This document shows positions 1-44,978 of a stretch of DNA of 44,978 nt, in pieces. The translations under genes and the position numbers were made by a program. A model generated the notes under the pieces. The model was not told the DNA's origin. It did no database searches and saw only the letters and a program-made list of their open reading frames with translations. This stretch comes from Candidatus Paraprevotella stercoravium (GTDB taxonomy: Bacteria > Bacteroidota > Bacteroidia > Bacteroidales > Bacteroidaceae). The DNA is taken from assembly GCA_944320795.1 (NCBI GenBank), contig CALUIU010000027.1, positions 1 through 44,978 on the forward strand, written 5' to 3'. Within the stretch, counting starts at the first letter, position 1. Each line of letters opens with the position of its first letter.

Positions 1-134
1 CCGTAGATACGGGCCACACCGTCGCTCACCTGCAGAACGGTACCCACTTCGTCAAACTGAATCGAAGCATTGATGCCGCGCAACTGCTGGAGCAGCACTT
101 CTGAAATCTCGCTTGGTTTAATATTTTCAGGCAT
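1..134 (-). CDS. atpA: ATP synthase F1 subunit alpha (N-terminal fragment)
   Basis: Only the first 44 codons lie in the window; the gene runs off the left edge. The reverse strand from the ATG at 134 reads MPENIKPSEISEVLLQQL and continues through FDEVGTVLQVSDGVARIYG, the conserved start of the alpha-subunit beta-barrel domain. Alpha alternates with beta in the catalytic F1 head and carries the non-catalytic nucleotide sites. It is the last visible gene of the minus-strand atp operon, 43 bp after atpH. The family match is clear despite the truncation, which is caused by the window edge and not by mutation. Confidence 0.95.
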   Translation of the reverse strand, partial: MPENIKPSEISEVLLQQLRGINASIQFDEVGTVLQVSDGVARIY

Positions 135-177
135 AATAATTCATTCTGTTTTGTTTCAGAAAAGTCGTCAGCCTCAA

Positions 178-735
178 CTAAACGATTCTTCTGTTCTTGT
201 CAATAAACTGTTTCTTCACCCCTCGAAGCTGACTGGCCACACTGGCATCCACACGATGGAACTCCATGAGCAGAATATATCCGCCCAACAGTTCGGGATC
301 AACCTTTGTGTCAAATTCAATGGTTCCGGCCACTTTCCGGGTAATCAGTGCGCGCAAGGCATCCTTCGTTTCACGAGGCAGAGGAACCGCCGTAATCAGT
401 TTTCCGCGATGGATATTCTTTTCCGTACGATAAAGATCCATATAGGAATAAAAAATGAACAACAGCAGTTTTTCACGTCCTTTGTCCAACACCAGTTTCA
501 GGAAACGAGTCAGCTCTTCGCAAGTCACTCCCCTACGGGAAGCCTCTTCCAACAGAGCCTGTTTCTGACTTTTGTCTACCGTAGGATTTTCAAGAGCCAA
601 GCGCAGTTCGGGTACTTTCAAATAATGACGGATAAAGCCTTTCACCTGCTTGTAGACCAAATCTTCGTGATTACTGTCTTTGGCATAGGCAAGCAGCGCT
701 TTGGCATAACGTCTGGAAATTGCACCTGAATTCAT
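178..735 (-). CDS. atpH: ATP synthase F1 subunit delta
   Basis: A 185-residue protein of normal length for the delta (OSCP) subunit, which ties the top of F1 to the peripheral b stalk. The start MNSGAISRRYAKALLAYA is the typical N-terminal helix with the RYAKALL signature. The C-terminal part has the conserved pattern around DPELLGGYIL. It lies 5 bp after atpF and 43 bp before atpA in the same operon. No anomaly is seen. The product is soluble and acts at the inner face of the cytoplasmic membrane. Confidence 0.95.
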   Translation of the reverse strand: MNSGAISRRYAKALLAYAKDSNHEDLVYKQVKGFIRHYLKVPELRLALENPTVDKSQKQALLEEASRRGVTCEELTRFLKLVLDKGREKLLLFIFYSYMDLYRTEKNIHRGKLITAVPLPRETKDALRALITRKVAGTIEFDTKVDPELLGGYILLMEFHRVDASVASQLRGVKKQFIDKNRRIV

Positions 736-740
736 ATCTC

Positions 741-1244
741 TTATTTTTTAGATGCCGTTACCATTTCGTCGATCAGGCGGTTCACCAAGTCAAGTTGCTC
801 CTGTTCTGATTTCAAATCCTTGCGCAGAATTTTCTCGGCCACATCAACCGAAAGGATGGCTACCTGCTGGCGTATATCGTTCAAGGCACTTTCTTTCTCG
901 GCCACAATCTGCAGGCGCGTTTCTTCGAGCGCCTTCTGTGCCTCCAGCTGTGCCCGCACACGAGCTTCCTTAATCACCCGGTCACGGGTCTGTGAAGCCT
1001 CTTTCAGAATGCGGGTCTGCTCGTCACGCGCCTCTTTCAGCATGCGGTCGGTTTCCTCACGCACCTGTGCCAGCTGTTCGTTGGCCTGGCGGGCAGCCTC
1101 GAGCGACTGATCAATATACTTTTTCCGTTCTTCGACCATTCCGATGATCACGGGGAAGGCATACTTGGCCAGTATGAAAAATACAACCCCGAATATAATG
1201 ATCATCCAGAAAACGGTACCGGGATCCGGCGTTAATAATCCCAT
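741..1244 (-). CDS. atpF: ATP synthase Fo subunit b
   Basis: A 167-residue peripheral-stalk subunit. One N-terminal membrane segment (about residues 10-30, FWMIIIFGVVFFILAKYAF) is followed by a long charged coiled coil rich in Glu, Ala, Arg and Gln. This is the standard b-subunit layout: the helix anchors in the membrane, dimerises and reaches delta at the top of F1. A single b gene is present, with no second b-prime copy. It sits 17 bp after atpE and 5 bp before atpH. Confidence 0.95.
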   Translation of the reverse strand: MGLLTPDPGTVFWMIIIFGVVFFILAKYAFPVIIGMVEERKKYIDQSLEAARQANEQLAQVREETDRMLKEARDEQTRILKEASQTRDRVIKEARVRAQLEAQKALEETRLQIVAEKESALNDIRQQVAILSVDVAEKILRKDLKSEQEQLDLVNRLIDEMVTASKK

Positions 1245-1261
1245 ATTCTTAGGTTTCTAGA

Positions 1262-1516
1262 TTATAAGAACAATGTCAACAAACAAACGACAATGGCAAT
1301 CAGAGCCACACCCTCGACCAAAGCGGCCGCAATGATCATGTTGGTACGCAGATTGCCGGATTCTTTAGGTTGGCGTGCCATGGCATCCATTGCAGAACCA
1401 CCGATGCGACCGATACCCAGTCCGGCACCCAATACAGCGATACCTGCACCAATAGCTGCACCTAACTTACTAATACCTACTCCTGCTGCTGCTTGTAATA
1501 ATACTGATAGTAACAT
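1262..1516 (-). CDS. atpE: ATP synthase Fo subunit c (proteolipid)
   Basis: An 84-residue two-helix hairpin that forms the rotor ring. Helix 1 is Gly/Ala rich (GAGIAVLGAGLGIGRIGG), the polar loop contains ARQPKE, and helix 2 carries the ion-binding Glu in AAALVEGVALIA. The Glu is followed by Gly, and no Gln is present at the helix-1 site that typifies sodium-binding rings. I therefore infer proton coupling. It is 45 bp after atpB and 17 bp before atpF. The start MLLSVLLQAAAG is reasonable and could act as a short leader-like N-terminus. Confidence 0.95.
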   Translation of the reverse strand: MLLSVLLQAAAGVGISKLGAAIGAGIAVLGAGLGIGRIGGSAMDAMARQPKESGNLRTNMIIAAALVEGVALIAIVVCLLTLFL

Positions 1517-1561
1517 AATCTTCTGTTTTTAATTGTTTTGAATAAATATTTTTACCTTAAA

Positions 1562-2623
1562 TTATTTCTCTACGTGTTCGTGTTGGATACGCGACAGTCC
1601 GATAAACACGGAAGACAGCATGGTGAACACATAAGCCTGAATGAATGCCACCAGCAACTCCAGCGCGTCCATGAAAATTCCGAAAAGAACAGCCACAACC
1701 GTCATGGAACCGTTGATTACCGGACCGGCCTTGACTGTGATAAAGATGATGGCCACCAGACTGAGCACGGCGGCATGTCCGGCCATGATATTGGCAAACA
1801 GACGGATCATCAGCGCAAACGGCTTGGTAAAGATTCCGAAGAACTCAATCAATGGCATCATCGGTATGGGCACCTTCAGCCACGTCGGCACATCCGGCCA
1901 AAAGATATCCTTCCAATAAGTCTTGGTTCCATACACATTGGTCAAGATGAACGTACACAAAGCCAACACCATGGTTATGGCAATATTACCCGTCACATTG
2001 GCTCCTCCCGGGAAGATCGGAACCAGTCCCATCAGGTTATTGATCAGGATAAAGAAAAAGGCTGTCAGCAGATAAGGCGCGTAACGCTTGTAGTCCGGTC
2101 CGATACCTCCTTTGATGACATCGTCATGAATCATCAGAATGAGATACTCCATCATGCCCACTCCTCCTTTCGGTGCCCCTTGCGACACCTCATGGCGCTT
2201 ATACCACCGGGCGCAGGCCAGCATAATCCAGACCAGCAAAACGCTGTTGATCATCATGGCAAGCACATTTTTGGTAATGGAAATATCCCATGGGCGTATC
2301 TCATTGCCGGAAGCATCACGCTCAACGATCTTGTCCTTGTAGGCTCCCTCCCGGGCAATGTAAAGACCTTCATAAACGGCTCCATCCTCCAATCGTGCCG
2401 AAGAGAAGCAATGCCATCCGGTGCTGCTCTTGACGATGACCGGCAAAGGTATGCTCACTTTCTTATCACCCACAGTCACAATGTGCCATTCATATGCATC
2501 CTGTATGTGTCCGAACACTACTTCATTGACATCCACCGGTTGCGCCTCTTCCTCGGCACGGGCTCCGGCCGGAAGCATCAGCAGCCCCAAACACAGAATC
2601 AATAGTAAACGAATCTTTTTCAT
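1562..2623 (-). CDS. atpB: ATP synthase Fo subunit a, long Bacteroidetes form
   Basis: A 353-residue subunit a, the proton-channel stator beside the c ring. It begins with a signal-peptide-like segment (MKKIRLLLILCLGLLMLPAGARAEE) and a periplasmic region of about 120 residues, which makes it longer than the roughly 270-residue enterobacterial protein. The long N-terminus is typical of Bacteroidetes. Several membrane helices follow, with the conserved Arg segment near MIRLFANIMAGH and the C-terminal segment ALELLVAFIQAYVFTML. Its ATG overlaps the stop of the upstream membrane-protein gene by 4 bp, which suggests translational coupling. Confidence 0.95.
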   Translation of the reverse strand: MKKIRLLLILCLGLLMLPAGARAEEEAQPVDVNEVVFGHIQDAYEWHIVTVGDKKVSIPLPVIVKSSTGWHCFSSARLEDGAVYEGLYIAREGAYKDKIVERDASGNEIRPWDISITKNVLAMMINSVLLVWIMLACARWYKRHEVSQGAPKGGVGMMEYLILMIHDDVIKGGIGPDYKRYAPYLLTAFFFILINNLMGLVPIFPGGANVTGNIAITMVLALCTFILTNVYGTKTYWKDIFWPDVPTWLKVPIPMMPLIEFFGIFTKPFALMIRLFANIMAGHAAVLSLVAIIFITVKAGPVINGSMTVVAVLFGIFMDALELLVAFIQAYVFTMLSSVFIGLSRIQHEHVEK

Positions 2624-3033
2624 TCCTCAAACTTTCTTTGATATATTTGCTCAAACCTCACAAAGAACTCTGTTTCAAATACCAGAAACCCGATATAATA
2701 GAGGATGAAGGTTAAGAAGCATCTGGACACCGGTTCCTCACAAAGCAGACCGTAGAGCAATAGAAACAGCACGCTCAACAGGAGTTTCATGCATTTGGAA
2801 CCCAAATAGACCCAGATTAATTGTTTTACTTTATGGCTGCCGAAGAACTCAAACAGAAAAATGTAAATCAGTCCGTAGATATAGAAGAAAAGAGGAACCA
2901 GCGGAAAACCCGCAAAGTAGTATTCCGGACAACAGAGCCAGAACACACCGCGTCCCAACAAGGCCAAAACCAACGTCATCATCGTCAGCTTAATGATAAA
3001 GACCCTTCTTGTTTTCTTCCAGAACTGCATCAT
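2620..3033 (-). CDS. Small membrane protein of the atp operon (AtpI-like position)
   Basis: A 137-residue protein with about four hydrophobic segments, for example MTLVLALLGRGVFWLCC, PLFFYIYGLIYIFLFEF, KLLLSVLFLLLYGLL and CFLTFILYYIGFLVF. It lies between atpC and atpB, overlapping atpB by 4 bp and starting 13 bp after atpC. The position and size resemble AtpI-type ATP synthase assembly proteins, which help build the c ring, but I see no clear AtpI sequence motif. A hydrophobic gene is usual at this place in Bacteroides atp operons. Function in ATP synthase assembly is inferred from position only. Confidence 0.8.
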   Translation of the reverse strand: MMQFWKKTRRVFIIKLTMMTLVLALLGRGVFWLCCPEYYFAGFPLVPLFFYIYGLIYIFLFEFFGSHKVKQLIWVYLGSKCMKLLLSVLFLLLYGLLCEEPVSRCFLTFILYYIGFLVFETEFFVRFEQIYQRKFEE

Positions 3034-3046
3034 CTTTCTTTTGTTT

Positions 3047-3316
3047 TTAATCCTTGGCTTCAGTTATATGCTCCACACAAACAGACACGGTGTCGTGATT
3101 GACCTCTACAAATCCGCCAGACACCCCAAACCGGTAGGTGGTATCTCCGCCCTTGAATTTGAGCGTTCCGTCCGTCAGACTGGTGATTAAGGGAGCATGG
3201 CCGGGCAATACGGAGAACAGGCCGGAAGCTCCGGGGATCTCTACATAACGCACGTTACCCTCGAAAACGGTTTTCTCCGGCGAAACGACCTTGAGTGTCA
3301 ATAAATCCTTCTCCAT
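3047..3316 (-). CDS. atpC: ATP synthase F1 subunit epsilon, short form
   Basis: An 89-residue protein beginning MEKDLLTLKVVSPEKTVFEG, with the conserved PGASGLFSVLPGHAPLI motif of the N-terminal beta-sandwich. The family is often about 130-140 residues because of a C-terminal two-helix hairpin that inhibits ATP hydrolysis. Here the protein ends after the sandwich (GGFVEVNHDTVSVCVEHIT), so the inhibitory hairpin is absent. Short epsilon subunits are common in Bacteroidetes. It lies 7 bp after atpD and 13 bp before the small membrane protein. Confidence 0.93.
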   Translation of the reverse strand: MEKDLLTLKVVSPEKTVFEGNVRYVEIPGASGLFSVLPGHAPLITSLTDGTLKFKGGDTTYRFGVSGGFVEVNHDTVSVCVEHITEAKD

Positions 3317-3323
3317 AATCCTT

Positions 3324-4865
<1,542 letters not shown>

Positions 4866-4965
4866 TTAAATAATATTCTTTTTACCTTGTTTATCCTTTT
4901 TTCAGACTTCCCGAAAACTTTGTTGTTTCTGGTTATTTCCGTCTGATTTTTAATCTTTTCACACT

Positions 4966-4974
4966 GCAAAAGTA
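4966..4974 (-). promoter_or_regulatory. Probable -7 promoter element of the atp operon
   Basis: On the minus strand the bases read TACTTTTGC, matching the Bacteroides -7 consensus TAnnTTTG. The element is about 120 bp upstream of atpD. I see no convincing TTTG (-33) at the usual 19-base spacing, so the call rests on the -7 box. It lies 20 bases from a plus-strand -7 box, so the two divergent promoters would overlap. Confidence 0.55.
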
Positions 4975-4994
4975 GGAGTTTTTTTTCTTTTTGG

Positions 4995-5002
4995 TAAATT
5001 TG
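4995..5002 (+). promoter_or_regulatory. Probable -7 promoter element of the LysR gene
   Basis: TAAATTTG on the plus strand fits TAnnTTTG and ends 39 bases before the LysR ATG. A clear -33 TTTG at the expected distance is not seen. The closeness to the atpD promoter means a protein bound here could affect both genes. Confidence 0.45.
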
Positions 5003-5041
5003 AAAAATTAATTATTTTCATCCTTATCATTAATTTCGCTT

Positions 5042-5992
5042 ATGGAACTTACACCTCTGAAATACTTTTGCAAATTGTCGGAAGTGCTTTCATTTACAGA
5101 AGCATCCAAAGAACTATTCATCACACAAAGCACTTTATCACAGAGTATTAAACAACTAGAAGAGGAGCTGGGTGCTCCGCTCTTCGACCGGATAGGTAAA
5201 AAAATATATATTACTGAGGCCGGACAGAGTTTCTTGAACTATGCACGCAAGGCATTGGAAGAGATCTCGTCAGGCATTGAAGAAATCAAAGAAAAACAGC
5301 AGATCTTCAACGGCAAGATCCGCATTGGAGTAATTCATAGTCTATACCCGTTTATCAGCAGCTGCATCCTGAAATTCTCACGCCGTTATCCCGACGCGCA
5401 ACTATCCATCTATTATTCACATTCCATCCTGGAACTGGTAGAGATGGTCAGCAATAACGAACTGGATTTTGCGTTGAGTTACAAACCCGACGAAGTAGGT
5501 TCTGTTCTGGAAGTCCGCTCTTTTCTGAATTTTCCTCTATGCGTTATAGCGGCCAAAGACCATCCGGCAGCGGTAAGAAAAGTGTTCGATCTGAAAGATC
5601 TGAATGACTATCCTCTGGCTCTGTTCCCCAAAAACCTATACACCCGTAAGGTTATTGAAAGAATGTTGTTAAAACATCATATTAAAGTGCGGCCACAGGT
5701 AGAGGTGAACAGTACGACTATTCTGTTGGAGATGGTTGCTACAGGACATTGGATCTCCCTGCTGTCGCAGGATATTGCCCGCCACACGCCCGATTTGAAA
5801 TCCATCCCCATCAAAGGCAGCGGCGAATCCATGCAAGCAGCTTTTCTCTCTCTCAAAGGAAAAAAGAAATCCCTGCTTACAGAAAAATTCATCGACATGC
5901 TGAAAGAAATCCATCAGGAGGACAAACGTGAACGTATGAAAGAAAAAGAAACGCACCAGGCACAAAAGCTGGAGAATCATACAACAGAATAA
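5042..5992 (+). CDS. LysR-family transcriptional regulator
   Basis: A 316-residue LysR-type regulator. The winged helix-turn-helix is at about residues 5-65 (LKYFCKLSEVLSFTEASKEL, then the recognition segment ITQSTLSQSIKQLEEELG and LFDRIGKKIYITEAG). A linker helix and a periplasmic-binding-protein-like effector domain follow (from about residue 90, GKIRIGVIHSLYPFI). The C-terminal 30 residues are highly charged (EDKRERMKEKETHQAQKLE) and extend beyond the usual end of the fold. It is divergent from the ATP synthase operon, with 194 bp between the start codons. LysR proteins often control the divergent neighbour, but control of atp genes would be unusual. The effector is unknown; the sequence resembles CynR/CysB-like general LysR members only broadly. 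Confidence 0.93.
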   Translation: MELTPLKYFCKLSEVLSFTEASKELFITQSTLSQSIKQLEEELGAPLFDRIGKKIYITEAGQSFLNYARKALEEISSGIEEIKEKQQIFNGKIRIGVIHSLYPFISSCILKFSRRYPDAQLSIYYSHSILELVEMVSNNELDFALSYKPDEVGSVLEVRSFLNFPLCVIAAKDHPAAVRKVFDLKDLNDYPLALFPKNLYTRKVIERMLLKHHIKVRPQVEVNSTTILLEMVATGHWISLLSQDIARHTPDLKSIPIKGSGESMQAAFLSLKGKKKSLLTEKFIDMLKEIHQEDKRERMKEKETHQAQKLENHTTE

Positions 5993-6023
5993 AGAGATCT
6001 TGATTTCATTCTCTATAAATATA

Positions 6024-6070
6024 AAAAAGAGCCATATCTTCATCCTGTCACAGGAATCAGATATGGCTCT
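6024..6070 (-). terminator. Hairpin terminator between lysR and the outer-membrane protein gene
   Basis: The perfect 11-bp arms are at 6028-6038 and 6060-6070, with a smaller inner inverted repeat (CCTG/CAGG) in the loop. On the minus strand the stem is followed by six T residues, so it mainly serves the outer-membrane protein gene that ends at 6109. On the plus strand the downstream sequence is only weakly T rich. Confidence 0.75.
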
Positions 6071-6108
6071 GAGATTTTATTTATCTATTAAGATATATGC
6101 CGGACAGT

Positions 6109-7683
6109 TTAGAACTTAAAGCCCAAAGTCATGGCCACCTGATGACGGTTCAGATTCACATTTACCGGATCAAGAAGCGTAGTCGGGTCTCCCGTATAAT
6201 CCGGATCCGTTACGTAACTGTCATCAAAAGCATAAAAATCAGCAGACTGACTACGGAACTTATACACAAAATCCATATAAAAGTTCTTTTTCTTATATCC
6301 TATACCGAGAGTATAAAGATTAGCGTCAGACTTATTCATATAATCTGTATACGTACTATAGTTAAGAGCATAAGAATCCAGATACTGACTCATGCGCGCA
6401 GTCTGTTCATAAGCCGTTGAATAGTAATTATAACCAACACGTCCGGTCCAGCAGTCGGTCAGTTTAAATTCCATTCCGAACTTGAAATTATGACCGGTCT
6501 TGAGATTAACAGCCGCGTCCTCGTTCATGGCCTGATCTTCACGGGTTCCTCCCCAACTGTCATAGTCAACATAGCCCATATTAGTCAGACTGTAGTTTAC
6601 ATACTCGTACTCTGCGCCAATAGCGAAGAAATCTCCGATGGTATGTCCTGCACTGACACGCAACTTCCAGGGCGTACGGATTGTATAATTCAAATAATTA
6701 TCCTCCGGGCCATAATAACGATACAAATTGGCATTGTCATAAATGCCCTTAGAATCATAATGCGTATCTACATACATATCGCCAACAGTCTCCAGAGTAT
6801 AAAAAGTAGGAGTCTCTACAGCCAGTCCCAAACGGAATGCGGAATTCTCTATCGGACGCACGATAAAACCAAACTTGGCATTAACCCCATAGCCGCTGGT
6901 ACTTTGCATGGAATAGGCATTATAATCATAATAATTCCCGGCATTCTCATACAATTCCGTATAGAAAGACTCTGAATAATAATCAATATAATCCACTCCA
7001 AAGGTCACACCCAGATAGAAACGATCTTTCAGATTGGCAGAGAAGTTAAAGTCAAATCCCTGCAATGAGCCCTTGGTCACACGGGAAAACTGATTGCCTT
7101 GCGACGGCTGTCCAAAGAAAACCCCATCTTCTGTCTGATTCAACAAAAAGCCATCATAAGCCGTTGTCGCCAAGTCACCCGGAAAATAAAAGGTATCTCC
7201 TTCGGGCTCACCAAACAGATTGGTCAGACTGGCCAGCAGCTGTGTCTGGGAAAGACCCTTCGTATTTCTGTTGTCGGCCACAAAAGAGTGATCATAATTG
7301 GCCTTTTTCTGATAGTTTGCACTGAAATTCAGGTATTTCAATACCGGCCCCTTAATAGGCGCGCTTAAAACAAATCCCAGTTGATCCAGAGAAAAATGGG
7401 TAAAGTAATCATTCGGAGCACTCTTGTCCGCCTGCGTCATCACACTGATGGTTCCAGAAATATCATCTTTGCGAAAAAGACCGATACCGGCCGGATTGGA
7501 AGCAATCACTGACATGTCTGCTCCCAAAGCTCCTAATGCACCTCCCATACCCACATACCGGGCTGTACCATTCAGATCTGTTACCGAAGTCATTTGCTCA
7601 TTCACATAGGTATTCTGCGCAAAGGCTCCACCTGGCAGCAATAAAAGCACTGCCGCAAAGGCTCCATAATATCTATCTTTCAT
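6109..7683 (-). CDS. FadL/OmpP1-like outer-membrane beta-barrel protein
   Basis: A protein of about 524 residues with a signal peptide (MKDRYYGAFAAVLLLLPGGAFAQ). The conserved early segment GTARYVGMGGALGALGADMS, then ASNPAGIGLFR, is typical of the Bacteroides branch of the FadL/OmpP1 transport family. Many amphipathic beta strands follow, and the protein ends in Phe (LGFKF), as expected for Bam-assembled barrels. The FadL family moves hydrophobic molecules across the outer membrane; the substrate here is unknown. An ATG seven codons upstream at 7704 is also possible, but the signal peptide fits better from 7683. It follows the 342-residue exported protein closely (14 or 35 bp), so the two are probably one operon. 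Confidence 0.85.
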   Translation of the reverse strand: MKDRYYGAFAAVLLLLPGGAFAQNTYVNEQMTSVTDLNGTARYVGMGGALGALGADMSVIASNPAGIGLFRKDDISGTISVMTQADKSAPNDYFTHFSLDQLGFVLSAPIKGPVLKYLNFSANYQKKANYDHSFVADNRNTKGLSQTQLLASLTNLFGEPEGDTFYFPGDLATTAYDGFLLNQTEDGVFFGQPSQGNQFSRVTKGSLQGFDFNFSANLKDRFYLGVTFGVDYIDYYSESFYTELYENAGNYYDYNAYSMQSTSGYGVNAKFGFIVRPIENSAFRLGLAVETPTFYTLETVGDMYVDTHYDSKGIYDNANLYRYYGPEDNYLNYTIRTPWKLRVSAGHTIGDFFAIGAEYEYVNYSLTNMGYVDYDSWGGTREDQAMNEDAAVNLKTGHNFKFGMEFKLTDCWTGRVGYNYYSTAYEQTARMSQYLDSYALNYSTYTDYMNKSDANLYTLGIGYKKKNFYMDFVYKFRSQSADFYAFDDSYVTDPDYTGDPTTLLDPVNVNLNRHQVAMTLGFKF

Positions 7684-7717
7684 CTGTATTCCATTTTTAT
7701 GCATTTAACATAGAGTT

Positions 7718-8746
7718 TTAACGGGCACCGCGAGAAACTCTGCCACCGCGGGCACCTCCTCCAGAACCGCCACCTACCCGCACAGGCGTTGAACGCTCAA
7801 AAACCGGACGGGAATAAGAACTGTTGGTGCGTTCGGTTGAACGGCGCGGAATCACGACCCGTGAACTGCGGTTTGTGGTCCGTGCACTTCTTTGCGTGGT
7901 ATTAGTGGTATTAGAAGTACGCGCGCCACGTGTTGTCGTAGAGCGTCCGCTTGTATTTCGGCGTACGGTTGTACCTTGGACCGGACGACCGCTCGTTCTA
8001 CTCACCACACCGGTACGGCCCAAAGACGGACGGGGTGTGCGGTAAGTCGGATGCGGGCGATAATGTCCACCGGAATACACCGGCCAATAATGATGGTGAT
8101 GCCAGTAAGGGTAATGCCATCCCCAACTTATTCCAAAGCCCCAGCTCCAGGATGGATAGCCATAATGAAAGCCCCACCAGAAACCGGTCCGCCAGGGAGA
8201 ATAATAATATGGATTCCAAACTGTGGGAAAAGCATACGCATAAAAACCGTCATCGTAAACATTCCAGTATATGGAATTCGGACCATAACACAGATCCCAA
8301 TACAATGGACTGCTCACAGGAACACCGACTGTAGGTGAACGGAAAGCCAAGATACGTTTGGCGTATTCATAATCTTCTTCCGATCCGTCAAAGCCATCAA
8401 CCCACTGTCCGTCTTCTTCCTCTTCTTCCACATTCTGTTCAGACACCCAAACACTATCCGGTTCACTGAAACGATAACGCCGGTTATATTCATCCACATC
8501 ACGCACTTCACCGGTTTCTTCCTGATCTACAAAAGTAAAGGAATATCCCGGCGAACTCTTTATTTTCAGTTCGCGAGTAGTCGTCACCGTCTGCTCTGTC
8601 GCTTTTTTTGCCGGCTGTTCTTCCACCTTTTCCGGCTGTGTTTTCTTTTTGGGGATAAAGTACATGTCATCCTGCGCTCTCAGGGAAAGCGGCACCAAAC
8701 CTAGCCCAAGCGCAAATAATACCCATATTCTGTTCTTCATAATCAT
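7718..8746 (-). CDS. Exported low-complexity protein rich in Trp/Tyr/His/Gly then Arg/Ser/Thr
   Basis: A 342-residue protein not assignable to a named family by eye. It has a signal peptide (MKNRIWVLFALGLGLVPLSLRAQ; start at 8746, or at 8740 for the second Met). A Lys/Glu-rich stretch and an acidic segment (VSEQNVEEEEEDGQWVDGFD) follow. A strongly aromatic block comes next at about residues 150-225, with many W, Y, F, G and H (GFWWGFHYGYPSWSWGF, YPYWHHHHYWPVY). The last 110 residues are a basic Arg/Ser/Thr/Gly tail (SGRSTTTRGARTSNTTNTTQ, ending GGRVSRGAR). It is first in a two-gene unit with the FadL-like barrel, behind a good promoter. An envelope structural or nucleic-acid- or polysaccharide-binding role is possible but unproven. 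Confidence 0.85.
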   Translation of the reverse strand: MIMKNRIWVLFALGLGLVPLSLRAQDDMYFIPKKKTQPEKVEEQPAKKATEQTVTTTRELKIKSSPGYSFTFVDQEETGEVRDVDEYNRRYRFSEPDSVWVSEQNVEEEEEDGQWVDGFDGSEEDYEYAKRILAFRSPTVGVPVSSPLYWDLCYGPNSIYWNVYDDGFYAYAFPTVWNPYYYSPWRTGFWWGFHYGYPSWSWGFGISWGWHYPYWHHHHYWPVYSGGHYRPHPTYRTPRPSLGRTGVVSRTSGRPVQGTTVRRNTSGRSTTTRGARTSNTTNTTQRSARTTNRSSRVVIPRRSTERTNSSYSRPVFERSTPVRVGGGSGGGARGGRVSRGAR

Positions 8747-8765
8747 CTTATATTAAGTACCTATG

Positions 8766-8796
8766 CAAATATAGAATATAAGCAGTTGCAAGCAAA
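8766..8796 (-). promoter_or_regulatory. Bacteroides-type promoter with -33 and -7 boxes
   Basis: On the minus strand TTTG (8793-8796) is followed after exactly 19 bases by TATATTTG (8766-8773). Both boxes and their spacing match the published Bacteroides sigma-ABfr consensus (TTTG, about 19 bases, TAnnTTTG). It lies about 20 bp before the ATG at 8746 and should drive the exported protein and the FadL-like barrel. Confidence 0.8.
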
Positions 8797-8847
8797 AAAA
8801 AAAGATGTAATAAAAGTTATACAACAATCATTTGAGTAAAATTTTAG

Positions 8848-8855
8848 TATCTTTG
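8848..8855 (+). promoter_or_regulatory. Probable -7 element of prmA
   Basis: TATCTTTG matches TAnnTTTG and ends 35 bases before the prmA start. A TTTG at 8831-8834 is only 13 bases upstream, shorter than the usual spacing, so the -33 assignment is uncertain. Confidence 0.55.
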
Positions 8856-8890
8856 TTTGAACATTTTATTCACAATAAATTTAGCAGATC

Positions 8891-9739
8891 ATGAAATATG
8901 TTGAAGTTATCTTCCAACTGAATCCGTGGAACGAAGCTGCTTCGGATATATTGGCGGCCCTTTGCGGCGACATGGGATTCGAAACCTTTGTAACAGAAGA
9001 ACCTCTGATAAAAGGCTACATCCAGAAGAGTTGCTTCGAAGAGCAGCAATTACGCGACACACTGGATTATTTCCCGATGCCGGAGGTTACAATCACCTAT
9101 AGTGCCGCAGACGCAGAGGACAAAGACTGGAATGAGGAATGGGAAAAAAACGGATTTGAACCGATCATTATCGGATCAGAACTTACCGTGCAGGGCATCG
9201 GACACAATTGTAATCCAAACACCCGATATGAAATTCAACTTGACCCGAAAATGGCATTCGGTACCGGAAGCCACGAAACCACATACATGATTCTGGAGCA
9301 ACTGCTCACCATGGACCTGAGCGGAAAGCAAGTACTGGATGCCGGATGCGGCACCGGTGTATTGGGTATTATGACCGCACTCAAGGGAGCAGAAAAAGTA
9401 ATGGCATATGACATTGACGAATGGAGTGTAAATAACACGCGCACCAATTGCATGCTGAACCATGTAGAAAATATTACAGTACATGAAGGTGACGCTTCCG
9501 TATTGCAGAACCTGAAAGAACAGTTTGACCTGGTATTGGCAAACATCAACCGAAATATACTGGTTGCGGATATGCCCCATTTTGCACGTGTGCTGAAAAG
9601 TGGCGGTCAGCTGATTCTAAGCGGTTTTTATATGGAAGATATTGACCAACTGATACAGACTGCAGAGAAATTGGATATGCGGCAAGAACTGCAGAAGGAC
9701 AGAAACGGCTGGGCCTGTCTGGTGCTTTCAAAGAAATAG
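8891..9739 (+). CDS. prmA: Ribosomal protein L11 methyltransferase
   Basis: A 282-residue class I SAM-dependent methyltransferase of normal PrmA length. The N-terminal substrate-binding domain (about residues 1-95) starts MKYVEVIFQLNPWNEAASDI. The central PrmA signature FGTGSHETTYMILEQL precedes motif I, VLDAGCGTGVLGIMTALKGA. Motif IV, LANINRNIL, fits the N-[IP]-x-x-x-[IL] methyltransferase pattern. PrmA methylates amino groups of ribosomal protein L11 in the cytoplasm. It is monocistronic here, with a long hairpin after it and a convergent neighbour. Confidence 0.95.
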   Translation: MKYVEVIFQLNPWNEAASDILAALCGDMGFETFVTEEPLIKGYIQKSCFEEQQLRDTLDYFPMPEVTITYSAADAEDKDWNEEWEKNGFEPIIIGSELTVQGIGHNCNPNTRYEIQLDPKMAFGTGSHETTYMILEQLLTMDLSGKQVLDAGCGTGVLGIMTALKGAEKVMAYDIDEWSVNNTRTNCMLNHVENITVHEGDASVLQNLKEQFDLVLANINRNILVADMPHFARVLKSGGQLILSGFYMEDIDQLIQTAEKLDMRQELQKDRNGWACLVLSKK

Positions 9740-9813
9740 TTCTATATCCAAAATCATATTGTCTGTTTTTTTTACCTAAAAACGATAGCAAAAAATAAAG
9801 CTGAAACACCCAA

Positions 9814-9859
9814 AAAAAATCGTCAGGACGATTTGATTATTTCGTCCTGACGATTTTTT
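9814..9859. terminator. Strong bidirectional hairpin terminator after prmA
   Basis: The perfect 18-bp arms are at 9814-9831 and 9842-9859, with a 10-base loop. The stem is bordered by A residues on the left and T residues on the right, so it can end transcription on both strands between convergent prmA and the FadL-family gene. Confidence 0.85.
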
Positions 9860-9861
9860 CA

Positions 9862-9898
9862 TTTTCTCCCGATGATTTTTTCAAAACGTCGGGAGAAA
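9862..9898. terminator. Second hairpin in the prmA/FadL convergent gap
   Basis: Arms TTTCTCCCGA (9863-9872) and TCGGGAGAAA (9889-9898) form a 10-bp stem. It stands 3 bases after the first hairpin. The loop repeats the GAxGATTTTTTCA sequence found at the end of the first hairpin. On the minus strand it is the first hairpin met after the FadL-family stop codon; a run of A residues is not present, so termination strength is uncertain. Confidence 0.6.
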
Positions 9899-10039
9899 TT
9901 TTACAATATATGTAACACTTTGTTTACCAACAGTTTATCAAAAACAGGATTTTTACGGGCAAACACATTGGATTTGTGTGTATTTTTTACCCAAAAATCT
10001 CAGATCAACCTCAACGAATTATCATTTCTGTAAACCTCA

Positions 10040-11389
10040 TCAGAAATTATAATTCAGACTCATACCAAAAACTTTATTGGTACGGCTATAAACATTGGTT
10101 CCGGACTGCCCGGTCTCATAATAATTGGCAGAAGCCTTGGTATAGTCACTGTATTTAGTCCAGAAATAAGCCACGTCCAGACTCAAATCGTCATTGAAGT
10201 GGACCCGTGCACCTCCTCCCAAAGAATAGGAATCACAAGAGAAACTGATATCTGTCTGGAAGTCATCACTCAATCCATAATTTGTTTTCTGGAAACCACC
10301 ACTCAAAGTGATGTACTTCATCACATCCCACTCTACACCGGCAAGATACTCATGAGTGCCATGTTTCAGAGTTTTCTGACGGTCATCTGCCATTCTCGCA
10401 TTCTTGTCATCAAAGAAATGATATTCAACGGAAGCACGCAAACAAGGCAGAATCTCATAGCCTGCGGCTACAGAAAGCATGGCCGGAATATCACTTGGTG
10501 TATTCACCCCCTCTTTGTAATCAGCCAGAAAAGATTCATCCACATTAAACAGTTCCATCTCTGTATTGACATTCTCAATATTCAGATTGGCCTTGAACTC
10601 GTATTTCAAACCGATATTCAACTTGTTCCACTTAAAATCGGCTCCCAAGATTGGAGTTATTCCCCAGCCTCGCTGATCACATTTCAGGTCTATATCCGCC
10701 AATGTTGCATCGGGCAAACCAAGAACCGGAGCCACCGCCTTATAATCATCAGTCAAGGAAGCATTCAGATATCCTTCATAACCACCGGTAAAATAGTTCA
10801 TACGACCACCGGCATACACCGACACCCAGTCGTTGATCCGATAGCTCGCTCCCAACTGAACGCCATAGATATACTGTTTGCCATCCATGGCCGAGTTGAT
10901 GTTATACATATTCGGTTTTACAGCCCCTGCTGTTTTTTTAGCAATCAGCCCGGTTGCCAAAGCATTAAACATCGGAAGTCCGTTACTGAAAGAAGCCTTA
11001 CCACCGCCGCCGGTAATGGCGAAAGCCGCAGAAACCACCCAGTTGTTCTTTTTATATGCTCCATGAAAGGAAGGGATAATCGGAGCAGATGCAGTACCTT
11101 TGAATTTTTGGGTTGTATTTTTTCCATCCAATGTCCACAGAGGAGAAGTGGCACTGATTTCACGAGTCTGATAAGCGCTTTGTCCGGTCAAAGACAAAAA
11201 GACACCATCCTTAGGTAAAAATGCCAAACCGGCCGGATTACTATACACTCCATCAATGTCAATGGAAGCACCACGGGCAGCCATACGTAAGAATGCCGCA
11301 TGCTGATTGGTATTTGTCAGATAATCACCGGCATAAAGCGGACTGGATAAAACTAAAGCAAACGCTCCGATAAATAATTTTTTTTTCAT
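10040..11389 (-). CDS. OmpP1/FadL/TodX-family outer-membrane transporter
   Basis: A 449-residue protein with a signal peptide (MKKKLFIGAFALVLSSPLYAGDYLTNTNQ). The N-terminus has the family pattern NQHAAFLRMAARGASIDIDG followed by YSNPAGLAFLPKDG, which is the NPA(G/A) signature of FadL-type hydrophobic-compound porins. Numerous beta strands follow and the C-terminal residue is Phe (GMSLNYNF). It is only distantly similar to the barrel at 6109-7683. The N-terminal hatch and 14-strand barrel would carry hydrophobic ligands such as fatty acids into the periplasm; the real ligand is not known. It is a single gene between two hairpins, with a tandem dyad motif upstream. Confidence 0.9.
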   Translation of the reverse strand: MKKKLFIGAFALVLSSPLYAGDYLTNTNQHAAFLRMAARGASIDIDGVYSNPAGLAFLPKDGVFLSLTGQSAYQTREISATSPLWTLDGKNTTQKFKGTASAPIIPSFHGAYKKNNWVVSAAFAITGGGGKASFSNGLPMFNALATGLIAKKTAGAVKPNMYNINSAMDGKQYIYGVQLGASYRINDWVSVYAGGRMNYFTGGYEGYLNASLTDDYKAVAPVLGLPDATLADIDLKCDQRGWGITPILGADFKWNKLNIGLKYEFKANLNIENVNTEMELFNVDESFLADYKEGVNTPSDIPAMLSVAAGYEILPCLRASVEYHFFDDKNARMADDRQKTLKHGTHEYLAGVEWDVMKYITLSGGFQKTNYGLSDDFQTDISFSCDSYSLGGGARVHFNDDLSLDVAYFWTKYSDYTKASANYYETGQSGTNVYSRTNKVFGMSLNYNF

Positions 11390-11416
11390 TTTTTCTTATT
11401 TTGTCATTCAACAGGA

Positions 11417-11424
11417 CAAAGATA
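11417..11424 (-). promoter_or_regulatory. Probable -7 element of the FadL-family gene
   Basis: On the minus strand TATCTTTG matches TAnnTTTG, 27 bases before the ATG at 11389. No TTTG is present at 19 bases; a TTTC-containing tandem dyad occupies that position. Confidence 0.55.
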
Positions 11425-11427
11425 ATA

Positions 11428-11457
11428 GTTTTTATTGAAACTGTTTCTATTGAAACC
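11428..11457. promoter_or_regulatory. Tandem 15-bp dyad, possible operator
   Basis: Two adjacent 15-bp units, GTTTTTATTGAAACT (11428-11442) and GTTTCTATTGAAACC (11443-11457), differ at two positions. Each contains GTTTC-TATT-GAAAC or a one-base variant, a short palindrome. They cover the region where the -33 box of the FadL-family promoter should lie, which is a typical place for a repressor or activator site. Function is inferred. Confidence 0.5.
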
Positions 11458-11536
11458 ATTTATTTCCAATTTTTCTTTAACAAAAATGCAATATTTTATA
11501 TACTTGCAAACAAAAAAGAGGATTTTATATTAAAAA

Positions 11537-11582
11537 TACCTGATGAAACAGAGTTCCTTTTTACTCTATTTCATCAGGTATG
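11537..11582 (-). terminator. Terminator overlapping the end of the GH25 gene
   Basis: Arms at 11537-11555 and 11564-11582 pair over 19 bp, with one position that is a G-U pair in the minus-strand RNA. The minus-strand RNA continues into a U-rich tail. The 5' arm is formed by the last codons of the GH25 muramidase and the stop codon lies in the loop. Confidence 0.8.
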
Positions 11583-12460
11583 GTCATTTCTTCCAACTCC
11601 TGCAAACTGCCGTTAAACAGATTACAGTCTACATTTCCTTTTATTCCCTTGAGTTTTCCGCTGTCGGTATATTGCCAAAAATGCCATGGACCTTTATAAG
11701 AAAGCTTATCTACATAATAATGAGCAATCCAAAACGGATACGTATTCAGCAACGAATCACTCAAATATTTCAGCTTGAACTTGTAACCGGAATAAATAAT
11801 CGGTTTCACCTTGTAACGTTCTTCCACTAAAGAAAGCCATTTCTTTACTTCTCGCTGAAGATCCTCCTTAGAAAGATCACCGGCCTTTTCCACATCGAGC
11901 ACCGGCGGCAAATCACCCGGCTCCAGATGAACCTGCTTCATAAAAAACTGAGCCTGGCGGGTTGCATCCACATCTGGTGTGTAGAAGTGATACACCCCAC
12001 GGATAAAATCATTCTTTTTGGCCTGATAAAAATTAAGGTTGAAATTTTCATCGACAATGGAAACACCCTCTGTACCTTTAATGAAGACAAAACGTACCGG
12101 AGAAGACTGTATACTGGCGTTACGCAACATTTCCCAGTCAATATTACCCTGATAACGCGAAATGTCTATACCATGTACATCATAGCCCGAAGGATAGCCT
12201 TCATCCTGATACAAGGCTTTCCAGCGAAATGAAAACGGGTCGACAAAAAAATAATAAAAAAACAATATATAGGCAACAGCCACCAAGATGGCACCGAGCC
12301 ATACCTTCCAGGCCGGAATCTTCAAGAAAGGAAAAAGTTTCTTTCCGCTGCCGCGTTTGCTCCTCGGCTTCCGTCGCACCGTCGCCTTGCGGACCGCATT
12401 TGATGCAGAGGACGCTTTTCGGGCCTTGAGAACTACTTTTCTTTCTTTTTGTGTTGTCAT
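11561..12460 (-). CDS. Membrane-anchored GH25 muramidase (lysozyme)
   Basis: A 299-residue protein. Residues 1-47 are very basic (KARKASSASNAVRKATVRRK) and probably cytoplasmic. A single membrane segment at about 53-73 is followed by a GH25 domain to the end. GH25 enzymes cut the beta-1,4 bond between N-acetylmuramic acid and N-acetylglucosamine. The expected acidic residues are present: D99 in HGIDISRYQG and D189/E191 in LPPVLDVEKAG, with the FIKGTEG and IIYSGYKF strands. The active domain would face the periplasm. It follows the PPi-PFK gene, but a terminator lies between them. Remodelling or turnover of own peptidoglycan is the likely role. Confidence 0.92.
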   Translation of the reverse strand: MTTQKERKVVLKARKASSASNAVRKATVRRKPRSKRGSGKKLFPFLKIPAWKVWLGAILVAVAYILFFYYFFVDPFSFRWKALYQDEGYPSGYDVHGIDISRYQGNIDWEMLRNASIQSSPVRFVFIKGTEGVSIVDENFNLNFYQAKKNDFIRGVYHFYTPDVDATRQAQFFMKQVHLEPGDLPPVLDVEKAGDLSKEDLQREVKKWLSLVEERYKVKPIIYSGYKFKLKYLSDSLLNTYPFWIAHYYVDKLSYKGPWHFWQYTDSGKLKGIKGNVDCNLFNGSLQELEEMTIPDEIE

Positions 12461-12490
12461 ATATATTATGGGTTATAATTAAGGTATAAA

Positions 12491-12526
12491 AAGATCCCCT
12501 CATCGGAAATAAGACAAGGGGATCTT
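12491..12526 (-). terminator. Terminator after the PPi-PFK gene
   Basis: Arms AAGATCCCC (12491-12499) and GGGGATCTT (12518-12526) form a 9-bp stem. On the minus strand the stem is followed directly by further T residues. It lies 24 bases beyond the stop codon and about 30 bases before the GH25 start. Confidence 0.85.
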
Positions 12527-12549
12527 GTTGTTACGTCATGTTACTGAAA

Positions 12550-14187
12550 TTACTTAGCCTGCTCTAACTGCAAAGTCTTAGTCGGCTGATCGCATACTTC
12601 AGACGGACCGAAGTACTGGATTGGACCAGGATAAACGAAGCAAGTCTCACGAGCCCACTTGTCACGGTTAGCAACGAATGTCTTGAATGGAGCACCGTCC
12701 AGACGAACCAGAGCCTTCTTGATAACCGGCTTCATTTCACCGTGACGTTTCTCCATATTCATCATCATAGTGATAGGCACACCACCGGCAACCCAGTCAA
12801 TAGCAGGAGCTGTAGTGTTCTTAACGATAGCCATATAACCGGTCTTACCGTTAGCGATCAACATAGCAGCGCTGGTACCCAAAGCGTAGCAGTAGTCAGC
12901 ATCGTAGTTAGATGGAGCAGCGCAACGTCCTTCGTAACCGAAGAAGTGGTGCAGCGGAGCGAACTTGCCTACATACTTGCCTTCCTTCTTCCACTCAGCC
13001 AACTTGCTGGCAACCATCTCTGACAGCAATTTCTCTGTCTCGATCAAAGATACCTGTACGTTTCCGTGTGGGTCACGCTCCAAAGTCAACTGAGCAGCAA
13101 CGCCCAATGGCAGTGACTCGTAAACAGCCTTGTTCTCAGCAGACAGTTTGCTCAGAATCCATGCACGCTGCTCGTCCTTCTCAACAGCTTCGCCTTCTGG
13201 AGTAGCCAACAGGTCGTTCAACTCGGCAATCAGTTTCTTCATAACCGGAATGAACTCGATCAGACCTTCCGGAATCAATACAGTACCGAAGTTGTTACCG
13301 TCAGCTGCACGGTCAGCAACAGTCTGAGCAATGTAAGTTACGATATCGTCCAGAGTCTGGTTCTTCTCCTCAACCTCCTCAGATACGATACAGATGTTTG
13401 GCTGTACCTGCAGAGCACACTCCAAAGCGATGTGAGATGCTGAACGACCCATCAGTTTGATGAAGTGCCAGTACTTGCGAGCTGAGTTGGCATCACGCTG
13501 GATGTTACCGATAACCTCAGCATAAGTCTTACATGCAGTATCGAAACCGAATGAAGTTTCAATCTGATCGTTCTTCAAGTCACCGTCAATAGTCTTCGGA
13601 CAACCGATAACCTGTACGCCATAGTTCTTTGCAGCATAGTATTCAGCCAATACACAAGCATTGGTGTTAGAGTCATCACCACCGATGATAACAACAGCCT
13701 TGATGTCCAGCTCACGCAGGATCTCCAGCCCCTTCTCGAACTGCTCTTCCTTCTCCAACTTGGTACGGCCGGAACCGATCATATCGAAACCACCGGTATT
13801 ACGGTACTCGTCGATGATGTCAGCAGTCAGTTCCTTGTAGTTATGGTCAACCAGACCACCAGGACCCAAAATGAAACCGTACAGCTTGTTAGCCGGATTC
13901 AAACGCTTCAAGGCATCGAACAAACCACAAATTACGTTGTGACCGCCAGGAGCCTGACCACCAGACAGGATAACACCTACATTAGTCTGTGCATATTCCT
14001 TAGCTTCACCCTGAACGAACTCGATCAGAGGCATACCGTATGTATTCGGGAACAATTTCTTGATTTCCTCCTGGTCAGCAACAGACTGTGTAGGAGCTCC
14101 CTCCTTAACGATTACATTACCCTGCAGTCCTTTTGGTAACTTTGGCTGATAAGCCGCTCTTGCAATTTGCAGTGCACTTTTTTCCAT
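12550..14187 (-). CDS. pfp: Diphosphate-fructose-6-phosphate 1-phosphotransferase (PPi-PFK)
   Basis: A 545-residue cytoplasmic enzyme that interconverts fructose 6-phosphate and fructose 1,6-bisphosphate with pyrophosphate, a reversible glycolytic step. The length is that of the long PPi-PFK clade. The start [20 protein letters not shown] at 14187 fits better than the upstream ATG at 14355, because the extra 56 residues look like translated leader. Key motifs are [15 protein letters not shown] and PKTIDGDL. The second Asp in GGDDS and the Lys in PKTID are the residues that favour PPi over [17 protein letters not shown] is the conserved hexose-phosphate segment. It is transcribed alone between a -7 promoter and a hairpin. 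Confidence 0.95.
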
Positions 14188-14237
14188 AATTCTAAATATC
14201 GTTTTTAAAATTGATAATAAATATTCTTTTATCGATA

Positions 14238-14269
14238 CAAAAATACGAATTTCCGCAGACATAAGGAAA
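14238..14269 (-). promoter_or_regulatory. Probable promoter of the PPi-PFK gene
   Basis: On the minus strand TATTTTTG (14238-14245) matches TAnnTTTG. A TTTC at 14266-14269 stands 20 bases upstream, one base off TTTG. The resulting leader would be about 45 bases. Confidence 0.6.
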
Positions 14270-14318
14270 CATAATCTCATGAAAAAGTATTTTTTTTTGA
14301 TTTCGTCACTCCGAACCG

Positions 14319-14347
14319 TTGTGATCCATTTTTTTTTATTACCTTTA
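14319..14347 (+). promoter_or_regulatory. Possible promoter of the 91-residue protein operon
   Basis: TTG (14319-14321) is followed after 18 bases, mostly T, by TACCTTTA (14340-14347), one base off TAnnTTTG. It lies about 32 bases before the ATG at 14380 and is divergent from the PPi-PFK promoter. Confidence 0.4.
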
Positions 14348-14379
14348 CGACACATTTATTCATTTAAAGTTATTGTATT

Positions 14380-14655
14380 ATGGCAAAAAGAAGAATTTTA
14401 AAGAAAAATATCAATGGTATCTGTGGAGAACTTTTTCTGAGTTGCGCTTTTCTGGCCGGACAAAATCCAACGGCAGAGAAAAAAGAGCAGGCCAACAAGA
14501 TTCTGACAGATATCATTAATCTGCAAAAAGACATCATTTCCCGAGTAAGTCATACAGAACCCGGCAGTGTAAAGCCTTTCTACAAGAAACTGAAAGAAGA
14601 CTTTAACAAAGGCGTGGAAGAGATTATTGACAACATCGGAAAACTGGAAGAATGA
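14380..14655 (+). CDS. Small conserved-looking helical protein of unknown function
   Basis: A 91-residue protein, MAKRRILKKNINGICGELFL at the start. It looks helical and soluble, with charged heptad-like segments (KKEQANKILTDIINLQKDII, KPFYKKLKEDFNKGVEEII). I see no catalytic motif. Its stop overlaps the start of the acyltransferase gene by 4 bp (ATGA), so the two are probably translated together. Such small proteins are usual next to this acyltransferase in Bacteroides, but I cannot name a function. Confidence 0.8.
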   Translation: MAKRRILKKNINGICGELFLSCAFLAGQNPTAEKKEQANKILTDIINLQKDIISRVSHTEPGSVKPFYKKLKEDFNKGVEEIIDNIGKLEE

Positions 14656-15203
14656 TCAAAGCATTAAGCAAAATAATCCTTTTTAAGTGGATGGGCTGGA
14701 CTGCGGACATCACAGTCCAGCTCCCTTCCAAATGCATTATAGCGGTGGCCCCGCATACCAGCAACATGGATTTCATCATCGGTATCCTTTACAGCCGGGC
14801 CATCGGACTCAAAGCCAACTTCCTGATGAAGAAAGAATGGTTTGTCGGACCGCTCGGTCCTTTTATGAGGAGTTTGGGAGGTATCCCTGTTTTCCGAAGC
14901 AAAAAATGCAGTCTGACCGACCAGCTGGCAGAGGCTTCCAGACATATGGACACATTCCGACTGGCCATTACACCAGAGGGCACCCGATCCCGGGTCGAGG
15001 AATGGAAAAAAGGATTTTATTATATTGCATGGAAAGCTGAAATTCCGATTCTACTTTACGGACTGGATTTCAGAAAAAAACAAATCGTATGCCATAAAGC
15101 CATTGTTCCCAACGGCAACATTGAGGAACAAATGCAGGAAATCATCAACTATTTTAAGCCTTATCAGGGAAGACATCCCGAAAAATTCGGATTTCCAAAA
15201 TGA
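14652..15203 (+). CDS. PlsC-like 1-acylglycerol-3-phosphate acyltransferase family protein
   Basis: A 183-residue protein with the acyltransferase HX4D motif in APHTSNMDFIIG and the substrate-binding block ITPEGTRSR. The region GPFMRSLGGIPVFRSKK is the conserved middle motif. It is shorter than the typical 240-residue PlsC and has only a weak N-terminal hydrophobic segment (ALSKIILFKWMGW), as in the compact members of the family. It would transfer an acyl chain to a lysophospholipid or related acceptor at the inner membrane; the exact acceptor is not shown by sequence. It overlaps its upstream gene and the downstream amidase gene by 4 bp each. Confidence 0.88.
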   Translation: MIKALSKIILFKWMGWTADITVQLPSKCIIAVAPHTSNMDFIIGILYSRAIGLKANFLMKKEWFVGPLGPFMRSLGGIPVFRSKKCSLTDQLAEASRHMDTFRLAITPEGTRSRVEEWKKGFYYIAWKAEIPILLYGLDFRKKQIVCHKAIVPNGNIEEQMQEIINYFKPYQGRHPEKFGFPK

Positions 15204-18112
15204 ATTGCATGAACAAAAGATATACCAGTTTCCTGGCAGGATTCTTCCTGCTGGGATTTTCTGTTTTTGCACAGAATGCAGAAACAAATCTAAAAAACCG
15301 GATCAATGATTATTTCAAAGAACTGAATATACCCATTTCTTTAGCGAGTCCGGCGCAAGCAAAAGTAGAACGGCTCATCATTGAGGATGAAAAAAAATCT
15401 GTCCGCATTTATGGTGATGAACTGTTCTCATCCATTTCATTCTCTGACAAAACAGTAGACAAGATTTATAAAGACGTGCGCAAACTGCTGCCCGAAAAAT
15501 ACAAAGGGTATGAACTGAGTATCTTAGGCGTCAATTATCCGATAGAAAAAATGATACCCAACAGCAGGGCACGAAAGAAAGATTCCGAAAAGTTATGGAA
15601 ACGTAAAGACAATGACCGGATATGGGTTACCCAAGAATCTCCCAAGCCGGATTTTACCAAAGGGCTGCAAAACCGTCACTTTTCCGTGTGGGCCAGCCAT
15701 GGACGCTACTACCGTCAGGAATCGGGCATATGGAAATGGCAGCGCCCAAATCTTTTCTGTACGAATGAAGACCTGCTTACCCAGACTTTTGTCATCCCCT
15801 ACCTTATTCCGATGCTGGAGAACGCCGGAGCTTATGTATTCAGTCCGCGGGAACGCAACTGGCAGAAAAACGAGGTGATCGTTGACAACGACCGCCCGAA
15901 TGACAACGGGGTATTTGAAATGGTAAACAAACGGCATGCCTGGACAAACGGTCCACAAAGAGGATTCTCCTGTTCTCCGAACCAGCAATTAAGCGACGGA
16001 GAAAATCCATTCTGCATGGGAACAACCATCCTGACCCAAAGCGTCGGAAAGAAATCACAAGCCTCTTATGCCCGTTGGACTCCCAATATTCCGGCTGACG
16101 GAAACTATGCCGTATACGTTTCCTACCCACAGGATCCGAACAATGTACAGGACGCAACATATACGGTTGTACATCAGGGCATCGAAACCACTTTTCACGT
16201 GAATCAGCGTATGGGAGGAAGCACATGGGTATATCTCGGGACATTTCATTTCTCAAAAGGACAGTCCCCACGAAATTGTGTTCTTTTAAGCAACTATAGT
16301 GATGACGAAGGCCTTGTCACGGCAGATGCAGTACGCTTTGGCAGCGGAATGGGAAACATTGTGCGAGGCGGCAGCACCAGCGGAATGCCCCGATTCCTGG
16401 AAGGAGCACGCTACTATGGACAATGGGCCGGCATGCCTTATGACGTATATAGCTCCAAACAAGGAACTAACGACTATGCGGATGATATTAATGTGCGCTC
16501 ACGGACAACCAACTATCTGGCCGGAGGATCAGAGTATCTGCCCTCGGGCAACGGGCTGAATGTTCCGATTGAAGCGTCCATTGCCATACACAGCGATGCA
16601 GGAGTGCGCCGAAATGATTCTTATGTCGGCACATTGGGAATCTACACCACTCAGACTGACGATGGAATTTTCCCGGAAGGCATGTCGCGCCTGGCCTCCC
16701 GTGATTTGTGCGACATGATGGTATCACAGGCAAAGGATGATTTGACGCGCCTTTTCGGAAACTGGAACCGACGCCAGATGTTTGATCGGAATTACAGCGA
16801 GACCCGTGTGCCACAAATCCCATCTGTAATCATCGAAACTCTTTCGCATCAGAATTTTGCGGATATGAAAAAAGCACACGATCCGGTGTTCAAATTCCAT
16901 CTGTCGCGCGCCTTGTATAAGGGTATCCTGAAATATACGGCCACCCAGCACGATCAGGACTATATCGTACAGCCGCTTCCGGTATCCAAATACTATACCT
17001 CCATTGATGTACCGCGCCGTACCATCACATTACACTGGTCTCCTACTCCTGACCCCCTGGAACCTTCGGCAAAACCGTCCGGATATATCGTCTACACGAA
17101 AATAGGAGAACAGGACTTTGACAACGGAACATATGTACGTGATCCCCGCTTTGCCATCAAGGCCACACCCAATACGCTATACAGCTTTAAGATATGCGCC
17201 CTGAACAGCGGAGGCTGCAGTATGCCATCAGAAGAACTTACAGCCTACATCGCCGAAAAAACACGGGCCACAGTACTCATTGTCAACGGATTCCAGCGTC
17301 TGGCCGGACCACAGCCTATCGAGACCGACTCACTCCAGGGCTTTGACCTGAATGCGGATCCGGGAATTTATTTAAATGCTTTTCCGGGATATTGCGGTGC
17401 GCAAATCAACTTTAACCGTACATCCATTGGACGTGAAGGGCCCAATGGACTTGGATATAGCGGCAACGAACTTTCCGGTATGCTTTTGGGCGGAAATACA
17501 TTTGATTATCCTCGCCAGCACGGTATGTCTATTGCCGCAGTCGGAAACTATTCTTTTGCCTCATGCAGCCGTGACGCAGTAGAGCAGGGCGAAGTAAATC
17601 TGAACGATTACAATGCCGTAGACCTGATTCTGGGCTTGCAACGTAGCGACGGTTACAGTCTCAAAGACTATAAAGCTTTTACCCACCCCTTACAGAACGC
17701 ATTGAAAGAATATGTCCGTATGCAAGGTAATCTGCTGGTCAGTGGCGCTTACATCGGATCAGACATGCTGGGAGTTGACGAACAACAGTTTACACAAAAT
17801 ATTCTGAAGTTCAAAACGTCAGGCAGAGTACAGGCCAATCAGATCCAGACGGTAACCGGTATGAACACCTCATGCTCCTTATACAATCAACTCAACGAGG
17901 AACATTATGCCACCACTTGGGTAGACTGTATAACCCCGACTCACGACTCTTTTGCCGTGATGCTCTATAACAATCAGGTAAGCGCCGGAATAGCCTATGC
18001 GGGACGCGACTACCGCTGCATGGCCTTAGGATTTCCGTTTGAATGCATCAAAGAAGGTCAAACCAGAGATAAAATGATGGCCGCAATCCTAAAATTTCTA
18101 TTGACAAAATAG
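15200..18112 (+). CDS. Exported zinc N-acetylmuramoyl-L-alanine amidase with inserted golvesin-type domain (xanthan lyase-like)
   Basis: A 970-residue exported protein; the signal peptide is NKRYTSFLAGFFLLGFSVFA (ATG at 15200, or 15209). The amidase_3 elements are in order: H167 in VWASHGRYY, E190 in CTNEDLLTQ, SPRERN, H464 in SIAIHSDAG and E546 in VIIETLSHQNF. These fit the three zinc ligands and the catalytic Glu. Between the second and third elements lies a golvesin C-terminal-like domain (about 290-380, YAVYVSYPQDPNNVQDATYT). After the amidase come a fibronectin III-like domain (about 607-690) and a 280-residue C-terminal part of unknown fold. Such proteins are often labelled xanthan lyase, but the motifs support peptidoglycan or related amide cleavage. 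It is third in a coupled three-gene set. Confidence 0.85.
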   Translation: MNCMNKRYTSFLAGFFLLGFSVFAQNAETNLKNRINDYFKELNIPISLASPAQAKVERLIIEDEKKSVRIYGDELFSSISFSDKTVDKIYKDVRKLLPEKYKGYELSILGVNYPIEKMIPNSRARKKDSEKLWKRKDNDRIWVTQESPKPDFTKGLQNRHFSVWASHGRYYRQESGIWKWQRPNLFCTNEDLLTQTFVIPYLIPMLENAGAYVFSPRERNWQKNEVIVDNDRPNDNGVFEMVNKRHAWTNGPQRGFSCSPNQQLSDGENPFCMGTTILTQSVGKKSQASYARWTPNIPADGNYAVYVSYPQDPNNVQDATYTVVHQGIETTFHVNQRMGGSTWVYLGTFHFSKGQSPRNCVLLSNYSDDEGLVTADAVRFGSGMGNIVRGGSTSGMPRFLEGARYYGQWAGMPYDVYSSKQGTNDYADDINVRSRTTNYLAGGSEYLPSGNGLNVPIEASIAIHSDAGVRRNDSYVGTLGIYTTQTDDGIFPEGMSRLASRDLCDMMVSQAKDDLTRLFGNWNRRQMFDRNYSETRVPQIPSVIIETLSHQNFADMKKAHDPVFKFHLSRALYKGILKYTATQHDQDYIVQPLPVSKYYTSIDVPRRTITLHWSPTPDPLEPSAKPSGYIVYTKIGEQDFDNGTYVRDPRFAIKATPNTLYSFKICALNSGGCSMPSEELTAYIAEKTRATVLIVNGFQRLAGPQPIETDSLQGFDLNADPGIYLNAFPGYCGAQINFNRTSIGREGPNGLGYSGNELSGMLLGGNTFDYPRQHGMSIAAVGNYSFASCSRDAVEQGEVNLNDYNAVDLILGLQRSDGYSLKDYKAFTHPLQNALKEYVRMQGNLLVSGAYIGSDMLGVDEQQFTQNILKFKTSGRVQANQIQTVTGMNTSCSLYNQLNEEHYATTWVDCITPTHDSFAVMLYNNQVSAGIAYAGRDYRCMALGFPFECIKEGQTRDKMMAAILKFLLTK

Positions 18113-18132
18113 TTTTTTTAGAAAATCATACC

Positions 18133-18140
18133 TATATTTG
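18133..18140 (+). promoter_or_regulatory. Probable -7 element before the 109-residue protein
   Basis: TATATTTG matches TAnnTTTG and lies 35 bases before the ATG at 18176. No TTTG is found at 19 bases upstream. It would start transcription of the 109-residue protein and the YgiQ gene. Confidence 0.5.
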
Positions 18141-18175
18141 TATCTCATATATACAACCTTAATAATAAATTTACC

Positions 18176-18505
18176 ATGTACAAAATTCAAACCAACGCCA
18201 CGGGAAGCCGTGAAATGTATATAACAGACGAACATTTGAAAACCATCAGGGATCGCTCACTCTTCAAAGATCTGGTAGGAAGCACCGGAATCGTCAATGA
18301 AGATGTGCTTGACAAACTGAAACTGATGGTGCGTTCGCTGATGGAAGCAGAACCGGACAGCCATGACCTGATTAACTTCAGCCACGAAGTGCTCTATAAT
18401 GACAATATGAAAGCGCACGGACTGAACCAACTGCTGAAATTATATAAAAACTGGCTTCAAACAGAAGACGAAATCGAAGAAAACATAGAACAAGAACCCG
18501 AATAA
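18176..18505 (+). CDS. Small acidic protein of unknown function upstream of ygiQ
   Basis: A 109-residue protein, MYKIQTNATGSREMYITDEH at the start, with a very acidic C-terminus (TEDEIEENIEQEPE). The middle is probably helical (EDVLDKLKLMVRSLMEAEPD, HGLNQLLKLYKNWLQ). No cofactor or catalytic motif is seen. It lies 17 bp before the radical SAM gene and is probably cotranscribed with it. I do not recognise the family. Confidence 0.78.
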   Translation: MYKIQTNATGSREMYITDEHLKTIRDRSLFKDLVGSTGIVNEDVLDKLKLMVRSLMEAEPDSHDLINFSHEVLYNDNMKAHGLNQLLKLYKNWLQTEDEIEENIEQEPE

Positions 18506-18522
18506 TAAAACAAAAAGAATTC

Positions 18523-20544
18523 ATGAAAGAATATCGCTTGACAGACTGGTTGCCCACAACCAAAAAGGAAATGGAACTACGCGGATGGAAACAGCTGGAC
18601 ATCATTCTTTTCAGTGCCGATGCCTACGTGGACCATCCCTCCTTCGGAGTCGCCGTTATCGGTCGTATACTCGAAGCGGAAGGACTGAAAGTAGCCATTG
18701 TTCCGCAACCGGACTGGCATGGTGATTTTCGTGATTTCAAAAAACTCGGGCGACCACGACTGTGGTTTGGAGTAGCACCGGGCTGCATGGATTCCATGGT
18801 AAACAAATATACCGCCAACCGACGTCTGCGCAGCGAGGATGCTTACTCGCCGGACGGACGACATGACCTGCGCCCGGAATATCCGACCATTGTCTACACT
18901 CAGATTCTGAAGAAACTTTATCCCGATGTACCGGTTATATTGGGAGGCATTGAGGCATCTCTGCGACGACTGACACACTATGACTACTGGAAAGAGCGTT
19001 TTGCTCCAAGTATTCTGTGCGACAGCGGCGCAGATATGCTGATATATGGTATGGGCGAAAAACCGGTTCTGGAAATCAGCAGACGCCTGCTGGAATTGTG
19101 CGAAACAGGAAACGGCCCGCTTTCATATAACGAAGAGGGCGAAGCACAGATCAATGTCCGCGCCTTCAGACAGGCATTGCAACAAAAAGTTGCGGTGCCT
19201 CAAACTGTATCCCTGTTTCGGAAAGAAGATATCCCCCAGGGGATACAAGCTGATGATATCGTATTGCACAGTCACGAGGAATGCCTGAAGGAACCGAAAA
19301 AACAATCAGAAAACTTCCGGCATATTGAAGAAGAAAGCAACAAATATCATGCCTGCCGCATCATTCAACAGACAGGCGACCGGTATGTGGTGGTCAATCC
19401 CCCCTATCCTCCTATGGACCAGAACGAACTGGATCACTCTTTCGATTTGCCTTACACTCGCCTGCCGCATCCGAAATATAAAGGCAAACGTATTCCAGCC
19501 TATGAAATGATCAAATTCTCGGTCAATATGCACCGGGGATGTTTCGGTGGATGTGCCTTCTGTACCATCTCGGCCCATCAGGGTAAATTCATCATGAGCC
19601 GTAGTAAAGAAAGCATACTGAAAGAAGTCAAGGCCATCACAGAGATGGAGGGTTTTAAAGGCTATTTGTCTGATCTGGGAGGCCCTTCCGCCAATATGTA
19701 TGCCATGAAGGGAAAAAACCTGAGCATCTGCGAAAAATGCAAGAAGCCGTCGTGCATACATCCCATCATCTGTCCGAATCTGAATACAGACCATACACCG
19801 CTGTTGGAAATCTATAAGGCGGTAGACGCGTTGCCGGGAATCAAAAAGAGCTTTATCGGCAGTGGTGTGCGTTATGACCTGCTGTTACATAAAAGCAAAG
19901 ACGAGCACACCAATCAGGCTGCCGAAAAATATACACGTGAACTGATTACACGCCACGTCAGCGGACGCCTGAAAGTAGCCCCGGAACATACTTCCGACCG
20001 GGTTCTGTATCTGATGCGCAAGCCGTCATTCAGCTTGTTTGGAGAATTCAAACGGGTCTTTGACCGTATCAACAATGAAGAAAATCTGCGTCAGCAAATC
20101 ATCCCTTACTTCATCAGCAGTCATCCAGGTTGCACAGAGGAGGATATGGCCGAACTGGCTGTCCTGACCAAACAGATGGACTTCCAGCTGGAACAGGTGC
20201 AGGACTTTACTCCAACCCCTATGACCGTAAGTACAGAAACTTGGGCTACCGGATATCATCCTTATACCCTGGAAGAGGTATATTCTGCTCACTCCGTAAA
20301 AGAAAAACTGGCGCAACGCATGTTCTTCTTCTGGTACAAGCCGGAAGAGCAACAGCGCATCCGCCAAGAACTGATCCGCATGAAAAGAACAGATCTGATA
20401 GACAAACTGTTCGGACAATCCTTCAATCGGAATTATAAACGGGAAGACAGCAAAAACGCCCGCAACCGGAAGCAGGAAAACGGGAACTACTCCGGGAAAC
20501 GACGCCAGACAGAACGTACTCCGGCAAAAAGGAACAGACGATAA
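18523..20544 (+). CDS. YgiQ-family radical SAM protein
   Basis: A 673-residue protein of the YgiQ family. The start MKEYRLTDWLPTTKKEMELR and the early block FSADAYVDHPSFGVAVIGR are typical, followed by a B12-binding-like region. The radical SAM CxxxCxxC motif is MHRGCFGGCAFCTISAHQG, which holds a 4Fe-4S cluster. A second Cys group (ICEKCKKPSCIHPIICP) may bind another metal or cluster. The C-terminal 45 residues are highly basic (KNARNRKQENGNYSGKRRQ), which suggests RNA contact. The reaction is not known for most members. The protein is cytoplasmic, with normal length. Confidence 0.92.
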   Translation: MKEYRLTDWLPTTKKEMELRGWKQLDIILFSADAYVDHPSFGVAVIGRILEAEGLKVAIVPQPDWHGDFRDFKKLGRPRLWFGVAPGCMDSMVNKYTANRRLRSEDAYSPDGRHDLRPEYPTIVYTQILKKLYPDVPVILGGIEASLRRLTHYDYWKERFAPSILCDSGADMLIYGMGEKPVLEISRRLLELCETGNGPLSYNEEGEAQINVRAFRQALQQKVAVPQTVSLFRKEDIPQGIQADDIVLHSHEECLKEPKKQSENFRHIEEESNKYHACRIIQQTGDRYVVVNPPYPPMDQNELDHSFDLPYTRLPHPKYKGKRIPAYEMIKFSVNMHRGCFGGCAFCTISAHQGKFIMSRSKESILKEVKAITEMEGFKGYLSDLGGPSANMYAMKGKNLSICEKCKKPSCIHPIICPNLNTDHTPLLEIYKAVDALPGIKKSFIGSGVRYDLLLHKSKDEHTNQAAEKYTRELITRHVSGRLKVAPEHTSDRVLYLMRKPSFSLFGEFKRVFDRINNEENLRQQIIPYFISSHPGCTEEDMAELAVLTKQMDFQLEQVQDFTPTPMTVSTETWATGYHPYTLEEVYSAHSVKEKLAQRMFFFWYKPEEQQRIRQELIRMKRTDLIDKLFGQSFNRNYKREDSKNARNRKQENGNYSGKRRQTERTPAKRNRR

Positions 20545-20581
20545 AAGCCAAAGACTATCAGCCGCAAAAGATTGAATCCCT

Positions 20582-21373
20582 ATGATTTTTTATTTTTCAG
20601 GAACAGGAAATTCATTATATGCAGCACGCCATCTGGCCAAAGCTACGCAAGACAGACTGATATCTATCCCCGAAGAAATGAGCGATCCGGCATTTTCAAA
20701 AGAATATGCCTTATCGACAGATGAACGCATCGGATTCGTTTTCCCCATCCATTCCTGGGGGCCTCCGGAGATTGTGCTTCGCTTTATCCGTCGGATTCGC
20801 TTTGCCAATTATCAGAATCATTATTGCTTCTTCGTGGCTACCTGTGGTGATGACATGGGCTGCACCCAACAGATTCTGAAACAGGCATTGTCCGGCATCC
20901 ACATCAATCTGCATGCCGGATTTTCCCTGATTATGCCGAATACTTATATTGCCTTGCCAGGATTCGACGTTGACTCGCCAGAGGTACAAAAAAGGAAACT
21001 GGAAGATGCGGTCCCCGAACTGGAACGGATGGAGAGCGATGTCTGCCGGAAAACAAATACTTTCCGACTACATCCCGGAGGCATGCCACGATTGAAAAGT
21101 TATCTGATACTGCCGCTGTTCAGGAAGTTCTTAATCAACGACAAGTATTTCCAGACAACAGACCAATGCATTGCTTGCGGCAAATGCGCACAGATATGCC
21201 CGACAAACAACATCAGGATAGAAAACAAACGCCCGGTGTGGCAAGGTCACTGTACGGCTTGCCTGGCCTGTTATCATGTCTGTCCCCAACGGGCAGTCTA
21301 CTTCTTTGCGAAAAAGAACAAAGGTCAATATTTGCACCCGGATTTATTGAAATATGGAAAAGAACATCATTAA
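20582..21373 (+). CDS. EFR1-family flavodoxin/ferredoxin protein
   Basis: A 263-residue cytoplasmic electron-transfer protein. The N-terminal flavodoxin-like FMN loop is FYFSGTGNSLYAARHLAK, followed by the rest of the flavodoxin fold to about residue 150. Two 4Fe-4S sites lie at about 195-245: CIACGKCAQICPTNN and CTACLACYHVCPQRA. This arrangement is the EFR1 (EF-hand-less flavodoxin-ferredoxin) type. It likely passes electrons between low-potential donors and an unknown acceptor. It overlaps the menA start by 20 bp, in another frame, so expression of the two is linked. Confidence 0.9.
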   Translation: MIFYFSGTGNSLYAARHLAKATQDRLISIPEEMSDPAFSKEYALSTDERIGFVFPIHSWGPPEIVLRFIRRIRFANYQNHYCFFVATCGDDMGCTQQILKQALSGIHINLHAGFSLIMPNTYIALPGFDVDSPEVQKRKLEDAVPELERMESDVCRKTNTFRLHPGGMPRLKSYLILPLFRKFLINDKYFQTTDQCIACGKCAQICPTNNIRIENKRPVWQGHCTACLACYHVCPQRAVYFFAKKNKGQYLHPDLLKYGKEHH

Positions 21374-22256
21374 AAGAAACTCAACCAAAGCCTGGCTATT
21401 GGCGGCACGTCCGGTTACGTTAACCTGTGCGGCCGCTCCTATTCTGGTAGCGTTGGCCAATGCCTGGCACGACCAAAGGGCCATCGGAGAAGCGTTTAAG
21501 TGGATTCCGGCAATTCTATGCCTGCTCTTTGCATTTATCATGCAAATCGACGCCAATTTCATCAATGACTATTTTGATTTTGTCAAAGGAGTGGATCGCG
21601 AAGACCGTATGGGGCCGAAAAGAGCCTGTGCCGAAGGATGGATCACCCCCAATGCCATGCGCACCGGCATAGCGCTGACCACTTTGATTGCCTGTCTGAT
21701 CGGATTACCACTCATCTGGTATGGAGGAACGGAAATGATTGCCATCGGCATAGCCTGCGTACTGTTCAGTTTTCTCTACACAACCACTCTGGCACGCCGC
21801 GGATTGGGAGATGTACTGGTTCTTTTGTTTTTTGGTATTGTTCCGGTAGAAATCACCTATTACATCCAAATGCAAGCCATAACCACGGCAACAATATTTC
21901 TGGCATTATCGATCGGACTGGCTACGGACACCCTGCTTATCGTAAATAATTACCGAGACCGTGACACGGATGTGATTTCCGGGAAACGTACGCTGGTCAT
22001 CCTGATTGGAGCACGGAATACCGAATGGCTTTATCTGGCTCTAGGAATTATTGCCTGCCTGTGTTGCATTCCATTATATATGGAGGGAAAACGGATGGCC
22101 TTGATATTTTCTCTAGTTTATCTGATTCCTCATGTGCTCACCTGGCGCAAGATGGTAAGCATCAACCAGGGAAAACAGCTGAACGAAGTACTGGGAGCCA
22201 CGGCACGCAACATTTTCGTTTTAGGAATACTCATATCAATAGGACTATTATTCTAA
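21354..22256 (+). CDS. menA: 1,4-dihydroxy-2-naphthoate polyprenyltransferase
   Basis: A 300-residue UbiA-superfamily membrane enzyme with about eight to nine hydrophobic segments. The Asp-rich motifs that bind polyprenyl diphosphate and Mg are NDYFDFVKGVDREDR and NNYRDRDTDVISGKRTL. MenA joins a polyprenyl chain to 1,4-dihydroxy-2-naphthoate to make demethylmenaquinone, the menaquinone precursor. The first ATG lies 20 bp inside the end of the EFR1-family gene. It is followed after 15 bp by ettA. The other men genes are not in the window. Confidence 0.93.
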   Translation: MEKNIIKRNSTKAWLLAARPVTLTCAAAPILVALANAWHDQRAIGEAFKWIPAILCLLFAFIMQIDANFINDYFDFVKGVDREDRMGPKRACAEGWITPNAMRTGIALTTLIACLIGLPLIWYGGTEMIAIGIACVLFSFLYTTTLARRGLGDVLVLLFFGIVPVEITYYIQMQAITTATIFLALSIGLATDTLLIVNNYRDRDTDVISGKRTLVILIGARNTEWLYLALGIIACLCCIPLYMEGKRMALIFSLVYLIPHVLTWRKMVSINQGKQLNEVLGATARNIFVLGILISIGLLF

Positions 22257-22271
22257 CATTATTATAAATTT

Positions 22272-23969
22272 ATGGCAACAACTGACGACAAGAAAATTAT
22301 TTTCTCTATGGTTGGCGTAAGCAAAACCATACAGCAGACCAACAAACAAGTTCTGAAGAACATCTACCTGAGTTTCTTCTACGGAGCTAAGATTGGTATT
22401 ATCGGTCTCAACGGTTCCGGTAAGTCCACGCTTATGAAAATTATCGCCGGTTTGGACAAGAACTATCAGGGCGAGGTGGTTTTCTCACCCGGATACAGTG
22501 TAGGCTATCTGCCACAGGAGCCGCAGCTGGATAACAGCAAAACGGTGAAGGAAGTAGTTATGGAAGGTGTGCAGCCTATCGTGGATGCACTGACAGAATA
22601 TGAAGAGATCAATCAGAAATTCGGCTTGCCGGAATATTATGAAGACGCGGACAAGATGAACGAGCTGTTTGCCCGTCAGGGTGAATTGCAGGACATCATC
22701 GATGCCAACGACGCCTGGAATCTGGACAGCAAACTGGAACGTGCAATGGATGCCCTGCGCTGTCCGCCAGCAGATCAGAGCGTCGAAAACCTGTCGGGAG
22801 GTGAGCGCCGCCGTGTGGCTTTGTGCCGCCTGCTGCTGCAGAAGCCGGACGTGCTGTTGCTCGATGAGCCGACCAACCATCTGGATGCCGAAAGTATCGA
22901 CTGGTTGGAGCAACACCTGAACCAGTACGAAGGTACGGTTATCGCCGTAACGCACGACCGTTACTTCCTGGACGATGTGGCCGGATGGATTCTGGAACTG
23001 GACCGTGGCGAGGGTATTCCATGGAAGGGAAACTACTCTTCTTGGTTGGAACAGAAGACCAAGCGTATGGAAATGGAAGAGAAAGTGGCCAGCAAGCGCC
23101 GCAAAACTCTGGAGCGCGAGTTGGAATGGGTACGTATGGCTCCGAAGGCACGCCAGGCAAAGGGAAAGGCCCGTTTGAACTCTTACGACAAGCTCTTGAA
23201 CGAGGATCAGAAAGAGAAAGAAGAAAAGCTGGAAATCTATATCCCGAACGGACCGCGTTTGGGAAACAAGGTTATCGAAGCTATCAACGTAAAGAAAGCC
23301 TTCGGCGAGAAAGTACTGTTCAACGACCTGAACTTCATGTTGCCGCCTAACGGTATCGTTGGTGTCATCGGTCCGAACGGTGCCGGTAAGACTACCCTGT
23401 TCCGTCTGATTATGGGGCTGGATACTCCGGATGCAGGAACCTTTGAAGTGGGCGAAACCGTGAAACTCGCCTATGTAGACCAGACTCATAAAGATATCGA
23501 CCCGAACAAGAGCGTTTATCAGGTAATCAGTCAGGGTAACGAACTGATCCGCATGGGTAACCGCGATGTGAATGCTCGCGCTTATCTGAGTCGTTTCAAC
23601 TTTGCCGGTGCCGATCAGGAAAAGAAGTGCGGTGTGCTGTCCGGTGGTGAGCGCAACCGTCTGCATTTGGCTATGGCCCTGAAAGAGGAAGGCAACGTAT
23701 TGCTGCTCGACGAGCCGACGAATGATATTGACGTAAATACCCTCCGTGCCTTGGAAGAAGGTTTGGAAGCCTTTGCCGGTTGTGCCGTTGTCATCAGCCA
23801 CGACCGTTGGTTCCTGGACCGTATCTGTACGCACATCCTGGCATTCGAGGGAGACGGTAACGTATTCTTCTTCGAAGGAAGCTACTCTGAATATGAGAGC
23901 AACAAGATGAAGCGTTTGGGTCTGGAAGAGCCGAAACGTATCCGCTACCGCAAACTGATGGAAGACTAA
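22272..23969 (+). CDS. ettA: Energy-dependent translational throttle protein EttA (ABC-F)
   Basis: A 565-residue ABC-F ATPase that binds the ribosome exit site and gates early translation according to the ATP/ADP ratio. There are two nucleotide-binding domains. Domain 1 has GLNGSGKST, LSGGERRRVALC and LLLDEPTNHLDAESIDWLE. Domain 2 has GPNGAGKTT, LSGGERNRLHLA and LLLDEPTNDID. The EttA arm sequence lies in the first domain after the Walker A, and the linker helices are around 245-320. The length is normal. Its codon choice (CCG, CTG, GGT rich) looks adapted for high expression. A long hairpin follows the stop. Confidence 0.95.
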   Translation: MATTDDKKIIFSMVGVSKTIQQTNKQVLKNIYLSFFYGAKIGIIGLNGSGKSTLMKIIAGLDKNYQGEVVFSPGYSVGYLPQEPQLDNSKTVKEVVMEGVQPIVDALTEYEEINQKFGLPEYYEDADKMNELFARQGELQDIIDANDAWNLDSKLERAMDALRCPPADQSVENLSGGERRRVALCRLLLQKPDVLLLDEPTNHLDAESIDWLEQHLNQYEGTVIAVTHDRYFLDDVAGWILELDRGEGIPWKGNYSSWLEQKTKRMEMEEKVASKRRKTLERELEWVRMAPKARQAKGKARLNSYDKLLNEDQKEKEEKLEIYIPNGPRLGNKVIEAINVKKAFGEKVLFNDLNFMLPPNGIVGVIGPNGAGKTTLFRLIMGLDTPDAGTFEVGETVKLAYVDQTHKDIDPNKSVYQVISQGNELIRMGNRDVNARAYLSRFNFAGADQEKKCGVLSGGERNRLHLAMALKEEGNVLLLDEPTNDIDVNTLRALEEGLEAFAGCAVVISHDRWFLDRICTHILAFEGDGNVFFFEGSYSEYESNKMKRLGLEEPKRIRYRKLMED

Positions 23970-23986
23970 ACTCAAATATCATCTTA

Positions 23987-24028
23987 AAAAACAATTGTCA
24001 TCTCTGATATGAGGTGACAATTGTTTTT
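23987..24028 (+). terminator. Long hairpin terminator after ettA
   Basis: The arms are at 23987-24004 and 24011-24028 (18 bp, one U-G pair in plus-strand RNA), with a 6-base loop and a final run of five T. It lies 18 bases after the ettA stop and ends the upstream unit. Confidence 0.85.
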
Positions 24029-24050
24029 CCGTAAATAAGAGAAAAACATT

Positions 24051-24395
24051 ATGGGAGCAAAAGACAACGACTGGAAAGCCCGTTTGGGCATGGTGTATTC
24101 CACAAATCCCGATTTTCAGTTTGAGACCGACGAAGAAGACGAACCGGAAACTTTAGCTAAAAACCAGCAGAAACTGCGTGTGTTTATCGAGAAGAAAAAC
24201 CGGGGCGGCAAGACAGCCACAGTAGTGAAAGGCTTTGTCGGTAAAGAAGACGACTGCAAGGATCTGGCCAAACTGCTGAAGACGAAATGCGGTGTAGGCG
24301 GTTCATGTAAAGACGGTGAAATCATCATTCAAGGAGAAATCAAGGAAAAAGTGATTGAACTCCTGAAAAAGGAAGGATACACGCAGACAAAGTAA
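24051..24395 (+). CDS. SUI1/eIF1-like translation factor (YciH type)
   Basis: A 114-residue protein of the SUI1 (eIF1/YciH) family. The conserved part is IEKKNRGGKTATVVKGFVG, then LAKLLKTKCGVGGSCKDGEIIIQG, which is the SUI1 domain with its KxGxGGS-like loop. The first 30 residues are acidic (QFETDEEDEPETLA). In bacteria the role is less certain than in eukaryotes; it may affect start-site fidelity or stress translation. It starts 22 bp after the ettA terminator and so may have its own promoter, which I did not find. Confidence 0.9.
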   Translation: MGAKDNDWKARLGMVYSTNPDFQFETDEEDEPETLAKNQQKLRVFIEKKNRGGKTATVVKGFVGKEDDCKDLAKLLKTKCGVGGSCKDGEIIIQGEIKEKVIELLKKEGYTQTK

Positions 24396-24445
24396 AGTCA
24401 ATCAGACGCAGAAAATTATAAACCAATAATAGATTGAATTTTTGT

Positions 24446-25753
24446 ATGAAAGGAATGCAAATCAAATCCACACTGACCGCTCTGTTCCTGCTATTGGTAT
24501 TGCCTTTAGGGATATATGCCGACTCGCTGACCGAAAAATTGGAACAGATCAAAAGCATTAACAACATCCGACCGCTGAAAAGCAGCAAGTTTAAAGAAAA
24601 GTATCTCGTTAACTTCAACCATCCGGTAGACTACAAGGACAGTACCGCCGGCCGCTTTAACCAGCGTGTTGTCATTTCTCATACCGGTTACGACCGTCCG
24701 ACTGTTATCGTAACCGAAGGCTACGGCGGCAGCTACGCCCAAAACGAGAACTACACAGAAGAACTGGCCGAGATACTCCAGGCCAACCTGATTCATGTGG
24801 AATACCGCTATTTCGAGGAGTCTACCCCATCGCCTTGCCAGTGGCAGTACCTCACCGTATGGAACTCACTGAACGACCTGCACGAAATCGTAACGGCACT
24901 CAAGGAAATCTATCCCAAGAAATGGCTGGCAACCGGAATCAGCAAGGGCGGTATGACCACCATCTTCTACCGAGCCTATTTCCCGAATGATGTAGAAGTA
25001 TCTGTACCTTATGTTGCCCCCTTCAACAAGGCTGTTGAGGACGGACGTCATGAAAAGTTCCTGGAACACCAAGTAGGAACTCCAATGGAACGTGCCTGCA
25101 TTCTGGACTTCCAGAAAGCACTGCTCAAGCGTAAGGCAGCCATCATGCCTCTGTTCCGCAGTCACTGCGAAAAGAACAACTATAAGTATAATATTTCATT
25201 GGAGGATGTATATGACTATTGCGTCCTGGAGTTCCCGTTTGCCTTCTGGCAGTGGGGCAAGGATGTGCATATTCTTCCGGATGCCAACGGTGCCAGCGAC
25301 CAAGAAATGCTGAATGCCCTGATCGCTCATTCTTCACCGGATTACTTCCAGTACGAAACTTCCAGCAAATCATTCTATGTGCAGGCTGCCCGCGAATTGG
25401 GATATTACGGCTACGATGTGCGTCCGCTGCACCCTTACATCGGCCTCAAGACTGCTGAGAATTATCTGAATGACGTCATGCTCCCGAAAGAACTGCAAGG
25501 CATCAAGTTCGACAAGACACTCTATCGCGATACCCGTAAGTTCCTGAAGAAAGAGGATTGCAAGATGATGTTCATCTATGGCGAAAATGATCCTTGGACG
25601 GCTTCGGGCGTGAACACCTGGTTGGACTTCTCCAAGAAGAAGAACATGAAACTGTTCATCGACCCTACCGGCTCACACATTTCCCGTATCGGAACCATGC
25701 CGGCCACACAACGTGAAGAAGCAATCCGAATCCTCAAAGAGTGGATGAAATAA
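24446..25753 (+). CDS. Peptidase S37 family exported aminopeptidase
   Basis: A protein of about 435 residues with a signal peptide (MKGMQIKSTLTALFLLLVLPLGIYADS). An upstream ATG at 24434 adds four residues. The family is S37 (PS-10 tripeptidyl aminopeptidase-like alpha/beta hydrolases). The nucleophile is S166 in GISKGG, the likely acid is Asp in YGENDPW, and His is in PTGSHISRI. NHPVDYKDSTAGRFNQRVVI, followed by TEGYGGSYA, is the conserved N-terminal region. It would remove tripeptides or short N-terminal pieces in the periplasm or outside. It stands alone between two hairpins. Confidence 0.9.
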   Translation: MKGMQIKSTLTALFLLLVLPLGIYADSLTEKLEQIKSINNIRPLKSSKFKEKYLVNFNHPVDYKDSTAGRFNQRVVISHTGYDRPTVIVTEGYGGSYAQNENYTEELAEILQANLIHVEYRYFEESTPSPCQWQYLTVWNSLNDLHEIVTALKEIYPKKWLATGISKGGMTTIFYRAYFPNDVEVSVPYVAPFNKAVEDGRHEKFLEHQVGTPMERACILDFQKALLKRKAAIMPLFRSHCEKNNYKYNISLEDVYDYCVLEFPFAFWQWGKDVHILPDANGASDQEMLNALIAHSSPDYFQYETSSKSFYVQAARELGYYGYDVRPLHPYIGLKTAENYLNDVMLPKELQGIKFDKTLYRDTRKFLKKEDCKMMFIYGENDPWTASGVNTWLDFSKKKNMKLFIDPTGSHISRIGTMPATQREEAIRILKEWMK

Positions 25754-25817
25754 AAATCATATCAAGATAAAAATGTCACTCTGAAAGGTTACAGACTGTA
25801 ACTCCAATACATCAAAG

Positions 25818-25858
25818 GGTCGTATCAAACTTTTTATGAGTATGATACGACCTTTTTT
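25818..25858 (+). terminator. Terminator after the S37 peptidase
   Basis: The perfect 10-bp arms are at 25818-25827 (GGTCGTATCA) and 25843-25852 (TGATACGACC), followed by six T. It separates the peptidase from the GH95 gene. Confidence 0.88.
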
Positions 25859-25939
25859 ATAACATTATTATACGATCCGTTTGCATCATCCGGATTGAAA
25901 TTAAATCCGAAAATCCAATATCTAAAAACCTTTATCATC

Positions 25940-28414
25940 ATGCTCGCACGTATCATATGGGGATATATTCTTACCTGTTGCACTCTTTGCAGTAGCTATG
26001 CAGCTCCTCAATTACAACAAAAGGCAACAAGCTCACGGGTTCATCCCAAAAACATGTTCTTTCATACCGCCAACTACTCCAAAACACCAAACACACTTCC
26101 GGTAGTACCTGAAGTTAAAATCACCGCTAAAAAGACACCGCCACATGAGCCACTCACGTTGTGGTACAATCAGCCGGCATCCAACTGGGTTACTCAGGCA
26201 CTGCCTATCGGAGGAGGTGATTTTGGAGCCATGATCTTTGGCGGAATCGCCCAAGACCGTATCCAGTTCAATCACAAGACGCTTTGGAAAGGAAGCGCAA
26301 AAACCGGTGATCTGGGCTCATATCTGAATTTCGGCGAGCTCTATATTATCAATAAGGAAAGTGCACCGGCATCTGCCTATCAACGCAGCCTGAATCTGAA
26401 AGAAGCCATCGCAAAGGTGGAATATACCCAAAACGGTATTGATTTCCGCAAAGAATATCTGGCCAGCTATCCCAATAAAATAATCGCCATACGATACACA
26501 GCTTCAAAGGGACACCCGCTGAATCTGGAACTGCAACTGATGAATGTTCAGGGAGACGGAACGTTCTATTCCATTGATGGAGCTGTATTCAGCGGTCAGT
26601 TGGCCAACGGTCTGCATTATCGGGCACAGCTGAGTATTGAACAGAAGGGAGGAAAAACCACAGCAAGCGCCTCGGGCATTCAGATTTCCAATACCCGTGA
26701 ACTGATTCTTTATCTGGCTTGCGACACGGATTTTGATCCTCTTGCCCCGAATCATATGACCGGAAATACCCAAGAATTGGAAAACCGGATACAGCAAAGG
26801 CTCACCGATGCACAAAAAATGGGATACAGCCGCATCCGGAAAAAGCATATTGACGATTATACGGAACTGTTCGGACGCGTAGACTTCAAACTGAAGCAGG
26901 CGGAATTCAAGGTCCCCACGCCTACCTTATTGGAGAAGCAGCACGAAAACACTTCCTATAGTGCCGCTCTGGACATGCTTACCTTTCAATACGGACGCTA
27001 TCTCACCATCGCCTCATCACGCGGCGTAGCTCTTCCCTCCAATCTGCAAGGAATCTGGAACAAGGACGGCAATGCTACCCAAAACGCTATATGGGCTTCT
27101 GACATACATGCCAACATCAACGTACAGATGAATTACTGGCCCTCCGAATCGACCAATTTGAGCGAATGCCACTTGCCCTTTCTGCAATACATCTACAACG
27201 AAGCCATGCGTCCTAACGGCACCTGGCAACAAAATGCCCGCGATTTAGGTATCCGCTCCGGATGGGTGGTACATACTGCCGGAAATATCTTCGGCGGTGC
27301 CAGCCTGTATAAAACCGGGAAATACTCGGTAGCCAACGCGTGGTTTTGCGAACATCTCTGGCAACACTTCCTATATACTTGTGACACGACCTTCTTGCGC
27401 CAAACGGCTTTACCCGTCATAAAGTCCACCTGTGAGTTCTGGTTTGAGCGACTGGTAGAAGCTGCAGACGGAACATTGGAATGCCCCAATGAATATTCTC
27501 CGGAGCAAGGACGCATACAAAACGCAACCGCACACGGACAACAGCTGGTAACGCAACTATTTCTCAATACACTCAAGGCATTGGATGCTGCCGGTGAAAC
27601 TTCAAATAATGCCTTCCGACAGAAATTAAAGGAGAAATTGGCACGCATAGACCGTGGTCTGCGCGTAAACTCCCAAGGCGAACTGCGTGAATGGAAGTAC
27701 CAGGAGAACACCCCCAATCAAGCGGCCAATCAGAACCACTTTGCCGATGATGAAGCCAACGTATGGCAAGGACACCGGCACACCTCACATCTGGTCGCTC
27801 TCTATCCAGGCTTTGAGATTGATCCTGGCAAGAATGATACTATCTTCAAAGCTGCCATGCAATCTTTAGAGGACAGAGGAGAAAGCGGTACGGGATGGGC
27901 ACTGGCCTGGCGCATTGCTCTATGGTCACGCGCCCGAAATGCGCAGAAAGCCTACACCTTCCTAAGAAAGTTCACGACACATACCGATGCACTTTCCTAT
28001 AACTGGTACGGAGGTCTTTACAACAATCTGCTTGACGCACATGCCACTTCCGTATTTCAGATAGAAGGAAACTTCGGTGCCACAGCCGGCATAGCCGAAA
28101 TGTTGCTGCAAAGCCGACCGGATTCCATGGTACTGCTCCCAGCTCTGCCCCAAGCATGGCCAGAAGGTTCTATAAAGGGATTGAGAGCCATCGGCAACTT
28201 CGAATTGGATTTAGAGTGGAAGAATCACCGACTATACCGGCTGCATATCCGCTCGGGCTCGGACCAACCCGCAGTTTTCGCCTATCCTGGTATTGAGAAT
28301 GCCCGAATCAAAACAAACGGAAAAAGATTTAAGGGTAAAAAAGAATGCAGCAAGAACCGCCTTGTTTTGGAAACACAAGCAGGCAAAGAATATACCCTGA
28401 CCTGGAAGTTTTAA
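25940..28414 (+). CDS. Glycoside hydrolase family 95 (alpha-L-fucosidase-like)
   Basis: An 824-residue exported glycosidase. I chose the ATG at 25940 because the next upstream in-frame start is a TTG at 25895; the sequence after it is a signal peptide (MLARIIWGYILTCCTLCSSYA). GH95 signs include LPIGGGDFGAMIFGG and TLWKGSAKTGDLGSYLNFG near the N-terminus, N392/N394 in HANINVQMNYWPSE, the acidic pair E518/E522 in NEYSPEQG, and FQIEGNFGATAGIAEMLLQS. The family removes alpha-1,2-fucose or alpha-galactose with inversion. The fourth motif has Glu (E709) where I expect Asp. The enzyme is probably periplasmic. No fucose-use gene is nearby, so the substrate is open. Confidence 0.9.
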   Translation: MLARIIWGYILTCCTLCSSYAAPQLQQKATSSRVHPKNMFFHTANYSKTPNTLPVVPEVKITAKKTPPHEPLTLWYNQPASNWVTQALPIGGGDFGAMIFGGIAQDRIQFNHKTLWKGSAKTGDLGSYLNFGELYIINKESAPASAYQRSLNLKEAIAKVEYTQNGIDFRKEYLASYPNKIIAIRYTASKGHPLNLELQLMNVQGDGTFYSIDGAVFSGQLANGLHYRAQLSIEQKGGKTTASASGIQISNTRELILYLACDTDFDPLAPNHMTGNTQELENRIQQRLTDAQKMGYSRIRKKHIDDYTELFGRVDFKLKQAEFKVPTPTLLEKQHENTSYSAALDMLTFQYGRYLTIASSRGVALPSNLQGIWNKDGNATQNAIWASDIHANINVQMNYWPSESTNLSECHLPFLQYIYNEAMRPNGTWQQNARDLGIRSGWVVHTAGNIFGGASLYKTGKYSVANAWFCEHLWQHFLYTCDTTFLRQTALPVIKSTCEFWFERLVEAADGTLECPNEYSPEQGRIQNATAHGQQLVTQLFLNTLKALDAAGETSNNAFRQKLKEKLARIDRGLRVNSQGELREWKYQENTPNQAANQNHFADDEANVWQGHRHTSHLVALYPGFEIDPGKNDTIFKAAMQSLEDRGESGTGWALAWRIALWSRARNAQKAYTFLRKFTTHTDALSYNWYGGLYNNLLDAHATSVFQIEGNFGATAGIAEMLLQSRPDSMVLLPALPQAWPEGSIKGLRAIGNFELDLEWKNHRLYRLHIRSGSDQPAVFAYPGIENARIKTNGKRFKGKKECSKNRLVLETQAGKEYTLTWKF

Positions 28415-28690
28415 TAAGGGACAAGCGAACCTAAAACGAGGCATAGCATTACAATAAGTACAAGCAATGTCCAAATCAATCAGGTATGCAACAAAATAGG
28501 CTTTAAGAACTTTTTCATTTCTTACGATTATTCCGCACAATGATGAACGTATCACTTTCAAGTCTGATGAGAAACCGGACAAAGAGTAAAATATCATTGC
28601 CACAATGATGGCAAAAGAAAGAATCCTTGATTGAAATCAACGTTTTCTTTTTTTTGCTCGTCAAAAAGAACAATAATATGGCTTTTTTCA

Positions 28691-28698
28691 TACATTTG
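28691..28698 (+). promoter_or_regulatory. Possible -7 element before the lipoprotein pair
   Basis: TACATTTG matches TAnnTTTG and lies 46 bases before the ATG at 28745. No good -33 box is seen. Confidence 0.4.
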
Positions 28699-28744
28699 TT
28701 TCGGAACACATGCTAAACCTAAACAAAAATCAAAAAAGCCGCTT

Positions 28745-29635
28745 ATGAAAAAAATTATTGTATATACGGTCCTAGGATGTATTCTTTGTAGTTGCCGAAT
28801 AATAGAAAAGGAACCTGTATTTCCCGATAAACCAAGCCGTGAAGCCTACGAAGGATTTATATGGGAGAAGATTGAGCAAAACGGATTGAAATTCTGGGCA
28901 CAAAAAAATGCCCAGATTCAAATACAGACCAACCCAGCTATCCCTGGTGCCAAAATTGTCTGGCAAGACTCCCCCAAAAGCAGCCGGATGGTTATGCGTT
29001 TATTTTATCTGCCCCACAAAAAAATTGAAGATCTGCTGGACATTCTGCCTTCAGACACCAGTTGGACTCAAGCTACCGAATGCCAATTTCAGGAGATCAC
29101 TTCACACCGTCCTGGAGTAAAAAGATATGTCCTGCATCCAACAGGAACGGATGGGGAAAAATATCTGATTAAAAGCAAAACAGAACCCATTCCCACAACT
29201 TGTAACGGTTGGGGCGTAGGAAACAGCGGAATCCGGTATTTTGAGATTCAATGCAATCACCCGGACTTGGCCCTATTTGTAGAAATCGGTCAGGATGCCC
29301 CACTCTTTGACGAAGAAAGTATTCTGATTACAGAATCGCAGTTACCTCCCCGCCAAACAATAAATTCGAAAAAAGTTAAAGGCATACTGACACTGGCTCA
29401 CGAAACCCGTTCCTTCCGCGACGAAAAGAATCAGAAAGAATATTGGATTCTAGATCAAACCGGACAACTGTATGAAAAATATGACAGTCTCACGCAAGGA
29501 ATCAAAAACGGAATACCAGTTGAAGCAGAACTATTTGTAAAAGATCAAGAAACAAACAAAGACGGATTTGCAGCCGACTATGCCGGCACATATCAAATAA
29601 TAAAAATCATCAACCTAAAAAAGAAAGAAAAATGA
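28745..29635 (+). CDS. Lipoprotein of unknown function (first of pair)
   Basis: A 296-residue lipoprotein with lipobox LCSC (C17; MKKIIVYTVLGCILCSC). An upstream TTG start at 28631 would place the signal peptide internally, so the ATG at 28745 is preferred. Hydrophilic and mixed alpha/beta with no motif I know. Segments such as WVGN... are absent; the visible ones are NPAIPGAKIVWQDSPKSS, CNGWGVGNSGIRYFEIQC and IKKVKG-type strands near the end. It overlaps the next lipoprotein gene by 4 bp. The C-terminal half resembles a small beta domain (LTLAHETRSFRDEKNQKEYW, AELFVKDQETNKDGF). Function unknown. Confidence 0.78.
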   Translation: MKKIIVYTVLGCILCSCRIIEKEPVFPDKPSREAYEGFIWEKIEQNGLKFWAQKNAQIQIQTNPAIPGAKIVWQDSPKSSRMVMRLFYLPHKKIEDLLDILPSDTSWTQATECQFQEITSHRPGVKRYVLHPTGTDGEKYLIKSKTEPIPTTCNGWGVGNSGIRYFEIQCNHPDLALFVEIGQDAPLFDEESILITESQLPPRQTINSKKVKGILTLAHETRSFRDEKNQKEYWILDQTGQLYEKYDSLTQGIKNGIPVEAELFVKDQETNKDGFAADYAGTYQIIKIINLKKKEK

Positions 29636-29985
29636 AAAACTTATTTTGGATCGGATTTTGTACGTTTACCGTTGTTTGCGGATTGAGTTCTTGTCAAAGC
29701 GAAGCGGAACTGACAGGTACCTGGCTGGAACCCGTACCCGGAATAGAGAATATGCAACAAGGATTCTGTCTAGAAAAAAACGGAAAGGCTTCATCTGTAA
29801 ACATGGCAACCCTACAATATCAGAGTTGGAAACAGGACGGAAAAAAGCTATTATTACAAGGAGTCAGTATAGGGAACGGTACCAGTTTCGAGTTTACAGA
29901 CACAATGAACATTGAGAAGATTACAGAAGACAGTCTGATTCTGAAACGGGGCAATTTTAGCTTAAAATATAAGAAACAAAAATAA
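29632..29985 (+). CDS. Small lipoprotein, lipocalin-like
   Basis: A 117-residue lipoprotein with lipobox LSSC (C21). The rest is beta-rich: LTGTWLEPVPGIENMQQGF, then LEKNGKASSVNMATLQYQSW, LLLQGVSIGNGTSFEFTDT and LILKRGNFSLKYKKQ. The GTW start and the strand pattern recall the lipocalin-like small lipoproteins of Bacteroides, but this is a weak match. Its ATGA overlap with the upstream lipoprotein shows they are made together. A hairpin follows 10 bases after the stop. Confidence 0.75.
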   Translation: MKNLFWIGFCTFTVVCGLSSCQSEAELTGTWLEPVPGIENMQQGFCLEKNGKASSVNMATLQYQSWKQDGKKLLLQGVSIGNGTSFEFTDTMNIEKITEDSLILKRGNFSLKYKKQK

Positions 29986-29995
29986 GTTTAAAGCA

Positions 29996-30036
29996 AACAG
30001 GAGCTGCGTCAGTCTAAAATTGATGCAGCTCCTGTT
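29996..30036 (+). terminator. Hairpin terminator after the lipoprotein pair
   Basis: The arms at 29996-30011 and 30021-30036 pair over 16 bp with one G-U pair in plus-strand RNA. The T run that follows is short, so it may be a weak intrinsic terminator or an RNA-stabilising end. Confidence 0.65.
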
Positions 30037-30578
30037 GTATGATAGAAATAACCTTATTTTACCAGAAAAATTCAAACTATTAATCACCACAACACAAACC
30101 CAAACAATCTTCATCATTTTACACCATCCTTAATAAACTATACACAAATATGCAGTAAACATAATATGCAGATATATCCATAATGTAATCATTTATTATT
30201 CTCATTTTACACATCCTCAAAGCAACACTTTTTTTCTTGCCTTAAAGAAAAAAACAATAATAATAAAATCACTATAAATTTTATAGTATATCACCTTGTA
30301 AATTTATGACTTTTTTTATAACTTGCCCAGGTTTTTCCGTAAGAAAGGTAGAATATTACTACATATTTTAATAATAAAATCTCGTATAGGGATAGCAATA
30401 TATCTAGCAAACAATTGATTTACAACAAAATAAACAAGCAATAAAATTATCATCTTTTATTTTAAAATTAAAACAACTTATAAACAAATATAGAAATCAT
30501 AACTTATAAGAATCTTGTTATAAAGAAAATAAACATAAGGAAAAGAATAATATTGTTTTATGTAATTATAAATTAGCC
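30037..30578. other. AT-rich gene-free region before the SusC/SusD locus
   Basis: About 540 bases without a credible gene on either strand, very A/T rich. It holds a direct repeat, CATTTTACACCATCCT (30115-30130) and CATTTTACACATCCT (30203-30217), differing by one inserted base. A weak promoter-like pair is TTG (30296-30298), then TAACTTGC at 30319-30326. Either a long leader for the downstream operon or regulator sites could lie here; nothing is proven. Confidence 0.5.
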
Positions 30579-31571
30579 ATGTTTAAAAAGATTTTTGTTT
30601 TCATGCTGCTTTCGGCATCATTAATGCCTCAAATGCAGGGAAAGGAAAAAGAAAAACACACGGTCATGTCGTGTGTAGTCAATAACTTCAAACGGGATAT
30701 GATTTATCTGGACTGTCCACAAACCCCAGTCATTCGTGGAGAGTTTCATCGCAATCCGGGCGAAGAACATCTTCTGACATTCAATACCGACAAACTGGTC
30801 AGTTTAAAACTCAATGGACAAGATTTGGAATTTTATCTTGAACCAGGCGACAGTCTACATGCTGATATTACTTATGGTGACAGACTGGCAGAAACTATCA
30901 TATTCAGTGGAACAAAACGTGCTGTAAGCCAAAATCAGTTTCTTTGGAAACTCTATCGCTACCGTCTGTCTATTCGTTTTAAGATCTCCCTCAACGCATG
31001 TCTCGTTCTTGACCACAAACCAGCAGATCGTATAGCTGCCACAAATAGTTTTGCTCAGGAAGCTCTCAAAATGCTGAAAGAAAATGAAAAAGAATACTCT
31101 ACTTCTTTCAAAAACTACGTTGAAGCTACTATCGAGGCTCTTTGCGGTGAGTCTAAAATATATTACCCGGACCTTTATGCAATGGCACGTCAGAAACCTA
31201 TCAACGAACAAGGTATCGGTGATTACTGGACATTGTTGAATGATTATCAGCCAAGAAGTGATGAGGCTTCATTGAGATGTATGCCTTATGTGGACTTTCT
31301 CATTAAATATATGGTATACCAAAAAGCCAAGAATTCTTCAGACCGTCAAGGTTTAGATCATTATCTTCCAAAAACTGTAGAAGATTCATATAAATTGGCT
31401 ACAGAAACCTTTAAAGGGGCACAATTGGATGCTGTTCTATTCCGGATCCTGACAGGATATATTGTTCAGGGAAAGAATCTGGAAGAGATCGACCCATGGA
31501 TTGCAGATTATAAACAAAAATACAACAAGGAAAAAGAATATGCTGATATTCTGGATCTTTTGATGCAATAA
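30579..31571 (+). CDS. Exported DUF4369-like protein without a thioredoxin domain
   Basis: A 330-residue exported protein (MFKKIFVFMLLSASLMPQMQG). The N-terminal half has the beta pattern of DUF4369-like domains (RDMIYLDCPQTPVIRG, then LEFYLEPGDSLHADITYGD). A helical region follows (NSFAQEALKMLKENEKEYST). TlpA-type proteins with this layout continue after such a helical part into a thioredoxin domain with WCxxC; this one stops at KEYADILDLLMQ. There is no CxxC motif. It is the first gene of the SusC-SusD locus, 81 bp before SusC, and probably periplasmic. It may bind the imported cargo or partner thioredoxins. The domain call is by eye. Confidence 0.75.
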   Translation: MFKKIFVFMLLSASLMPQMQGKEKEKHTVMSCVVNNFKRDMIYLDCPQTPVIRGEFHRNPGEEHLLTFNTDKLVSLKLNGQDLEFYLEPGDSLHADITYGDRLAETIIFSGTKRAVSQNQFLWKLYRYRLSIRFKISLNACLVLDHKPADRIAATNSFAQEALKMLKENEKEYSTSFKNYVEATIEALCGESKIYYPDLYAMARQKPINEQGIGDYWTLLNDYQPRSDEASLRCMPYVDFLIKYMVYQKAKNSSDRQGLDHYLPKTVEDSYKLATETFKGAQLDAVLFRILTGYIVQGKNLEEIDPWIADYKQKYNKEKEYADILDLLMQ

Positions 31572-31652
31572 TCGAATCTGCATAAAAGAAACAGTGCCCT
31601 TATAGCAATCAAAATTAATCAAGTACTTTTAACTTTTAAAAAGAACCAGCCC

Positions 31653-34600
31653 ATGAGGACTAAATCATTAAAAAGTCTGCATTTGGGACGTAGCATAGCC
31701 GTAACTTGCATGAGTGTCGCATTATTAGCTACGCCAACTCTAATTACTGCTCAGAACACACCGGAATCCCGAAAACTGGCATCAGAAAAAATCACTCTTC
31801 GTATCAGTGATGCCCCTCTTAGCTCCATTCTGAAACAGATGGAACAAAAGGCCGGTATCCGCATATCCATTTATGGTGCAATTCCAGGTATTAACCAGAA
31901 AACAACTCTTAATGCACGTAACCGTACCATTAAAAGCATTTTGGAAGAATTGCTTTCAAAACGCGGAGTCACCATTGTTTACGGTGACAATCGTAACATT
32001 AGCCTTTCCGTCCCTGAAGGTTCAGGAAGCAAGGAAGGCATGGTAAAAGTTGCCGGTATCGTCCGTGATGCAGAAACAGGTGAAACATTGATCGGAGCAA
32101 CAGTTACGATAACTGACGGTTCTGGAAACAGTACAGGAAAGGGATGTGTAACTGATCTTGAAGGTAAATATGTATTGGAACTTCCACGAAAATCATCTAT
32201 ACAAGTTTCTTATATGGGTTACAAACAGATCTCCATGCAGATTATGAAATCCCGTTCTAATCTGGATTTTGAACTGAAACCCAACTCTGTTGATATGGGT
32301 GATGTTGTGGTCACCGGTATCAGTAAAAGAAGCAAAAACAGTTTTACAGGTAATTTCGTAACAGTAGACGGAGCCGAACTGGTAAAACTATCTCCAGGAA
32401 ATATTCTGAAGGGTCTGCAATACTTTGATCCAAGTTTTAAGATTGTAGAAAACAATAATGCCGGTTCTGACCCGAACGCACAGCTGGATTTCCGAATTCG
32501 AGGTGATCAGGCTTTAGGATCCAATCGTGAATATTCCAGCATGGAATTAATGCTTGACAACGTATCCAGCCGTCCGAATGTACCGCTGTTCGTTCTTGAC
32601 GGATTCATTGTGCCCATCAGCCAGGTTCTGGAACTGGACCCGATGCGCGTAGAATCAATTACAATTTTGAAAGATGCGGCCGCTACAGCCGTTTATGGAT
32701 CCCGTGCAGCCAACGGAGTGGTCGTAGTTGAGACAAAAGTCGCTCCTGACGGTGCGCTTTCTATTAATTATTCTGGAGGTTTGACCTTGCAGACTCCGGA
32801 TCTTAGTGTATACAATCTGTGTAATGCTGAAGAAAAACTGCGTTTGGAAAAAATGGCAGGAATCTATGATCCTACCAACGCAGAACAGATGAACACCTAT
32901 AATAAATATTTACGCAATATTCAAGCGGGAGTAAACACTTATTGGCTGTCTCAACCTCTGCGCTCGGCCTTGCAACAGCGTCATTCATTGACAGCTGCCG
33001 GAGGTACCGAAGTATTCCGCTACTCATTGGGCGTTAACGCTTCTCTTACCCCTGGTGTTATGAAAGGTTCTTCCAATAACTCCAAAGGTGCCAATTTGAA
33101 CATGAGTTATCGTTTGGGTAAATGGAATGTAGGAGCAACAGTAACTGTAACAGACTCAAGAGGCGACAATTCACCTTACGGTTCTTTCAGCAGCTACAGT
33201 GATGCGAACCCTTATTACACCATCAGAGATGAAAATGGAGAAATCAGCAAGCTGTTGGACGACAAGAATATGGGAACAGGTAACGTTCGTCAGAGAATAC
33301 CCAATCCACTTTACGACGCACAGTTTGATCCAAAAGATTTCTCTACCAATTTGAATTTCTTCTCCGGATTGAATCTGGAATATGCCATTTTGGAAAACCT
33401 GCGCGTTACGGCCCAGTTATCTTATACCCGAGGAATGGCACGTTCTGAACGTTTCCGCCCGGCACAGCTTACAGATTTTGAGAATGTTCAGGACTTAACC
33501 CAAAAAGGTAGTTATACAAAATCTGTAGGTGAGCTAACTTCGTGGAGTACCAATGTGGGTATCAACTACAACAAAACCTGGAAAAAACACCTGATCAGTT
33601 TGTTCGGAAACTGGACAGCGAACGACGATACCAATAATTCCGTCAACCTGTCAGCAACCGGTTATCCGAATGAGAGCATGGATGACTTTATCTTCGGATT
33701 CAAAATGAATACCAATCCTTCGGGTAGTGAGGCTACTTCCCGTTCCATGGGATTCACGGGTCAGCTATCATATTCTTACGACAACCGTTATTCTGTTGAC
33801 GTAAATGTGCGCGGTGATATCTCTTCACAATTCTCCGACCATTCACTTCAACCATTCTGGTCAGTCGGTGCACGATGGAATGCACATCGTGAGAAATGGC
33901 TTGAGGGTATTATTCCAAACCTGACTTTCCGTGCATCATACGGTAAAACAGGAAGTCAGTCTTACAGCCCTTATCAGGCTATTGAATTCTATACATTCTC
34001 TTCAACCATGAAGCCTTACGAGTCATTTGGACTGCTCGGAGCCTTGTTGCAAGGATTACCGAATCCAAATCTGGGATGGGCAACAACGGATAATATCAGC
34101 GCCAGCGCAGACATGGGCTTCTGGAAAAACCGCATTAACCTCAGCTTGAGTTTCTATAACAACATTACAAGACAAATGTTGGTAGATTATGACCTGGCTC
34201 CTTCAACCGGTTTCACATCTCAGATGATCAATGCGGGTGAGATGCAAAATATAGGATTCGATCTCAGCCTGAATGTCATCGCCATTCAAAATTATAGAAA
34301 AGAGTTGTTCTGGACCATTGGTGCCAATGCAAACCACAACCGCAACCGTATCCGCAAAATCTCCAATGAACTGGAAAAGATGAACGCAGAAGCTTTGGCC
34401 TCTACCAGCGCTCCTATTCCAATCTATCAGGTTGGTCATTCTACGTCAACGCTCTACACGGTACGTTCTCTAGGTATTGATCCTGCAACGGGTCAAGAAG
34501 TATACCTGAAGCGTAATGGAGAGAAAACATTTACTTGGGATCCAACAGATAAAGTTCCTGTCGGAGATACCAATCCTAAAGTGAGCGGTTCTATCAATAC

Positions 34601-35039
34601 CTCACTGACTTGGCGTGACGCATACTGTACTTTGGCATTTACCTATAAATGGGGCGGTATTGCCTACAACTCAACATTGGTAGACAAGCTGGAGAATAGA
34701 AATGTGGCACTGAATGCAGACCGTCGTGCTCTGACACAACGATGGACAAAACCCGGTGATGTAACACGATACAAAAGATTATCAACTCTGGGAAGCAATA
34801 CTCCTCAAAGTACACGCTTTATCATGGATGACAATGAATTGGCATTCTCCAGTATCAACGTGGGATACCGTTTCCAGGACACTAAATACAAATTCCTCAG
34901 AGAATGCAGTATCCAGGCTCTGAATCTGGATCTCACAACCAATGATCTCGGACGTCTGTCAACTATAGCCATGGAACGTGGTTTGTCATATCCATTTGCA
35001 CGTTCATACACGCTAACATTATCAGTCGTCTTCAAATAA
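31653..35039 (+). CDS. SusC/RagA-family TonB-dependent transporter with STN domain
   Basis: An 1128-residue outer-membrane importer. After the signal peptide (LLATPTLITAQ) comes a STN domain at about 42-120 (ITLRISDAPLSSILKQMEQK). A carboxypeptidase-regulatory-like domain follows at about 131-205 (GIVRDAETGETLIGATVTIT). The TonB box-like segment is GDVVVTG at about residue 217. The plug (SKNSFTGNFVTVDGAELVKL to KDAAATAVYGSRAANGVVVV) and the barrel complete it, ending SVVFK. It opens with energy from TonB/ExbBD to move a ligand bound by SusD into the periplasm. The STN domain usually signals to an anti-sigma factor, but none is present in the window. SusD follows 40 bp later. Confidence 0.95.
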   Translation: MRTKSLKSLHLGRSIAVTCMSVALLATPTLITAQNTPESRKLASEKITLRISDAPLSSILKQMEQKAGIRISIYGAIPGINQKTTLNARNRTIKSILEELLSKRGVTIVYGDNRNISLSVPEGSGSKEGMVKVAGIVRDAETGETLIGATVTITDGSGNSTGKGCVTDLEGKYVLELPRKSSIQVSYMGYKQISMQIMKSRSNLDFELKPNSVDMGDVVVTGISKRSKNSFTGNFVTVDGAELVKLSPGNILKGLQYFDPSFKIVENNNAGSDPNAQLDFRIRGDQALGSNREYSSMELMLDNVSSRPNVPLFVLDGFIVPISQVLELDPMRVESITILKDAAATAVYGSRAANGVVVVETKVAPDGALSINYSGGLTLQTPDLSVYNLCNAEEKLRLEKMAGIYDPTNAEQMNTYNKYLRNIQAGVNTYWLSQPLRSALQQRHSLTAAGGTEVFRYSLGVNASLTPGVMKGSSNNSKGANLNMSYRLGKWNVGATVTVTDSRGDNSPYGSFSSYSDANPYYTIRDENGEISKLLDDKNMGTGNVRQRIPNPLYDAQFDPKDFSTNLNFFSGLNLEYAILENLRVTAQLSYTRGMARSERFRPAQLTDFENVQDLTQKGSYTKSVGELTSWSTNVGINYNKTWKKHLISLFGNWTANDDTNNSVNLSATGYPNESMDDFIFGFKMNTNPSGSEATSRSMGFTGQLSYSYDNRYSVDVNVRGDISSQFSDHSLQPFWSVGARWNAHREKWLEGIIPNLTFRASYGKTGSQSYSPYQAIEFYTFSSTMKPYESFGLLGALLQGLPNPNLGWATTDNISASADMGFWKNRINLSLSFYNNITRQMLVDYDLAPSTGFTSQMINAGEMQNIGFDLSLNVIAIQNYRKELFWTIGANANHNRNRIRKISNELEKMNAEALASTSAPIPIYQVGHSTSTLYTVRSLGIDPATGQEVYLKRNGEKTFTWDPTDKVPVGDTNPKVSGSINTSLTWRDAYCTLAFTYKWGGIAYNSTLVDKLENRNVALNADRRALTQRWTKPGDVTRYKRLSTLGSNTPQSTRFIMDDNELAFSSINVGYRFQDTKYKFLRECSIQALNLDLTTNDLGRLSTIAMERGLSYPFARSYTLTLSVVFK

Positions 35040-35079
35040 AATCTGATAAAATAAAAATTAATCGATTAAGATATAAAAT

Positions 35080-36510
35080 ATGAAACTCAAAAATTTCATT
35101 ACCCCAATATGCGGTTTGGCATTAACTTTGCTGACAACAACCTCTTGCAGTTGGTTTGATGTAAATCCGAAAACTGACGTAAAAGCCGAGGATTTGTTTT
35201 CAACACCTGATGGTTTTGAAAGTGCACTGGCCGGTATTTACGTTGCCTCAACCGGACGCCAGGCTTATGGTGAGAACTGGACTTTCGGCTTCATGGATAA
35301 ACTGACGCAAAGCTATGACAATATACCACAAGACGAAAGCGCGTCAACGATCTATAATTATACTCGGAACGGCGGCAGCAAGGATGTTCTGGCCACAATG
35401 TGGCAACAAAGTTATTTTCTGATCGCCAATGCCAACAATTTGCTGCGCTGGCTGGACAAACAAGGCGAATCGGTCATTACCAATACCGAGAAGAGACGCA
35501 TGATACGAGGAGAAGCATTAGCATGGAGAGCATACTTGCATTTTGACTTGCTACGTGCTTGGGGACCAATCTATAAAAAAGATCCAAAGGCAAAATCCAT
35601 TCCTTACCGTAAAGCAGCTGATAATAGTAAAAAACCATTGCTGCCTGCTGATTCTGTTGGAAATCTGATCTTGGCAGACATCGACTCCGCTCTTGTACAG
35701 ATGGAATACGAGCGTGATCAAAGTCTGGCGGGTAGCAGCCGACGCTTCCGTTTAAATTATTGGGCAATCATGGCTCTAAAAGCCCGAGTAAATCTTTATC
35801 TCGGCAATAAGGAAGAAGCTGCGCAATGTGCCCGTGAGGTAATTGACAACTCCGGGCTTTTCCTGGCAACGACCAACAACGGTGACCCGGCATTTACGAC
35901 AGAAACCTTATTTGGTATCAATATTTATCAGATGGATGAAAACTATTCAGACGCTTTTGCGCGCGGCCCGGAATTTGGCGACCACTACTATTTGCGCAGT
36001 AATAAGTTCGACCAAATATTTGACCGCAATGGTGAAGGTTTAAATGATATCCGCTGTCGTGATTATGCTTTCTATATTTACAGTGACCAGCAGGTAGCCA
36101 TTACCCGGAAATATCAGACCGCGGTGAATAACCTATACATGATACCTCTTATCCGGCTTCCTGAAATGTATTACATTCTGTGCGAAAGTCTTCCTTTAGA
36201 AGAATCTGCCCAGTACATTTCTCAGGTAATGGAATACCGTGGACTTCTTGGTTATCAAAACTTTACATCGGATCAAGCTCGCGAGGAAGCATTGGAAAAA
36301 GAGTATCGGAAAGAATTCTATGCAGAAGGACAATATTTCTTTTTCCTGAAAGCACACGGAATGGAAAATTTCATATTGCGCCCTACTGACATAGAAAAAA
36401 TGACAGAGACACAATATGTTTTCCCACTTCCTGATGCAGAAAAAGAATATGGTTGGACAGAGGAGGAGACCTCAGAAAACAATCCCTCTGAAGCTCCATC
36501 TGAAAACTAA
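35080..36510 (+). CDS. SusD/RagB-family surface lipoprotein
   Basis: A 476-residue lipoprotein with Cys at 23 (TTTSCSWFD). The fold starts with the standard block DVNPKTDVKAEDLFSTPDGF, then SALAGIYVASTG. The SusD core has TPR-like helices (RMIRGEALAWRAYLHFDLLR, MALKARVNLYLGNKEEAAQ) and the C-terminal block EEALEKEYRKEFYAEGQYFF. It sits on the SusC barrel as a lid that captures the ligand. The tail is acidic (GWTEEETSENNPSEAPSEN). It is placed directly after SusC and before a DUF4843 lipoprotein. Confidence 0.95.
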   Translation: MKLKNFITPICGLALTLLTTTSCSWFDVNPKTDVKAEDLFSTPDGFESALAGIYVASTGRQAYGENWTFGFMDKLTQSYDNIPQDESASTIYNYTRNGGSKDVLATMWQQSYFLIANANNLLRWLDKQGESVITNTEKRRMIRGEALAWRAYLHFDLLRAWGPIYKKDPKAKSIPYRKAADNSKKPLLPADSVGNLILADIDSALVQMEYERDQSLAGSSRRFRLNYWAIMALKARVNLYLGNKEEAAQCAREVIDNSGLFLATTNNGDPAFTTETLFGINIYQMDENYSDAFARGPEFGDHYYLRSNKFDQIFDRNGEGLNDIRCRDYAFYIYSDQQVAITRKYQTAVNNLYMIPLIRLPEMYYILCESLPLEESAQYISQVMEYRGLLGYQNFTSDQAREEALEKEYRKEFYAEGQYFFFLKAHGMENFILRPTDIEKMTETQYVFPLPDAEKEYGWTEEETSENNPSEAPSEN

Positions 36511-36575
36511 GATTTCGTTGTCTATAAAATGATACGAATAAAACATAATTCTATTACTATCCAAAAAGAATAAAA

Positions 36576-37913
36576 ATGAAAACAAAAAAATATATTCCAA
36601 TGCTATTGCTGGGTGTCGGGCTAACCGCTTGCGAACATCAGGAGCCTTTTTTGTTTGATGCTCAGAACAACGGAATATACTTCAATGAAGTATCATCCGG
36701 CTTCCAGAAAATCGTAAACTTCTCAGAACGGGTACTGGATGAAAACTGTACAGACACAACCATTCTTGTAAGTATCCGGGTCTTAGGACATCTCTCTGAT
36801 GCCGAACGCACCTTCACCGTGCAAATGGACACGCTAGAAGGTATAACCAGTCCTGAAGTCACTTTTCCGAGTCAATTTGTTATCCCGGCAGGAGCACACG
36901 AAATAGATTTCCCCGTTACCATAAAACGCCCGGCGGTCATGGATTCAACCTTTGCATTTAAACTTTTGTTGAATCAGGAAAACGGAAGTGATTTCGGTGC
37001 AGGAATAGCCGGACAGAATCAATTGAATGTATACGTAACAGAATCATACCAGAAATCAGGAGCCTGGCTTAGCCAATATTTTGGTGACTGGAGTGCTGAA
37101 AAACAGATATTCCTTTGTCGTTTAGCCGGCAATGCCAACCTAGAAGAGGCGCTGAGTAATCCGCAAACAGATCGTAATAATCTATCGGTTATGGCCGTTG
37201 ACTCTATCCGAAATTTTTATGCGACCCACCCGGGCGAAACGCTCCCATATAGCATGCCATTCTGCTATAAATCCGGAAAGTATGAAGAACTTGTTCCATA
37301 TACCCAACCATCATATTGGGGAGAAGAACAAACAAAATGGGTTGGTCCATATAACGCATATATTTTTGCATCTGTAAACAACGAAGCAGGAATCAATACT
37401 GCCAATGAACAGCAACTATGGAATAACATTGATGAAACCAAAGGAAACAGTTACAACAAGCGTGCAGTAGAGACCATGCTGTCCGTTTATAATACAGCCT
37501 CAACGAAAACGCCGAGAATTCCGGTCACCGAGCGCTTTGGTATTCCAATTATAGAGGGTGTCGCTTATTCTTATCAGAACTGTTTACCTTCTATTTGGAA
37601 TAAGGCACAAGGACTTTTGGCTCCTTATTATGGAAAATATGAAAATCCTATGCTACCAAAAGGAAGAAAAAAATATACTTTTATGCTGAATGCGCTCTAT
37701 CAGGCCAAAAAAGATTCAGACCCTAATTTTTGCCTGTATCTGATGTTCCCTATAATACAAAACGCCCAAGGCACATATATTTTAAGCGATGAAGCATTCG
37801 AAGGTACAGAATACGCCACAGCCACAGAGGCTTTACGTGACTTCAATCGAATCTTCCGTGAAGCAGATGTAAACAATGAATATGGATTTCCGGCAGGAGA
37901 TGAGATAGAATAA
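36576..37913 (+). CDS. DUF4843-family lipoprotein
   Basis: A 445-residue lipoprotein with lipobox LTAC (C19) and an N-terminal beta-sandwich-like region typical of DUF4843 (IYFNEVSSGFQKIVNFSERV, then the beta strands VTFPSQFVIPAGAHEIDFPV and TFAFKLLLNQENG). The C-terminal part, from about residue 160, contains the block SGAWLSQYFGDWSAEKQIFL, with helices and a long loop; its role is not known. DUF4843 proteins are common after SusD in Bacteroides loci and are believed to be surface-exposed parts of the importer complex. The gene lies 65 bp after SusD. Confidence 0.85.
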   Translation: MKTKKYIPMLLLGVGLTACEHQEPFLFDAQNNGIYFNEVSSGFQKIVNFSERVLDENCTDTTILVSIRVLGHLSDAERTFTVQMDTLEGITSPEVTFPSQFVIPAGAHEIDFPVTIKRPAVMDSTFAFKLLLNQENGSDFGAGIAGQNQLNVYVTESYQKSGAWLSQYFGDWSAEKQIFLCRLAGNANLEEALSNPQTDRNNLSVMAVDSIRNFYATHPGETLPYSMPFCYKSGKYEELVPYTQPSYWGEEQTKWVGPYNAYIFASVNNEAGINTANEQQLWNNIDETKGNSYNKRAVETMLSVYNTASTKTPRIPVTERFGIPIIEGVAYSYQNCLPSIWNKAQGLLAPYYGKYENPMLPKGRKKYTFMLNALYQAKKDSDPNFCLYLMFPIIQNAQGTYILSDEAFEGTEYATATEALRDFNRIFREADVNNEYGFPAGDEIE

Positions 37914-37942
37914 ACAGAATCCACAAATAATCCGTATAAAAG

Positions 37943-39661
37943 ATGAAAAAAATAATCACAACAATAGCAACATTGCTTACCCTAACAGCCTGTTATCGGG
38001 ATTTAGGCAATTACGACTACACGTTTGACAAAATGGATCAGATCGAAGAAGTAAAACTCTTCCCAAAGCCAAGTCTGGACCCAAATGGAGACTGGATTTT
38101 GGAATTTGTACAACCAACAGCTGGAACAGGCATGCGCACAGACTGGATCAAAGCTGAAATCACTCATAAATTTCAAGATCAAAAAACCTATGTGTGCCAT
38201 TGGCAATACAATATGCCCATTAAAACAGAAAATGGTTCTTTGACATTTCAGGATACAACCATCACAGCCGACTCAATTCCGGTAATATTTCCTGAAAGGA
38301 CCAATCTTTCATATGAAATCCTACTAGTCATTGAAGACCGATCTGGCAGCCCAGCTAATGGTATCAAACAATACTACTCAATTACAGCTTCATCTGTGCC
38401 TCCATATAAAAACTCTCTGATGGTGCTCCATGGACCAGCAGGCAACAGACATATCGGCAACATTGATGACAACAAACTCCCAGGAACGACCAGTTTCGAT
38501 ATCTGGAAAGATATCTATGGAGATTTGCCCAATCCATTTAGAACAACTGTTAATATTTTTGACAACTCCAGCTATCACGACAATGGTAACTACAGACACA
38601 GTTTGTTTGTAGCAAACTACACTGGATCTGCATATATTTACAATTCCTATGGATTGGGGCTTCTTGAAAATGAATATTGGACCTACCCCAATATCGAGGA
38701 TTATATCATCATTCCAAAGCAAATTGGCAAATACAATCCTGACAACATGTTTGGATTTATGATTGATCAGGAAGGAAGAGCGTATGTTTGCGGACGTGCG
38801 TTCAAGATGCAATTCTTTGAAATCGGTGCAGAAGTCGCTGATGACACGCAGGGACATATCAAGAATGGGGAATACGAAGCAGAATGCGGTATTATGTATG
38901 AAAATTACCTTTTGCTTTGGGACAAAAAAGAAAATCGTTTCCTGACTACTTACTATAGAGGTAACGAGTTTCCTTCCCAAACCTCTTTTAATCGCGCCGA
39001 AGCAAAAATGACAGCACCATTGGTTGATGCAGGTATTAATTTTGATAAGACCAATATTGCCCCGCCAGAAAATATGAGAGCACTTTACGGTTATATCTCT
39101 TGTGATGGAGCACAATTCGGAACTGCAGGATATATGATTTTTGCTGACGAGAATAACAGAGCTTATGCGTATCGAATTGAAATCATAGACAAAAATACAG
39201 ATCAAGAAAGTCTGAATACACGCGGAACACGTGCTTATACACCTGTAGAACGTTTCCGTGTTACTGACCGCATAGAACTGACAGGACTGCAAAATTTCAC
39301 AACTCAGACACCTATGGTATATTATTCACAACTTGATCCGTCATTCTTCTATTATGCAAGTGGCAATGAACTATATCGTTACAACATGACCAACAATCAA
39401 GCACAACTGGTTTATACAGCACCAGAAGGCTACACAATCAATCTGCTGAAATTCCGCTGTGCTACGCATTATGCTCATGCCGGATCATTGCCATCCATTC
39501 TGGACATTGGTATGAATAAGGATGATGAAGGAGCCATTGCAACTATCAAACTGACCAATAGCGGTACGTTAGACAAGACTTTTGAGCCGCGTTTCTATAC
39601 CGGATTTGGCCCTATTGCAGATATTGCATTTGCTCATGAATATATGTATCAACCACAATAA
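37943..39661 (+). CDS. PKD-like family surface lipoprotein
   Basis: A 572-residue lipoprotein with lipobox LTAC (C17), followed by the YRDLGNYDYTFDKMDQ motif that marks this family. A PKD-like immunoglobulin fold at about 40-155 (VCHWQYNMPIKTENGSLTF, LSYEILLVIEDRSGSPANG) precedes a large C-terminal region rich in aromatic and Asn/Asp residues, perhaps a propeller (GFMIDQEGRAYVCGRAFKMQ, LLLWDKKENRFLTTYYRGN). It follows the DUF4843 gene by 29 bp. I infer that it is a surface cargo-binding partner of SusD, as in four-component peptide importers. Confidence 0.85.
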   Translation: MKKIITTIATLLTLTACYRDLGNYDYTFDKMDQIEEVKLFPKPSLDPNGDWILEFVQPTAGTGMRTDWIKAEITHKFQDQKTYVCHWQYNMPIKTENGSLTFQDTTITADSIPVIFPERTNLSYEILLVIEDRSGSPANGIKQYYSITASSVPPYKNSLMVLHGPAGNRHIGNIDDNKLPGTTSFDIWKDIYGDLPNPFRTTVNIFDNSSYHDNGNYRHSLFVANYTGSAYIYNSYGLGLLENEYWTYPNIEDYIIIPKQIGKYNPDNMFGFMIDQEGRAYVCGRAFKMQFFEIGAEVADDTQGHIKNGEYEAECGIMYENYLLLWDKKENRFLTTYYRGNEFPSQTSFNRAEAKMTAPLVDAGINFDKTNIAPPENMRALYGYISCDGAQFGTAGYMIFADENNRAYAYRIEIIDKNTDQESLNTRGTRAYTPVERFRVTDRIELTGLQNFTTQTPMVYYSQLDPSFFYYASGNELYRYNMTNNQAQLVYTAPEGYTINLLKFRCATHYAHAGSLPSILDIGMNKDDEGAIATIKLTNSGTLDKTFEPRFYTGFGPIADIAFAHEYMYQPQ

Positions 39662-39690
39662 TTTAATTAAAAAACATTCAGTAAAGAATC

Positions 39691-40818
39691 ATGAAAATGA
39701 ATCGCTTCAGATCTCTATGCGCAGCAAGTCTTTTCCTTTTAGGACATGCGAGCATAAATTGTCTGGCGCAAACCCAAGCTTCTCAAAAATTCACTGTTAA
39801 AGGAAAAATTGAAGGAGTAGCTTCTGGAAAACTGCTGCTGCTCTCCATTACCGGAGAGCAGACTGCAGATACGCTGGACTCTTTTATCTTTGACACTCCT
39901 GAGTTTGAATTATCCGGTTCGGCCAATAAGCCGTTGTTGGGTAAAATCATTTTGGAAGGATTTTCCGGTGGCTTTGAGTTTCTAGCAGAGCCAGGCGAAA
40001 CATATGCTGCAACACTTGCCAATGGTTCGCAACACCCGATTCAGGGAGGCGTACTACAAAATACCTTGAATAAATATTCTTTAGAAAGGGCCGAGGATCA
40101 AAAAGTTCTCCAAAACTTACAACACACATTTGACAGTTTACGTACAGCCAACAAATACCGAAGTGCCAGTAAAGTAAATGATAGCATCCAAGCCTTTTCA
40201 CAGGAATCTCAGAAGCGGCAAAATAAATTTATGCAGCAAAATGACAACCTTCTTTCTGCATACTTGATGCTTAATTATATCTATAAACAGGATCTTCCTT
40301 TAGAAGGCACCAAACAAGCCTACAATCAACTAGGAGCACAAGCCAAACAATCTGCTGCCGGACAAATTATTGCTCAGCGTATAGCGCGGATGGAAGGAGC
40401 AACAACCGGACGCCAGGCACCAGACTTTACATTACAAACTCCTGAAGGCAAAGAAGTAACACTGAGTAACATTAAAGCAAAAATCAAGATCGTAGACTTT
40501 TGGGCATCATGGTGTGGACCATGCCGCTTAAACAATCCGGACTTGAAGAAACTTTATGAAGCATATAAGGATAAAGGTGTTGAAATTGTAGGTGTATCAT
40601 TAGACAACGTACGCAAGAACTGGATTAATGCAATTGAGAAGGATGGTCTGCCCTGGATACAAGTTTCATCGCTCAAAGGATGGAAATGTTCTACGGCACA
40701 AGCCTACAGTATCTCCGCCATACCTGCTCTTTTTGTACTTGACTCAGAAAACAAAATCATTGCAAGAGACATAAAAGGAGAAGCACTTTGGAATTTTATT
40801 GCAGATTATCTTAAATAA
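39691..40818 (+). CDS. TlpA-like thioredoxin-family protein (WCGPC), exported
   Basis: A 375-residue protein with a signal peptide (CAASLFLLGHASINCLAQ) and a DUF4369-like N-terminal domain (FTVKGKIEGVASGKLLLLSI, EFLAEPGETYAATLANG). A helical linker (EDQKVLQNLQHTFDSLRTA) leads to a C-terminal TlpA/AhpC-type thioredoxin domain from about residue 240 (APDFTLQTPEGKEVTLSN). The active site is C275/C278 in FWASWCGPCRLNNPDL; the cis-Pro segment is SISAIPALFVLD. It is likely periplasmic and would reduce disulfides of imported or resident proteins. It is 29 bp after the PKD-like lipoprotein. Confidence 0.93.
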   Translation: MKMNRFRSLCAASLFLLGHASINCLAQTQASQKFTVKGKIEGVASGKLLLLSITGEQTADTLDSFIFDTPEFELSGSANKPLLGKIILEGFSGGFEFLAEPGETYAATLANGSQHPIQGGVLQNTLNKYSLERAEDQKVLQNLQHTFDSLRTANKYRSASKVNDSIQAFSQESQKRQNKFMQQNDNLLSAYLMLNYIYKQDLPLEGTKQAYNQLGAQAKQSAAGQIIAQRIARMEGATTGRQAPDFTLQTPEGKEVTLSNIKAKIKIVDFWASWCGPCRLNNPDLKKLYEAYKDKGVEIVGVSLDNVRKNWINAIEKDGLPWIQVSSLKGWKCSTAQAYSISAIPALFVLDSENKIIARDIKGEALWNFIADYLK

Positions 40819-40834
40819 TTAATCAATAGAAATC

Positions 40835-41062
40835 TTTCTGTATTTTGATCCTGATATTCTTGCAAAAAATGATAAAAATCAAAATAGTTACAAGATTTGG
40901 ATTTTTCTTTAACAGGAAATAAAAACTGAATCAATAACTTTGCATCACATTTACAATCAGCAAAAGCATGATGTAAAAGTCCCCCTCTTAATGGGGGACT
41001 TATCATAATCAAGATTATTGCAAAATTTTACAACGTATCATACATAAATCAAAATACAGAAA
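40835..41062. repeat. 228-bp segment with perfect 15-bp terminal inverted repeats
   Basis: The left end TTTCTGTATTTTGAT (40835-40849) and right end ATCAAAATACAGAAA (41048-41062) are perfect inverted copies. The segment fills most of the 330-bp gap before the second TlpA-like gene. A 9-bp perfect hairpin (40977-40985 with 40993-41001) lies inside. No target duplication is obvious next to the ends. It could be a MITE-like element, a structured RNA or a pair of regulatory sites. Confidence 0.5.
40977..41001. terminator. G/C-rich hairpin in the gap between two TlpA genes
   Basis: Arms AAGTCCCCC (40977-40985) and GGGGGACTT (40993-41001) form a perfect 9-bp stem with a 7-base loop. No T run follows on either strand, so it may weaken rather than end transcription. 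It stands out in an AT-rich gap. Confidence 0.4.
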
Positions 41063-41146
41063 AGTTCATTACTCCAATTTTAATAACCTAACAGATTTTA
41101 TAAGGTCTACAATGATCATATGGAATCTGTATCAAAAACAAAATCG

Positions 41147-42298
41147 ATGAAAACAAAATTATTATGTAGTGCTGTTTTTTGTCTGGTCTGTGGAAGCATC
41201 CTTGCTCAAGATCAATATAAAATAACAGGCACTCTGACCAATGACACCCTATTCAGAGATAATCAAACTATCAAAAAGATTTACCTGACAAAACTCGAAG
41301 ATGGTAATTACATCCATATAGATTCTACGAACGTCAAAAAACACAAGTTTGCATTCTCCGGTGAGGTTCCTCAACTAAATGAGATGTATTTCATTACAGG
41401 ATTCGATAACGGAACCATCCCTATATTCCTTGAAAAAGGAAATATAACCATAAGCCCATTCAAAGCAGCATATCCGGCATCAGCCATAGTAAACGGCACT
41501 CCAAACAATGACGTAATGGCAGAATTGGCCCAAAAGACGAATGCAGAACTCCAAAAAGGAGGAGAACGGATGAAATCTTTAAAAGAGAATATACGGAATA
41601 ATGAAAAGGAATTTTATGCATATCAACGGGCCTTATTCTTTTCAAATTCAATGCGTGCCAAACTGATTGCATTGGAAGTCATCCTGGAACATACAGATAA
41701 ACCGGCAGCTCTTTATCTGACCAAGACACATCTTTTGAATCTTTTCAATTCCAAAATGATGGAACGTCATCTTCTGAAGGCATTCCCTAAGTCGTTACAA
41801 TCTCATCCGGTATATCAGGAACTGAACAACCTCACCATTGCCCAGAATATGAAAGCGGGAAATCCTGTACCAGCACTCAAAGCCACCACACCCGATGGTA
41901 AAGAACTGTCGCTGGCCGATCTGAAGGGACGTTATGTACTAATCGATTTTTGGGCTTCCTGGTGTGCTCCCTGCAGAAAGGAGTTCCCTTTCCTGAAGCA
42001 AGCACTTGAGCTGGCTGCTGCCTCCAAGAAGTTTGCCATTCTCAGTTTCTCTTTAGATAACAATGCAACAGCCTGGAAAAACTGCATTCAACAAAATGAA
42101 TTAACTCATGCAGACTGGCATCATATTTCAGACTTAAAGGGTTGGAAATCATCCTATGTCTCTATGTTTGGTGTTTCAGCAGTACCACATACCCTGTTAA
42201 TCAATCCGTCAGGCAAGTTAATCACCACAAACCTTCGCGGAGAAGAACTGGTAAGCAAAATTAAAAATATTGTTGAAGGAAAAGAGAAATACGAATAA
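41147..42298 (+). CDS. TlpA-like thioredoxin-family protein (WCAPC), exported
   Basis: A 383-residue protein with a signal peptide (MKTKLLCSAVFCLVCGSILAQ). The ATG at 41120 adds nine residues, but 41147 gives a better signal peptide and an A-rich leader. The N-terminal DUF4369-like domain has YKITGTLTNDTLFRDNQTIK and YFITGFDNGTIPIFLEKG. The C-terminal thioredoxin domain has WCAPC (C273/C276) in FWASWCAPCRKEFPFL, with Ala in place of the more usual Gly. VSAVPHTLLINPSG holds the cis-Pro. It is close in sequence to the next gene, so the two probably arose by duplication. Probably periplasmic. Confidence 0.92.
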   Translation: MKTKLLCSAVFCLVCGSILAQDQYKITGTLTNDTLFRDNQTIKKIYLTKLEDGNYIHIDSTNVKKHKFAFSGEVPQLNEMYFITGFDNGTIPIFLEKGNITISPFKAAYPASAIVNGTPNNDVMAELAQKTNAELQKGGERMKSLKENIRNNEKEFYAYQRALFFSNSMRAKLIALEVILEHTDKPAALYLTKTHLLNLFNSKMMERHLLKAFPKSLQSHPVYQELNNLTIAQNMKAGNPVPALKATTPDGKELSLADLKGRYVLIDFWASWCAPCRKEFPFLKQALELAAASKKFAILSFSLDNNATAWKNCIQQNELTHADWHHISDLKGWKSSYVSMFGVSAVPHTLLINPSGKLITTNLRGEELVSKIKNIVEGKEKYE

Positions 42299-42328
42299 TA
42301 AAAGCTAAGACTATAAAAATCATTTGAT

Positions 42329-43501
42329 ATGAAATATTATATGAAATCATGTTTACTTGCCGCACTCTTCATCGGAGGAACGAGCGTAAATATTTCAGCA
42401 CAGGATCACATCTTTCAGGTAAAAGGAAAAATTGCAGACAAGAATCTTCGTCTGGACAACAAAACCATAAAGACAGTTTATCTGAATCGAATGGATGCCG
42501 CAGAAAAATTTATTGTGGTAGATTCCTCTGAAGTTGCAGCAGACGGTACATTTGAACTATCTTATAAGATGCCAATCAACGCACAACCTGAAATCGGACA
42601 TATTACAGGTTTTGACAATGGAATAACAACCTTATGGATGGAACCAGGAGTTGCAGAAGTCTATATAGAAAAAGCCTTATATCCACAAGCTGCACAAATC
42701 AACGGAACTCCCACAAACAAATTGGCAGAAGAATATAAACAGTTCCGCCAACAATGTATTCGCACTCAAACTGATTTCTTGGAAAAAGCAGGCAAAGAAC
42801 ATGGCACCGCATGGCTTGACGAAGAAGAAGGAATACAACAGCGCACAGAAATAGGTAGCAAAGCAGTTATGCAAGCTTATTGCGATGAAATAAAATTCGT
42901 ATTAGACCATGCTTCCTCACCTATCGCTCCTTTAATTCTTCAAAAAGAGCTGATGTTTCATTTAGACGAATATTCTCTGAATGCCATGATGAATGCAATA
43001 AGTCCGTCACTTCAGAATCATCCCTACTACATCGCAGCACGTAATGCAATTTTGGCCAAATTCCTGAAGGTAGGATCTGAGGTGCCCAATATTGTATTGC
43101 CTACTGTAGACAAGAAAGAAATGCATCTCTCTGATTTACGTGGCCGCTATGTGTTATTGGATTTTTGGGCATCATGGTGCGGTCCTTGCCGTAAAGAAAT
43201 CCCTTATCTGATCCAGTTGTTCAACGATACAAAGGAAAAACGGGACAAACTGACAATTGTCAGTTTCTCTATCGACAATAAAGAAGATGCCTGGAAGAAA
43301 GCGATCAACGATAGAGGCATGAACCTAGAAGGTTGGATACATGCTTCCGATCTCAAAGGATGGCAATCCCCAGAAGCACAAATGTTTGGTGTTGAGGCAG
43401 TGCCACGAACTGTGTTAATCAATCCGGAAGGAAAAGTTGTTGCGTTTGACTTACGTGGAGAAGAGATGGTACGCAAGGTAAAACAATTGATTGGAATGTA
43501 A
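42329..43501 (+). CDS. TlpA-like thioredoxin-family protein (WCGPC), exported
   Basis: A 390-residue protein with a signal peptide (MKSCLLAALFIGGTSVNISAQ; start at 42329 or 42341). The DUF4369-like domain has FQVKGKIADKNLRLDNKTIK and HITGFDNGITTLWMEPGVAE. The thioredoxin domain has C284/C287 in FWASWCGPCRKEIPYL and the cis-Pro region VEAVPRTVLINPEG. It shares the segment ITGFDNG and the overall layout with the preceding gene. It is 30 bp downstream of that gene and followed by a hairpin, so it is the end of the operon. Confidence 0.93.
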   Translation: MKYYMKSCLLAALFIGGTSVNISAQDHIFQVKGKIADKNLRLDNKTIKTVYLNRMDAAEKFIVVDSSEVAADGTFELSYKMPINAQPEIGHITGFDNGITTLWMEPGVAEVYIEKALYPQAAQINGTPTNKLAEEYKQFRQQCIRTQTDFLEKAGKEHGTAWLDEEEGIQQRTEIGSKAVMQAYCDEIKFVLDHASSPIAPLILQKELMFHLDEYSLNAMMNAISPSLQNHPYYIAARNAILAKFLKVGSEVPNIVLPTVDKKEMHLSDLRGRYVLLDFWASWCGPCRKEIPYLIQLFNDTKEKRDKLTIVSFSIDNKEDAWKKAINDRGMNLEGWIHASDLKGWQSPEAQMFGVEAVPRTVLINPEGKVVAFDLRGEEMVRKVKQLIGM

Positions 43502-43522
43502 ATCACAATTTAATCATTATAG

Positions 43523-43558
43523 AGGGCTGTATCGTGAAATACGATATAGCCCTTCTTT
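43523..43558 (+). terminator. Terminator of the SusC/SusD-thioredoxin locus
   Basis: The arms at 43523-43535 (AGGGCTGTATCGT) and 43541-43553 (ACGATATAGCCCT) pair over 13 bp with one G-U pair in plus-strand RNA and a 5-base loop. TTCTTTTA follows. The G-U pair shows it acts on the plus strand. Confidence 0.88.
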
Positions 43559-43874
43559 TATACATAATAAAAATGAGGATGCCCAATTGTATGTTAATGT
43601 ACATTTTGATACACTCTTTTCATCCTATGGAAAAGACCCGTACACTCAAAAGCTCAGGCCTTTTTATATCCTAAAGTTCTTGTAACATCAGAAACAATCA
43701 AAAATACATGTCCAAGTAACCTTATATTCCTTACATACAAAACCTGATGGAGCTTTTTCCGCAAAGAATAGATGAAGATAATACGGATAATAATCCTGTG
43801 TGCATTCTGAATCACATAGTAGAGCCTCCCGATCTTACCCATGTGAAAAACTTTATTGTCATTTTAAGATATAA
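43559..43874. other. Gene-free stretch after the thioredoxin locus
   Basis: I see no credible gene on either strand. A 62-codon reading frame on the minus strand (43654-43842) has an unusual Ile/Arg/Lys/Tyr-rich translation and no signal or known motif. The region lies between a plus-strand terminator and a minus-strand hairpin. Confidence 0.4.
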
Positions 43875-43939
43875 ACAAATGAAAATCGCTATATAGCAAC
43901 TTCATCAGAAAGTTTAGCTATATAGCAATCTTCATTTGT
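43875..43939 (-). terminator. Long hairpin after the DDGK-repeat protein gene
   Basis: The 23-base arms are at 43875-43897 and 43917-43939. In DNA two positions do not match as complementary bases, but in minus-strand RNA both are G-U pairs, so the whole stem pairs. The sequence after it on that strand is TTTATAT. It lies 82 bases past the stop codon of the gene at 44021-44884, where an intrinsic terminator is expected. Confidence 0.8.
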
Positions 43940-44020
43940 AAAGAGGATGCTTTGACACCCTTCTCAAAACAATTTGATTTATTCAGAAAAAACTTTAAAT
44001 TTTTCTTTTAGAAAAAGTTT

Positions 44021-44884
44021 TTAGTCTACAACGACTTTCTTCACTGACTTTCCTTGTTTCACTACATAAACACCAGGATTCAAACCCTCAGTGCTTTTTC
44101 CTACCATCATACCACTCAAGTTATATACAAACTTCGGAGCATTAATCTGGTCTGATTCCAAACCGTCGATACCAGAAACCACTTCAGACATCTCAAAAAG
44201 ACAAAGAGGAGCCTTGTATTCTTCTGTCAAATCAACGAAAGGAGCCAATCTATAATCATAAATAATATCATCTCCGGAAGGATACATCATAAGGTCCAAT
44301 CCGACGCTCATAGCAGTGGCTTTATTCTTTATGGCGAAACCTCCTAATGCATCATCATAAGTAATATCCCAATATGAATCCTCAGTTAATGTACTGTTAT
44401 TCAGGAAAACGCCAGTGACGACATCGTCTTTTCCATCGTCTTTTCCATCATCTTTTCCATCGTCTTTTCCATCATCTTTTCCATCATCTTTACCATCGTC
44501 ACCGCCAATTGGCTTCTGGGCTCCAAGATATGTTCCTTCTTGAGGCAGCAAAGTATATCCCTTCTCTTCCTCTGTAATAACAAAAACCGGTATTCCGTAT
44601 TCATTTGGACGAATCCGGCCATCATCATCTATCTCTACTAGTGTCTGGCAGAGAAGCAGACCTCCCCATCCCCATGGAGCTGACGCAACATACCATCCCT
44701 GATCAGTTGGAACTCCAATCGCATAAGATTTTCCACTGGTAATTTGATCTGTCATCTGATAAATCTTAGTGGTAGGTGCTGGAACTTCACCTTCTTCCTG
44801 TGCAAAAACAGGCATACTCATACAAAAACAAGCTAATGATGTTGTTAACAAACCCTTTAATAAAGTAGAATCTTTCATAAGCAT
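44021..44884 (-). CDS. Secreted protein with DDGK repeats and C-terminal sorting-like domain
   Basis: A 287-residue protein with a signal peptide (LLKGLLTTSLACFCMSMPVFAQ; start at 44884, or at 44878 for MKDSTLL). The N-terminal domain (about 35-125) has KIYQMTDQITSGKSYAIGV and an aromatic segment (YVASAPWGWGGLLLC). Residues about 128-155 are six copies of DDGK. A second region (about 155-225) contains YWDITYDDALGGFAIKNK. The last 50 residues, FVYNLSGMMVGKSTEGLNPG to VVKQGKSVKKVVVD, resemble the T9SS-type (Por secretion tail) C-terminal sorting domain. Function is unknown; attachment or display outside the cell is likely. The gene is single, with its own terminator. Confidence 0.82.
   Translation of the reverse strand: MLMKDSTLLKGLLTTSLACFCMSMPVFAQEEGEVPAPTTKIYQMTDQITSGKSYAIGVPTDQGWYVASAPWGWGGLLLCQTLVEIDDDGRIRPNEYGIPVFVITEEEKGYTLLPQEGTYLGAQKPIGGDDGKDDGKDDGKDDGKDDGKDDGKDDVVTGVFLNNSTLTEDSYWDITYDDALGGFAIKNKATAMSVGLDLMMYPSGDDIIYDYRLAPFVDLTEEYKAPLCLFEMSEVVSGIDGLESDQINAPKFVYNLSGMMVGKSTEGLNPGVYVVKQGKSVKKVVVD
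44429..44500 (-). repeat. Six tandem 12-bp repeats coding for DDGK
   Basis: Six 12-bp units on the plus strand (TTTTCCATCGTC or TTTTCCATCATC, last unit TTTACCATCGTC) run from 44429 to 44500. A partial unit lies at 44422-44428. On the minus strand each unit codes for Asp-Asp-Gly-Lys. The length is a multiple of three, so gain or loss of a unit keeps the frame. The run is an acidic hydrophilic linker between two folded parts. Confidence 0.92.
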
Positions 44885-44978
44885 TACTTTTTATATTAAA
44901 ACATTACTGTCCACTAAAAATCGCAAATAGTTCTTTGAAATAATTGAATTACAGTTTGTTACAAGAGATTTTCTTGCG
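44885..44978. other. Leader of the DDGK-repeat gene to the window edge
   Basis: Upstream sequence of the minus-strand gene; the promoter should lie here or just outside. The minus strand reads ACTATTTG about 45 bases before the start, close to but not matching TAnnTTTG. No other feature is clear. Confidence 0.3.

Follow-up and report, generated by a model that had tools for sequence, protein, structure and literature searches.

The window, by which we mean the whole 44,978 nt stretch of DNA analysed here, carries eight open reading frames on the + strand between positions 30579 and 43501, which were confirmed by the ORF listing together with profile searches. They encode an exported protein that we call N0, a SusC-type transporter, a SusD-type lipoprotein, two further lipoproteins of the DUF4843 and PKD_2 types and three exported proteins with a thioredoxin fold, T1, T2 and T3 (Table 1).

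Table 1. Genes and features of the eight-gene module, with positions counted from the first base of the window.
Feature	Position	Strand	Remarks
N0, exported protein, 330 aa	30579..31571	+	Opens the module; belongs to no described family; two invariant cysteines (Cys46, Cys141)
SusC-type TonB-dependent transporter, 1128 aa	31653..35039	+	TIGR04056 (549 bits), TIGR04057
SusD-type lipoprotein, 476 aa	35080..36510	+	PF14322; lipobox Cys in 29/29
Long-form DUF4843 lipoprotein, 445 aa	36576..37913	+	PF16132; alignment
PKD_2-like lipoprotein, 572 aa	37943..39661	+	PF16407, under the cut-off here, above it in six orthologs
T1, exported DUF4369-thioredoxin	39691..40818	+	WCGPC; Ile precedes the cis-Pro position
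T2, exported DUF4369-thioredoxin	41120..42298	+	WCAPC; 41147 may be the true start
T3, exported DUF4369-thioredoxin	42329..43501	+	WCGPC here; CxxS in many relatives
Terminator-like stem, 15 pairs	43522..43554	+	Directly 3′ of T3; consensus match

The SusC score against TIGR04056 lies well above the cut-off of 368 bits, and TIGR04057 is matched with 60 bits (cut-off 46). The adjoining gene, 40 bases downstream, encodes the SusD protein, which passes the curated cut-off of PF14322 with 52 bits. By these sequence criteria the pair is predicted to be a TonB-dependent importer of the SusCD type. Most importers of this type that have been described handle glycans, and a few handle peptides. The DUF4843 protein scores 46 bits against PF16132 (cut-off 34.5) and is unusually long, as most matches above the cut-off are short forms of about 230–320 aa. 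Weak similarity of a DUF4843 profile to Na/Ca-exchanger domains was also seen (E 0.5–0.8). For the PKD_2 protein of the window the PF16407 score was 29.0 bits (E 1.5e-6; cut-off 39.2), while six orthologs from other genera reached 59–66 bits. This protein is 80% identical to a relative in a Paraprevotella sp. MAG, and the residues C17, D20, G22, Y24 and Y26 are invariant in the alignment. An AlphaFold model of it, built from a two-sequence alignment and with a pLDDT of 39.7, gave low-TM Foldseek matches that are largely propeller-like, and its C-terminal part may be a beta-propeller. The lipobox cysteine is conserved in 30 of 31 DUF4843 and all 31 PKD_2 sequences, as it is in SusD. Apart from the lipoboxes, no cysteine is strictly invariant in SusC, SusD, DUF4843 or PKD_2; near-invariant single columns are found in the first three (25/29, 26/29 and 26/31, respectively).

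T1, T2 and T3 each combine an N-terminal DUF4369 domain with a thioredoxin fold and a WCxxC motif, in line with the three exported, CxxC-containing TlpA-like proteins proposed in the first-pass annotation of this DNA. They share the fold, the motif and the predicted export with the ResA/TlpA thiol-disulfide oxidoreductases, but differ from them in the DUF4369 domain, in being tied to a SusCD pair and in falling below every listed NCBIfam cut-off (TlpA 58–71 bits against 230; ResA 67–84 bits against 170). N0 has a signal-like N-terminal start. Its single sequence matched nothing in Pfam, NCBIfam or the PDB, and the family of 20 members gave no convincing match in Pfam (best E 0.01) and none to DUF4369.

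The stem behind T3 likely marks the end of a predicted operon, in a region that holds 11 terminator-consensus sites compared to 10.9 in shuffled sequence. Counts of sigma-70-type promoters likewise equal those of the shuffles. The Bacteroidetes-type two-box promoter pattern has no site within the module, and such boxes are no more frequent in the window than in shuffled sequence. The gaps between the eight genes are at most 454 bases in the unsplit loci of the carriers described below. This leaves room for no further gene, and hence for no glycosidase, between the genes of such loci. The PKD_2–T1 gap has a median of 38 bases over 24 loci, and in two of them the genes overlap (−4). The T1–T2 gap has a median of 47 bases across loci but is 301–328 bases long in the window and contains a hairpin; thus, T2 and T3 could have a promoter of their own here.

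No CAZyme, the criterion for a polysaccharide utilization locus, is found among the eight genes. The first-pass remark that there is no glycosidase holds for these genes but not for their surroundings, as genes for a glycosidase of family GH95 and a peptidase of family S37 lie upstream of N0 on the same strand. Two small lipoprotein-like genes and a gap of 593 bases set them apart from N0, and the two small genes are matched in the sister genome G160 only (L062, L145). We considered both enzymes as parts of the module and rejected them. Relatives of the GH95 protein were found in only two of 20 upstream stretches of other carriers (G264, 440 bits; G160, 94 bits; one stretch is just 1.9 kb long), and relatives of the S37 peptidase in none of the 20. 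A further GH95 relative lies beside an off-locus pair (L101).

Within the genome of the window, six SusC proteins score above the cut-off. Only two of them, that of the window and one on contig 39, are accompanied by DUF4843 and PKD_2 genes, and no SusC but these two has a thioredoxin-fold gene (PF00578) at a distance of up to 8 kb. The numbers are small, but we conclude that the thioredoxin beside this kind of SusC in this genome is not due to chance. A wider count covered 60 PKD_2 matches from nine genomes, after dropping nine of originally 69 matches whose genomes lay outside the thioredoxin search, and took 150 of 254 thioredoxin matches into account. At least 18 of the 60 are followed on the same strand by a Thioredoxin_8 match within 6 kb, and six of these are of the eight-gene type. 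A thioredoxin after PKD_2 is thus a recurring arrangement. The locus on contig 39 (L092) and others such as L093–L096 have the order SusC, SusD, DUF4843, PKD_2, thioredoxin-fold protein. They resemble the module in this order and differ from it by a short DUF4843 protein, a single thioredoxin and the lack of N0. In the tree, the L092 thioredoxin branches beside T1.

In order to assess the conservation of the module we used 301 genomes of the family, of which 33, in eight genera, are carriers. The PKD_2 search gave 32 full-length relatives including the window (about 140 bits or more), and 39 of the 301 genomes had any match. The N0 profile gave 32 full matches and one weak match (G133, 22 bits), which was left out of the 32. 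Outside the family, in a 394-genome sample of the phylum, N0 gave one full match, the window itself, and two weak partial ones. For the other 32 carriers, every ORF of at least 100 aa in the respective stretches was scored against profiles of the eight proteins. Gene set and order are conserved: 22 of the 33 carriers hold the complete series, in the order of the window and on a single contig, 20 including the window plus two in which T2 and T3 are fused. The 22 include one locus (L064) whose SusC reads in two frames. Confinement of the arrangement to this strain, which would have spoken against the first-pass proposal, was not observed: the neighbourhood comparison showed that it recurs across genera.

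In five of the 33 carriers the locus is truncated at a contig end or incomplete. The contig stops after PKD_2 in G160 and within DUF4843 in G063, N0 lies on a separate contig in G130, and the pieces are spread over three contigs in G288. The fifth, G278, is 62% complete and has PKD_2 and DUF4843 on a contig that begins in the latter; neither N0 nor the trio, after PKD_2 or elsewhere, was found in it, at this completeness and with T2 scored among at most the six best candidates per genome. In the remaining six carriers the operon is split, and five of the six keep every piece. In four (G046, G074, G134, G162), the genes from N0 to PKD_2 stay together, and T1–T2–T3 form a stand-alone set at another site. 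In G190 the break lies between SusD and DUF4843, with N0–SusC–SusD about 25 kb away from DUF4843–PKD_2–T1–T2–T3. The sixth, G084, likewise keeps the run from N0 to PKD_2 and has T1 and T3 at a different site, with no T2 among the best candidates scored (six at most). The split cases are mostly draft genomes, though the same split recurs in four.

The thioredoxins also follow the module in their distribution. Orthologs of T2 (at least 444 bits) are present in 29 of the 32 N0-positive genomes and in none of the 269 others, for which the best score of the T2 profile was 204 bits (at most six candidates were scored in each genome). In two of the three exceptions, G160 and G063, the contig ends inside the locus; the third is G084, again as judged from its six or fewer best candidates. 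The naive hypergeometric probability of this co-occurrence is 2e-37. As the genomes are related, the number of genera in which both states occur carries more weight. Among the matches listed, seven genera (g1, g3, g5, g7, g14, g17, g25) contain both carriers and non-carriers. T2 accompanies N0 in six of them, and g14 has T1 and T3 only, with the same limit of six candidates per genome.

The eight genes have also diverged together. Over 22–31 loci, each of the 28 gene pairs showed a tree-distance correlation of 0.80–0.96, and in 999 permutations the observed value was never attained. For this test the off-locus trios of G046 and G084 were assigned to the locus of their own genome. Both the co-occurrence and the correlations are inflated by the relatedness of the genomes. 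With the same arrangement in several genera and gene trees that agree, the first-pass proposal that the thioredoxins belong with this type of SusCD stands, and we regard the predicted link between importer and thioredoxins as well supported by comparative genomics. That the genes share a neighbourhood by descent only, with functionally unconnected oxidoreductase genes sitting in a SusCD locus by accident, is very improbable: thioredoxin-fold genes are indeed common (8–39 Thioredoxin_8 matches per genome), but the co-occurrence in 29 of 32 versus 0 of 269 genomes, on the six or fewer best candidates in each, and the retention after splitting speak against it.

In the tree of the thioredoxins, T1, T2 and T3 form separate clades across genera. 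The T1 clade has 26 members (support 1.0), the T2 clade 25 (0.59) and the T3 clade 24 plus two fused halves (0.98), and T2 and T3 group together with a support of 0.999. Since the clades run across genera, the three roles are probably older than the genera. Their active sites are conserved to different degrees. T1 has CxxC in 26 of 26 sequences, reading CGPC in every one. T2 has it in 22 of 25, and both cysteines are lost in three sequences of genus g7. In several loci the T2 profile was the best-scoring one for the third thioredoxin too, and T3 was assigned by position and tree. Of 24 T3 sequences, 11 have CxxC, another 11 have CxxS and two lack the first cysteine. The resolving cysteine is thus lost from 13 of 24 T3 sequences, and both fused T3 halves lack CxxC as well. 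About half of the T3 proteins keep the attacking cysteine without the resolving one. One-cysteine thioredoxins of this kind are trap-like. The counts for T3 and the losses in T2 rule out that all three thioredoxins act as reductases. Additional near-invariant cysteine columns occur in T1 (24/26), T2 (22/25) and T3 (23/24). A DsbD_TM homolog is present once per genome in the 12 genomes searched (10 carriers, 2 non-carriers) and could supply T1 and T2 with electrons.

Outside the lipoboxes and the thioredoxin active sites, no protein of the module other than N0 has a strictly invariant cysteine, and N0 has two. Cys46 and Cys141 are found in 28 of 28 relatives and are kept also where the trio sits off-locus; Cys234 is found in 23 of 28. 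On the strength of this conservation alone, N0 is marked as a likely partner in thiol exchange, and it may be a redox client instead of, or in addition to, the cargo. When signal peptides were included, hhalign gave 82.7% for N0 against the TlpA-like proteins. Without them, the values dropped to 5.4% for T2, 5.2% for T3 and 0.8% for T1, compared to 0.1–0.4% for N0 against other profiles and, as a yardstick, 87.7% for T2 against T1. The match of N0 to the N-terminal half of TlpA-like proteins, a likeness put forward in the first-pass annotation, therefore appears to be largely an effect of the signal peptide. An AlphaFold model of N0 from a two-sequence alignment was poor (pLDDT 50.3), and Foldseek gave no usable match with it. 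The predicted order of its secondary structure, strands followed by helices, would be compatible with the N-terminal half of TlpA.

The first-pass annotation had compared the locus to BT2261–BT2264, a likeness that rests on the presence of the two extra lipoproteins and that found no support in the protein sequences. Against the PDB, the SusC of the window scored 162 bits with 8aa4, 140 with RagA, 109 with 5t3r and only 76 with BT_2264 (5fq6). The DUF4843 and PKD_2 proteins, searched as single sequences and as profiles against PDB chains, with those of BT2261 and BT2262 assumed to be present, gave no match beyond chance (best E 0.14). The structure 8aa4 represents a glycan system and is not known as a peptide importer. 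The BT2261–BT2264 proteins of Bacteroides thetaiotaomicron are a peptide-bound SusCD pair with two further proteins (PMC7782687, PMC9599597). The composition SusC, SusD and two further proteins is thus shared, but no thioredoxin is mentioned for the B. thetaiotaomicron locus in the available text of these two sources. The RagAB system of Porphyromonas gingivalis is likewise an importer of the SusCD type, and RagA is a peptide importer whose score is nearly that of the best PDB match, though the SusC of the window is at least as near to 8aa4. RagAB is not known to have a thioredoxin trio.

Taken together, our preferred reading, held with middling confidence, is that the eight proteins form a dedicated uptake and redox module, in which an importer is combined with its own periplasmic thiol-disulfide set. 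Most relatives retain the full set, also where it has been split between distant sites, and this points to a coupling of uptake with chemistry at sulfur bonds of the cargo. From the family resemblances we infer the following course. SusC, SusD and the DUF4843 and PKD_2 lipoproteins would capture a ligand at the cell surface, and TonB-driven pedal-bin transport, as in other SusCD systems, would move it through the outer membrane. On the periplasmic side, the CGPC and CAPC sites of T1 and T2 would engage in thiol-disulfide exchange with the incoming ligand, with N0 or with both, and T1 and T2 would probably be reduced in turn via the DsbD homolog of the cell. T3, with CxxC or CxxS depending on the lineage, could be a second reductase or a one-cysteine trap or carrier, and N0 could be the receiver or partner of a sulfur-bearing ligand. 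The most likely kind of ligand would be a cysteine-bearing peptide or another thiol/disulfide compound. The thioredoxins thus have two candidate clients, cargo and N0, and any specific cargo is less probable than the general form of the proposal. A more specific form, and an unlikely one, is a covalent hand-over, in which SusCD imports a thiol or disulfide ligand that passes through mixed disulfides between N0 and a CxxS-type T3 and is released in reduced form by T1 and T2. We know of no earlier SusCD importer with a dedicated thiol relay on the periplasmic side.

Among the particular cargoes, cysteine-rich or disulfide-bonded peptides, the direction taken by the first-pass annotation, are possible but doubtful. 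They would be imported and then reduced by the three thioredoxins, letting periplasmic peptidases act on them. The resemblance of SusC to RagA, the conserved active sites of T1 and T2 and the lack of room for a glycosidase between the module genes of unsplit loci are consistent with such a cargo. Against it, the best PDB match is not known as a peptide importer, the match to BT_2264 is weak, the module contains no peptidase and about half of the T3 proteins would be unable to complete a reduction cycle alone.

It is rather unlikely that the trio works for N0 or for the importer proteins, keeping the cysteines of N0 in the right redox state or folding proteins of the module, with a sulfur-free cargo such as a glycan. 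The strictly invariant cysteines of N0 point in this direction, and glycan SusCD systems can likewise have two extra lipoproteins. Three thioredoxins, however, seem excessive for one client with two cysteines, SusC, SusD, DUF4843 and PKD_2 offer only near-invariant columns in the first three and no strictly invariant cysteine other than that of the lipobox, and the module has no CAZyme.

Uptake of a metal, heme or siderophore, with a propeller lipoprotein that binds the chelate and thioredoxins acting as reductants of the metal or of thiols that ligate it, we consider improbable. Propeller lipoproteins are found in iron systems of the Xus type. The weak propeller matches of PKD_2 would fit, but they come from the poor model described above. 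Moreover, a study of the iron response in three Bacteroidetes lists a TlpA gene separately from SusCD genes and, in its available text, reports no locus of this kind (PMC10434189).

Both SusCD pairs with extra lipoproteins and TlpA-like genes are of known kinds. What sets this module apart is the fixed set of eight genes, the undescribed first protein N0 and a thioredoxin trio with three roles. A full-text search of the open-access literature, within the text it covers, returned no description of a SusCD importer module with DUF4843 and TlpA-like thioredoxins. The module poses a defined question, namely which ligand is bound and whether this ligand or N0 is the client of the thioredoxins. A lasting association of import with N0 and a thioredoxin-like trio would widen the range of nutrients that SusCD importers may handle.

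Genes that flank the module in the window on either side are listed below with their positions, together with the features of the gap between T1 and T2, the first two of the three exported DUF4369-thioredoxin genes (the trio).

Features around the module and within its T1-T2 gap
Feature	Window position	Orientation or placement
S37 peptidase gene	24434-25753	+, as module; upstream
GH95 glycosidase gene	25895-28414	+, as module; upstream
334-aa gene without Pfam match and Lipocalin_3 gene	28631-29985	directly upstream of module
T1-T2 gap, 301 bases	40819-41119	
TAACTTTG box	40935	in T1-T2 gap
Hairpin, 7 pairs	40979-40999	in T1-T2 gap
287-aa protein gene with repeated GKDD stretch, without Pfam match	44021-44884	convergent with module, after it

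Relatives of the GH95 gene were found upstream of the module in two of 20 other carriers examined, G264 (L153, 440 bits) and G160 (L145, 94 bits), and another adjoins the off-locus pair in stretch L101. No relative of the S37 peptidase was detected in the stretches of the same 20 carriers or in L101. The 334-aa and Lipocalin_3 genes are both present upstream of N0, the first gene of the module, in the sister genome G160 (L062, L145), and are absent from all other stretches searched.

The module itself is split in several carriers. On contig 4 of G190 (L132, L144, L087) about 25 kb of other genes separates SusD from DUF4843; both halves of the operon are retained despite this split. In G134 (L089 11057-13278) the PKD_2 gene is followed by a histidine kinase gene and a response-regulator-like gene, with the trio located elsewhere; no such genes follow PKD_2 in the other flanks listed. 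The SusC of G006 (L064 2785-6161) is read as two overlapping frames, which represents a frameshift that is either real or due to sequencing. The T1-T2 gap is at most 65 bases in 16 of 24 loci, whereas it is 301 bases in the window.

Related SusCD loci were also seen outside the module. The window's own genome carries a second SusC-SusD-DUF4843-PKD_2 locus on contig 39 (L092) with one thioredoxin, which branches beside the T1 clade in the tree. A short-DUF4843 SusCD locus of G178 has, roughly 3.4 kb away and on the opposite strand, a second T2-T3-like pair (L139 10629-13119). Three genomes of genus g7 (G006, G030, G051) each hold 14-17 PKD_2 matches and 17 DUF4843 matches, far above the counts in the other genomes searched.
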